Under the pieces are notes generated by a model. That model did not search any database. It had not been told where the DNA came from and saw only the letters and a program-made list of their open reading frames with translations. The position numbers were made by a program, and so were the translations under genes. From contig OZ014423.1 in the NCBI GenBank assembly GCA_963965975.1, positions 2,232,001-2,296,000 on the forward strand: a stretch of 64,000 nucleotides of DNA, written 5' to 3'. Source of the DNA: Xestospongia bergquistia. Taxonomy: Eukaryota; Porifera; Demospongiae; Haplosclerida; Petrosiidae. Shown here one piece after another: positions 1 to 64,000 of this stretch. Numbering within the stretch: the stretch's first letter is position 1; every line of letters begins with the position of its first letter.

Positions 1-45
1 GTACTATATGATATATTATTACTTCAAATATTATCTCTGTTATAG

Positions 46-1333
46 TTTCAAATACTAATACTCCAATGATGTCATCTGTTAAAGTACAAATAGCAGATCA
101 AAATTGTGAACAGGTGGTACAGAAGGATTTTGACATTCCTCAACAAACAATGACATCATGGCTTACAGCAGATATAACTGTTTGTATTGGTCCTTCTATA
201 GAGCCTCACCACACAGCTAATATAAAGACATTACAACTGAAAATATGGCATAGTGTTAGATCTAAGAGTCAATCCTATTATTTATACGAGTAAGATAAAA
301 ACAATGTTATGTGTTATGTAACACTATGGACTTATCTAGCATCTATTCAGAAACCAACACTGCACTGAAGATTATAGGAAGCTATTTACAAAGAAAGACA
401 GCCAGTGGAAATTATGAATGGGAATTGTGGCTTTTACTACACACTGAAGACCCGTTAGAAAAAGTAAAAAATAAACTTATGTTAAACATGTTAAAAATTT
501 TCTACAGTTGTTAGAAAACACTGGATTTAATAGGTCTGTATGGCAGAAAGAATATTCTTTTCCCATTTATTTTGAAAGCAAAATGATTACTATAGACATA
601 AGTGGATATAAGAATATAGAATGGAAAATTAAAGAATTCAGAGGCCCCCTAAAAGTAAGCCAACAATCAGTGACTATCTAAATTTATTTTCATTTCAGCA
701 TCATATTGATGATATACTTAGAAAGCAACTTGTATTCAGTGTATGGATACTTGTTGCATGGACAGGGAATTCAACACCAAGATCAACTATTCTTAAAGTA
801 CCTATTATTGGGACAATACAACCAAAGGAAATATCTTTTATGTTGGACATCAAACCAGGTATATTACTGCTATTATTGATATATTATTATTCAACATGTA
901 ACTAGATGTACCTAGTCAAAGATCTGATGTTAGTACAAATAAAGGCAATGATGGTGGTAATGGTGTTACCATGCTATTTGTGATTAATGATATTGATGCA
1001 TTTTTTTTAGGATTTATTCCTGATGATTCATCACAACTGCTCCTTCATCTTCATAGTATTTCAGAATTTATACTATTCTGTGAGCATCTTGGTCTTGGTT
1101 CAAATGAGTGTCGTAAAATTGAAAAAGAAAGATCAGGAGATTTAGGAACTCAGAAAAGTGATATGTTATGGAAATGGCGAGAGAGAGGCAGGCACACATG
1201 GAGAGACTTTATTAAGCCATTTGCACTACTAGTCAAGTGTTCTAAGGCTAATGAATTGGCTAAGAAGTATCACGTTACATTTAATAGTAATGATGAAGTT
1301 GTAAAGATGTGTCCTAAAATTAATGATGAATAA
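46..1333 (+). CDS. 3' part of a Death-like-domain gene (5' end outside window)
   Basis: Five exons can be placed from splice signals whose phases agree: 46-289, 340-463, 508-654, 699-858 and 1011-1333 (stop TGA-type end at 1333; the last codons read KINDE). Introns inside the body are only 44-50 bp. The last exon encodes a Death-like six-helix fold: 'NECRKIEKE', 'DMLWKWRERG' and 'TWRDFIKPFALL' match the usual helix 2, helix 4 (W in the core) and helix 5-6 spacing. The upstream exons are hydrophobic and beta-rich (for example 'VFSVWILVAWTG') and I do not recognise them. Death domains act in receptor-proximal signalling complexes, so a signalling adaptor role is inferred from the domain only. 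The start of the gene lies upstream of base 1, since the first exon begins at an acceptor (tatag|TTTC). Confidence 0.7.
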
Positions 1334-2455
1334 GCTTTGGCTTTTTTTGCTGTTATACCTTTCTATGCTGCTTTTATTTATATAGTGGTTATTTGTACAG
1401 CTTTTATGAGTATATGTGATGTGCACATGTTTTGTTGTTTAACTAACCACTGACATTTAATTCTTTATATGTGTACCTGCTGTTTTATTTGCTGTCATTT
1501 TAACTTTGTTGCTATCTACTTTTATTTACTACATTTTTTATTGCTTACTAGTTTTTATTATAATTATTGCTTTAGTTTTGTTTGTTTGCTGCTCCCATCA
1601 TATGTCTCTTACTATTCCTTTCTTAATTTGAGTTATATTTGCTATTATATTAATTTGCTGCCATTTCACTTACTATTTTTTTTTATGATTTGTGTATCCA
1701 TTTGCTAATTGCTATTGTATACATTTGCTGCCATTTCACTTACCATTCATTTCATAATTTGTGCTACTTCCTATTGTATCCATTTGCTAATTGCTATTGT
1801 ATACATTTGCTGCCATTTCACTTACCATTCATTTCATAATTTGTGCTACTTCCTATTGTATCCATTTGCTAATTGCTATTGTATACATTTGCTGCCATTT
1901 CATTTACCATTCATTTCATAATTTGTACAACTTGCTATTGTATTTTAAACTTGTGCTACTTGCAATTGTATAGGCATCATAATCTTGAAATCTTGATGGT
2001 CAGTATAGTCTATCCTCAGTAGATGTGGAATTTTCTGGGGATAGAGTTTGGGTTCTTTGTGTATGAAATAATTTTGACATCCTTTAAAATATTAGTCCTA
2101 ATTTAGGTATGCACTAAACAAATCTGACATAGGAACCACACAAAACCCAATAATGATGTCATGCATAATGCCTTTACCTAATTTAGATCATAAAAATTAT
2201 AAGACAGCTTAATTAACTATTTGGCATTAGATGCAAAACCTATTAAGTATAAAAGTGATAATTACTTGCATATTTCAATATATGGTCATGTAACCAAAAT
2301 GTTAAAGAAAATAATACAAAAAACAATTTCATTACAAATATTCATTTATACTGAAAAAATTCTCCTACTACCTATTAAACATAGTATAAAAATAACATTA
2401 CATATATTACTGTCTAGTATATGTTATTTATGTAGCCACACATGTGCAAAATACT
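1334..2455. other. Intergenic region, AT-rich
   Basis: This lies between the end of the + strand Death gene and the stop of gene A on the minus strand, so the two genes converge here. Apart from the minisatellite listed separately I see no gene. The open frames in it are long only because the repeat unit lacks stops in two frames. Confidence 0.6.
1690..1945. repeat. 82-bp minisatellite, about 3 copies
   Basis: The segment containing 'ttgctaattgctattgta', 'gctgccatttcactt' and 'cataatttgtgctacttc' repeats with a period of 82 bp starting near 1704, 1786 and 1868. The copies are almost identical and the last drifts off after 1925. The period is not a multiple of three, which explains the overlapping hydrophobic pseudo-frames here. 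Confidence 0.8.
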
Positions 2456-3968
2456 TCAAGGATCAGTAGAAGCTTCTGATATTGGGTTCAATTGGGCAAA
2501 GATATCACAAGGTTTGAGCTGAGATGAGCTGGTCTCTCGACTTGTTGCCAAGGAATTAAAACCAGAATCAGGGCTAGTTACTGGCAAAGGTGGGATGGGA
2601 CATTCATCTGGAAGCTGAAGTTGTAGGCTTTCAGTACTTGTTATACTAACACCACTGTCCAATCTTGGACGATTGACTGCCTGCTGCTCGTATGATCGTG
2701 TCAGAGAGATATTGTGATGTGCCTCTTTGAGTGACTGTTTTAACTCCTCATGAGATGGTTCTCGAAATGCTTCAATGGATTCTTCAAGTTGTGATCCAGT
2801 TCTGGATCGTCTTCGAGCATTCCTCTCATCCAGTTGCATACTTGATATTAAACCTTCGAATTTTCCGTCTGTGGTATCGATTTTTTCACTTTGCTGAGCT
2901 TGAGTAACTCTTAGAGTTTCAAGGTTCTCTTTAACAGAGATTAGATGCTTATTGTCGGCTTTATGTTTCATGTCTGCCTCAAGATCAATCATTCTTTTCT
3001 TATAAGCTGCTAGTTCACTTTGATGTTGTTGGAGCACAACGTCATGTCTTGACTGAGTCTCTTGTACTTCTTGAAAACTAATTTTAGTTTTGGCAGAAGT
3101 GACTACATCTTGAACAAGCAACTTTGAAATGGTGTGGCAATAAGCAACTCTTTCTTGCTCAATATCTTGGACCATTTTCTGGTAATTGGTATTTAAACAT
3201 TGTATTTCCTTTTGGGCCTCCTCAAGCTCTGTCTTGATTTCAAGCAGTTGTTCCTTTGTGTCAGGTGTTGAGGACAAAATATTTTTGTTAGTAAGTATAC
3301 TATCAACATGTATATGTGCTCTGTCAACATGTTCACTTGCTTTATTTGGCATCCAATTTTTAAGTGATGGTGCTGAAACTACTGGTTCAGCTGTTCTGTC
3401 CTAAAGTAAACAAAACAAACTCATAACAGCAGGAATATGAGTGTGGGTGGTTGCAATATCATTGGAAATATGGTAACATGATACTGAAATACCATCATAG
3501 AATTTAGTGGTAATCAATCTTGGGTTTCCCTGCTATTAAGGGCATGTGGTACTACCAATATTATAATGTAAAACATTCATAGGTATGCACAAAGGGGAAG
3601 AAAGGGCTCAGATGCCCTCCTAATATCAATTTTTGCATACATATGGTGATACCAGACTAATGAAAATTAGTACCTTTTGCCTTTCCATTTTAAAAATTAC
3701 CAGATTAATATTATATAGTGGGAATGATCCTATAAACCCACATTATAACTGTGCACACCACATATTTAACATTTTCATAAAACAAATGTTGTTAGTTGTA
3801 GGGAACTAGATACCATATTTTGCATATCAATACTTAATCCAGTTATGTATTCTGTAATATAGTAATGTTTACCATATTAACTGGTTGTTCACTAGTACAT
3901 GGAGTCACTTCAGTTACTTCCGTCTGTTCTAGAGACTCCCACACTCCAGATTCTACACTACCAGCCAT
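2456..3968 (-). CDS. Coiled-coil family protein A (343 aa)
   Basis: Two exons: 3882-3968 (ATG at 3968, 29 codons, donor gttaat) and 2456-3400 (acceptor ctttag|GAC, 314 codons plus stop). The intron is phase 0. Residues about 60-240 are heptad-rich and predicted coiled coil (LLEIKTELEEAQKEIQCL and similar). The tail is Ser/Pro-rich with two phosphodegron-like motifs, DSGVSITS and DSGFNS. The start of exon 2 (AEPVV...NWMP...HVD) is shared with gene B, so they are paralogs. An acceptor-like ccatattag just before the ATG suggests a 5' UTR intron, with a possible UTR exon ending at gagcaa|gtaagt near 4373. No enzymatic motif is visible. A cytoplasmic scaffold or adaptor is possible, but I do not recognise the family. 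Confidence 0.75.
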
Positions 3969-4701
3969 ATTGTATATATAGTCCTAATATGGAAGAGACA
4001 AATATGAATCTTATTAACATTATGATCTTATCTATGATCTCATAGTATCAATGAAATGAATAAATCATCTGTTTGCTTTTGTTTTGCAAACATATTATAT
4101 ATACATACACAAACTATTTTTATGTCCTAGAGTAACTAAATTGCCTTTTAAAAGAATGCAAATTCCGCTCAATGCAAACTACGACTAGCGAATTGGACAG
4201 AAATAAACTGCTGCTCGGCTCATAAACGTACAGATAGTATATCATTATGATCCTCTGTGCAGTCTCGCGAAGCCAGCAGCTTGTGTCAATACTATGCAAT
4301 AATCAGGCTGATAACAATGAAGTCACAGAGTATAATACATAAACAACATACAACACAATAACTTACTTGCTCTCTTCTCTACAGCAATAGTTCAAGCGGA
4401 AATATATTTTAATCCCTCCCCCTTTGACCTTTGAACTTGAATTTGTATTTATAATTACAATGACTAAATACTTTTAACATTTAGAATATAAAACAAGAAT
4501 GGAAGATTAACTGCCATGAACATAAGACAATAACAATAAGGTAGTAAGCAGTAATCTAAGTAAAAAACCCAGTTAATTTGGAATGTCCCAGAAAAGATTG
4601 ATGAGGAGTGCGAATAGGTGATATAGAATTAACTTGGTGTTACAACTTTGGAATTTAACTAAGTACATAACAATTATATCTAATTATATATACATATATT
4701 A
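3969..4701. other. Intergenic: 5' region of gene A
   Basis: The region between gene A's start and gene B's stop is more complex and less AT-rich at 4140-4330 than its surroundings (ctgctcggctc, tctcgcgaagcc), as expected for a promoter. A donor-like gagcaa|gtaagt on the minus strand near 4373 may end a 5' UTR exon. No coding sequence was found. Confidence 0.45.
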
Positions 4702-6535
4702 TTAATTTTCAAGGATGGGATTTAAGGTTGAGTTGTTTGATGAGGTATTTCCATGAAGATTTGAAGAGCTAGACTCTCTACTGGGTGGCATAGAGCTATA
4801 ACCAGGGTCAACATTATGAGTTGAACTACTGTTATCAGATTGCTCATCAAATGACATAGTGAGACTTGTTACACTCACACCACTATCTATCCTTGAAAGA
4901 TAACGAACACTGGTAGTGAGCACTTCACGAGACTCGTTCAATGATCTTGAGTTTTGAATAGATTCTGTAATTGTAGCTGTAGCTCTTTGCTGTCTTGTAG
5001 CCATTCTTTCTTCCATTTGTTGTGATGCATCATCATCTAACTTATGAAGCTTGAGATCACATTTCTCTGCAATACATTTAACTGACTGCAAAGTTTCATT
5101 GAGTTTATCCATACAAACTTTATGAGACTCTTCAAGGTTTGCGATCCTTTCGCTGTGAGCTACTTGAATGCTTCCATGTTCTGCCTGAGTTGTCTGCATA
5201 TTTGTTAGTTGAGTATCTCTTTCATAAATCATCTTTAAAAGCTCTTGTCGTTCACGCTCATGTTCCTGTTGTTGTTGTTGTTTCATAATCTCACTTTGTT
5301 GTAGTAGCTCTTCTTTGATTGTGTTGATTTCAATCACATGTTTTTCTTTAACGTGAGTGAGTTCTTTTGTTAAGCACTCAATTTTTTCATTAGCGCTAGA
5401 AAAATCTTTCTGTAGCCCCTTAATATTTTCCTGAACAAGATGGAGCTCAGTCTGAATGTCTTGTATCTTAGACTGATCTAATAGAGAGGAGGTAGTGTTA
5501 TTTGTGAGGATTGTGAGAGCACTTTTGACATGTATAGAAGCTTGTGGGATCCAGTTTGAACTATGAGCTGATGCAACAACGGGTTGACAGGAAGGATCCT
5601 AGAGATAATAGGACATGATTAACTCAAACTATGTGAACAATGTGAATGAAAAGGTCAGAAAATTATGAGTTAATTGATTCTAAGATTAGTGTAAGTGGGG
5701 GAAGATATCCCATAAGGTACATGCTGAAATAAGGACACCTTAGTACAAAATGGAATTCTTTATTTCTCATTTCTACATTTCTGATTAGGGCATTTCCTAA
5801 AGTTACCTGTTATATAGTTTAATGTACTATTCAGTTCAAAGACATCTCTTAATTAAATTCCAAAATGTCAAAGTTTAAAAACTTATACATGTGTGTGTAA
5901 TGATTGCATAACAAAGTACATTTGATGGTAATTCCCAATACTTGATGATTTGTAATTTAAAGGGACTATATTTATCTGATTGTATAATGTGGTAGTATAA
6001 CTGTTTCCAAGAAAAGTCATTGTCTATAAAATTCCATAGATCATATATGGTAAGAAATGAATAGTACAATACATTGTTCTAGGCTATTATGATGTCGTCA
6101 GATCAACTAACAGGCAGAGGTTAACTAAACTGTTCAATTATATGAGTGACAAATAACAACTGTCTAATATAAAGATGACGCAATAATGCTTTATGGCTCA
6201 AAGAGTCTATAATTAATAATGAACAGAACAGACAATAGCCGATAGCAAACAGTCTTAAATGCAGACAATAAAATATTAACAGATGACACAAGAGACAATA
6301 GATAATTAGAATGTCACTAAGGTTTAGTCCCTACTATGTCATGAATCCAGTTAAATATGTTATAGGGGCTGCAGGTGTTAACTTTATATTAAATGTTGCC
6401 TTAAATATTTCTGTGTACAAACAATGAATGGATTATAGTCATACCTGGCCTGTCTATTGGATATATCATTATCCTTACCTTATTACATGGTTTTTGACAT
6501 GTACATGAGATTGCATCAATTGGATAAGTCTCCAT
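4702..6535 (-). CDS. Coiled-coil family protein B (317 aa)
   Basis: Exon 1 is 6479-6535 (ATG at 6535; METYPIDAIS..., 19 codons, donor gtaagg). Exon 2 is 4702-5598 (acceptor ctctag|GAT, 298 codons plus stop). The intron is phase 0 and about 880 bp. The beginning of exon 2 (CQPVVASAH...NWIPQ...HVKSALT) aligns with gene A, giving close paralogy. A long coiled coil covers about residues 60-210, with a Gln run (KQQQQQEHERE). The tail carries DSGVSVTS and DPGYSS, in the same positions as the two DSG motifs of gene A. Another ATG inside exon 2 would give a 211-residue form, but the conserved upstream part argues for the longer spliced protein. Function is not recognised. Confidence 0.75.
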
Positions 6536-6906
6536 ATTATGTTTGTATTGCACGTCCTCTAAAGAAAGAATAAAGAAGATTATGGCACATTGTATTGGTT
6601 AACTATGGAGCAAGTCCCTATAGCTATAAAATGCTGATTTAACAAGTTTCAATTCACTCCCTGAATACTTTGCTAATCAATGATTGAATTTAACCAAATG
6701 TGTTACATAATTTAATTCTTCTTCTCACCAAATTTTACAAAGTTAATTATACATAAAGGTTAATAATGTTTGCATTTCTTTAAGACTCTGAATAATCAAA
6801 GAATAAATTAGAATTTCCTTCACAGAAGAATGTGTTAAAAATAATGAATATTACAACAATACACTGAACATAATATTAAGTATTCTGTGACAAAATTTGT
6901 ATTACA

Positions 6907-6940
<34 letters not shown>

Positions 6941-7602
6941 TTATATACATGTTATATTGAAAAAAATTTGATGGATGAGAAATGAAAGTCCTTACAAGCA
7001 ATACATAAAGAGATATAAGAATTATTAAGATGCACACAACCATAAGTTGTTCAAATTAGGAGGCTATAGTAGATATAAAATAGGTCTAATGGCATTAATC
7101 CACATTATTCAAGCCACTAGTATAGAATAGTTTGAGTCTATTATCCATGACTAGTACTATATATTTTATTAAATATATAGACAATATGATCTTCAATACA
7201 AGTAACACAGTACTACAAGCAGTAAATACATTCAGTCACCTCTTTTAGTAGATTAAAATGGGTAGGCAGCTGTCTTGAAACAATAAGGATCACTACTACC
7301 ACACAGCAATTTGCAAATACAGCATTATCAATCTACATACTATTTTTTATAGCTCATCCCACATAATTTTAACATCGTGATGACAAAATTTGAAAATATC
7401 TTTTTAACATTGATAAATCAATTTTATTAATAAAATAATAATAATAAAGACAAATAATATATCTCGTTTCTAGTGGAAAATAAATATAAAGATATAAATA
7501 ATAAATCTCGTTTCAAGTGGAGAAACAGGAAATATAAGTACTAGTGGTCTATTGTGTGAGAGCTATATAGTGGTCTAATTAATGTATGCAAAGAAAAGTC
7601 TA
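6536..7602. other. Intergenic region; left end of the tandem C-E-H unit
   Basis: Sequence from about 6690 (aatgtgttacataatttaattc) recurs at about 12,510, marking the left limit of the segmental repeat. It includes the TA microsatellite at 6907-6933. I see no coding sequence. Confidence 0.5.
6907..6933. repeat. (TA)n microsatellite
   Basis: About 13 uninterrupted TA dinucleotides, followed by interrupted TA-rich sequence. Confidence 0.9.
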
Positions 7603-9677
7603 TTATGGTGTACCATTATTTGTGTCCCTATTAGTTGAGTTAAATATTAACCCTTGATCATTATTATCAGTTTTTGTTTCATATGTATCGCTAGTACTGT
7701 CAACAAAATTCTCAGCAAGGTTTTTCAGATGATCTACTAAATCTCCCATGGCCCATACCACCTCAACAATATTGTGATGAGTTCCAGATGAAGTCTCATT
7801 TGACTGTTGAGATCCTGATTGTGCAGGAGTACTGATCTGACGTCTCATTTGAGGAGATCCATTAGTACCAACAGGTGACAGTTCTTTCAACAAAGTACTT
7901 GAGTTTGGAAGGGACAAAGAAATGTTCTGTTGTTCAGTATTATTTATTTCATCTATTGCAGGTAATGATTCTCCACTTTGTTGATGTGGCAGGGTACCAC
8001 GCCCACTTGAGCCAGCACTAGAGGTGCTATAAGAACGTTGAAGAACAGGAGAGTCCATGGGTTCTGATAAGCTAGACTCAAGGAACAGAGATTGAGGACG
8101 AGGTCTATAAATTTGTCTGGTCTCATTTCTATGTGATTGTATTATAGAACGTCTTCTCTCTGAGACTTCTTTTGGAATAAGACTATCAGCGAGGTGATCT
8201 AACTTCCTACGAAGTGTGTTCATAGTTTCACTAAAGGCTGGTTGTGGCTTATTACCAGAAGGTGAAGTTTCATTGAAGGCTGGTTGTGCCTGATTACCAG
8301 AAGGTGGAGCATCATTGGCAGAATGGACTTTTGACAAATCTGCCATATCCTTTTTTATCTCCTCAATGGACTGATTAAGTTGTCCCTGCATATCAGAGAG
8401 ATTCTGTTTTAGTTCATCAACTTCAACTTGAGAAGCCTTCAATTTCTCTGACAGCTCACCAATGTCTTTTTTGCCATTTGTCAACATTGTCTGCATTATT
8501 TCATCATTTCTGGTTTCAAACTGCTTATTAAGCTGACCCAACTTTTTATCAGTTTCATCAACCTTTGTGATAAATTGACTGACTTGACATTGGAGATCAC
8601 TGAAGCTAGACTGCATCTTATTTTCTAACTTTGTGATTTTATCATTGATCTGACTGTTTATCGAGTCTTGATCATCATGATGCTGTTTGGTCGATGTCTC
8701 AATATTTGTTAATTTCTTTTCCAATGATTCGAATTCCTTTATCTTCTTTTGAAGATTTTGGTCAGCAGCTTGAAGCCTTTCTTCAAACTCTTCTTTTTGA
8801 CTTGATGCTGCTGTTTGTAATTCTTTTCTGAGGATAGCTAAATCATGTCTTGTAGATTGTAATTGAGTCTCATATTTATTAACTCTTTGGCGTTCAGAGA
8901 TGAGGTGTTGATCAAATGTATCAATTCGGATAAGTAACGAAGCTATCAGTCTTCCAGCAACAGTGTTACCTTGGTCTGAATTAGTAACGATAATTTCATT
9001 TGGTTGTATAGGAGGAACAACACTCTAAGTAAAATAAGGTCACATAATGATACATGTACATGTAGTAAGTGTTGAGCTATAATTGATGCTCTAAGCAGTC
9101 TATAAAATACAAATTACATTATATTCTATCAGTGACTCCATAAGGAAGCCATTAATTACATGCTATATAAGTCAATAGGGAGTAGCTTAATGGTATGAGA
9201 CTTTGGTCAAATAAGGTTATTACTGATTGACTAGTTAACGGGGACTATGAATAACTCAATATATTCCACTTGACACACTAGTGAGTCTGCTAGTCTTGAC
9301 TTAATAATTAAAATGTTTAGTGGTCAGGTAATAAGTCCATACTTTGTTCATTTAGTTAATGTTTGAGGTCTAGTGGTATGTATCCACATACAGTGTATGT
9401 AGGACCTCCAGATAACCTCCAAGCTGTAAACTATTAGTAAATAGATATCACACAATTACAAATTTCAACAATTCAAGATTTGAGTGTAACTTTATAGTCA
9501 TAGACCAGCTACTTGCTAATGAGCAAACAGAATAGCTAGTCTATTATAACAACAAGTATTTACTAGATAGGTATCATACACCCTTGTACATTGCTATCGC
9601 TTTACCTCTTGCTCTGGAGATATCAACGTCTCTGATTCGACTTTGTTTTGCCGAGCATCCATGAGATTTTCTGTCAT
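7603..9677 (-). CDS. Coiled-coil family protein C1 (497 aa)
   Basis: Exon 1 is 9606-9677 (ATG at 9677, 24 codons ending SPEQE, donor gtaaag). Exon 2 is 7603-9024 (acceptor cttag|AGT, 473 codons plus stop), joined in phase 0. Exon 2 opens with 'VVPPIQPNEIIV' followed by a continuous heptad-rich stretch of about 270 residues, including two imperfect 'PSGNxxQPAFxET' repeats after it. A Ser-rich segment (QRSYSTSSAGSSGRGT) has basophilic-kinase-like sites. The C-terminus has a short hydrophobic helix (VVEVVWAMGDLVDHLK) and an Asn/Asp-rich end. Gene C2 (13,350-15,020) is a close tandem duplicate. There is no catalytic motif, and the role is unknown. Confidence 0.75.
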
Positions 9678-9779
9678 GAGCTTGTGCTCTAGCTCTGAGT
9701 TTCCAGGCACGTCCCACTCAAGAATAACCACGCCTACAAATTATTATTCAAAACAACTACCGTCAAGATTTCGTTAAAG

Positions 9780-10660
9780 ATGACATCAAACCATTCTTTT
9801 GTCTGGGATAGAAAAAGGTCGCTTACATTTTGGAACAAATACTGGTGACTCTGGATTATCACTGCCCTCTGAGAGAGCTACGACTGCGATAACCAGATTC
9901 TAATTGATGTCAGTCGAGCTCTGGACTATGGAGAAAATGCTGGATATATTATCTAACATTTGACTTGTCCTTTCAAGGGAAGAAAACAAGTGGAAATGAT
10001 CCAGCTCTTGTTCTGTATGAAATCGCTTCATTAACTTCAATCCTTGACAAAAATGTCATCAGGAATTATAACTGAACCAGGAGGAGTACATAGTTACATT
10101 TGTTCTTCCAGATTTGAAACAAATTTGCTCAAGAGTATGGAAATAACTTAAGACCTTCAATATCTTTAATAGCTTCAGTATTTGTTTCAACTTGATATTT
10201 AAGTTTTCCCATACGCTCACCAAAGGTAGTGCCAAGCTTCTCTTCAGCCTCTCTTAAGACATTTATTAAGTTGAACATCACTTTGATTTGTGTCTCCATT
10301 GTTTTAATATTTTCATCATTGTATTTCCTCTTCTTTTTTTTCTTCTTGAACAGTTTTATCCATTAACTCTACTTTCAAGGCAAGAGACTCTGTCAATTCA
10401 GTAACTTGTATATATTGTTCAACAAGTGAATTGATACTAGAATTATCACATAACATACCAGATACTTGTTGTGATAACTAAATAAAGTAATGAAGATATT
10501 ATTGACACACTAACATTCTCATCAACACTATCAAACTATGTATTACTACTTAACTAACAACTTAACTATAAAACACACACACACATGTTGAGGTCACCTC
10601 TAGAGGACTTGAACTAGAATCACTAGTTTAATGATTCCTAATGAGAACGCTATCAAGCAA
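9780..10660 (-). pseudogene. Decayed coiled-coil gene copy E1
   Basis: This stretch aligns base for base with the E2 gene (15,221-16,284). The 5' end of the long exon at 10,476 (tatcacaacaagtatctgg on the minus strand), the 'DNSSINSL' region and the 3' end (atgacatcaaaccattctt) are all recognisable. It lacks any long open frame because of several small indels and stops and a missing middle part. The exon 1 equivalent near 10,600-10,660 no longer has the initiating ATG. It is a host gene relic within copy 1 of the tandem C-E-H unit. Confidence 0.7.
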
Positions 10661-11269
10661 TCGTGGTAGCTTGTTGAATTTTTTGATATCAACTGTAGAC
10701 AGAGATGGTGAAGTCATCAGCATCTTCTCTATTTGACAGTTGGGTATGTGGAACAACAGTCAGTTTTCACAAAAAAGTGTGTGACCTAGTGTTAATAAAT
10801 TTTGATTGGTTGATCAATGGGTAGTGAAATTTTATGGTTGTGTTCAATTATAGATAACACAAACTATGTGACCAGAATTGGAAATGCCCACCCACTTTCA
10901 GTATACCATTGTTTACGTCTGTATGGCTTACTACAAGTCACATGGTCTATCCTATTTATATAGTTCAGTCATTATTTTAATATTACATATTCAGGACAAG
11001 AGTTATATTTGAAAAGTTATAGTGTAAACTCCCAGTGAATATATAGATAAACATGGGAGCCCATAGTCTCGGAAAGGAGACCACGAGCTTCTGATAAGCT
11101 ATAAGACAAACTAACATATCAAATTTTCAAAAATGGGAAACCAGCCCCAACATAACTTTAAAATAATACATGTCAATGAAATTAAATAGAGAATCAGCTC
11201 TAACATACAATTATGATTATTGTCACCAATTAAAAATAAACTAGAATATGCATAGGAATTTTTATGTGT

Positions 11270-11830
11270 CTTACTGTTCTAGTTTTTGAGAGATAAACTA
11301 TGGAGAGTTGAGAGTATCCAATTAAGTTTTTGCTCACATCTACAAGATGAGGACGGCTGTTGAGATGACATGATAGAACAGTTATCTGGAGTACTAGTTG
11401 GTGGAATCACAGGAGAAAACAGTTCACTAGATAGAGGAGAGGTGTTAATGGCATCAGAAGAATTGCTTCTGGTATCTTTGTTATTTTACGACGTTCGTTG
11501 ATTCCAGTGCTAACATCAGTTTTAAACGGATTATTTTTCTGATAACAATTCAAGCTCAGCTACTTTGGTTTTGAGAACTTATTTTTCTAATTCCAATGTT
11601 TCTATATACTCCACAATATTAATGTCTTATTGGAATATTGTGAAATTGTCCAAATATGGTTGCTGAGCTTCAGAAAGACCTTCAATGTATGTATCATTAG
11701 AAATCAATTTATCTTTGATGATAATAAAGTCAGAAGTGATTTGTTTGAAGTCTTTTTCTAGAGGTTTTATGACAATGGACTGTTTTCTTAAAACACTTTC
11801 TCCCTTTCCCAAACCACATACCAACATCTA
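11270..11830 (-). pseudogene. Truncated coiled-coil gene copy H1
   Basis: Homologous to the long exon of H3 (22,488-23,471). The N-terminal part (KGESVLRKQS...DFIIIKDKL) is open from about 11,827 to 11,627, and the C-terminal part (SCRC-EQKLNW-like) is recognisable near 11,300-11,400. Roughly 400 bp of the centre, including the DSG motif region, are missing, and the two ends are in different frames. It is a decayed member of copy 1 of the tandem unit. Confidence 0.7.
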
Positions 11831-11896
11831 GAGACTCCAAAAAGATTTTAAAAAATGTATTCATGAGATTTAAAATAGATAAATGATAATATAAAC

Positions 11897-11898
<2 letters not shown>

Positions 11899-11948
<50 letters not shown>
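11899..11948. repeat. (TA)n microsatellite
   Basis: About 25 TA dinucleotides upstream of the H1 relic. Shorter versions sit at the same relative place upstream of H2 (about 18,044) and H3 (about 23,540), so the tract predates the duplication. Confidence 0.9.
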
Positions 11949-11949
<1 letters not shown>

Positions 11950-13349
11950 CTGTACAAGTATTTTAAACCTATTATTAACTGCACTAATTTTAAGTATGAT
12001 TTATGATACATATATCTTTTGTCTTTAATTACACACTATCAATGACATATATGTAGCCATATTAATCAGAAAGCTTATGAAAGTTGGTATGTAGGAATAC
12101 AATGGTGGTCCTTCATGCATACAATTTTTCATAGACTTCCTGTTTAAAATGGCCACATGGCAGCAATTATACACAAGAATTCATTCCAAATTTCTTACAG
12201 AATAAGACCTCTTTTGTCAGGTTTGGTCACATATATTATTATGATCATAGTGAACAATGATCTTATCTCTCAATGGGACACTATATTGAGCATAGGTAAT
12301 GCTACTGAGTCATAGGAAACAGGTGATTATAGGACCTGAGTATTTCTCTAGCAAGGTATTTGATTATAATGTCTATAGATAATAAAGTAAGTACAAAACT
12401 GACTCAATATAGACATTTTATTATGATATAAATTATGTTAGATCATGTTACACTTTATCTAATAAAGTATTATGCTCAATATACTGTAATACAGTTTCGG
12501 TAACTGAATTTAAACAAATGTGTTACATAATTTAATTCTTCCTCTAATATATTCCTCTCACCAAATTCTATAAAGTTAATTATATATAAAGGTTAACAAT
12601 ATTTGTATTTCATTAAAACTCAGAATAATCAAAGTTAAATTAGCATTTCCTTGAGACAACAATAATTTCCTCCACAGAAGAATGTGTTAAAAATAATGAA
12701 TATTACAACAATATACTGAGCATAATATTAAGTATTCTGTGACAAAATTTGTATTACAAGATATATGTTATACATATATAGATATAATTATACACATATT
12801 ATAATAAAGAAATTCTGATGGATGAGAAAGCATTACATATAGGAGATATAAACATTATCAATGAGATGTGTGCAACCATATGTTGCTCAAATTAGCAAAT
12901 TAGGAGGCTGTAGTATATATCAAATGGGATTAATCCATACTATTCATGCCACTCGAATACAGTAGACTGAGTCTATTATCCATTACCAGTACTATATAAT
13001 ATATATATATTATATATATAGACCATATAAATCTAAGTGCATGTACTACTTACTAACACAGTACAAGTAGCATATGTTCAGTCATCTCTTTTAGTAGATA
13101 GTCTTAGGAAGCTGTCTTTGAAGTAGTTTGCAAATAACGTACATACTAATTTTTATAGCTTATCACACACAATTTTAATATCATAAATTTGAGAATAGTT
13201 TTTATACCAATGTAATGAAAAATCATAATGGAACATAAATAAAATATAAAGATTCAAAATAATATACCGTGTTTCTGGTGAAAATAAATAAAAGTGGTCT
13301 ATTGTGTGAGGGCTATTAACAGGAGGAGTGGTTTAGTGTATATGGTCTA
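11950..13349. other. Intergenic spacer inside the tandem array
   Basis: The part from about 11,990 to 12,240 matches 18,480-18,720. The part from about 12,300 to 12,490 matches 24,095-24,290. The part from 12,510 onward matches 6690 onward. These joins define the borders of the segmental repeats. No gene was found. Confidence 0.6.
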
Positions 13350-15020
13350 TTATGTAATTTCTAATGTACCATTATTGTCAATACCATTACTTGTGTCAGT
13401 ATCTGTTTGTTGAACAAAATTCCCAGCAAGGTTTTTCAATTGATCTGCTAAGTCTTCCATGGCCCACACTACCTCAACAATAATGCGACGATTTTCAGAT
13501 GAAGTTTCATTTGATTGTTGAGATATCAATCGTGTAGGGGTTATGTTCATTTGAGGAGATCCATTAGTACCAATAGGTGAGACAGAAAAAGAACTTGTAT
13601 TTGTGAGCGACAAGGATACATCTTGTTGGTCAGGATTATCTCTTTCACCAATGACAAGTAATTGTTCAGGATTATCAATTTCACAAATTACAGGTAGTGA
13701 ATCTTTACTTTGTTGATGTGATAATGTGCCATGCCCACTTGAAGCAACACTAGATGTGCTATTAGACCGTTGACGATCAATAGGGTCCATAGTTTCTAAC
13801 GAGTCAGACTGAAGGAGTAGAGATCGAGGACGAGATATATTTAGTTTGGTCACACTTCTACGTCTTCTCTCTGGGGCTTCTTTAGGAATGAGTCCATCAA
13901 CGAGGTTATCTAACTTGCTACAAAGTGTGTCCATAGATTCAATGAAGGTTGGTTTAGACTGATTGTTGGCAGAATGCAGCTTTGACAGATCTGTCATTTC
14001 TTTCTTCATCTCCTCAACAGACTGGTCTAGTTGATTCTGTAGTTTAGAGAGCTTCTCATTAACTTCAACTTGAGAAGTCTTCAATTTCTCTGAGAGTTCA
14101 TCAATGTTATTTACCAATTTTGTCTCAATATTTGTTAATCTCTTTTCAGATGATTCACTTATTCTTTCTTGAAGACTATGATCAATAGCTTGAAGCCTTT
14201 CCTCAAGTCCTCCTTTTATCTCAGAACAAGTTGCTTGTAATTCTTCTCTGAGGCCAGCTAAATCTTCTCTGAGGCCAGCTATATCATTTCTTGTTGATTT
14301 AAGTTGAGTCTCACATTTATTAAGTCTTTGGGTTGCAGAGATGAGGTGTTGATCAAACGTATTAATTCGGGTAAGTAATGAAGCTATCAGTGTTCCAGCA
14401 ACAGTGTTACCTTGGTCTGAATTAGCAACAATAATCTCATTTGGTTGTTTAGGAGGAACACTCTAAGTAAAATAAAGTCACATAATGATACATGTACATG
14501 TAGTATGTGTTGAGCTATGATTGGTACTCTAAGCAGTCTATATAGAATACAAATCATATTATATTCTATAAGGAAGTCATTAATTACCTGCTATATATGT
14601 CAATAGGAATGTCTTAATGGTATGAGACTTTGTTCAAGTATGGTCATTACAGATTGACTTGGTGACTAGTTGATTGGAACTATGAATTAACCAAATATAT
14701 CACACACATTAACCCTGACTTAACCAGTAAGCCCATACTCTATTGTATATACTATAACATATGCAGAGCCTCTAGATAGCCTCAAACCTTGAACAATTGA
14801 ATATACAATCATGAATACCAGTATTTTAAGAGTTGGGTCTATCATAGTACAGCTACTTGCTAATGAGCAAACAGAACAGCTAGTCTATCATAACAACACG
14901 TATTTCTAGATAAGTATCATACGCCCTTGTACATTGCTATCACTTTACCTCTTGCTCCGAGGATATCATCGTCTCTGATTCGACTTCGTTTTGCCGAATA
15001 GTAATGGAGTCTACCGCCAT
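13350..15020 (-). CDS. Coiled-coil family protein C2 (394 aa)
   Basis: Exon 1 is 14,949-15,020 (ATG at 15,020, 24 codons, MAVDSITIRQ... ending SSEQE). Exon 2 is 13,350-14,462 (370 codons plus stop), joined in phase 0. It is a tandem duplicate of C1: same exon lengths at the 5' end, same 'VPPKQPNEIIV' opening, same coiled coil and the same C-terminal hydrophobic helix (VEVVWAMEDLADQLK). It is about 100 residues shorter, mostly in the coil, and lacks the PSGN repeats. A small internal duplication gives 'AGLREDLAGLREEL'. The frame is intact throughout, so it is likely functional. The role is not recognised. Confidence 0.75.
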
Positions 15021-15100
15021 GAGCTTGCTATCTTGTTCGAAGGCTTGTCAAGAAATAATCACGCCCACGAATAATTTATTATTATACAAAAACAATTACT

Positions 15101-15153
15101 CTCGAGTAGCCAGCCCCTTTCTTAAATAAAACGGGAGTGGCTGGCTACACGAG
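15101..15153. repeat. Imperfect palindrome (hairpin) downstream of E2
   Basis: The arms ctcgagtagccagcccc and ggagtggctggctacacgag are nearly complementary around a ttcttaaataaaac loop. A related perfect hairpin lies at the matching place below E3, and it is absent below the E1 relic, which suggests insertion of a small palindromic repeat. Confidence 0.65.
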
Positions 15154-15220
15154 ACTACACAAAATAGTACAAACAGCTTCTGTAGCAGTTATATACTTAA
15201 TTCTTTGTATTGGCCGTTCT

Positions 15221-16284
15221 TTAAGATTTTGGTAAAGATGATACCAAACCACTCTTTTTGTTTGGGGTAGAAAAAGCTAACTTGTGTTTTGGAACAAATA
15301 CTGGTGATTCTGGATTATCTCCGCCCTCTGAGAGAAAGGATACAGCACGACTGCGATAACCAGATTCTGTTGATGTCGATCGAGGTCTGGACCATGGAGA
15401 AGATACTGGAGTGTTATCTAACGTTTGACTTGTCATTTCAAGGGAAGAAAACAAGTGAGGATCATCCTGCTCATGCTCTCTGTCTGAGTCTGACTGACCT
15501 TCTCGTTGTGGGACATTAATTTTCCTTTTCAATGTGACATTGGGTAATGTTTGTGGTCTGGTATATTTACTGTTGGCTTCAATAGCTTCTATCCTTGATA
15601 ACATGTCATCTTGATTCTTAGAAAGTACAGACAATCGCTCATTAATAGTAGGGATGTTGGATGAATTGTCATCAGAAACTATAACTGGACCAGGAGGAGT
15701 ATGTAGTCCAATTTGTTCTTCCAAATTTGAAACACGTTTGCTCAGAGTAACATCTTCAATATTTTTGATAGCTTTAGTATTCGTTTCAACTTGATATTCA
15801 AGTTTTCCCATACGCTCACCAAAGGTAGTGCCAAACTTCTCTTCAGCCTCTCTTAAGACATTAATTAAGTTGGACATTTCTTTGATTTGTGTCTCCATTG
15901 TTTTAATATTTTCATCATTGTATTTCCTCTTCTTTTTTTCTTCTTGAACAGTTTTATTCATTGACTCTACTTTCAAGGCAAGAGACTCTGTCAATTCAGT
16001 AACTTGTTTATATTGTTCAACAAGTGAATTGATACTAGAATTATCACATAACATACCAGATACTTGTTGTGATAACTAAATAAAGTAATGAAAATAGTTA
16101 TTGATATTACTGATACACTAATATTCTCATCAACACTATCAAACTATGTATTTCTAATTAACTAACAACTTAACTATAACACGCACACACACATTGAGGT
16201 CACCTCTTGATGACTTGTTTCTAGAATCACTTGTTGATTGATGTCTGATGAGAACTCTTCCAGGTGGTGTTGATGAGAGGCCAT
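15221..16284 (-). CDS. Coiled-coil family protein E2 (311 aa)
   Basis: Exon 1 is 16,204-16,284 (ATG at 16,284; MASHQHHLEEF..., 27 codons, donor gtgacc). Exon 2 is 15,221-16,075 (acceptor atttag|TTA, starts LSQQVSGMLCDN, 284 codons plus stop), joined in phase 0. About residues 40-150 form a coiled coil (QYKQVTELTESLALKVE and following). The tail has 'RPQTLPNVTLKRKI', an acidic patch, and a phosphodegron-like ESGYRS within STSTESGYRS, followed by 'GGDNPESPVFVPK'. A 104-bp-scale upstream region with an ETS-like cacttccgg (about 16,486) may be its promoter. E3 is a very close paralog. Function is unknown. Confidence 0.75.
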
Positions 16285-16994
16285 ATTGAGTTTCTTGATA
16301 TCAACTGTAGACAGAGATGGTGAAGTCAGCAGCGTCTTCTATGTGACAGGTGTGTATGTGGAACAATAGTCAGTTTTTACAAAAAATGCGCGACATAGTG
16401 TTAAGTGAATTCTGATTGGCCCGGCTGGTTTTTAGTGGGTGCGAACATTCATGATAGACCTCGTGACAAGGATTGGAAACGCCCACGCACTTCCGGCACA
16501 CATTGTCTTATAGTATAAAGACGTCGATTGTAATAATAGGATTAAAATTAGAGTTTGCAACTCTGCATAGTAAAATAATGAAGCTATTTTAGTGAACCAT
16601 ACTACACTAAACAAATACAAATATATTTCATCTTTCAATAAATAACTGACTTACTGGACTGTATGGCTTATTACAAGTCACATAATCTATACTATCTAGT
16701 GTTCAGTCATTGTTCTAATATCACAATATTATGCACTAGAGGTATAGTTGAAAAGTTATAATGTAAACTCCTAGCAAATATATAGATAAACATGGGAAGC
16801 CATAGTCTCATAAAGGAGACCACAAGCTTCTGATAAGCTATAATGACAAACTAAAATAACGAAAAATGGGGAACCAGTCCCAGCATAACTATTTAAAATA
16901 ATACATGACTATGAAATTAAAATGGAGAACCAGCTCCATGATACAATAATGGTTATTGTAACAATTAAGAATAAACTAGAATATGCACAGAATT

Positions 16995-17945
16995 TTATGT
17001 ATCTTTTTGTTCAAGCTTTTGAGAGATAAAACTATGGAGAGTTGAGAGTACCCAATTAAGTTTTTGCTCACATCTACAAGATGAGGACAGCTGTTGAGAT
17101 GACATGATAGAACAGTTATCTGGAGTACTAGTTGGTGGAATTATAGGAGAAAACAGTTCACTAGATAGAAGAGAGGTATTAATGGCACCAGAAGAATTTC
17201 CTGCCGAGTGTTCAAATTCAGGAATATCATGTAATTCTTCACTATCTTCCAGATCTTTGGGAGGAGTATTTTTGTAACTAGTTTCAATAGAGTCACCAAA
17301 TCCTGAGTCATTTGTACCTTTACGAGAACGAAACATTGGTCTCTTATTACCACCACTACGTTGAGGTGTTTTAAGCAATGGCAATTTTTCCATTAAGAAC
17401 TCTAGAATATTCTTTAAGTCATCAAGTATAGCATCATCTCTCTTAGGTGACTCAATGACAGTCCATTGTTGAACTTTGACCTCTTCCTTCACTTTTGCTA
17501 TCTCTTCCTTCATTCGGTCTAACTCTTCTTGAAATCGGAACTGATTTTCCTGAGACTGAAATTTAAAATCAGGAGAGCCTCTTTTCTTCTTGGGCTCCAT
17601 AAGATCTTCAAGACAAACAACTCGCTCCATTATTTTACGACGTTCATTAATTCCAGTGCTAATATCAGTATTTAAACGAAATATATTTTCTGATAACAAT
17701 TCAAGCTCAGCTACTTTGGTTTTGAGAGCTTCTTTTTCTGATTCCAATGTTTCTATATACTCCACAAGGTGTTGTTGGAATATTGTGAAATCATCTAAAA
17801 ATGGTGGCAGAGCTTCAGAAAGATCTTCAAAGTAAATACTATTAGCAATCAATTTATCTTTGATGATAATATAGTCAGAAATGATTCGTTTGAAGTCTTT
17901 ATCCAGACGTTTAAGACAGTGGACTGTTTCCCCAAAAGACTTTCT
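16995..17945 (-). pseudogene. Coiled-coil family copy H2, N-terminus frameshifted
   Basis: The long exon is open from about 17,870 down to the stop at 16,995 (DKLIANSIYFEDL... to ...ISQKLEQKDT). It contains the coiled coil (LVEYIETLESEKEALKTKVAEL), an 'NDSGFGDS' motif and the conserved Cys-bearing end 'SCRCEQKLNWVL'. Compared with H3, one base is missing near 17,915 (ctgtcttaaacg against ctgtcataaaacg), which puts the first 30 or so codons in another frame. The short first exon seen for H3 is not found upstream. It is either a recent pseudogene or a shortened protein starting at an internal site. Confidence 0.6.
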
Positions 17946-17989
17946 CCACTTCCCAAACCAAAAGCCAATAGAGATTCCTAAAAGTTAAA

Positions 17990-19220
17990 ATTTGTATTTC
18001 TAATTTTTTAACATACAAAATAGAGAAATGACAATATAAATATTATATATATAACTAAGTTCCTTTTCACAAAAATATCAACAAAATAATAAACAATGTA
18101 TTAGAGGGTTTTATTAAAACTGAAAAGCTGCCTACATTTGTAACAAGAACCTATAGTGTGTTTGTATTGAGTTCAAAAACATTAAAGTTGATAGCCACCA
18201 TACCCAGTGTTTTAAACCAACTATTAACTGTGTGCATTAATTTTAACAATTTAAGAAACTATCATTAAAATTGTTCAAATCATACATACTAAAAATTATG
18301 TTTCACAAGATTAAATTGGGCATGGCTTAGAAAGTTGCTAAGTTAGTAACATAATTTAATCTAAATGTTAGTATATATAATTAATAATACTTAAACCAAT
18401 CAATTCAGTTATATTATACAATACAGGTGTTAACAAAAGCAGAGGTCAAATAGACTATATTATCTCTATATTAATTAAAATATAACAGTATGATTTATGG
18501 TATATATATCTGTTGTCTTTAATTACACATATGCAGCCATATTAACCAGAAAGCTCATGAAAGTTGGTATGTAAGAAGTACAATGATTATCCTTCCTGCA
18601 TACAATTTTTTATAGACTTACTGTTTAAGATAGCCACATGGCAACAATTATATGCAAGTAGTCATTCAATGACATAACAGATTTGGTCACATTTATCATT
18701 ATGATCATAGTGAACAAACATCTTATCTCTTAATGAGACATTATATTGAACATAGAATATAACAGCTAAAGTCTCCTTTGTGTGAGGAAAGGTCATACAA
18801 GAGATTTGATTAATTATGATAAGTAATTGAGGAAGCCACACATAAAGTCACAGTCATGTTTTGACTATAGTTTGAAGATTGTTTATACTGGCATTTTATC
18901 ATCCCACTTGAAAGAATGAGTTATAACTTATACTATGTTGTGGAGATATCATATTTGTTTGGTGTATAACATCACCTCCTTCTTCACTCAGGCTTCCTCT
19001 TCATCTGTGTGAATCACCACCAGTCTCTGATCAGGAACCACAAGGTATAAAAAATGGGATAAAAATGGTAATAGTCCATTTTTTACTTTTGTTGGATATC
19101 AATATGACTATTAGTATAGTACATGTCTATACTATTGTATAATTACATATCAGCTATAGGATACATCATATATAGTGTGATAGTCACAACTAGCAATAAA
19201 AATCTCCTTACATTGTAGGG
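17990..19220. other. Intergenic spacer, AT-rich
   Basis: It contains the H-upstream region shared with 11,870-12,240 and then sequence unique to this copy up to the hAT relic. I see no coding sequence and no recognisable H first exon. Confidence 0.5.
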
Positions 19221-19224
19221 TTAG

Positions 19225-20116
19225 GAATTGTTTCTGAATCTGTTCCAATTAGTGCACAGTTTCAGAGAGAGCATAACATGCAGAGCCAGCATAGAGTTTA
19301 CTTCATCAAATTACTTGCATTCGCTACCTTCTTTGACAAGGACTTGCCGTGCGTAATGACCATGCTAGCGGATTAAACTTGGTTGTTATGCTAGAGCAAG
19401 TGTTAAATGAAAGCTTGTGGGTTAAAGAGGGTAAATATCAATCACCTGAGAATATAAATGAAATTATTGGTAATATGTATAGAGTATTGCGTTCATTGAT
19501 ATCAGACATACATTGTCAAGAGTTTTTCTCTTTAATGGCTGATGAAACTCGAGATATTTCAAATAGAGAGCAGTTAGTGGTTTACAGAAAATTATATTGT
19601 ACAAGAAGACATGGTTGGACTTGCTCAGCTAGAGAACACAACAGCAGACACTATTCATCAAACATTAAAAACACGTCTCCTTCAACTTGGAATTTCATTC
19701 GAATATTGTAGAGGGCAAGCTTATGATGGTGTTGCAAGCTTTCAAGGACACGTTAGAGGAGTTGCGAAGAAGTTTGAAGATGTCAATGCTGCTGCAATGT
19801 CAATCCATTGCTTAGCACACTGTGTTAATTTAACATTACAAGAAGTTGCTCGAACTGTAGTCAAGCTTTAAGTTTTGCAATGGATGTTATACAATTGATT
19901 AAGTATTCGCCCAAACGGCAAATAATTTTGGAGACCATTCAACATCAGCAAGATTCATCAACCACATCAGTAATCAGAACATTGTGTCCTACACAATGGA
20001 CAATTCACACTGGGGCTTTACAGGCCATCTTAAATAATTATGAATGTTTAAAGGAAACATTTGAGATTTCATCACAGGGGAGTGATGAGTGTTCGAGGAG
20101 AGCTAACGGTGACTAG
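19225..20116 (+). mobile_element. Broken hAT DNA transposon (ZMYM1-like transposase remnant)
   Basis: Three consecutive frames carry the typical order of this transposase. The order is 'FIKLLAFATFFDKDLP', 'NEIIGNMYRVLRSLI', 'FFSLMADETRDISNREQLVV', then 'GISFEYCRGQAYDGVASFQGH', then 'CLAHCVNLTLQEVA', and last 'CPTQWTIHTGALQAILNNY'. These match the RNase H-like core of hAT-type proteins related to DUF4371/ZMYM1. The reading frame shifts near 19,610 and near 19,870, there is a stop near 19,372, and the C-terminal third is missing, so it is inactive. No terminal inverted repeats were found. It sits between copies 2 and 3 of the tandem array. Confidence 0.8.
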
Positions 20117-20580
20117 CATTGATGGAGAGATTCTCTACGTATTTTGGTGTTAAGCTTTCTATTCTTATTTTTAGTATTATTATTATTATTATTACTATAA
20201 TTATTATAGTTTTCTGTATTAATATATATGATTTTGGATGTTGCCCCCCCCCCCCCCCAACTTTAATTTTGTTCCTACTCCACAGATTCAATAGGACATG
20301 TGTTAACATCAAACATCCTGAATGGTATTGTAATACATGCTTAACATCAAGGAAGACAAGACAAAACACATTATAAGTCTAACACAATCCATACTCAATA
20401 CAACAATAGCTTCATTACTTCATTAACAGAGTATCTTACCTTAAATATTATTTCATTACTACATACAGCATTCAGTGCTCACGTGATCGACCAAATAAGC
20501 AAATGAATGTTATGAATATTAAGTAATTCGTACTGTATATAGTCATTCCATAATAATAATTTACTATACAATTTTTACAA
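20117..20580. other. Intergenic: ATT repeat, poly-C run, no gene
   Basis: It contains an (ATT)n stretch at about 20,175-20,210 and a run of about 16 C at 20,243-20,258. The apparent frames across it on both strands come from these simple repeats. Confidence 0.6.
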
Positions 20581-20581
20581 G

Positions 20582-20617
20582 GTCAGCCCCTCCCTTAAAT
20601 AAACGGGAGGGGCTGAC
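20582..20617. repeat. Perfect 13-bp-stem hairpin downstream of E3
   Basis: gtcagcccctccc and gggaggggctgac are exact reverse complements around a 10-nt loop. It lies 54-89 nt below the E3 stop, in the expected 3' UTR, and corresponds to the hairpin below E2. Confidence 0.8.
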
Positions 20618-20670
20618 TACACAAAACATTTCAAACAGCTTCTGTAATAATTCTTTATATTGGCCGTTCT

Positions 20671-21735
20671 TTAAGATTTTGGTAAAGATGATACCAAACT
20701 GCTCTTTTCGTCTGAGGGAGAAATAGGTAACCTGCGTTTTGGAATAAATACTGGTGATTCTGGATTATCTCCGCCCTCTGAGATAATGGATGCAGCATGA
20801 CTGCGATAACCAGATTCTGTTGATGTTGATCGAGGTCTGGACTGTAAAGAAGATACTGGAGTGTTGTCTACCGTTTGACCTCTCATGTCAGGGGAAGAAA
20901 ACAGATGCTCCTGTTCTGCATCTGAGTCTGACCGACCTTCTTGTTGTGAGACATTGATTTTCCTTCTCAATATGATATTGGGTAGTGTCTGTGGTCTGGT
21001 ATTCTTAATGTTGGCTTCAATAACTTCAATCCTTGACAAAATGTCCTCTTGACTCTTAGAAAGTATAGACAATCGCTCATCAATACTAGGAGTGTTGGAT
21101 GAATTGTCATCAGAAACTATAACTGGACCAGGAGGAGTACGTAGTTGCATTTGTTCTTCCAAATTAGAAACACGTTTGCTCAGAGTGCAGACATCAAGAC
21201 CTTCAAGATCTTTAATAACTTCAGTATTTGTTTCAACTTGAGATTCAAGTTTTCCCATACGCTCACCAAAGGTAGCAATAGCACCAAGCTTCTCTTCAGT
21301 ACCCTTTAAGACTTTGATTAGGTTGGACATTTCTTTGATTTGTGTCTCCATTGTTTTAATACTTTCATCACTGTTTTTTCTCTTCTTTTTTTCTTCTTGA
21401 ACAGTTTTATTCATTGATTCTACTTTCAAGGCAAGAGAGTCTGTCAATTCAGTAACTTGTTTATATTGTTCAACAAGTGAATTGATACTAGAATTATCAC
21501 ATAACATACCAGATACTTGTTGTGATAACTAAATAAAGTAATGAAGATATTATTGACACACTAACATTTTCATCAACACTATCAAACTATGTATTACTAC
21601 TTAACTAACAACTTAACTATAAAACACACACACACACACACACATTGAGATTACCTCTTGATGACTTGTTTCTAGAATCATTTGTTGATTGATGTCTGAT
21701 GAGAACTCTTCCAGGTGGTGTTGATGAGAGGCCAT
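20671..21735 (-). CDS. Coiled-coil family protein E3 (312 aa)
   Basis: Exon 1 is 21,655-21,735 (ATG at 21,735, 27 codons identical in structure to E2). Exon 2 is 20,671-21,528 (285 codons plus stop), joined in phase 0. It starts LSQQVSGMLCDNSSINSL and carries the same coiled coil, 'RPQTLPNIILRRKI' segment and STSTESGYRS degron-like motif, ending 'SSLVSSLPKS' as in E2. Relative to E2 it has small in-frame indels (for example an extra LDVCTLSK-side segment) and an uninterrupted frame, which suggests selection on both. The two are recent paralogs with no recognised function. Confidence 0.75.
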
Positions 21736-22487
21736 ACTGAGTTTCTTGATATCAACTGTAGACAGAGATGGTGAAGTCAGCAGTGCCTTCTATGTGACAG
21801 GTGTGTATGTGGAACAATAGTCAGTTTTTACAAAAAATGCGCAACATAGTGTTAAGTGAATTCTGATTGGTCCGTCTAATTTTAATTGGGTGTAAACATT
21901 TTTTATCAGTCAGATGGCAGACTATGTGACCAAGCTTGGAAAAACACACGCACTTCTGGCACACACCATTGTCTTATGTATATATCAGATTTTGTAATAA
22001 TAGGAAAATGGGTAAAATTAGAGTTTACAATTCTGTATAATAAAATAATGAAGCTATTCTAGTGAGCCATAATATGCTAAACTAACACAGCTATATTTGA
22101 TCATTCAATAAATAACTGACTTGCTAGACTGTATGGCTTATTACAAGTCACATAATCCATACTATCTAGTGTTCAGTCATTATTCTAATATCACATACAT
22201 ATTATGCACGAGAATTATAGTTGCAAATTGAAGTGCAAACTCCCATCAAAAAATGTATAGATAAACATTGGTAGTCCATAGTCTCATAGAGGAGACCACG
22301 AGCTTCTGGTAAGCTATAAGACAAACTAAAATAACAAAATTTAAAAAATGGGGAACCAGCCCCAACATAACTATTTAAAATAATACATGTCAATGAAATT
22401 AAATAGAGAACCAGCTCTATCATACAATTATGATTATTGTCACCAATTAAAAATAAACTAGAATATGCACAGGAATTTTTATGTATC

Positions 22488-24961
22488 TTACTGTTCTAGT
22501 TTTTGAGAGATAAAACTATGGAGAGTTGAGAGTACCCAATTAAGTTTTTGCTCACATCTACAAGATGAGGACAGCTGTTGAGATGACATGATAGAACAGT
22601 TATCTGGAGTACTAGTTGGTGGAGTTATAGGAGAAAACAGTTCACTAGATAGAGGAGGGTTATTAATGGCATCAGAAAAATTTCCTCTGGTGTCTTCAAT
22701 TTCAGGAATATCATGCAATTCTTCACTATACTGAGTATCTTTCAGGTCTTTGGAAAGAGTATTCTTGTAACTAGTTTCAATAGAGTCACTAAATCCTGAG
22801 TCATTTGTACCTTTACGAGAACGAAACATTGGTCTCTTGTTACCACCATTACGTTGAGGTGTCTTTAGCAATGGTGATTTTTCCATTAAGAACTCTAGAG
22901 TATTCTTTAAGTCATCAAGTATAGCATCATCTCTCTTAGGTGACTCAATGACAGTCCATTGTTGAACTTTAACTTCTTCCTTCACTTTTGCTATCTCTTC
23001 TTTCATTTGGTCTAACTCTTCTTGAAATCGGAACTGATTTTCCTGAGACTGAAATTTAAAATCAGGAGAGCCTTTTTTCTTCTTGGGCTCCATAAGACCT
23101 TCAAGACAAACAACTCGCTCCATTATTTTACGACGTTCATTAAGTCCAGTGCTAATATCAGCATTTAAATGAAATACATTTTCTGATAACAATTCAAGCT
23201 CAGCTACTTTGGTTTTGAGAGCTTCTTTTTCTGATTCCAATGTTTCTATATACTCCACAAGGTGTTGTTGGAATATTGTGAAATCATCTAAAAATGGTGG
23301 CAGAGCTTCAGAAAGATCTTCAAAGTAAATACTATTAGCAATCAATTTATCTTTGATGATAATAAAGTCAGAAATAAATTGTTTGAAGTCTTTATCCAGA
23401 CGTTTTATGACAGCGGACTGTTTCCCTAAAAGACTTTCTCCATTCCCCAAACCAAAAGCCAACAGAGATTCCTAAAAGATTAAAATTTGTATTTCTAATT
23501 TTTTAACATATAAAATAGAGAAATGACAATATAAACATTATATATATATATATATAACTAAGTTATCACTATTCCTTTTCACAATAAATATCATCAAAAT
23601 GATATATACTGTATTAGAGGGTTTTATGAAAACTGAGGAAATACTACAGCCTGAGGAGCTGCCACAAGATTGAATTGGGAATGGTCAGAAAGTTGCTAAG
23701 TTAGTAATAAATCAATCTGTAGATACAATGTTAGTAGATACAATTAATAGATACTGAATAGGTACTTTGAGTTATAGAGTCATAAAACAGTCCCATCTTG
23801 AATAGTATGAAATAGCTTTGTACAGGCAAGATATCATAGAACTCAGAAGTAGAAACTGATTGGTCAATTGTAATTTAATTAAAACATTTGCTCGATCCCT
23901 TCTAGTGTACTGACAAAGAGAAGGGTCTAGTTCAACAGACAGTTCATATGTTATCCTTATAAAGGATATACAATTGTGAGGGGGGAAGTACTAAAATCAC
24001 ACAAGGAAAAATTAGATTATACAGACTAATAGTGTGATATTGATAAGATAGCAAATATGGATGTCTATCATTCTATCACTCCATAACAGGCAATGATGTT
24101 GAGTCATAGGAAACATGTGGTTATAGGATCTGAGTATTTTGTCTAGAAAGATATTTGATCTAATGTCTATAGATAATAAAATAAGCATAAACTGACTTAA
24201 TATAGAGATTTTATAATGATATAAAGTATGTTAAGATCATTTATACTTTATCTAATAAAGTATTATGCTCAACAGACTGTAATACCAGGATTATGATAGC
24301 TATTAATTAGTAAAACGAGAACTGGACAAGACTGTCGAACGATTCATAAGAAAACCATCAATGTATATTACTATAAGAAAATAGTTCACTCTACCTACAT
24401 CTAGTATGTAGAAGCTGGAATAATGCTCACAAAAGCATAGATTGTATACTGAATGAAACCTTCCAGTGGCTATATAGAAGTCCTGAGTGTTAGGGTACAA
24501 TGCCAGAGTATTTTAATTTGAACTAATTAATTTTCATGATTTTGATAGCATTACCTACAGTATAGTCTGAGTACATTTATGAAGACTCACTGGAGTGTAG
24601 GGAAAAGTCTGATTCTATGAAACAAACTCTACATTTGTCAGAAATTGCTTGAAAAGACAAAATTCAAATTAATTCTATGTTAATTATCACTTTCAGCTCT
24701 CTCCTGATATCAAGAGCTATCAAGTTATCTGTATCTATACACTTTATACAAGTCTATGATAATTTCTACATACACATTATCTTATACCATATATTATTAT
24801 ATTATGTACATAACGTGTAGTACTAACTTGTATTGGGTATTTATGACTTTTATGCTATTTTCTTATTTACAACTTACATTTACAGAGGCTTCAGAACACT
24901 GGAAAGAGTCACCGGCAATCATGTAGCCTTCGTTAGCGTACATGGTATCTCTGCTAGCCAT
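22488..24961 (-). CDS. Coiled-coil family protein H3 (355 aa)
   Basis: Exon 1 is 24,878-24,961 (ATG at 24,961; MASRDTMYANEGYM..., 28 codons, donor gtaagt; an alternative phase-0 donor gtaaat lies two codons earlier). Exon 2 is 22,488-23,471 (acceptor ttttag|GAA, 327 codons plus stop). The intron is 1.4 kb. Exon 2 opens ESLLAFGLGNGES, like ESVMVGGHANGEN and GSIMIAGHGNSED of the I family. The coiled coil spans about residues 60-190. 'NDSGFSDS' lies in the Ser-rich part, and a C-terminal hydrophobic helix (LNWVLSTLHSFISQKL) follows Cys residues in SCRCEQ. This is the only H copy with a fully open frame. Function is unknown. Confidence 0.75.
23540..23556. repeat. Short (TA)n tract in the H3 intron
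   Basis: TA repeat at the position equivalent to the longer tract above H1. Used as a landmark for the duplication. The rest of the intron (23,472-24,877) shows no coding sequence. Its part from 24,095 to 24,290 matches 12,300-12,490. Confidence 0.7.
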
Positions 24962-25110
24962 TTGATCACCTCTCCTTACTGGACAGATTTTTATCTCAAT
25001 AATTATTATATTTAAATATTCATAGTTTATGAATATTAATAACACAAGGCTGAATAATTCAATAAAATATACAAAGATTGTTCAATTTACCAGTAATAAT
25101 AAAGCAGAGG

Positions 25111-28100
25111 TCACTGATCAACTAATAGTTTATCAGTAATAAATTTACGTATTTTAGTAAGAAATTTAAAAAAATGATCTTTTTCACTGCTGTGATAAGA
25201 GTCGTATTTATAAAATGGAGTGCTAGTGCTAGCAATGCCAGGTACATCAGCAGCTGTAGGAGATTTTAGAACATCAAAAACAGTATCAGAAGAAATAGAG
25301 AACACAGCACTATCACGTGCTCCTGATTGTGAAGAGTCTTCCATTGAAATTTGACTTTGAAAACTCTTATAGTCCGAGTCTGAATTATAACTACGACTAC
25401 GAGTTCTTGATAAGCGTTGAGTGGGTTGAGTGCTTGATTGTACTTCCTCCAGAAAACTGTCTATTAAGTCTCTTAGTTCTTTCAACAGGGAGTTGTCTTG
25501 TGCTATATTTAAATCTACATCAGGATTCTCTGTAGCTTTTGGAGCTGGTTCCTCTTCTATACTGCTATCTAGCAATAGATTGGTTGGAGTAGACTGAATG
25601 GGGTTGAGAACTTGATCGATACTCTCAAACTTTGCCTGCAAATTCTGTAAATCAGGAGAAATGCCATCATCAACCTTTTTAGACAAAGACTGAAAATTGT
25701 TCTCAGAGTTTGTCTCGATCAAGCTAATTTTGTCCCCTAATGCATCAACTTGTGTTTTTAGTTCAGGAAGAGATTGTGTGATGTCATTCACCTTCTCTGA
25801 TAGGGACTTTATATCATTCTGCGAGCTCTCAACAGATTGCTTCATTTCTATTTGAGCTCCAGCAAATTCAGCTACTTGATCCATACATTGTTTTAAACCT
25901 GCTTTGATGGGCGACAGTTGAGGACTCATGCTACGGTTGGTAACCTCTAGTTGTTTTACTGTATCTTGTACTTCAATAACAGTTCTTATTACACGATTGA
26001 GGTCGTGATTAAGACGTTCCACTACACGAGATAATTTTTCAATTACATCTTCTGAATTGCCATGACCAGCAATCATAATAGATCCCTGAAAATAGACAAA
26101 GAAAAAGTGATGGCTGAGCAGATGTAAGGAATAGTGTAAGTAATAGTCAAAGCAGATGTGAAGAATAATGGTCAACAATGCATAGTACAGTAAAAACACT
26201 GTTTAAAGTAACATGATGCATATGATATATTATTATCATGACTGTAGAATTTAGTTGTGTTATATAATATTGTATTATTATTATTCATTTATTATGTTAT
26301 CTAATTAATTTTAAATTTATAATTACATTATGATTTAGAAGAACACATGTCAAAGTTTGGTATCAAGAGAAGAGCCTATACCTGTTATCATCAACTATAT
26401 TCGAGAACTATAAATATTATAACTGGCGACAAAACTCATAACCCTTTTGTAAACTACCTTAAATTTATAGTGATCATTTGCTTTCCTTCTTTGGACACAA
26501 AGGCTCCTAAACATGTCAAAATACTCAAGTAAAAACTTTGGCAAACTTAAGAATGGTGAGAAAAAGGCTAACCTGTCACTTTTTCTCAGTGAGTTTATAC
26601 AGATTGAATCATATGCCTGTTGTGTTTCGTTAGACAGTGTTTTCGTGGTACTATGTAATGTTTGACAAACTTCTCCTGTATTATCTAGTCTTAATGAGGA
26701 CAACAAGCACTTCAGATCAATGGAAGGAGGGTGTGGTTTAAAGCAACAGATCAATTTTCCCCAAGAGACCAAATATCTGTGTCCTAATCAAACTAATCAT
26801 AATACAATATAGCACTAAATTTTTAGTGACAATATTGTTACAAATTGCTTTTGTGCAGCAGCATTTTACAAAGTAAATTTAGCAAAATTATACACCATGA
26901 CTAAATTCATTTATTCAATCGATCAAAATACTCATAGAACCAGGAATGTTATCTCCTGGCTCAGTCTTCTGCTATACTGCTCAAGCTCTAAGTGTGTTTT
27001 TGAAGTAAATAGTAAGTGTATTTGGTTAGATTATCTGATAGAAGTTTTGATTCAGGTCTCATTAACTAGCAGGAAGCTGACCATAGTATGCAGAGCTAAC
27101 CATGATGTTTATACTTTGATATTTAAGAAAACAGTAATATAAATCCATGTTTGAAACTCTTAGATACTCAACAGATTGTTCAGTAGTCAGTAAAGTCTGT
27201 TTATAATATTATATTATTTATGCTCTAAAACATTCGACTTGTGGAATTAATTTCCAATATCTGTATGAATACTGAGTCTGACACTGTTATTCCACTTGAA
27301 AGAATGTGCTAAAATTTAAACTAAATTGTGCAGATATTAATAAACAAGCATAATGAGTTACAGCTAGAGTTTAACAGTCAAGAGAAAAATTAAATGACCT
27401 TCAGACAAAGAATGATCATCAAGTATGTAGATGTCTGTGACCACTCGTACAATCATCTTTTCTTTGTCTCAAATTGGAGAGCAGACTTACTCAAAATGAA
27501 AGCAGAAGAAGCAAGAAGAATGACTAAAACTACTGAAGCTGAAAAAGTGTATATATAATTTACTATTAATTTTTATAATGTGTATAAAGTACCAGAATAT
27601 AAGATAGGGGAGAAAAACATTTGGAGACCCTGAAATTGCAAGCTGTCTCACACGAAAGGGGTGTAACTAAGAGCAAAAATGTAGTACCGTAAGGGTATAA
27701 ATTTTCGTGGGGGATTTAATTTCGCTGAATTCGTGGGTTGTTTTTTTATCACGAAATTTAACTTTTATTCCACCCACACATAATCACGTGATCTCAATAA
27801 AGCGTGTAAATAACGGCTACTGTAAAGGGTTACTTCTTTCTATTTTACACTGAAGTACTTCTCTGTCAACTGACTCCCAGATTTTCTTGTATATATGGTA
27901 CCCTCTCACTATGGATTCATAAGAATAGCTAGCCATACTTCGTGAAAATCACGCTTGTATTCACAACACGTGTCTGATACCACACCCATTAATTAATACT
28001 TCACACCCACTAAACACGAAAGTTAATACCCATGAAATTTAAATAATAAAGCAGAATTTAAAAAAAAACACGAAAATTTAAACCCTCGAAAATTTGTACC

Positions 28101-29322
28101 CTTACGGTAAATACATTATTTCTAACGTACTACCCATTCAGGATAACATGTACACCTGCTTGTGATGAAAAGCTAATTGTTTGGAGATTGTTCTGTCTTA
28201 TACATTCATTCCAAAGATGAAAGATGAGATTATTGCAATCTAATAGCAACGATATGATGACTAACGTTTTGATTGGGCCTACACAGATCTATGCAGGAGC
28301 AATTCTTTATGGAGTCTCCAGATGTTTTCCCACTCTAGAAACATCAGGCAACATGAGACTAAGTCAAAACCACGTGTTCTCCTATCAATACTAGTCAACT
28401 TTGTCACTAAAGTTTTAAATTTCTCAACTAAATGTTAACATTTTAGCCTTCATTGATAAGGTAAATCCTCAAATCAGACTCTGAACTTTCTCGAAGATGG
28501 GAGGGGCTGGCTACATGACACCAAGTGAGCTTTCATTGACATTAATAGCTTTTGACGACAAAAGGGTATACACAATATATGTGTCATAGATATTAAAAAC
28601 CAGACCCCTCCTTCTAAGGGATAAGAGCTTATATGTAGCCTAGTGTGGGAAGGAATATTTGGGAATCTGTATAGAAAAAAAAGTTTAGTGCTACAAGAAT
28701 CTAAGTGACACCAATAAAAATGAAATCATAATGTGAACATTGAAAAGATAGATATTATGTCTTCCATATAGATGCCAGGCTACTGAAGAGTGAAAAAAGA
28801 TGATGAAGATGCTATAGATGTTTGCAGCTTTAAGTATTCTTAAACTTTCTTGTCACTGGTAATACAACTCAGACATCATCTCTTTTTACTTCCAATCCAG
28901 CCTCAGATGAAATACTACGACATGATTTCAGGTTTTATAGCAGTGTTGTGCATACTAAATACAGTAGCTTTCACCATATAGATTCACTGCTATGTGAAAA
29001 ACTGAAAATATCACAGGGGATTGGTCATGAAAAAGCCAATTATTGTATTCTTGTTAAAGTTTTTCTTCACAATTTCCCAGACATTCCTTCCCACCCTAGA
29101 ATGTCTGACCACATGAGACTAGCGTACACATGAATGTGTCTAAACCTCATACAAATATCTATTTACTGTGTTTCTTGTAAGCCACAATATTATAAGAGAA
29201 GTTAAATATCATCTTATTGGGTGTTTTATATGGACTTTCATGGGACCCAACTGACTAACCTGAGAGTGACTTTTTGATTCGTGTTGACCTTCAGTGAGGT
29301 AACCATCAGTCTGTTCAGTCAT
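25111..29322 (-). CDS. Coiled-coil family protein I (345 aa)
   Basis: Exon 1 is 29,260-29,322 (ATG at 29,322; MTEQTDGYLTEGQ..., 21 codons, donor gttagt). Exon 2 is 25,111-26,085 (acceptor ttttcag|GGA, 324 codons plus stop), joined in phase 0 across a 3.2-kb intron that holds a MITE. The protein has a coiled coil from about residue 35 to 210 (SLSEKVNDITQSLPELKTQV), then an acidic linker, a 'RLSRTRSRSYNSDSDYKS' basic/Ser segment, and a C-terminal amphipathic helix (FFKFLTKIRKFITDKLL). It is divergently arranged with the CAP-Gly gene at 29,549. Two decayed copies exist at 39.7-41.5 kb and 61.0-63.4 kb. The tail lacks a clear DSG motif (it has DSAVFS). Role unknown. Confidence 0.75.
26086..29259. 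other. Large intron of gene I
   Basis: 3.2 kb, AT-rich. It contains MITE B1 (27,687-28,107) and a short gggaggggctggctac segment near 28,499 like one arm of the hairpins at 15.1 and 20.6 kb. A 125-residue open frame on the minus strand (26,395-26,772) has no family resemblance and is not called a gene. Confidence 0.5.
27687..28107. mobile_element. MITE family B, copy 1 (421 bp, TA target)
   Basis: The ends are inverted repeats, ccgtaagggtataaatttt against aaaatttgtacccttacgg, flanked on both sides by TA (27,685-27,686 and 28,108-28,109). There is no open frame of note. It is about 95% identical by eye to the copy at 39,098. A TA target duplication fits a Tc1/mariner-like non-autonomous element. 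Confidence 0.85.
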
Positions 29323-29548
29323 TTCTCAAACAAATGTAGAGGAAAGAACGCCCTAATCAGCAAGTGAAATGGGATTTATAATCAATTCTTACTGTGTCTA
29401 ATCTAGTTATCCGCCTCTCCCGCCAAATTACCTAAACGATATTCACGTGATCAAACATAGGCTCCTCCTACACGTGTTCAACTCTCACTCCGCTCGACTA
29501 CAGAGCCGGCCAGATTTTCAGTTTTTGTATTGTTTTGGGACAGCTAAC
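29323..29548. promoter_or_regulatory. Divergent promoter between gene I and the CAP-Gly gene
   Basis: Only 226 bp separate the minus-strand ATG of gene I (29,322) from the plus-strand ATG at 29,549. The region contains 'tattcacgtgatca' (29,448-ish) and a second 'cacgtg' near 29,473, both E-box cores. The first is preserved in the decayed copy at about 41,585-41,598. Promoter function is inferred from position. Confidence 0.5.
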
Positions 29549-30169
29549 ATGTCTTCATCAGAGACACCATCCCGTAGTAAATGTGCTCTCTTCAATACTA
29601 GTCTCTTCTCAACTCCCTCTAGTACTAGTTCTAGTGGCCTATCATCATTAGGATTTGGTGAGGACATCTTTTCAGGTAAATATTACATCAATAATTCACT
29701 TAACAACTACTGTCTTATCATTGATATTAACACACTATAGTATATTAGTCAGTTTTATCATTCAAACTGATTACTATCCTAAACCAATTCTTGTACATTT
29801 TTCTAGAAATTCAATAATAATATTCAAAACAGTCGAGGCATCAAAGGGATAAGTCTGTGAATGGTGTTGGAGGGGCAGGGAAGCCATTAGTTGTCTATCC
29901 TCAACTCAACTTTCAGCCATCTTATCTGTTTTGTGTGGGATCACCTATTGGACTGTTTCTTACTATCAGATAGATCATTCAATACATATAAATATTGTTA
30001 TAACATTTTTATGTGTACACTAGTGGATAATAATTGGTCACATTATTAACCTTAACCACTCAATGTGTGGGCAAGGGTTACAATACTTGTTTTGTCTGTC
30101 TGTCTATCTTTCTGTTAAAAATGACAAGTATACATTTTCGTCAATACTGAACCAAACTATGTGTCACTA

Positions 30170-30440
30170 GTTAACTAATAACCTTAACCATGCATACACA
30201 CATTGAGGTCAGTTCTAGACGACTTGTTTCTAGAATGGTTCGTTGATTGATGTTTGATGAGAACTCTACCAAGTGATGCTGAGAGACCAACATCAAAATA
30301 AGTGAATGAAGAAAGAAATATTTAGAATGGATGAAGTCAGTAATGTGACAGTTGAATATATAATATCAAACAATAGGCAATTTTTCATAATAACGTGTGA
30401 CATACAATTCTAGTTCAAAATTAATTAGTGGGTGTGAACA
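30170..30440 (-). pseudogene. Fragment of an E-type gene 5' region
   Basis: Sequence like cattgaggtca...gacttgtttctagaat...ttgattgatgtttgatgagaactct matches the first exon and upstream region of E2 and E3 (about 16,190-16,450), including the 'gtgacata...agtgggtgtgaac' upstream part. The ATG is lost. An isolated relic outside the array, inside the first intron of the CAP-Gly copy. Confidence 0.6.
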
Positions 30441-30719
30441 AGCTCATTGTATGAGTGTGTTTACTCCGCCAGATGCCCACTTGCTTCATGAGAAAGGGCC
30501 TTTCTTGTAGTAAATGGCATCTTGGACTACTATATGTCTGGCATCAATGAAAATGGTTGTAATCATAACACAATGTATCTATGTGTCTCCTTTATGTAGG
30601 AGCTAATATTATAGACATAACTGTAAACTGATTTTTCTCTCTTCTATTAGATAAATCATAATAGTAATACTGGTTATATAATGACTGATAACTTGTTACC
30701 TCATGAATGTATACTCAAA

Positions 30720-31411
30720 GGTATGTTGTTCAAAGCTCATCCATTTAGTCATGTATGTATCCATTTATCACTTTGTATATCCATTCTCTATCAGTTGTTT
30801 CTAGGTCACTAGTTAGCAAACTAAGGGATACATTAGATGGAGTCATGGTTGATCCTGTCAACAGCAAAATCAGTGAATATTATATGTAATGTTGCATTTG
30901 CTGTTGGTGTTTGATTTGGTCAGTGGGCAAGGATTGAACTTGATGAAGTGGTTGTAATAATGGATGTCATAGTGATATATGATACTTCTTGTTTAAACCT
31001 AATGATAGATGCATATTATATAAATGTATGTGTTCATCCACTTAGTCATGTATGCATCCATTTATTACTTTATATATCCATTAACTCAGTTATATATACA
31101 TTCTCTGTTAGTTGTTTCTAAGTCAATAGCTAGCGAACTAAGAGATATATTAGACAGGGATAGAGTCATGGTTGATCCTGGCATCAGCAAGAGCAATGTC
31201 AGTGAATATTGTGTGCAATTTAATATTCTTTGAATAATGGATATACTTTTTAACCCTTTAGATAAGTTTTGTTGGTTGGTATCAGGTTGGTAGCCATGGA
31301 TTGAACTTGATGATAAAGTGGTCATAATAATGGATGTCATGTTGGTATATTATACTTCTCATTGAAATGTAATCAGGTATGATAGATGCATGTTATATAA
31401 ATGTATGTATG
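30720..31411 (+). repeat. Tandem duplication of about 310-380 bp containing an exon-like block
   Basis: 30,720-31,029 and 31,030-31,411 share the order 'tccattta..agtcatgtatg', 'gttgtttct.agtca', 'gtcatggttgatcctg' and 'ggattgaacttgatga'. Each copy has an acceptor-like run followed by a short coding-like block (second copy: VVSKSIASELRDILDRDRV). The blocks have diverged by about 15-20%. Confidence 0.65.
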
Positions 31412-32050
31412 TATAAATTAATGTATGTTTATGGACTGTTATGTGGATAATGGATGATCAATTGATACTGTAAAATTTCCAATGTAGTGGTTACTCCCAT
31501 TTATACATATTATTTGCTCTCATAATTAATTTTGCCAGCACATAATTAATTAAAAAGAAAATAAGCTAAACCTTCCATTGTAGATACACTATGATTGTAT
31601 TTTCAGTCTACCAGAATGCAGCAGAAACTCTTAATAGTGAGTTCTGTCTTGTTAATTATTAGAATACCTTGCTACTCTCTAAAGGTTCAAAGGGCGTAAT
31701 TAAAAGAAAATGAAATGACAATAATTATTTAGGATCAATGGTTAGGGCAGCTGTCGTATAAACTTGCAGGTTTGTGTTGTCTCTATTGTGTTCAGTAATG
31801 AAACTCTGGTACTTTTATAGACATTCTGGCCTACAACTGCTTCGTCTTTGTTGCTGGCTGGCTAAGTGGGAAATTTCATTCTAATTATGTGAATAGGTGC
31901 TGTCCCAATTCAGGTACCCTTTGATTGTGAACTTAATTTTTCTTGCTCTAATAATAGTCATCTTTTGACAATGGAATTATTTTAGGAGTGCCTATATTAC
32001 AAATTTTACAATAGATGGATAAACGATGGTTTCTCTTTTATGTCTCTTTG

Positions 32051-32225
32051 TGTAGTAATGTGTATTATGATCTGTCCTGTCCCACTATAACGCTATCTTA
32101 TGTATGCTATATAAATGTCATATATGTTATCATATAAGTATTATTAAAAGTGGTTTTTAAAGTGGTATCAAAGTTGTATTAAAGGATTGCTCTATATCTC
32201 TGTGACTCTATATCAAGTCATCACA
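32051..32225 (+). repeat. 5' LTR of the Ty3/Gypsy fossil
   Basis: 175 bp, starts TGTAGTAATG, ends AGTCATCACA, and matches 36,126-36,270 at both ends. Confidence 0.85.
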
Positions 32226-35200
32226 TATTGGCAACGAGGCCGGATTTTCAGACAGTCACTACTAAGGAGACAAGATGGCTATCCATGGGAGTATGGGAGA
32301 ATTTCGCCCTCATGAAGAGGAGCGGGTGACATACGTGGAACGCTTTCAACATTATTGTAGGGCTAATGACATTGTCGATGACAAGAAATTGGTGGTTTTA
32401 TTTAGTGTTTGTGGTCCATCAACATACAAACTAATCAAGAATTTAGTGACACCTAGAAGCCCCTCCGATTTATCTTTTGATTCAGTTGTAGACTTGAAGG
32501 AGCATTATAGTCCAAAACCATCAATAATTGTCCAGCGTTTTAAATTTAATTCAAGGCACAACAGCCAGGAGAGACAGTGGCAACATATGTAGCTGAGCTG
32601 AGATGACTATCCCAATTTTGTGAATATGGGGAGATGTTAGACGACATCCTACGTGATCATTTAGTGTGTAGTATTCAACAAATGAGTATTCAGTGACGAC
32701 TGTTGGCTGAACCCACCCTGACTCTGAAACGTGCTCTTCAACTTATACTTGCAATGGAGTCAGCAGAGAAGGACATAAAGATATTCAGAGAGCACCACCC
32801 AGACACAAGTTCGTAAGGTGGACAAGAAAACTCAGAAATTTAGCAGTGCTAAAAAGCTTACTTGTTATTGTTGTGGAGGAAACCAATTAGCACCAAGTTG
32901 CAGATTTAAGACTCTGTTTGTCATGGTTGCAACAAGAAAGGGCACCTGGTCAGATGTTGTAGAAATGCCCAAAGGAGGCCAAGCAAGTCAAGTATGAACA
33001 TTCATGAGGTGGAGGAAGACCTTATTTCTCAAGTATATATGTTACCTTCAAGTAAGATGAAACCATTGAAGACAGTTGTTAATATTAATGGCAAAGATGT
33101 TGAGATGGAGATTGACACAGGAGCATCAGTGTCAGTGATGACACACACAGAGTACAAAAGGCTATGGAGCCCAAAGAGTAGACCGCCATTACACGCGGCA
33201 GGAGTAAAATTGAAGATGTATACCGGAGGTACGATTAAAATCTATGGAACTTGTGAAGTGGTAGTGAACCATCAAGGGGATGAAGAGAAATTACCATTAA
33301 TTATTGTAGAGTCTGAAGGACCTAATCTACTCGGAAGAGACTGGTTGATGAAGTTGAAACTGGACTGGCACATGTTAAATCAGGTCCAAGTGAAGGAAGA
33401 GTTAACAACACTCATTTCAAAATACTCTGACATTTTTCAGAATGGACTAGGTACCATCAAAGGCATATCTGCCAGGATTGTAGTAGAAGAGAGAGCCACC
33501 CCGAGATTTTGTCGTCCACACCCAGTACCATTTGCACTCCGTTCGAAGGTAGATAAGGAACTGGAGAGACTAGAATCAATGGGAGTACTGGAAAAAGTGG
33601 AATTTGCAGACTGGGCAGCACCCATCGTTCCAGTATTGAAGGATGATGGAAATGTTAGAATTTGTGGAGATTATAAGATGACAATTAATAAAGCATCAAA
33701 GTGGATCTGTATCCAATCCTGAGAGTGGAGGACCTTTTCACAGCAATGTCCGGTGGAGTGTCTTTTTCAAAGTTAGACTTATCACATGCATATCTCCAAC
33801 TACAATTAGAGGAGTCATCAAGGCAATATGTAACAATAAACACCCACAGAGGACTCTATAGATATACAAGGTTACCGTTTGGGGTGTCGTCAGCACCAGG
33901 TATTTTTCAACGAGCCATGGATAACCTCCTGCAAGGGATGCCATATGTTGTGGCATACCTCGATGATATATTGATCTCTGGTAGATCAGAACAAGAACAT
34001 CTCGATAACTTAGAATGTGTCCTCAAGAAATTGTCAGAAGCAGGAATGCGTCTAAAGAGGGAGAAGTGTCTGTTCATGTTGCCAAAAGGTATCAAACCAA
34101 CGGAAAAAAAGGTCAGTGCAATCACACATGCACGTAGACCCAACAATGTATTTGAGTTGAGATCATTTTTGGGCCTCATCAATTTTTACAGTAAATTCTT
34201 ACCAAACCTCTCTTCTGTTTTGAGTCCCTTATATCAGTTACTTCATAAGTCGAGAAGATGGCAGTGGGAGAAAGATCAAGATAGAGCTTTTACAGAAGCC
34301 AAGTTGTTGTTAAAGTCACACTGCCTGTTAACTCATTATGACTGCAGTAATCACCTCACCCTTGCATGTGATGCTTCACCCTATGGGGTAGGAGCGGTAC
34401 TGTCACATAAGTTTGATGATGGTGATGAGAAACCCATAGCATATGTGTCCAGAACTCTTAACAAAACAGAATTAAAGTATGCTCAGATCGGCAAGGAGTC
34501 CCTGGCCATTATTTTTGGTATAACTAAATTTCATAAGTACCTAGTGGGTCGTAAATTCACCATTTATACAGATCATAAGCCTTTAATGTATCTTTTCGGA
34601 GAGAACAAAGGTATTCCTATGACAGCATCTGCGAGAGTAACCAGATGGGCTTTGCTGTACAAACCTGGGAAGGAGTTGGCGAATGCAGATGGACTTAGCC
34701 GTCTTCCATTGTCAGATGTGGGTCAAGAAGATTCCACACCAACGGAGCTAATTAATTTGATTGAGCATTTGAACTCCACACCAATATCAGTGTCTGAAAT
34801 CATTAAATGGACAAGTAGAGACAAAACTCTATCGAGAGCGAGGCACTTGATAAGACATGGGTGGCCAGAAAATATTGATGGAGATGTAGAGCTGAAACCA
34901 TATGTTAGGTATAAATTGGAACTAAGTGTATTAGACAACTGTATCCTGTTTGGATCTCGTGTGGTTGTTCCACCACATTGCAGGAGACAGTCTTAGATGA
35001 ACTTCATCAATGTCACCCGGGAGTATCAAGAATGAAGGCATTAGCAAGGTCATATGTTTGGTGGCCAAAGATGGATACTGACATTGAAAGTAAGGTGAGG
35101 GAATGTCATGTATGTCAATCTAATAGGAACTCTCTAGCACCAGCACCATTACATCCGTGAGAGTATCCAACAAGCCCTTGGAGCCAAGTTCATGTTGATC

Positions 35201-36125
35201 ATGCGGGTCCAGTGTTGGGTCATACACTGTTAATTGTGATGGATGCTTACTCAAAATAGATAGATGCAATGCCCGTAAACTCAACGTCATCAGCAGAGAC
35301 GATAGAGAAGCTCCGACATTTGTTTTCAAATTTTGGAATTCCTGACAAGGTGGTTTCTGATAATGGTACATCACTTTCTAGTCGTGAATTTAAAGAATTT
35401 ATGGACAACAATGGCATTGTGCATACTAGAGTAGCACCTTACCATCCATCTAGCAATGGCCAAGCAAAAGAGCAGTACAAATTGTCGAACGAGGGATACA
35501 GAACCAGACTGAAGGAACTTTGAACATGAGGATTTCAAGGTTTTTATTTACTTATCGTAATACCCCTCAGAGTGTGACAGAACACTCACCTGCAGAGTTA
35601 ATGTTTGGTCGTAAACTAAAGTCTCGATTAGATCGTTTGCACCCAGACCTCAATAGGAAGGTTCAAACAAAACAGATTAGGAAAAAGGAGTGTCATGATA
35701 GAGGTACTAAGTTACGTGAGTTTAAGATTGGAGATAATATGTACTTGAAGAATTTTCATAGGGGAGAACAATGGCTACCTGGAGTGGTATGTTGAGTAAA
35801 TGGTCCGGTATCATATGTAGTTAAGTTGACCGATGGACGAGAGTTAAAACATCATGTCGATCATCTCCGATATCGTTTGGATAGAGAAGAAATAGAGCTC
35901 AGCCCAACACCAGTTGCTCATACTGAGCCAAGTAAAGAACCAATTAGTTATGACCTAATTCAGACGGGAGGCGAATTCCCTGAATCTCGATCGAATGAAC
36001 AAATTGTTCCTTTACGTAGATCCTCTCGTCGAAGGAATCCTCCAGACTGGTATCATAATACTATTTGATTTTATTTTTAGTTGTATAAGTCTTATTATGT
36101 AATATATTTTCTAAGGGGGAAGGGA

Positions 36126-36270
36126 TGTAGTAATGTGTATTATGAATACAATTATCTGTCCTGTCCCACTATCGCTTGTCCTGTCCCACTATCGCTATTT
36201 TATTAAAGTGGTATCAAAGTTGTATTAAAGATTGCTCTATGTCTCTGTGACTCTATATCAAGTCATCACA
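36126..36270 (+). repeat. 3' LTR of the Ty3/Gypsy fossil
   Basis: 145 bp with the same termini as the 5' LTR, directly preceded by the purine tract aaggggga-aggga. It is followed by the CTTTG target duplicate. Confidence 0.85.
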
Positions 36271-37350
36271 CTTTGTAAATGTATTCCAGTTCTACTCCTC
36301 CCACTACTTCAAGTCTGGATGTGGAACTAGTGCTAGAAGAAAGCAGTTACTTCAACTTCATCATCAGATCTGTGTTAAGAAGTGAATCATTTATGATGGA
36401 TGATCTATTCAGACTCATTCTAATGTTTAGATGTCATCAGTTTCAGCTTGGAGATTTTGTCATTATGTCAGATAGAGGAACATTACAAACTGTAAAATTT
36501 GCCCCAGGGTAAGAGCATCCATTTAATTACCTATACATCCATTTGGTCACTTACGTATCCATTATATGCCATTTATTTACTATTAATACAATGTTATGTA
36601 GCAAGTTGAGGTCTATTAATCTATTTATCAATCTATGTATCCATTTCTAAATCCATTAAATCCATTCCTTTTCACATATCTATTTCAGATTCTGGTTAGG
36701 TGTTTGGCTAGATCATTCTCATGGTGTGTGTGATGATACTAGCAAAAGCTAGCAAGATAGTATTGACCATTGACCTGTGTTCCTCTATGTCTCCTAATCC
36801 TCCTGTTTCAATTCTACCCACTTCAAAGAGAAGAGAACTAATAATATCCAGTAGTGCTAGGTATATGAATGGATGGAATTATGATTACATGTTTCTTAGT
36901 AAAGCCATACTTCCATCTAAGAATTATTCAACTCTGACTCATGTTTTTGTTAATAGAGAAAGGAACAGTTGGTCATACTGACTTTGGTACAGGGTGTAAC
37001 TTAGGTCAGTTTTGTATACTTTTTGTCTGTTCTAACTCCCTCTCTCTCTCTCTAGGTAATAAAATGGCATTACATTTCCTGTAAACGAAGCTATATTATT
37101 TTTTAAACCTGTAAAGGGCAATACATTGTGGCACAACTGCTAAAAATTGTCAAACAATGACAATAACATCATAGTCTTTATATATTGCATGACTATATTA
37201 AAAACATGAGGAAGTAGATATGCCTATACAGGAGACAAATTACACCAAGACACTGAATCACTTTTTTGTTATGGAATCTTTATTGAAAAATCAAGGATTT
37301 TAGGGGGATGTCTAACAAACATTCAGTGACATGTATGGTACACAGAAAAA

Positions 37351-37661
37351 CTAGTCATTCTGGTATTTTTGGAGTAGAAATTGATGAATCTCATGTGATA
37401 ACTTTGGATTGTTTACAGGTGGTTCTGTAACAACATTCCTTATTGTCTCCCAAGTCACTGGACGTCCCTGATTATTCATCCACCTCTGTAAGACCATGTC
37501 AAGTTTTGTTTTGGTATTAAAAATATCTGCATGACTTAAGGCTTTAAGTTCATAATAAGGTATATCCAATGACTCTCCAATAAGTAACCAATCTGCAATA
37601 GGAGATAGCAGGCGTAGCAGATCTGGTTTTGGTGGCTTTTGTTTTAGAACTCCAGGAATAT
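37351..37661 (-). CDS. Terminal Death-domain exon, distal copy (alternative 3' end or stranded duplicate)
   Basis: An acceptor (tacatag|AT at 37,661) is followed by 311 nt ending in a stop. This is the same length and the same phase-1 entry as the terminal exon at 43,456-43,766. The translation is a Death domain: 'PDLLRLLSPIADWLLIGESL', 'LDMVLQRWMN' and 'PVTWETIRNVV'. Read after the exon at 38,391-38,699 it closes an open frame, so these two exons could form an alternative C-terminus of the minus-strand pseudocaspase gene by skipping the nearer terminal exon. Otherwise they are leftovers of the segmental duplication or belong to a separate gene whose body I cannot see. An intact frame argues against simple decay. 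Confidence 0.6.
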
Positions 37662-38390
37662 CTATGTATGTATAGGACAAGATGAACAGTTACCTTGCTA
37701 TTAAAAGTATACAAATTAATAATAAATGTTTAGTGATGTATTACTGTATAGGACTGGTGGATGCTATTACTGTTATGAGCCAACTAATCAAATTGTATAA
37801 TTAGATTGATAAGTACAACCTGACAAATATTTTGATGGTACTGCTGTATTTGTGTAATGCTGCTATATATACAATATAGCCATTAGTTATATGCACACAA
37901 TATAGTCAAACATATTTTGATAGCTATACCCTAAATCTTAAATGGGCATATCTAAACCTAAATGCACATGTGTAGTGCTCACTATTTAGGATGTTACTAA
38001 TGCCTAGTTGCTGTAAGTGACTGTTGTTTAGTGTTGCTGTAAATGACTGGATTATTGTTAACTTTGAAGACTAAAGAGCTGGCAGAGGTTATGGAACTGC
38101 TTAAAGACATTTTCAATTAGTCAAAACATTGGTTGCTATGTGTGTTAGTGGTTACAGTATGTGGGGTTAATTTTATTCATCACTCTTGAAAGTTGCATAC
38201 ATATATGCCCATATAGTTAACATTGTCTAAAACAATCTTAGGACTGCCTGACACACTGCACATGCCAGGAGGAAAACTTAATTCTGAACCTCATGATTAA
38301 ACCAAACTGATAAATAGTCTATGATAGCTAAACATACAACGTGTTTGATGGCAGAAGCTAATAAACCTCAGACCAGTTTCTACTGCTTAC

Positions 38391-38699
38391 CAGGTTTTTC
38401 AATATCATGTGTAACCTTTGGTTTTTCCATAAATTTACGTATCTTATCTGCTACTGTTTTACTGTTGACAATAGGACCCTCCACTACAGAAATCATTGTC
38501 TCCCAGGTCACTGGAGTAGATTTAGTTTCAATCCAAGACTGAGTGATCATTGCAAGCCTTGTCAGGTTGTCATATATACCCATTGTTAGCTGGTCCAGTA
38601 CAGTGTATTGTATTTTCAATGCCATTCCAATTTCCTCCCACTTATTAGCAATATCAGCTAATAGAGTCAGTACTTCTGATACATCAGACACAAATGTGC
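38391..38699 (-). CDS. Internal Death-domain exon, distal (phase 1 to phase 1)
   Basis: Acceptor tttacag|GC at 38,699, donor ctg|gtaagc at 38,391, 309 nt, phase 1 at both ends, open throughout. It encodes a Death domain (SEVLTLLADIANKWEEIGMAL, 'LAMITQSWIETK', 'PVTWETMISVVEGPIV') and ends 'DIEKPG', the same linker as the exon at 45,963. It lacks about 15 residues at the start that the other Death exons have. It probably belongs with the terminal exon at 37,351. Confidence 0.65.
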
Positions 38700-38984
38700 C
38701 TGTAAATGAAAAGTTGACAATTCTTAAAAGACCATAATATTCTTTGTTAGAATATACATAAGTTTAATAGACCAGTCAGATTACATTATTTGCAGTTAAT
38801 AGAGCACTTGTGGTTTGTGTTTGGTCTACAAGCATAGCAAGATTGTACTGTGCATGTGCAGTAATAATTGTCTATAGTATACACAAACTCAAGTGGACAG
38901 GCAAATAAGAAGTATCTCAACCATTGATGTTGACTAGCAAGATTCAAAGCAATGAACAACTGCTTGCTGTGCCACCAGTAGTAA

Positions 38985-39035
38985 CATCACCCCCTGGCTG
39001 ACCTATCATTTGATCACCTCTCCTTCAGATGACAG
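38985..39035 (-). pseudogene. Relic of an H-type first exon/promoter
   Basis: 'atttgatcacctctcctt' is identical in position and nearly in sequence to the region just upstream of the H3 ATG (24,961-24,980). No exon survives. It shows that the second copy of the I-gene block also carried the start of an H gene. Confidence 0.45.
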
Positions 39036-39097
39036 GCTATTTTGGTTGAAATTATAACTTGTGTAGTTCATAGTATTTAATATACCAGTAAGTAGTA

Positions 39098-39515
39098 CCG
39101 TAAGGGTATAAATTTTCGTGGGGGATTTAATTTCGCTATATTCGTGGGTTGTTGTTTTAACACGAAATTTAACTTTTATTCCACCCACGCATAATCACGT
39201 GATCTCAATAAAGCGTGTAAATAACGGCTACTGTAAAGGGTTACTTCTTTCTATTTTACACTGAAGTACTTCTCCATCAACTGCCTCCCACATTTTCTTG
39301 TATACATGGTACCCTCTCACCATGGATTTAATGGAATACGTAGCCATACTTCGGGAAAATCACGCTTGTGTTAACAACACGTGTCTGACACCACACCCAT
39401 TAATTAATACTTCACACCCACTAAACACGAAAATTAATACCCACGAAATTTAAATAATAAAGCAAAATTTAAAAAACACGAAAATTTAAACCCTCGAAAA
39501 TTTGTACCCTTACGG
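39098..39515. mobile_element. MITE family B, copy 2 (418 bp, TA target)
   Basis: Same inverted termini ccgtaagggtataaatttt / ...acccttacgg as the copy at 27,687, with TA on both sides (39,096-39,097; 39,516-39,517). The two copies differ by only a few substitutions and short gaps, so the family moved fairly recently. Confidence 0.85.
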
Positions 39516-39683
39516 TATTCATAGACAATTATGCATATTATATGAGGTCATCGGACTGACCCTAGATAAAAGTTATGGACACAGACAATTCTCATAGACA
39601 ATAAAGTACACACATGGCAAATTCCAATTATAACATGAAAAACATTACAAAAAGGATTGATGTGATAGATAATAAAAGAAAGG

Positions 39684-41504
39684 TCATTGATCTACTGGTA
39701 GTTTATCAGTAATAAATTTTTGCAATTTAGTAAAAAAATAACGAAGCTTGTCTGTCTCATTATGATATGAATGATTCTTATGAAATGGAGTACAGTCCCA
39801 GAAGAGCTGTGAGAAGTAGAAGATGGAGCATTGTTCTGTTCTTCTATATGTATTGAAGAGGTTTAAAAGAACTTTGACATTGAAAACTCTTGTAGTCTGA
39901 GTCTGAACTATAGCTAGGTGGACGTGGAAGTGGTCATATTTCTTCAAAACAACTGTCTATTAAATCTCTTATTTCTATTAAAAGAGTATAGTCTTGAGCC
40001 ATATTTAAATCTTCAGTATTCTCTCCAACATTTGAAGCTCAATACTGTTGTTTACCAATTGATTAGATGAAGTAGACCAGGTTGGAACTTGATCAATACC
40101 CTTTATCTGCAATTCATCTATTTTGTTCTATAAAGATTGAAATTTGTTCTCCGAGTCAGTTTGAAGCAAGCTAATTTTCTCTTCTAATTTACTAACTTGT
40201 GCTTGCATATTACTAATATTAGGGAGAGATTGGATAATATCACCCATCTTCTCTGATAAGGATTCCATTTGATCAGCAGTAAGTTTAGCTACTTCATTGA
40301 AACACCGTTTTAAATCTGCTTTTATGGGTGAGAGTTGAGGACTCATGCTATGATCAGTATCTTCTAGCTTTGTAATTTTATCCTTAACTCAAACACACTA
40401 GTTACTAGAGAACTAAGTTCACAATTAAGATGTTTCACTACATAAGATAACTCCTTAATTACATTTTCTCCATTGGCATGACCACCAACCATAACAGATT
40501 CCTGAAAGAAAATAGTAAAAGTTAAATGAAATACTTTGAACCAATATAGATCATGCAAAGGGTGTGGCTAAGGTAACATAGTCTCTAAAGCCCAGATATC
40601 AGATAATACTGACACGTCACACATGCTTTCTGTTACATTACATGTGCCCAATACTTTGTGATATAATCCTGTCAGAGTATGTAAAATAAAGTTAGTGTAT
40701 AACATCAATGTGGAATGTATTTGATTAAAAGATATATAATCTAGAAAAGGATCTCAAGAGTTCTATTGTTGATGCAACTTTTGAGTGACAACAAAAATTA
40801 CTACATTAAGCAATTACCAATGCACATAGCAATCAATGAATATAATTACTTTATAGTAAGGGCTTAGAATTGGGTGTGACTAATGAGCTCTGCGACTAGA
40901 GAAAAGTCTGAGCAACTTAGCTTCTACCATCTCTCAATTTTTCAATTTAATAACATTCATAAGTTTCACATAAAATAAAGGAAGAGACAACTATATTTAT
41001 AAGAAACAATGCTAATCATCATTGTGTACTTTAAAATGTGGGTATCATGTCATTCATCTAATCCCATTTTGTCTAACAAAATGTTATATTGTTCCATTTC
41101 ATCTAAAACTGTAAAGGCCTAAAATAATTCTACTTAAAGAATCAGTACCGAACTTAGCACTACAGGTTGAACCTTAGAAAATGTTTACTGTCTTTGAATT
41201 ATAGCTGTTTGGAGGCTTCCAAAAAGTAAGAGAAAATATCGAAATCTTGAAAACAGACTTTCAACTATTCTTAGGGCATACAGCCAATGGATTTCATTGT
41301 AATTAGTATTAATTTAAAAAACTCCTTGAATTCTGGATCGTTTCAATTTTAGATGAAATGGGACAAACTATATACAATTATACAAAATGGCTATAAACCC
41401 ATACATGGTACACCATACATATTCTGTCACACTTACTAGACTAACCTGATTATGACTTTCACTTTCATATTGGTCTTCAGTGAAGTAGCCACCAGACGTT
41501 CCTC
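39684..41504 (-). pseudogene. Decayed copy of gene I (I')
   Basis: The first exon is recognisable at about 41,447-41,501 (TSGGYFTEDQYESESHNQ-like, donor gttagt), but its ATG position now reads ACG. The second exon begins at about 40,503 (ESVMVGGHANGENVIKEL) and runs through pieces at 40,364-40,500, 40,128-40,346 and 39,684-39,947. These end with the conserved 'LQKFITDKLPVDQ' tail. Several frameshifts and a deletion of the acidic/Ser linker separate these pieces. It is a nonfunctional host gene duplicate from the 25-37 kb block. Confidence 0.75.
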
Positions 41505-41896
41505 AAGTTCTAGTAATCAGCATAAAGGTGTATTGCAAAGAGCATCCAAAATTGAAGCGAAACAAAATCCAAAACAATCCGTGATATTCACGTGATCATA
41601 TAGTAGCTTAGACACGTTGTACTATAATTGTTGACTAGTTTATCAGAGCCCTCGTTGGATGCCATTGACCATACCATATACAACCTTTGATAGGACAAAG
41701 AAGGTTAGTATATGAACTGATCCTTTATATTACATTGTAGAGTCTTTGTTTTCTAAGTTATGTCTGTTTATAGTTTTAAAATGTTTCTATTAACCTAAGG
41801 CTGTGTTAAGATGATTTGTGGAAAGAGAGAAAGTGGAAATGGGTCTGTAGACAACTTGTGTCTCTTACTCTATTTAATTTATTCATTTATATACAG

Positions 41897-43135
41897 GTGA
41901 AGATCGTGCTGTAGATCATTTAGTATTTGTTGTTCATGGTATTGAACCATTTGCAGATGCTAGACTCAGTACATTTAGAAGTCTTATTGATTGTGGTAAG
42001 TAATGATGTTAATATAATAATGTTTAGTGTTTCATTTAGTTGATGATTTTCTATTGCTCTAATAATCGGGGCCTTTTGTCAATGCAATTATTTTTAAGGT
42101 GCTTATGTTACAAATTATACAATAGATGGATTAATGGTACTTTCAATTATCTGTCTCTTGTTCATTTAAAAGGTATAGGTAAGGACTCCAGTTCTACTCC
42201 TCCTACTACTTCAACTACTGGAGGTGGAGGTAATACTAGGAGAAAGAAAGCAGTTACTTCATCTTCATCGGATGTTTGTATTAGAAGGGAATCATTTGTG
42301 ATGGTTCAAGCTATTCAAGCTCATTCAGATATTCAGATGTCATCAAAGTTTCAGTTTGGAGATTGTCATTGTGTCTAGTAAAAATGTAAAATAGAGGAAT
42401 ATTATGAGCTGTAAAATTTGCTCCAGGGTAAGACAATTGTAGTCGGGTATACATGCGTGTGTCCATTTAATTACCTATGCATCCATTTGGTCACCTATGT
42501 ATCCATTTATCTATGTCTATTTATTCACTATTAATATAATGTTGGATAGCATGTCTTTTCATATATCTATTTCAGATTCTGGCTAGTTGTTAAGCTAGAT
42601 CATTCTCATAGTATATGTGATGTACCAAAGGAGAAAAGGAATATTTCAAATGTCAGCCTAACCATGGCATCTTTGTCCTACCATCAAAAGTTAGCAAGGT
42701 TATCAAAAAGATAGTATTGACCTGCTGAGGTAGTTCATAATCCTCCTGTTTCAACTTCACCCACTGCATGGAGAAGACAACTAACACCCAGTATATGAAT
42801 GTATGGATGGATCTAATTAATGGATGGAATTAAGATTACAGGTTTGTCTCATTTTAGTAAAGTCCATCCAAGAGTTGAGTTTTATTTTCCTGCTGCCATG
42901 TCTTTCTTTGGCTATAGCACCTGATATTACAATGGAAAAGGTATAATGTATGCATGTACATATCTGTTTTAGGGTATGAGTGTTTTTGTTACACTCTAAG
43001 CCACATTCCTGGAGTAGTCAGTATGACCAACATATCGTACTATTCCTTTCTTATTATTGACAAAAAGTCAGTTTCTTATACTTTTTTGTTTCTTTTAACC
43101 CCCCCTCTCTCTCTTCCTAGGTAGTAAACTGTAAA
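41897..43135 (+). pseudogene. CAP-Gly-domain gene copy 2, decayed
   Basis: Clear exon 41,897-41,995 (phase 1 to phase 1; EDRAVDHLVFVVHGIE...), then about 42,170-42,430 with a Ser/Thr/Gly-rich linker and 'RRESFVMVQAIQAHSDIQ' leading into 'FQFGD', then 42,576-42,720. In this last part one frame reads 'FWLVVKLDHSH' and another 'YFKCQPNHGIFVLPSKVSKV', the two halves of a CAP-Gly domain. The split between frames and stops in the 'FGD' region show decay. The 'DHLVFVVHGI' motif recalls DDHD-family lipases, but too little is present to be sure. It is a duplicate of the 29.5-37.1 kb region without the retrotransposon, and so represents the pre-insertion site. Confidence 0.55.
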
Positions 43136-43455
43136 TCAAGCTTTTTGTTAAACCAAAAAGGCTGCACATTTTGGCATTAACTGCACTAAAGTAGACAAAT
43201 AGTTACTATTAATAGTCGCATGTCATGTCACAATGACATCATACAATCTTAATATAGCCATATCTTGTAAGTTCAGTTGTAATTTGTGACACACACAGCA
43301 CTTAGCCACTATTATAGGAAATTTTAATACAATTTCAGGCTTCAATTTTAGTGTCTTCAGATCGAAGTAGGACCTAGTAATTGTTATTTAAAATGTGAAA
43401 GAGTTGGAATTGTTTTACAAAACATTTACTGATGTAGTAAGTTTTTTAATTTATA

Positions 43456-45197
43456 TTATGAATTCACATCTAGTTTGTTTAGAAAATGGCGTATCTCATC
43501 AACTAAAGCCTTGTTTTTAACAGGTGGATTACCAACAATATCAATGATTGTCTGCCAAGTGACTGGACTACATTGCTTATCAATCCATATTTGCAACATT
43601 TCAGAGAGTTTATTTGCATCAGGTGAAGGAAAAGACTGCAAAGTTTTAAGGTCACCATATGGTATATTTAATAATTCTCCAATTTCTATCCACTGATACT
43701 TAATAGGATTTAACAATCTTAGTAGATCCTTTTTCATAGGCCTTTTCTCAAGCACTGCGGAAATATCTAAAGGATAAATGAGAACAAAAGTTATCAGAAA
43801 AGTACTTTATGGCTGGCATGTGCTGATAATGTTACATAGTTGACTCAAAATGTACCAAATTTGAAGTACACAGTCATTGTGACAGTGCTCTCTATAAAGT
43901 ACCATAGATGTAATCTTATAGTAAAAGCTCACTGTGATGTCACCATATTGGTCTCAAAAGTTATATACAACAATAGATTTAAAAATCTGAAAGTGAATAT
44001 ATACATAATATACAAGTGCTCCAAAAAGAGTCTTCAGACCTCCTGCCAAGTGGAAAAGTTTTTTGCACTAAACAACTATAAACGTTTTTGTTTTAAAATA
44101 AGCAAACAACAATAAACAAACAACTTTGAAAAGATAAAGGATGTCCAATGTTAGTATGATATAAAGAATGTAAAGGTAGTAGGAATGACATTTTATCATC
44201 TACTATACATAATAGCAAAGGCAAATGAAGAATGGAACAATGTCTATGAATTACTCAGAGATTCTGATATACAGTAATGCATTTCGATTTGCCTGTCCTA
44301 TCATGTAGAGATGATGAAACATCAGTGATCGATGGATTTAGTTAGTTTGAGTCTAACCAGGTATTAGTATACTTTCCACACAGCCTTAAAGGTCACAGGG
44401 TACTGAATTTAACTGTAATATCAAATTACAAGCAAACACAATCTTTCTAACCTGTGTAAGGTTGTATAATATTTAATGAGATTCACAAGCTATCAAACAA
44501 CAAGTGTATTTTAAGTTTAACATCCTGTTTTCAACCCATTATAATCTATAAGAAACTGTTGATGGAATATTCCTTCAAATTTGTATGTACTAAAGGGAAC
44601 TATCTTAACTACCTTTTAAAGTGTTTCTTAGAGAAAATCTTCCATCAATCACTTGAAAGACGGGTTCTAAATGCTTCTAAAAAGTTTCAGAACCAATAGT
44701 TGAATAAAAAATTTGGGGGATGTTAGATCTTAGAAAGCTCAACTAAAATTTAATATCTTGAGTTTAACTAACAGAAGTCACACCAGTCAATTTTTGTTTA
44801 TATGTTTCATGCTAAGTAGAGAATTTATATCAGTAATTGTGTACAAATTAAACTATTTTCTGGCTCAAAACATAACTTTTACCATTGCTAACTAAAATTC
44901 ATATAAATAGTATCCCATAACCTTAAGGACTTGACTTTATACCTTAATACATGGGTGGATCAAAGGTTTCTTTGACATCATTAATTGACCATTCTTTAGC
45001 ACAATACATAACAATTATAGGACAGACCAGTAACAGTCAGGCAATAAAAGGTAATTTCTCAGGTATAATTGAGGTTCCTTACTGAAAACATTACTGGCAT
45101 ATTGATACTTTGAAAAATGACATACAACAATATAAGATAATGTAAATGGAGATGTCATGTCATTGTATGTTTAGTTAGGTATTCAACTAGAAAAGAG

Positions 45198-45245
<48 letters not shown>

Positions 45246-45272
45246 CACACATATACTTATACATATACACAT

Positions 45273-45318
<46 letters not shown>

Positions 45319-45361
45319 CATATACATATATTACATATACATTATTATATATATGCATATG

Positions 45362-45432
<71 letters not shown>

Positions 45433-48400
45433 GCATATATTGTCACAGATCTTAGAACATACTGACATGGGATTGAAAACAAGCACTATCCTAGCGTTGC
45501 TCCATACTATAAGTTATTATGTCATAATGTTAAAAATAATACAATGTTCAGTAACACAAATTGTTTATGTTATTTGATACAGTATGTTTAACATCTAGCT
45601 TGTGTTATACTGTTGATTCTTGTTAAGATCAGTTTTCAAATCTCACACTCAAGGCCTTACAAAAAGCAGCCTGTATGTGTTTTATAGAATACAGATTATT
45701 AAAATGCATTTCCACTAAATCTATGGAATCTTGATTCTTGTTAAGATCGTTTTCAAATCTCACACTCAAGGCCTTACAAAAAAAGCAGCCTGTATGTGTT
45801 TTATAGAATACAGATTATTAAAATGCATTTCCACTAAATCTATGGAATCGTGTTGTTTCCAATCCCATGTTAGTATCTATCATATCATATAGTTAGCACA
45901 ATTTTAGGAGAACTGGTAATGCCACAGGCAGTAGAAATTATACATGTAGTTTATTCACTTACCAGGTTTTTCAATGTCAGTTACATTATCATACGGATTT
46001 AAGTGAGTAAGGTAGTCTCGTAGATTAGCTGCCACTGTCATATTGTTGACAATAGGACTTTCCACTGCAAAAATCACTGTTTCCCATGTCACTGGCATAG
46101 ATTGAGTATCTATCCAAGACTGAACGACATGAGAAAGTCTCGTCAAGTTGCTAAAGCTGCTTTGAGCTAGGCTCATCAGGATACCCTCTCGTACATTTAA
46201 AGCTAACCCAATATGGTACCAATTATGATCAATAGGAGCTAGCAGATTAAGCAGGTCAAACCTTGTGGGTTTCTGCTTCAAGACTTCAGAAATATCTGTA
46301 AAATAAGAGATCCAGTAACAGTTTGCAATTGTATGCAGCATAGTATACTCATATTTAAAAAAAAGGACTAACAAAAACTGTTGAAGTACAGAACCCTCCC
46401 TCTACACATTAACAAATCTGTAATAAGCCAAATTAGGGGGCTCTGTAATTTGTATTAAGCATATTGTTAGGTTTAGCACAAATTGCAGCACCACCTACAT
46501 TTGGATTATTAATACTCACCACTTATGGTTACATTTGCCTGTAGGGTCACAAGTGTATGCACACATTGATTAATTTGAGTTCTTAAATGCTTGGCAAGTT
46601 AAAATATGTGCTTTATTTAAATATGTCAGCACCCTTGTTAATATTTATATCCAGATTTGCTAGGTTTAATTTGACAAATTTATCAAAAGTGGAAGAGTGT
46701 CAGATGAAACATCAAACCCTATGTTCACAACTACCATGGATTATAATAAAAATCATCCTTAGTGTAATGAACTATAAAAAGAAAATGGTGTTATAAGATA
46801 TATATATTGCATACCATGTTTTTTAATGTCAGTTGTATTCTGTGACTGATTTTCTTGTAACAAAAACTTCCTAATATTATCTGCTGCTTTCTTTTTTCTA
46901 ACAATAGGACCCTCCACTGCTGAGATCACTGTCTCCCACGTCACTGGAGTAGACTGAGTGTCTATCCAATACTGAATAACCTCTGAAAGCCTTTTGATGT
47001 TAGTAAATTTGCTCTGATCTAGGCTACCTAGGATACTATACCCTACTTTCAATGATAATCCAATTCTCTCCCAATCATATGCAATATCAGCTAGCAAAGG
47101 AAGCAAATCTGATTGACGAGGCACTTCCTTTAAAACTTCAGTAATATCTAGAAAACAAAAGGTTGTCAGTGACATAGTAGGATATATTTACAAAATGTTT
47201 GGCATGTACACAGCATACCAGGTAGTCGTATAATCATTTAGGATCACTTGTTGTGTATATGTGTGCGTGTGTATTCATATGAGTTTGTTTGTTTTGATCA
47301 TTTTATTGTATTCTATGTGACAATCAAATTGATGAATGAACTTAAACTACATCCTTTAACTGCCAATGCATACAACAACCAATGAATTTCTGAGTTCTGT
47401 GATTCAAGAAAACACATATTTGAGCAGTTCCATAGCTTGTACCAACTCTCAATAAAACATAACCAGTCTGGTTTTTCTCATAAAGGAATAGAGGCCACCG
47501 ATCTAAATCAGCCAACTTGTTGGCAATGTGAAAGTTAATTAAAAGGATAGTTGCATCCTATAGCTAAGACCCCATGATCCCCCGCAAGACCAAAAAATGT
47601 GACCAATAAATTTGCCTTAATAACTCTCTGTTGACTACTCTAAATAGGGCTCACTTTAGATTGTCTACAAAAATTACAAGGACAAGATAGTTTATATAAC
47701 TGTAATCCAGTGATAAACCAACCAAACAATCATGATAAACCTCGTGAGTTTAGACTATAAATAATAAAACTATAATTGCAAAAGTTGTGTAATATTTTTT
47801 CAAGTGCTGATGCTAAAGTAATAGAGAATGATTCATAAATGCTAAGTAAGTGTAGACTGTATCAACTGCATGAAGCATGACCAGTCATACTCGTCATCAT
47901 AGCACTCATGGTAGAATAAATTACATTAGTAATTGATTATATTTCAAGGAATATATATAGTTACATAGAACAGTAGAATAAAACAATACGAGTTGACCAA
48001 TCCCAACACACACATACATACAGTCTCTGACATATGAAGCCTGTGGAGGCCCAGTAGGTCATGTATAGTTGTACAGGGCGATTTGTAATAAATCACAAGG
48101 TTATAGCACAATTTTGCTATAGCTATGGCTATAGCTATGTAGTCTATTGCATGATCATCTTATAGTCTTGTGGTATATTGCAATATCGTCCTACAGCCTA
48201 TTATAAAATTGTCCCATATAGCTATATGTGACATACTGAAGTGTGCCAGGCAGTGAAATATCTCATGGGATTTAAAATCATGCATAAAGAAAAGAATAAT
48301 AATTAAACTTGTACAAATAAATCAGGTTGGTTGTTAATACAATTCACTGCTGCTTGCAAAATATACTAATATTTTTTAGAGTACATAATTTATAAATTGA

Positions 48401-51400
48401 TTATACAAGACATGATATATTATCTGACCTTTAGTGAGCCATGCCATCTGATGCTTGTTAATAGCAAATGTAGAAGAACCATCTTCACAACATACAACCA
48501 CATCCTTATTCTTGACTGGATAGCAAAGGTGTTGTCTTGTATCATGTATGGTACAGTAAAAACATGGCTGAGGAGGTGAGATGAATGCTTCGCAATTGAA
48601 TCTCTTAGTCACACCCTCAATTCCTTCATAAATCGCATTTCGAATCCCCAAACATCCTTCTGAATGACCGGAGTAATATATCTCGAGCCAATAAATTGAA
48701 TCAACCAACAAAATTTCAGCCTTCAAGTCATTACATTCCAAACGTATTGCATTACGATATCGGGACTCACCATATCGATAATGAGATAACTCAAATGTTG
48801 GAGCAGAACACCGATAGAGAAGGTTCACGCTCAATGCAAGAAAAAGACCTTGAGGTATAGGCTCCATGTTCCATGATAAAATAAGAGGATCGACATATTT
48901 GAAGTTTTGGTGCAATGAGTCCAAATGAAAAGTCATAGAGAGAGCACTTGGGATAAAAAACTTTCCATGTTGTGGTAGAGGGGCAACAATATACAAACTC
49001 ACCATTAACTTCAAAAAATGGTCAGCTGAGAACTCAGGAGAAAAGCCTTCAAAAAGATAATCAGTCAGCAAATCTAGATCAAAAATCCCTTCATTCTTCA
49101 ATTGTTCGTGTGCTCCTGGAGGAAGATCAATCTCATTATCTTCCAAATGATCCACAGCCTCAGGAATAGAAATACTAATTAGTTTAGACAACTTATCCAA
49201 TAGTGGCTGTGGGTGAAGAAACACAATGTCAGGAAGGACTTCAGGAAAGTAGAGGAATTTCCCTAGATTAATGAAAAAATGCAATGCTTCTTCAACTTCA
49301 CTAGGATCCATATTGAGAGCTTCTCCAATTCTAATACACTCAGATTTTCTTGCAATCTTGATGAGAGAATTTTCCTGGAGCTGGTCTAGACTTTGCTGGA
49401 ACAAAACCCATCGAAAAGGGATTTCTTTTTCCTTGTAAAATTTAGATATCTTGCGACGAATTAAACTAGTCATTTTAAAATTACTGGAGCTACTCACAAG
49501 AGGAAAGATCACCATCCTTCTGGATTCTCGATAGTTCAATCGAAACTTTTCAAATTGTTTCAAAGTCGACCACAGTATTGCATCTTCCTCGCTAATCTCA
49601 TTTGAATGGATCCCCAGTACCATAATGTGGGGCATATCTGGCAGGTCTATAGATGCTAGTGAGCGAAATGAAGCTTCAAGATGTTGTAAATGTGTTAGCT
49701 GGCGTTCATCTGGTTCAGGAAACAGCTTTCCTTTGACATTGTAGTAGAAGACAGATTTATCTTCAAGCTTTTTATCTAGATTGAGTGTGAGAATGTTGAC
49801 TTGATTATATTGCAAAATAGCTGGAGCAATATCTATAAAGGCAGGTTGTCCACCTGAGTCTATGAGGTTGATCCAATGCACACTTAGGTTATCTGCTGTC
49901 TTTTTGGCCAGTACTGTCAAAAAGCCATGGTCCATCTTCATCCAAAAGTTGTCATCATTTGCCATGAGACTAGTGGTCTTAACTTCAGACAGCATATCTG
50001 CTGATGTACTACGGTCATCTGAAAGAGGCTCATCAAGTAGTAGTTTCATAATAGATGATCTACAACTTCCTGGAGGACCTGAGAAAGAGACACTGGTCCA
50101 TCTCACAGTCACATTACTTTCAAGAGGACGCTCCAGAAAATCAAAATAATCTATAACATGAATAGGAATCATATGATTAATATACAAGTAAAATAATTAA
50201 GATACATAAACATAAGATTTTCCTTAAAGCATGTAACATAGGCAGTACCAACCAAACATTAAGGTTTTAATTTTGCTAGAAGGGAATGATATTATCCTAT
50301 ATTATCAACCAGTTTATAAATATCTAAAGACAAATGATCAAGTGTTATCCAACAGACAATAAGTATATTGAATGCATGGCATCTTGGGACAGGTGAGCAA
50401 GCTAATGAAAGCTGAAGATTACTGAATGAGTGTCATAGCAGAGAGAAGTGACTCTACTAAGTATTTGTTCTGCAAATAATGTAGTGTATGAAGAGGTCAA
50501 CTGTAATGCTAAACTAAAAGATACAGGATAAAGTACAACTGTAGGCCATTACACTGTTAATAATAATAATTTTTTATTAAGAAAAAATAACAAATAATGA
50601 TAAATTGATAATACCATAGATATAGATTTGCAACATAGATTAAATTGTGAAGTAGTTTAATGACAGCTGTAGCTGTCCCGTATCTAGCATGTTGGCATTG
50701 CAGTTGAATCTCTCCTTATATTTTATCTACATATTAGAGATGTTTAGACTAGAATTATTTGGGACATTACAAATTGTAATCCTGAAATCATGCTGGATTT
50801 CTAGAACATGTGAGTTGGAACAAAATGTCCATTCAAATAGGATATGACCACCCATTTAATTTTCTTGCATCATCTTAAGTGATGTTCAAATTTGCTTACA
50901 AATACAATGCACATTGAAATGACCTTGCAAGGTTGTTTCCTTGAATGTAATTTTTTGATGCACAATCAGATACAGTGTACTGGTATGAATGAAATCAATT
51001 CGGAAATGAATTGAATGTGTATTACATGACCAGTATGAATACACTTAATAAGATTGCACAAAACATTCACAACTTCTACCAGAAAAGTGACTTTAATACA
51101 TAAATAAATGCCTGGATGTTTGTTGAGGAATATAATATGTAGCTTAAAGTTTATTCATTGCTTTCAACATCTGCACATAACAATAAACATAACAATGCAA
51201 GTGAATACATACATGAGGGACTACTACTGCCTACTTTACTTTGCATGTTTGGTAATAAAAACAATCAAAACTCTTAAAACACTCACCAATGAAATAAACA
51301 GCCTTTGATAGCTGTGATATGACTTCAATACCTTGTCCAATAGATATCCGGTTGCCAGAGCATTTTGTAGGAAACATGCTTAAGAGAGCAGATATTTCGA

Positions 51401-52905
51401 AAGTCATTGATATAAGATCAGCAGTCATTGATCGATGCATAAAAACTTCATTTAAAACTACTGTTGACAAGCTAGAATTGCTAATTTTCCCTTTCTGGGT
51501 GGACCACATAACAAATGTATCAGGGGCAATACGATATTGAAGTGGCTGAGTTGCTTTAGTTGGAACAGAATTAATAAAAAAAAGCTTTGGTTTTCCTAAA
51601 AGGGAAAGACACTGATCTATCTTATCAACCAGTTCATAGACATCTGGAGATACATCGTCAGATGTTATACAACAGACAAAGCTATCATAAGCAGTGTGAT
51701 CCATAGAGGCTATTTCTTCCATTAGTTGCATCATTCGTGAGACAGTGATGTTCGAGTAGTACCGAACTGAGTAATGTAAAAGTTCAAACAAATATTCAAA
51801 CTCAGTTGTAGCTCTTCCAGGTAAACTATGTGTACTATCCTGGTTTTTAATGACTAGAGCAATACCATGTGGTCGTGCCTTCATAAGGTAAAGTGGTCCT
51901 GGTATCTCGTTTATGTCTTTGCTTGAATGTTTTAGAACAAATTCTACTGGTAGAAATAAACTATGTCCCTCATGACAAGGAAAAAAACTGTTGTAACAGC
52001 CACTAGTAAAAGTGTTATCACCCAAAACTGGACTATCCTAGAAAAAGAGAATTTCAATAAAACTTGAAATATATTCATGAAGCCTTATTGAATATGCAAT
52101 CTTATATACTTGGAAAGTGATGAAGTTTAGCAATGACATTCTAATTAGTCCCCACCATGCTGTTATACATTTCATGTCAATTGTGGGTATTAAGTGTCAC
52201 AGACACTTGTTATAAAATAACATATCCTAGAGGTGATGGCATTTTAAACTAGACTAGGCAATAGAGGTATTGCATATGACATCATTTCTACAAAAGTTTG
52301 AGCATTATCTGTATCACAGTCACCAAGTATTGGATAGCTTAATTGTGCTTTCAAGCCTTTTGTAAAATTAGTGTGTTAAAGTACCTTAAGCACAAAGACT
52401 TATGTCCTTTCTACAATTCAGACACTCATAAATCTTATCAATTATTACAAATATTTTAATGCTGATCCCTCTTACCCCCTAACCCTTAAGTGTTGCCCAA
52501 GATTTGGACTATCACATTGAGACATAAGTACATTTGACCTCATAAGTGTCAGTTTCAGTTATTATAACCCCTTCTCCTTAGAATAGGTGTGGTGCTTGAG
52601 AACCTCCCCCATGGGTGGATACATTTCAAAGTAACAAGTTCTATTCTTTCTCACTATTTACTTACTGTTTCTATTCCAGCAAACATTTGTTGGCCACCAA
52701 AAGAAGGCAACACTCCCAACCATCTCACTACACCAGCGATGGGTTTAGTGGAGGGTAACCAAATCGTTTTTTCTTCAATTTTATTAATGCTTTCAGTAGC
52801 ATACTCCCAGAAGTCGCTAGGTAGAACAAGTCTGTCTTCTAGAGAAAGGAAGATGGGTTGATCAGAAAATGGCAGAGACACAGGTACATTCAGCTTAACA
52901 GCCAT
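43456..52905 (-). CDS. CAP-Gly / pseudocaspase / Roc-COR-like / triple Death protein (about 1,229 aa)
   Basis: Exons: 52,666-52,905; 51,287-52,037; 48,429-50,150; 46,815-47,147; 45,963-46,295; 43,456-43,766. All junctions agree in phase (0, then 1 throughout). Residues about 20-120 form a CYLD-type CAP-Gly (GVVRWLG...MFAGIE, then [17 protein letters not shown] across the exon 1/2 join). About 130-330 is a caspase fold ([27 protein letters not shown]), but the His of the SHG motif is replaced by SDD and the QAC-G cysteine by NSVPT, so it is catalytically dead. About 335-840 is Roc/COR-like with P-loop GPPGSCRSS (Lys replaced by Arg) and an intact switch DSGGQ. It ends in a Cys/His cluster (CFYC..H....HLC...CC). 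Three Death domains follow, to residue 1,229. Likely a cytosolic signalling scaffold; this role is inferred. Confidence 0.8.
45199..45316. repeat. (TA)n-rich microsatellite
   Basis: TA repeats interrupted by CA and CT steps. Together with the CA tract it makes a spurious Tyr/Ile/His frame on the + strand. Confidence 0.9.
45365..45429. repeat. (CA)n microsatellite, about 32 units
   Basis: Uninterrupted ca repeats between two atgcatat-type flanks. Confidence 0.95.
45613..45849. repeat. 117/120-bp perfect-like tandem duplication
   Basis: 45,613-45,729 and 45,730-45,849 both begin ttgattcttgttaagatc and end ctatggaatc, and differ by about four indel bases in A runs and one position. A very recent local duplication in an intron. 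Confidence 0.85.
47148..48428. other. Intron between the Roc-COR exon and the first Death exon
   Basis: 1.3 kb, no coding sequence seen. It contains a short 'agctatagctatgg' repetition near 48,115 and nothing else I can support. Confidence 0.5.
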
Positions 52906-52967
52906 TTCGCAAGTACGATCCCGTGATCCGGTTTCCGGTGGGCGATTTAACTGTTAACTTCGTAAAG
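52906..52967. promoter_or_regulatory. 62-bp divergent promoter of the two pseudocaspase genes
   Basis: The start codons at 52,905 (minus) and 52,968 (plus) are 62 bp apart, so core promoter and both 5' UTRs must fit here or overlap the genes. The stretch is GC-richer than its surroundings and contains the near-palindrome ccggtttccgg, with GGAA/TTCC cores as in ETS-type sites. There is no TATA box. Function is inferred from position. Confidence 0.6.
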
Positions 52968-55900
52968 ATGGAGGTCCATCTTCCGTTCATTGATGGAGCA
53001 TTCTCTCTCTGTTTGGATAAAGAAGTGAATGATATACCGATTGACTTTAATTCCGATGACTTGACTGCAAACGGCGTAGTGAAATGGTTGGGGAAACTAC
53101 CCGTTAGTAACTCAATAAAGTTTGCTGGATTAGAAATGGTTAGTAACCAACTGAAGGTATTTTAGTCTCTAACCTTATCCTTACTATTTAACTGTATTAT
53201 CCTACTTTAATCATAACTTTTAGGAAGCTTAACCTGCTAATTTAAAACATTTGGTATTAATTTTAGCAATTTTTTCCATTTAACTATATTTTATTCCTGA
53301 AATAAACATTTTAGAATGTATAAATTTAGCAATTTCAGTACTTGCTAAATTTACTAAAAAAAGTGCCTCCTCCTTTCTGATCTGTTAGGCGTAGGAGGGT
53401 CTAGAATTGAACATACTGTTACATAGAGGTTTTAAATGGAATCACTATAGCTGCCCATTTTCTGATAATAGATTTAAGGGCAATTTTGGATGTGTTGCTA
53501 ACCAAAATGTACTGAGAGTGTGTTTTTATCTTGATAAATGCTAACATTTTGTCTTTAATTTGTAGTATATTATGTACCTGTCTTTGTGTTTTAACATATT
53601 CTGCATTCAGTTATAATGCAATTCTGCAAAGTGTTCGAAACTAAGCTTGCCACTTGCCAATACAGGTTTGTAGACTCTTTGTTCTCAAAGATGGGAGCAG
53701 TGACACATATCATGCTCAGAATCTTATGGAATGTGTTATATACAATACCGCTTATTGGAATGTGGGAGAATATCATGAATGTTTACATAGTAGTTATGAA
53801 TTCTTAATTATGGTTGCCATAGTTTTAGTGTCTATACCAAAATGCGTGAAAGGCTAATTAGGCTATGCTCTCTACATGTTGAGAATGACCACTAACTCAA
53901 TGTTATAACTATGGCTGAGAATGAGCTAGAGAGAAATGGTTTACACTATTCAAAATACCTTGCAAGTCTACAAACATTATCAAAAAACTAGAGCACTAGT
54001 TGTTTAGAGAAAGTTGCAAACCAGAAATCCTATATAAAGCTAATGGGATTCTTCACATTCTACTGTGATCTGATGTCATGCATAATTTGCATATTATTAA
54101 CATACACTCAAACTAACAAGCATTCTCCAGAAAAGTTCAAATTCAGAAACTCTCAAAAATACCTTTAATAATAAAACTAGGATAGATTAAGAAAAGACAA
54201 TGACAAAGAACCACAAAAAGCTTCAGTATGACTCATAAAAACTTTTGCAACTACAATGCCTCGCACAAGTTAGATTGATGATCATGATGTTATCATAATT
54301 GAAATTCTACTAAGGTGAACAGGGTATACCTTGCTAACCTTGGAAGTTAAAATTCTAGACCATAAGTTACGAATATTTCCAAAATTACTTGCACATAACT
54401 CTGGCATAATTAAGAATTTCCTAAAAGGACACTACATGTATATGTACTTGCACTTTGACAAAATAGTTCAACCGTTCTCTTGTCTTGTGCATAGTATTCC
54501 AGCTAAAGGACACCTTAGTGAAAAAAAATAATGATTCCATTGATGTGTAAATAATATTAACTACAATCACATACAGTTGATATACACTATGAGGTTTGAG
54601 TACTAGTATAATTTTGTTTTCACATCTAAGCAAAGCATATTTCACCTCTTAATTTTCAATCTGAAACAGAAAAGTACTTTCAATATTAGAATAAGAATTA
54701 CAAAGGTGAAAATACATTAAAAACAGTACAATAAAATCATACATACCTGGTACATCAATTCGTGTGTTGGGTATTAAGTTTGTTTAATTTCTTATTGTTT
54801 TTTTGTATATACATTTAGGACAATTGCTTTTTTAAGTTTAATGGCTCGTATGCTGGTATATCATATTTTAATTGCTCTGAGAACTGTGGAGTATTCTTAC
54901 CTGTTGAATTGGTTGTTAGGTATTGCGACAATGACGTTCCAAAGTCAATATCAAATTATTATTGTATGAATGCCAGGCCACACGGTATTGCTCTCATTAT
55001 TGAAGTAGGGAGTACCAAAGGTCACTCTGTCTGTTACATCGAAACTACTTTCAAGTATTTAAGATACAAAGTTGAGCTCCATCATAACAAATCTAGTTTA
55101 CAAATGACAAAACTTGTGAAAGAAATAGTTTCTCTTGATCACAAAATTTATGATAGCTTTGTCTGTTGTATATTATTTAGTGAACAATGTCAACAAATTG
55201 ACATTGATGGGCTAGTGGATAACATCCAAAAGTGCTCTTCTCTACAAGGGAAACCAAAGCTTTTATTTATTCAGAGTAGCCAAGAATTGTTTCAGCACTC
55301 ATTGCAAAATGTTGATCCTGATATGCTTATCGTGTGGACAAGCCTAAATGCATATGGAAGTGATAATCAGTTTGCAAATGCTTTATGGAAAGCTTTCAGA
55401 TGTAATATCAGAAAGCTTGGTCTGATCTCAGTAATGGAGAAAGTAGCTGCTTATTTTGTCAGCATGTTCCCCCCAGAAGAAGCAAATGGGAAAATGTATA
55501 TTGAAATGAATAATAAACTTAAAAAAGAAGTCTACTTTTTGTCTCCAAATGAATTACCTGGTATGTTTTGAATTTTTATGACATCTATAATTGTTCTCTT
55601 ATCTTGCAGATTATTCACTGTGTCTGAAACCTCATGATGAAGAATACATTACCTTTCAGTGGACCACGCTTATCCTCTCAGGTCCTGCAAGCAATTTATC
55701 AGTTTTGAAGTTATTGTTAAACAATGTTATTCACCCTAATGAGTCTCCTGATGGTGCTCAATCTAATGATTCTCCTGGGAGTGCTCATCTTGAAATTGGA
55801 AAAATAGAAACTACTATCTTGCAGGTAGATGAGTCGAATACATGGAAGAAAATGGACTATGAGTCTTTAAAGACTGTGAGAGAAAAGGTTATGAAAGATG

Positions 55901-58900
55901 GTAGTAAACTGCATTTTGTTAATGCTATTGAATCAAGAGGTCATGCTGCCTTTTTAGATATTGTTTCACCTTTACTGCACTATAATCCAGTGAATGTCCT
56001 CGCATTAGAGTTGAACCAAAAGCTCAAGGATGATAAAACCATGTTTTACAATATTGAGGGTAAGCAAATCAAGGATCAGTTAGAGGAACGACAACTAACA
56101 CATTTAGAGTACCTTGAAACATCATTTCGTTCTTTGTTGTCCGTTAGTACACCTGACTTGCCTGTCACTTGTCCCTCTGAAGAACCTAAACCTTCGATTC
56201 TAGTTCTTGGCATTTCAAATGAAAATATTGATTGTAATGAATCTTTAGATGAAAAAAATCGCATTCTCTGGCCAAAATTGGAACAGTTTAGAAATGTAAA
56301 TAAATGTTGTCGTGCAACAAGAAAAGAGGTTATCTTTTCTATTGATCCAAAAGCAAAAAAATATCATGAGATTGCTACAAAAATTCGTCGTATAATATGC
56401 AAATCTTCCATTGAAGTAAAAATTTCTTACCTCTGGTTCAAACTCCTGCTGGAGTTATACCAATTACGGTCTGGACAACAGTCTGCAAAAATTATTAGAA
56501 AAACGGAATGTGTAAGGATTGGTAGGGACTTAAAGATGGATTCTGGTGACATTGAAACAGCTTTAATTTATTTTCACCATCTAACTTTTATCTCATACTT
56601 TCCTAAAGTCCTTCCTGATATTGTGTTCCTTCACCCACAACCAATCTTCGATAAATTGTCTGAATTAATTAGTATTTCTATTGCTGATGCAGTGGATCAT
56701 TTGGAAGATGAGGAGATTGATTTAATGCCAGGAGCACATATTGACCTCAAAGAGTTTGGAACTTTTGAACGTGACTTATTGAAGGATTTTCCACTTTTTT
56801 CTGATGACTTTACAGCAGAGGATTTCTTGCAATTAATGGAACATTTTCATATCATTTCTTACTTGCCACAGCAAGGGAAGTACTTTTTACCTCGTGCCCT
56901 TCGTACTACTCTCTCTGAAGCCTTGACCTGTCGCTATAAAGCATATGTTGACCCTCTTATCTTGACCTGGAACAAGAAACCCATACCTCAAGGTCTTTAT
57001 ATTGCATTGGTTGTTAATCTTCTTGGACGTGAGAACTCACCAAAGTTTGATCTTGTACCAGAATCTGTCCAAAAATGTCAATACCGTAATGCTATTCGTT
57101 TACGATGTGTTGATCTTGGAAGTTCTGTTCTGTTAGTAGAATCTAATTATTGGCTGGAGATTTATTACTTTGGCTTTTTAGATAGCTGTCCACTTCTCAG
57201 TAGTGCAATTATAGCTGAAGTTACCAAAGTTGCTGAGAAATTTCACATTAAGAAGACAGAACCTGAGGTGTGTTTTTATTGCACAAAACATGAAGAATTG
57301 AAACACCTTTGTCGTGTACACGACAAATCTAAAAGAATGACTTGCTGTGAACACAGTGAAATGTATGATATGGATCGTAAATATCAGCTTCCTTGGTTTG
57401 AAAAAGTGGAATCTGAAACTGATAAAAATCTCCGAGGTTAGTAGCATTATGTGGTTTAGTGTTATGATGTTCTACTGATACTGGTATTAGTATTGTTATT
57501 GGCACCAATACCAGTATATCAATATTGGTAAACAAAATGTCAATGCTAATCAGGCAGATAGTAGTACTGCCTTATATAGGGATGACAATATTGTGTATTG
57601 GCAAAAAAAATCTTACCAAAACACATCAGAAAACCTCAATACTTGTCAGTCTTCTTCCTCCCTATAATAATGCCTATCTGTTGGTGATTTATAGGCTAAG
57701 CAATGTTTCTAAGCATCATAGTAGAAGTTGATAAAAATACTTAATTGTTTATGTTTCTTCTTTTGTCCACAAAGATAAAAGATTTACCACTAATTTCAAA
57801 GATGCCACACAATCTGAAATGAACTATCTGCTTTTGCATCTCACATTTTGAGTGCTTTAGAAATGAAACCATTTAATTTCAGCAATTTACTTTCAAGAGC
57901 TACTCTTAGAAAACCATTTTCTTATGAATAATTAATATTAACAGAAAATAAATGAATGCAAATAGAGAATATTATAAAGCTTAGTCTCCTACTTTTGATA
58001 GTAATTATAGACTACTGTAGATTGGGAAAGTTTTGTTGTTAAAAAAAGTTCAAGCGTTAGACAATGTACGAAAATTAATTACACTAAAATTATTACACAT
58101 TGAAATATTTACAATATGCAGTGCACCTGTTATTCGAAGTGTAGACAGTGTAGATATGACTAGGATGGCTCTTTTGAGATATGTGAAACTTATGGATGAT
58201 CCAAAGGTTCTATCATCCTCCATGCAACCACAGGCAATTGCTTGGCCAAATGATAAGGCCATGAAAGCATGTCCAAAAAAATGTGAACCTTATCAGCTGT
58301 ACAGTTCAGGCACATGAGCTAAAATTGGTAAATAGACTAGTCGTCATGGTGTTACCTGCAGGCTTGCAATTCTTTTTTAGGATTATACACATGATAACCT
58401 TGAATAAAATAATCCATACTGTATTCTTCTATAGTGCTCTGTGTTGCATGTTGCAAAATTTAGGGGTTAATAAATTTTCGTACATGCTTCTTGTGTCCAA
58501 AATTTTTTTAACATGTTAATTTGAAAAGCTTACAACAGTATTTCCTCATTTGATGTTCAGCTTAAAAGAAGATGCATGACTGATAAGCTGATGAGTATAA
58601 GCCTACATTGAATTAAATATCATTACAACTGTCTTGTTTATTCTAGAGGACTTCTTGTTACTCAGAACTCATGATGGAACCATTCCAAGTTTCCACTATT
58701 TCTCTCATTTTAGTCATATTAATTAAAATAATTATTAATTCTTCATCACAATATGGAAGAATGCTTTTTTGTGAGCTGGTTGAACATGAAATCTTGTTGC
58801 CTTCTATTGTGCTACAGCTTTCTCTACTTAATATGAAAATATTTGCATTTAAAAAATGAAGAAAACAAGTAATAAAAATATTTTCTAAAAATGAAGTAAA

Positions 58901-60545
58901 CGTAGGATGGGTAACATCTATCAGTCCACAATACAAAGAATGCAAACAAGATCATAGTATAGGGATGTCAATTGCATCATTCTTACATAACAGCATAGAT
59001 GGCATAAACAATTAAGGACATTCGATTCACCAACTATCTAAATTATTCAAATAATATCTTATCGCATTATGTACCTGTGTTATTATTAGGGATAATGCTG
59101 ATTGCCATCTCTACCATCCTGCTTACATTCTCTTATTATACTGATATTAGCCATCACTATATTTACTTCCATTTTTATAACTTTATTTACTTGTTAATAT
59201 TAAGATGGAGCTCAGTAAGCCTGTAAAATGCTTGTTAAAAAAACTCATTTCATATTGTATTATGTTGCAATAATGTTACATAAAGTTTAGGTACATTTTT
59301 TCTCAGTTCTTGTTACTCGTATAGCACTGAAATTTTGAATACATATAGATGTATTGTTACAATTGTACTAAGCAATTTTACTATGAAGAGTTATAGTCCA
59401 AAATGTCACTACACTATCAGGAATTTAATGATCTGGACTTGGTAGTTGGTATACAAAATTGTAGGATTTGGGGCTTAGGTATAATAACACCTTGTAGAAA
59501 GTTTCATTTTCATATTATAGCCACAGATAGCAAAATATACCTTTATATATCACAATCAGTGAGCAAATATTGTTGAAATTTTCATCGACTTTATGTCAAG
59601 TTTTATAGCAATGATAGAACTTCTTGAGTTAAGTAAATGCTGCAAAAATTAGTAGTCTTACTATAGTTCACCTGACCACACCTTATAAGCCTAAATTGGA
59701 GCTTATTGTGCAATGTACATTTCAAACTGGGTATGGACCAAGGAGTGCCTTTCACACCTTGTCCATTTAAAGAGACCTTTCATAAAGTATAAACTAATGG
59801 ACAAGTTTAGCTTAACTAACAGAAAATTGTTCTTTATTTTCATTTTAATTTGTTGTATTTTCATACATTATTTGGCTGACTAACATAATGTGTGTGTGTG
59901 TGCTGTCCACATAGAGTTGGGGGCCAATTACCCCCTCTGGAAGGTTTGCTCTAGATCTGCAGTATTAAATTTATTAATTTTTAAAAATCTTTATTCAAGA
60001 GTCACTTCCAGCAGTGAGTCAGTATGCAACAATCTTGGCAGCTAGAAAGTGACCAGGTGTAACAGTTATAATAAAATTGTTTAAATAATTATAATTATTG
60101 TATAAACGCAAAAAGTAAACCATAAAACATTGTGCTATCCCTACATAGGCAGTATTACTACCTGCCTGATGAAGTTATGTATATGTGCAAGGTTGTTAAT
60201 GCTCTATTCCTAATAGATATTACTGCAGTGTTGGAAAAGAAACCTGACAAAGATGACTTGCTTAATATACTAGCTACCATTAGTGCTGAATGGCAGGAAA
60301 TTGGCATGGCTTTAAAAATAAGCAACAATGACCTCTCTGGTTTAGCTAAAGATGCCACTAAGTCAAACATAGTACGACTTTCTGATGTTCTAGAAAAGTG
60401 GATGGAAACTGCAACAGGTATAACATGGCAAACAATTATTGGGGCTGTTGATGGCCCTATTGTTAACAAATCTAATAAAGCAACAGAAATATGTAGATTT
60501 CTGGCTGAACCAGAGAATTATTCTAAGTACAACAGCATGAAATGA
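52968..60545 (+). CDS. CAP-Gly / pseudocaspase / degenerate Roc-COR / Death protein (about 1,028 aa)
   Basis: Exons 52,968-53,156; 54,819-55,560; 55,610-57,436; 60,217-60,545. Intron phases 0, 1, 1 match the minus-strand paralog exactly; intron 2 is only 49 bp. CAP-Gly: GVVKWLG (36-42), FAGLE, then YFNCSENCGVFLPVELV after the join. Caspase fold about 112-310: [23 protein letters not shown] (no SHG) and GKPKLLFIQSSQE (no QAC-G), so catalytically dead. Roc/COR-like part about 311-920: the P-loop is reduced to SGPASNLSVLK and the switch motif to ESRGH, so no GTP binding is expected. The COR-like portion ([19 protein letters not shown]) and Cys/His cluster (CFYCTKHE...HLC) are kept. One Death domain (920-1,020; 'LATISAEWQEIGMAL', 'LSDVLEKWME') ends the protein. 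An upstream GTG in frame is ignored in favour of the ATG at 52,968. Confidence 0.8.
53157..54818. other. First intron of the plus-strand pseudocaspase gene
   Basis: 1.66 kb, AT-rich, without recognisable coding sequence or repeats. The short frames inside are unsupported. Confidence 0.5.
57437..60216. other. Last intron of the plus-strand pseudocaspase gene
   Basis: 2.8 kb between the COR-like exon and the Death exon. It contains a degraded family A MITE (58,015-58,525). No additional Death exon was seen, unlike the minus-strand paralog. Confidence 0.55.
58015..58525. mobile_element. MITE family A, degraded copy
   Basis: Starts ta|ctgtagattgggaaagttttgt and shares with 62,139-62,746 the blocks 'gttctatcatcctccat', 'ggcaattgct', 'tatcagctgta' and 'ttttttaacatgttaat'. 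The right inverted terminus is missing. Its open-looking frames are not genes. Confidence 0.75.
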
Positions 60546-60675
60546 TTTATATTTTCAATTTATTAGTTATCAATATCTTTTTATTATTTTTTATAACATG
60601 AAAAAAAAGTAATCCAAAAATAAATGAAATTGTTGCAAACATGCTTATTTCCAACTGTGATATACAATATTAATA

Positions 60676-61062
60676 TCTCAATCTTTGGGAGGAGTTTCTG
60701 GTTTTCCATAGAGCCATCAAATCCTGAGTCCTGTGTAACATTACAAGAACAAAACATTGGTCTCTTATTACCACCCCACTCAATTACTATTCAATTCCAA
60801 TTTTAAGTTTCTCTCACTTTTGCAAAGTATTGATGTTTTCCCAAGACCATAGCTTAAGATCACCAGGGAAGTCATTTTCTTGTTGGGTAAAGCAGGCTCC
60901 ATAAGACCTCTTTAAGACGAATAACTCATTCCATTACTTCACAATGCTCATAAATTAGTTCCAGTGCAAATAAATGATTGTTCTATTGAAGTCTTTGTCC
61001 GGATATATCATGACAGGAGACTGTTTTCATAAAATATTTCTCCATTTCCCAAACCAAAAGAT
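60676..61062 (-). pseudogene. H-type gene relic (H'')
   Basis: 'gaacaaaacattggtctcttattacc' and 'atctttgggaggagt' match the H2/H3 long exon around 17,250-17,350. The N-terminal part (atttctccatttcccaaaccaaaag) abuts at 61,062 the C-terminal part of an I-type relic. The middle of the exon is scrambled or lost. Nonfunctional. Confidence 0.6.
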
Positions 61063-63475
61063 GATAAGAATGATGCTTATAAAATGGAGTACTGGCATTC
61101 CCAGAAGTGCCAGGAGCATTAGCAGCTATAGGAGATTGTGGTAACTCAAATACAGTACCAGAAAAGCTGAGAAAAGCAGGAAACACAGCACTGTCCTGTT
61201 CTGTTATATACATTGAAGAGGAACCAGCTTCAAATGTTGGAGAGAATGCTGGAAATTTAAATATGGCCAAGACTACCCTCTATTAATAGAAATAAGAGAT
61301 TTAATAGACAGTTATCTTGAAGAAGTAAAACCACTTCCATGTCAACCAAGCTATCAAAGAACTCGTAGCCATAGCCATAGTTCAGACTCAGACTACAAGA
61401 AGTCAAAGTTTCTTTGAACACTCTTTAATACTGTTGTTTACCAATTGATTAGATGGAGTAGACAATGTCAGAACTTGATCAATACCCTCAACCTTCATCT
61501 GCAATTCATCTATTTTGTTTAATAAAGATTTGAAATTTGTTCTCAGAGTCAGTCTGAAGCAAGCTAATTTTCTCTTCTAATGCACTAACTTGTGCTTGCA
61601 TATTACTAATACTAGGGAGAGATTGGGTAATATTACCCATCTTCTCTGATAAGGACCGGATATCATTGTGAGAGCTTTCGCCTCATCTCCATTTGATCAG
61701 CATTAAGTTTAGCTACTTCATCGAAACACCATTTTAAATCCCCCTGGGTGAGAGTCGAGGACTCGTGCTATGATCAGTATCTTCTAGCTTTTTAATTTTA
61801 TCTTTTACTCAAACACACTAGTTACTAGAGAACTAAATTCACAATTAAGACATTTCACTACACAAGATAACTCCTTAATTACATTTTCTGCACTGGCACG
61901 ACCACCAACCATAACAGATTCCTGGAAGAAAATAGTGAAAGTTAAATGAAATACTTTGAACCAATATAGATCATGCAAAGGGTGTGGCTAAGGTAACAGT
62001 CTCTAAAGCCCAGATATCAGATAATACTGATACATCATACACACTTTCTGTTACATTACATGTGCCCCAATATTTTGTGATATAATCCTGTCAGGATATG
62101 TAAAATAAAATTTGTATACAATATCAATGTGGAATGTACCGTAGATCGGGAAAGTTTCGTTGTTAAAAAAGTTCAAACGTTGGACGATGTATAAAAAGTA
62201 ATTACACTAACATTATTACACATTTAAATACTAACATTAACATTATTACACATTTAAATACTTATGGTATGTAATGCATGTGTTACGTGGTGGTTTAGGA
62301 AGTGTTTAAAGCGTAGAGAGTGTAGATACAACTAAGATGGCTTTTTTGAGATATCTGAAACTTAATGGATAATCCAAAAGGTTCTATCATCCTCCATACA
62401 TCCACAGGCAATTGCTCGCCCAAATGATAAAGTTAGAAAGGCCATGAAAAGCGTGTCAAGAAAATGTGGACCTTATCAGCTGTATAGTTCAGACATACAA
62501 GCTAAAATTGGTAGATATGCTAGTTATCATGATGTTACTGTAGCCTTGCATTTCTTTTTTTAGAATTATATACATGATAGCCTCCAATAAAAAATGTATA
62601 CTGTACTCTTCTATAGTGCTCTACGTGTTGCATGTTGCAAAATTTAGGGGTTAATAATTTTCGTACATGCGTCAGTGTCTGAAATTTTTTAACATGTTAA
62701 TTTTTTACATGAAACTTTTGTAACACGAAAGTTTCCTGATCTACGGTATTTGATTAAGAGACATATATCTAGACAATGGTCTCAAGTGTTCTATTGTTGA
62801 TGCAAATTTGAGTGACAACAGAAATTACTACATTAAACAATTACCAATACACATAGCAACCAATGAATATAATTACTTTATAGTAAGGACTTAGAATTGG
62901 GTGTGACTAATGAGCTATGTGACTAGAGAAAAACCTGAGCAACTCATAGCTTCTATCATCTCTCAATTTTCAACCTATTAATATTCATAAGTTTCACATA
63001 AAAGAAGAGGCAACTGTGTTTATCAGGAAACAATGCTAATCATCACTTTGTGTATATGGGTGTCATGTCATTCGTGAAATCCCATTTTGTTTAACAAAAT
63101 GGGATATTGTCCCATTTCATCTATAAGTGTACAAGGCCTAAAATAATTCTATTTAAAGAATCAGTACAGAACTTAGAACTACAGGTTGAACCATAGAAAA
63201 TATTTATTGTCATTGAATAAGCTAGAGAGGGCTTCCAAAAAGGAGGAGAAAATATCAAAATCTTGAGAATAGACTTTCAGCTATAAAAGAAAACTACAAA
63301 GCAGGAGACTATACATTCATTACCTGAACTTCTTAGGACATACAGCCACTGAGTTTTCATTGTAATTAGTATTAATTCAAAAAAACTCAGTGAGATCTGG
63401 ATCATTTCAATTTTAGATGAAAAAGGACAATAGTACATTTTGTTGGACAAAATGGCTACAAACCCACACATGGTA
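61063..63475 (-). pseudogene. I-type gene relic (I''), with internal inversion
   Basis: The second-exon start is at about 61,922 (ESVMVGGRAS... on the minus strand), and coiled-coil pieces run down to about 61,430. A segment at about 61,263-61,425 is in the opposite orientation ('EIRDLIDSYLEEV' and 'SHSSDSDYKKS' read on the + strand), then the tail region 61,063-61,262 is again on the minus strand. The intron equivalent continues to about 63,475 and matches 40,510-41,410. It is interrupted by MITE A at 62,139 and by a further small insertion near 63,276-63,330. No first exon remains. Confidence 0.7.
62139..62746. mobile_element. MITE family A, copy with intact ends (608 bp, TA target)
   Basis: Termini ccgtagatcgggaaagtttcgt and the complement of acgaaagtttcctgatctacgg, with TA on both sides (62,137-62,138; 62,747-62,748). 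The homologous unoccupied site is at about 40,709-40,720 (gaatgtatttgatt), which shows that TA was duplicated on insertion. No coding capacity. Confidence 0.9.
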
Positions 63476-63592
63476 CTGTCATGCAAAAATTGGACCCCCA
63501 TTACAATTTTAGTTGTGCCAAGACTGGACCCACATTGCCAAACTAGATCCATGTGTTCACACATTGCTGCCACGTTTTGAGAGTAAGGAGCG

Positions 63593-64000
63593 ATGGAAGA
63601 TTTTAACGAATATGCTCTTGTTAAAGAACCATTTCAACCACAATCTAGCCCAGTTACATCTAATAATACAATTCATACACCTTCTCAAACAAAACCCAGA
63701 CGAGCTGTACCCGAAGACAAGACACAATCATCTCAATCACAACCTATATCTAATCATACAACTTCTCAACCAAAACCTGAGCTAGTCACATTTGACAGTA
63801 AGATGAAGGAATGTCATCACTTAGTTAAAAATATAATGACAGTGACCTCGCAATGAAACAAAGAAACTGCTGATACATATAAGCCTAAAAATAAGTCACC
63901 AAAGAAATGGATTCCAGAGCTTGGTCTATATCTTTCAGATAAGGAGATTCTCCTCACTTCCACTAAGTGGTTGAATGACAACATCATCAAATGCTCCTCA
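63593..64000 (+). pseudogene. 5' fragment of an Ulp1/SENP-like cysteine protease-type gene (cut by window edge)
   Basis: ATG at 63,593 opens a Ser/Gln/Pro-rich region (MEDFNEYALVKEPF...). It stays in one frame to a TGA at 63,854, after which the same frame continues 'KKWIPELGLYLSDKEILLTS', 'TKWLNDNIIK'. The 'L..D...L...WLND.II' motif is typical of the start of Ulp1/SENP-type protease domains found in many multi-copy invertebrate genes. The catalytic part would lie beyond the window. The interrupting stop makes a relic more likely than a working gene. Confidence 0.5.

Follow-up and report, generated by a model that had tools for sequence, protein, structure and literature searches.

Roc-COR units are shared by DAPK1, LRRK2 and other ROCO proteins and by the sponge gene family described here. 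DAPK1 also carries a Death domain, and ROCO proteins of the DAPK1/LRRK2 type combine a kinase with LRR or ankyrin repeats and are not known to contain CAP-Gly or caspase domains; we found no kinase, LRR or ankyrin repeats in the two full-length paralogues and the exon 1-2 products of the sponge family that were scanned. CYLD has a CAP-Gly domain in common with the family, but it is a deubiquitinase without caspase, Roc-COR or Death domains. The sea anemone gene NG3 resembles the family as a lineage-specific animal protein with a central Roc/COR and a Death domain, although it contains kinase, TIR and SH3 domains, and the passages that describe it name no caspase or CAP-Gly (PMC5094078).

Other described systems share the caspase fold or the mode of expansion. 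FLIP(L), the one pseudo-caspase of the human genome, resembles the sponge family in keeping the caspase fold while lacking the catalytic His and Cys, and cFLIP-L shows that a dead caspase may still act, through dimerisation (PMC7586951); unlike the family, it contains two DEDs in place of CAP-Gly, Roc-COR and Death domains. Likewise, the TRADD-N/Death expansion of Amphimedon comprises 357 sponge proteins that mix Death-like, caspase and other domains, but it is based on TRADD-N, and neither Roc-COR nor CAP-Gly is named in the relevant part of the report (PMC8195603). The LRR-ROCO genes of brown algae are a parallel in kind, not in parts: they are expanded ROCO genes whose binding parts diversify and which have been proposed as immune receptors, but their diversity lies in LRR exons, and the abstract mentions no caspase or Death domain (PMC11378527). 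Neither NACHT nor LRR, by which NLRs are recognized, was reported by Pfam in the exons of the locus or in the two full-length paralogues.

Among annotated proteins, the product of LOC109585100 from Amphimedon queenslandica (P0203, 977 aa, 'PREDICTED: uncharacterized protein') is similar in having a Roc-COR region, aligned by the family profile with an E value of 2.5e-113, followed by Death-like parts. It differs in that no CAP-Gly or caspase was found, in that the Pfam matches for Roc, COR-A and Death are all below cut-off, and in that the P-loop is present. As anticipated in the original prediction, we found no described protein with all four domain types, in a search by title and abstract of the open-licence literature.

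The window analysed here is a stretch of 64,000 nucleotides from the sponge Xestospongia bergquistia. Its positions 43456-60545 hold two head-to-head genes, A on the minus strand and B on the plus strand, with start codons 62 bases apart (Table 1). Gene A runs from its start at 52905 to a stop at 43456 and has five introns and 3690 coding bases (1229 codons plus stop), with the frame open throughout; gene B runs from 52968 to 60545, with three introns and 1022 codons plus stop. Both encode, in this order, a CAP-Gly domain split over exons 1 and 2, a caspase fold in exon 2, Roc-COR in exon 3, and Death, with three Death exons in gene A and one in gene B. All introns are GT-AG, exons end in phases 0, 1 and 1 in both genes, and the internal Death exons of gene A are bounded by phase 1 at either side. 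Splice models and Pfam thus bear out the prediction that the four domain types occur in the same order, with phase-consistent exons, in both paralogs. Scans of the whole window for tRNAs and, at the gathering threshold, Rfam families gave no match.

Table 1. Position and evidence for the features of the gene pair (window coordinates).
Feature	Position	Strand	Evidence
Gene A exon 1: start codon and N-terminal CAP-Gly half	52666..52905	-	Splice model; homologous exon 1 has 33 genomic matches
Gene A exon 2: C-terminal CAP-Gly half and pseudocaspase	51287..52037	-	Peptidase_C14 7.4e-10
Gene A exon 3: Roc-COR, altered Walker A (GPPGSCRSS), Cys/His-rich tail	48429..50150	-	COR-A 3.7e-10 and fold match
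Gene A Death exon 1	46815..47147	-	Phase 1-1, family alignment; Pfam gave nothing at E <= 1
Gene A Death exon 2	45963..46295	-	Phase 1-1, GT-AG, family alignment; Death unmatched at E <= 1
Gene A Death exon 3 and stop codon	43456..43766	-	Death 4.2e-5, above cut-off; joined frame open
Possible alternative Death exon (from an isoform of gene A, or a fragment of another copy)	38391..38699	-	Open 1332-codon form; no Pfam Death match
Possible alternative terminal Death exon and stop	37351..37661	-	Death 0.034; AATAAA 66 bases on
Inter-gene stretch, 62 bases between start codons	52906..52967	.	Likely shared divergent promoter region of A and B (promoter role inferred)
Gene B exon 1: start codon and N-terminal CAP-Gly half	52968..53138	+	CAP_GLY 2.5e-11 once joined to exon 2
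Gene B exon 2: C-terminal CAP-Gly half and pseudocaspase	54819..55560	+	Peptidase_C14 2.5e-11
Gene B exon 3: Roc-COR lacking a P-loop, 49 bases past exon 2	55610..57436	+	COR-A 1.2e-5, below cut-off; aligns with 22 other exon-3 products
Gene B Death exon and stop codon	60217..60545	+	Death 0.022, family alignment; AATAAA 73 bases on

Searching the 146-Mb genome with the exon 1-2 product of gene B and the start of its exon 3, we retrieved 36 family exon-2 copies. Two of them are those of the window; the other 34 form two arrays, one of 20 copies on C11 (6.28-6.47 Mb) and one of 14 on C12 (5.39-5.54 Mb). Six weaker exon-2 matches elsewhere were left out of this count. The two paralogs of the prediction are therefore both present as claimed, but they are only two of these 36. 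An exon 1 lies upstream of 32 of the caspase exons, the sole unpaired one of the 33 exon-1 matches being a fragment, and it could be read directly in three of the remaining four copies (window B, L010 and the first L051 gene). Among the best 150 of 171 COR candidates, COR-A was found no more than 3 kb downstream of at least 27 of the 36 caspase exons; for the nine copies without such a match, direct reading showed exon 3 in window B and both L051 genes, and Roc motifs in L011. A Death exon is present within 6.5 kb downstream in at least 16 of the 36, counting the best 150 of 948 Death candidates. L050, the first L051 gene and L052 are four-exon genes ending in a Death exon, and L049 carries the first three parts of the order (CAP-Gly, caspase and Roc-COR). 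The order does not appear to be a product of chance, because it occurs in independent frames of 1022 and 1229 codons with matching phases and again in further copies. In all, these comparisons indicate that the architecture and the gene family are very probably real.

The CAP-Gly domain provides sequence evidence that exons 1 and 2 are spliced together, since it scores properly only when they are joined. Pfam did not detect CAP_GLY in the exon-1 products of either gene or in exon 2 of gene A alone, and gave 5.2e-5 for exon 2 of gene B alone; with exons 1 and 2 joined, gene B scored 43.8 bits (2.5e-11) and gene A 24.0 bits (3.7e-5), the latter under the cut-off of 26.5. Two paralogues, L050 (36.9 bits) and L051 (37.7 bits), are above cut-off. 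The usual CAP-Gly ligands are EEY/F tails. The GKNDG ligand motif was absent from all 34 family copies inspected, which makes binding of the family CAP-Gly to such tails unlikely; the motif is present in two other CAP-Gly loci of the same genome. The suggestion that this CAP-Gly is of the CYLD type found weak support, the only named CAP-Gly match being a CYLD-like protein (P0208, E 7.4e-4).

The exon 2 products of both genes match Peptidase_C14 (Table 1), and a profile of five family members finds caspase-3 in the PDB at 8.6e-30, with the fold spanning the large and the small subunit. Likewise, a structural model of a paralogue ORF, P0032, matches CED-3 (7.5e-21) and caspases 3, 6, 7, 8 and 9. 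The caspase half of the proposed structural check thus held up, whereas the CAP-Gly region of the same model has a pLDDT below 50, in an ORF that reads through a short intron within that domain. At the catalytic motifs, gene A has TSDD for SHG and INSVP for QACRG, and gene B has ILFSEQ and IQSSQE. No catalytic His at the SHG position or Cys in the QACRG column was seen in any of the 35 family copies read (34 distinct copies plus L055, which has an internal stop; C12:5410126 was left out of the 36), although 16 of them (15 and L055) have a Cys in the position directly preceding that column. By its motifs the caspase is therefore dead in every copy read, as predicted, with its fold retained. Active-type caspase loci, with SHG and either QACRG or QSCRG, are found in the same genome (L024, L031 and L037).

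Exon 3 encodes a Roc-COR unit, as judged from COR-A (Table 1) and from a model of the gene A product (mean pLDDT 69.9) that matches the Chlorobium Roco structure 6hlu (3.2e-15) and LRRK2 8fo9 (1.9e-13) over about 600 columns. The original prediction of a Roc/COR-like GTPase thus stands for the fold, but not for its GTP-binding P-loop, which neither window gene retains. With the Walker A lysine gone from A and B alike, the GTPase domains of the two are probably pseudo-GTPases. Walker A is intact in all 28 array copies with a readable P-loop (five further copies were unreadable and are not counted) and in all 36 readable database relatives. Compared with database proteins, exon 3 of A and B found at best paralogues that are about 50% identical, in a set from which a length filter perhaps excluded shorter ORFs.

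Among the window exons, only the third Death exon of gene A matches Death above the Pfam cut-off. Outside the window, the Death exon of L050 does so too (1e-4), and those of B, L051 and L052 fall below the cut-off. Death exons 1 and 2 of gene A, without a Pfam Death match at E <= 1, were assigned by family alignment, and a profile of the family Death alignment finds FADD at 0.0018. The downstream exon of L049 has no Pfam Death match. An open frame in L050 looked CARD-like at first, but the CARD profile did not match it at E <= 1, and this reading was rejected. With 948 candidates in the genome, Death exons of the family type are very common.

The junction between exon 3 and Death is, on sequence grounds, the weakest of the gene model. 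In B, L049, L050, L051 and L052 an in-frame stop directly follows the exon-3 donor, which would allow a message without Death; no such stop is found at the gene A junction. The 3' end of gene A also admits two readings. Its extent was originally given as starting from 37351; its first in-frame stop is at 43456, although an alternative form that skips Death exon 3 and uses 38699-38391 and 37661-37351 is fully open (1332 codons) and does reach 37351. Polyadenylation-type signals follow both stops (ATTAAA 5 and 127 bases after 43456; AATAAA 66 bases after 37351), and a broken piece of a coiled-coil gene lies at about 40.5-39.7 kb, between the 43456 stop and the two extra Death exons. Both positions are possible ends of gene A.

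The family forms a single clade (100/99) in a tree of 57 caspase sequences, which included three of the 12 in-genome caspase loci tried and carries a long-branch warning. Window A clusters with P0055, P0061 and P0065 (100/100), and window B with P0124, P0125 and P0126 (100/98), with P0129 further off; their relatives in other assemblies carry the same altered catalytic motifs. Within the genome, B joins L010-L012 (98/86), and the placement of A is unsupported (80/5). By this topology A and B are old, separate lineages. A recent inverted duplication was considered as the origin of the pair and rejected, since B groups with L010-L012 and not with A, whose own placement is unsupported. P0065 and P0126, relatives of A and B respectively, are on contigs of 10068 bases each, which fits, but does not establish, a head-to-head linkage in another assembly as well.

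A profile of the full-length family retrieved 90 proteins, the named ones being the Amphimedon Roc-COR/Death-like protein, a Dysidea avara caspase (P0207) and the CYLD-like protein. A separate search gave two more caspase relatives from D. avara, P0136 and P0139, and these named sponge sources agree with a sponge origin of the genes. None of the 90 profile matches, obtained by a search that needs shared 5-residue words, is an annotated protein with the whole order. A simple reading would be that a CAP-Gly/caspase head was added to a Roc-COR-Death gene.

We compared dN/dS among gene parts. Among A, B, L049, L050 and L051, exon 3 lies at about 0.26-0.35 and exon 2 at about 0.27-0.55; synonymous change is large for A and B. 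Within the arrays, exon 3 gives 0.31 in both sets (six C12 copies and ten C11 copies; L077 excluded), and exon 2 evolves faster, with 0.69 and 0.68 in two sets of 13 copies each, from which L010-L013, L015, L051, L055 and L068 were left out. We then separated the groove loops of the caspase fold, which we take to correspond to caspase loops L1-L4, from the core. In the C11 set the loops reach 1.28 versus 0.43 for the core, a contrast attained by 5 of 1000 circular shifts; in the C12 set the values are 0.88 and 0.57 (65 of 1000). The loop mask was drawn after the sliding windows had been seen, which makes this an exploratory test, and gene conversion and relaxed constraint are outside its model. 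Two usable active-caspase pairs served as control: in one the loops exceed the core, though the changes are very few, and in the other they do not. In the A lineage the loops differ about as much as the core, and in the B lineage somewhat more. Loop diversification around a dead groove in one array would fit a recognition or decoy surface.

As to function, Roc-COR units dimerise, and Death domains assemble signalling platforms in relatives. Together with the lack of residues to cut, these properties suggest that the family protein may be a non-proteolytic, ROCO-type Death-domain scaffold, a mechanism to which we give about even odds. In such a scaffold, the CAP-Gly/pseudocaspase head would bind a partner, the Roc-COR unit would bring molecules together and, in array members, might switch with GTP, and the Death domain would relay the signal to adaptors with Death domains. 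In this picture A and B would be nucleotide-independent members from two separate old lineages, and the array members the diversifying ones. Taken as a whole, architecture, family and scaffold mechanism are the best explanation of the data, with a probability of roughly 0.55.

Several other explanations were weighed against this one. A less probable one, though the strongest of them, is regulation as in cFLIP, in which the pseudocaspase would pair with an active sponge caspase and tune it while the other parts place it in a Death-domain complex. The caspase fold is retained across both subunits, active caspases (L024, L031 and L037) share the genome, and FLIP(L) itself is described as working through heterodimer formation (PMC7586951); however, no DED was found at E <= 1 in either of the full-length paralogues or in the products of exons 1-2, and 34 array copies would be a large number for a regulator. 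It is rather doubtful that array members act as decoys, binding foreign caspase-targeting molecules via the dead groove and signalling via GTPase and Death domain. Two tandem arrays, the faster evolution of exon 2 than of exon 3 within them, and the excess of loop over core change would agree with this, but the mask postdates the viewing of the windows, a comparable excess, resting on very few changes, is seen in one of the two active-caspase pairs, and in window A compared with its relatives the loops are barely above the core.

The remaining alternatives concern the genes themselves. A split of the exons between separate genes or messages (for instance, a message with exons 1-3 but no Death exon) would agree with the stop after the exon-3 donor in B and in L049, L050, L051 and L052. 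We consider it improbable: CAP-Gly is complete only with exons 1 and 2 joined, exons 2 and 3 are just 49-59 bases apart in B, L049, L050 and L051, with a phase 1 junction, the donor GT and phase-1 acceptors are conserved among family copies, gene A lacks the stop, and Amphimedon P0203 unites Roc-COR and Death-like parts in one predicted protein. It is more improbable still that A and B are decaying pseudogenes, which could explain why both have lost a Walker A that all the readable array copies keep, because their long frames are open, exon 3 has a dN/dS near 0.28 versus paralogues, and the close relatives of each gene elsewhere share its altered catalytic motifs.

Extending the scaffold reading, we tentatively consider, as an unlikely but specific proposal, that the family could represent a new type of animal immune receptor. 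Arrayed ROCO proteins would present a dead caspase, beside a divergent CAP-Gly, as bait for caspase-targeting microbial molecules, with groove loops diversifying, the GTPase switch constrained and the Death domain providing the output; the P-loop-less A/B pair, under one divergent promoter, would supply conserved partner or helper subunits.

The sponge genome contains about three dozen pseudocaspases, compared with one in human, joined to Roc-COR and Death domains. The family, dead as caspases in all copies read, is a testable case of how an early animal lineage recombined cell-death parts; should the groove signal hold, it would also be a case of decoy logic in animal immunity.

The third exon of these genes, which encodes the Roc-COR region upstream of the Death exons, ends at a GTTAG donor in gene B and in its paralogues at the array loci L049, L050, L051 and L052 of the same genome, and this donor places an in-frame stop immediately past the splice site. 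Retention of the intron at this donor would thus yield a protein devoid of the Death domain. The corresponding donor of gene A is GTCAG, without such a stop. Downstream of COR, the tail of exon 3 is rich in Cys and His (e.g. CFYCTKHEELKHLC...CC in gene B), and the Cys and His residues are conserved in the family alignment; these residues could be zinc ligands.

Other features of the window, apart from the exons of genes A and B
Feature	Window coordinates	Strand	Basis or location
Coiled-coil-like long open frame	2456-3400	-	ORF list
Same	4702-5598	-	ORF list
Same	7603-9024	-	ORF list
Same	13350-14462	-	ORF list
Same	15221-16075	-	ORF list
Same	16995-17984	-	ORF list
Same	20671-21528	-	ORF list
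Same	22488-23471	-	ORF list
Same	25111-26202	-	ORF list
Retroelement-like open frames	32910-36068	+	ORF list, by eye
CAP-Gly gene piece, family unrelated to genes A/B	42040-42378	+	match to L053
Long TA/TG simple repeat	45141-45577		gene A, intron separating its second and third Death exons
Death-like open frame, type differing from genes A/B	902-1333	+	Pfam Death 9.2e-4 (below cut-off)

Several of the nine coiled-coil-like frames are clearly paralogous, and no specific Pfam family scored above cut-off in the three of them that were scanned. A broken relative lies at ca. 40.5-39.7 kb and an additional stretch near 61.1-61.8 kb. The retroelement-like frames appear to contain a zinc knuckle, a protease and a reverse transcriptase. 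The CAP-Gly piece, which sits past the stop of gene A and ahead of the pair of additional Death exons, shows 59% identity over 70 residues with locus L053, and its family forms an array on contig C6 of the sponge genome.

A search of this genome for Death exons of the type found in genes A and B retrieved 948 first-look candidates, 150 of which were scored, distributed over most large contigs; this Death-domain type is very widely expanded in X. bergquistia.
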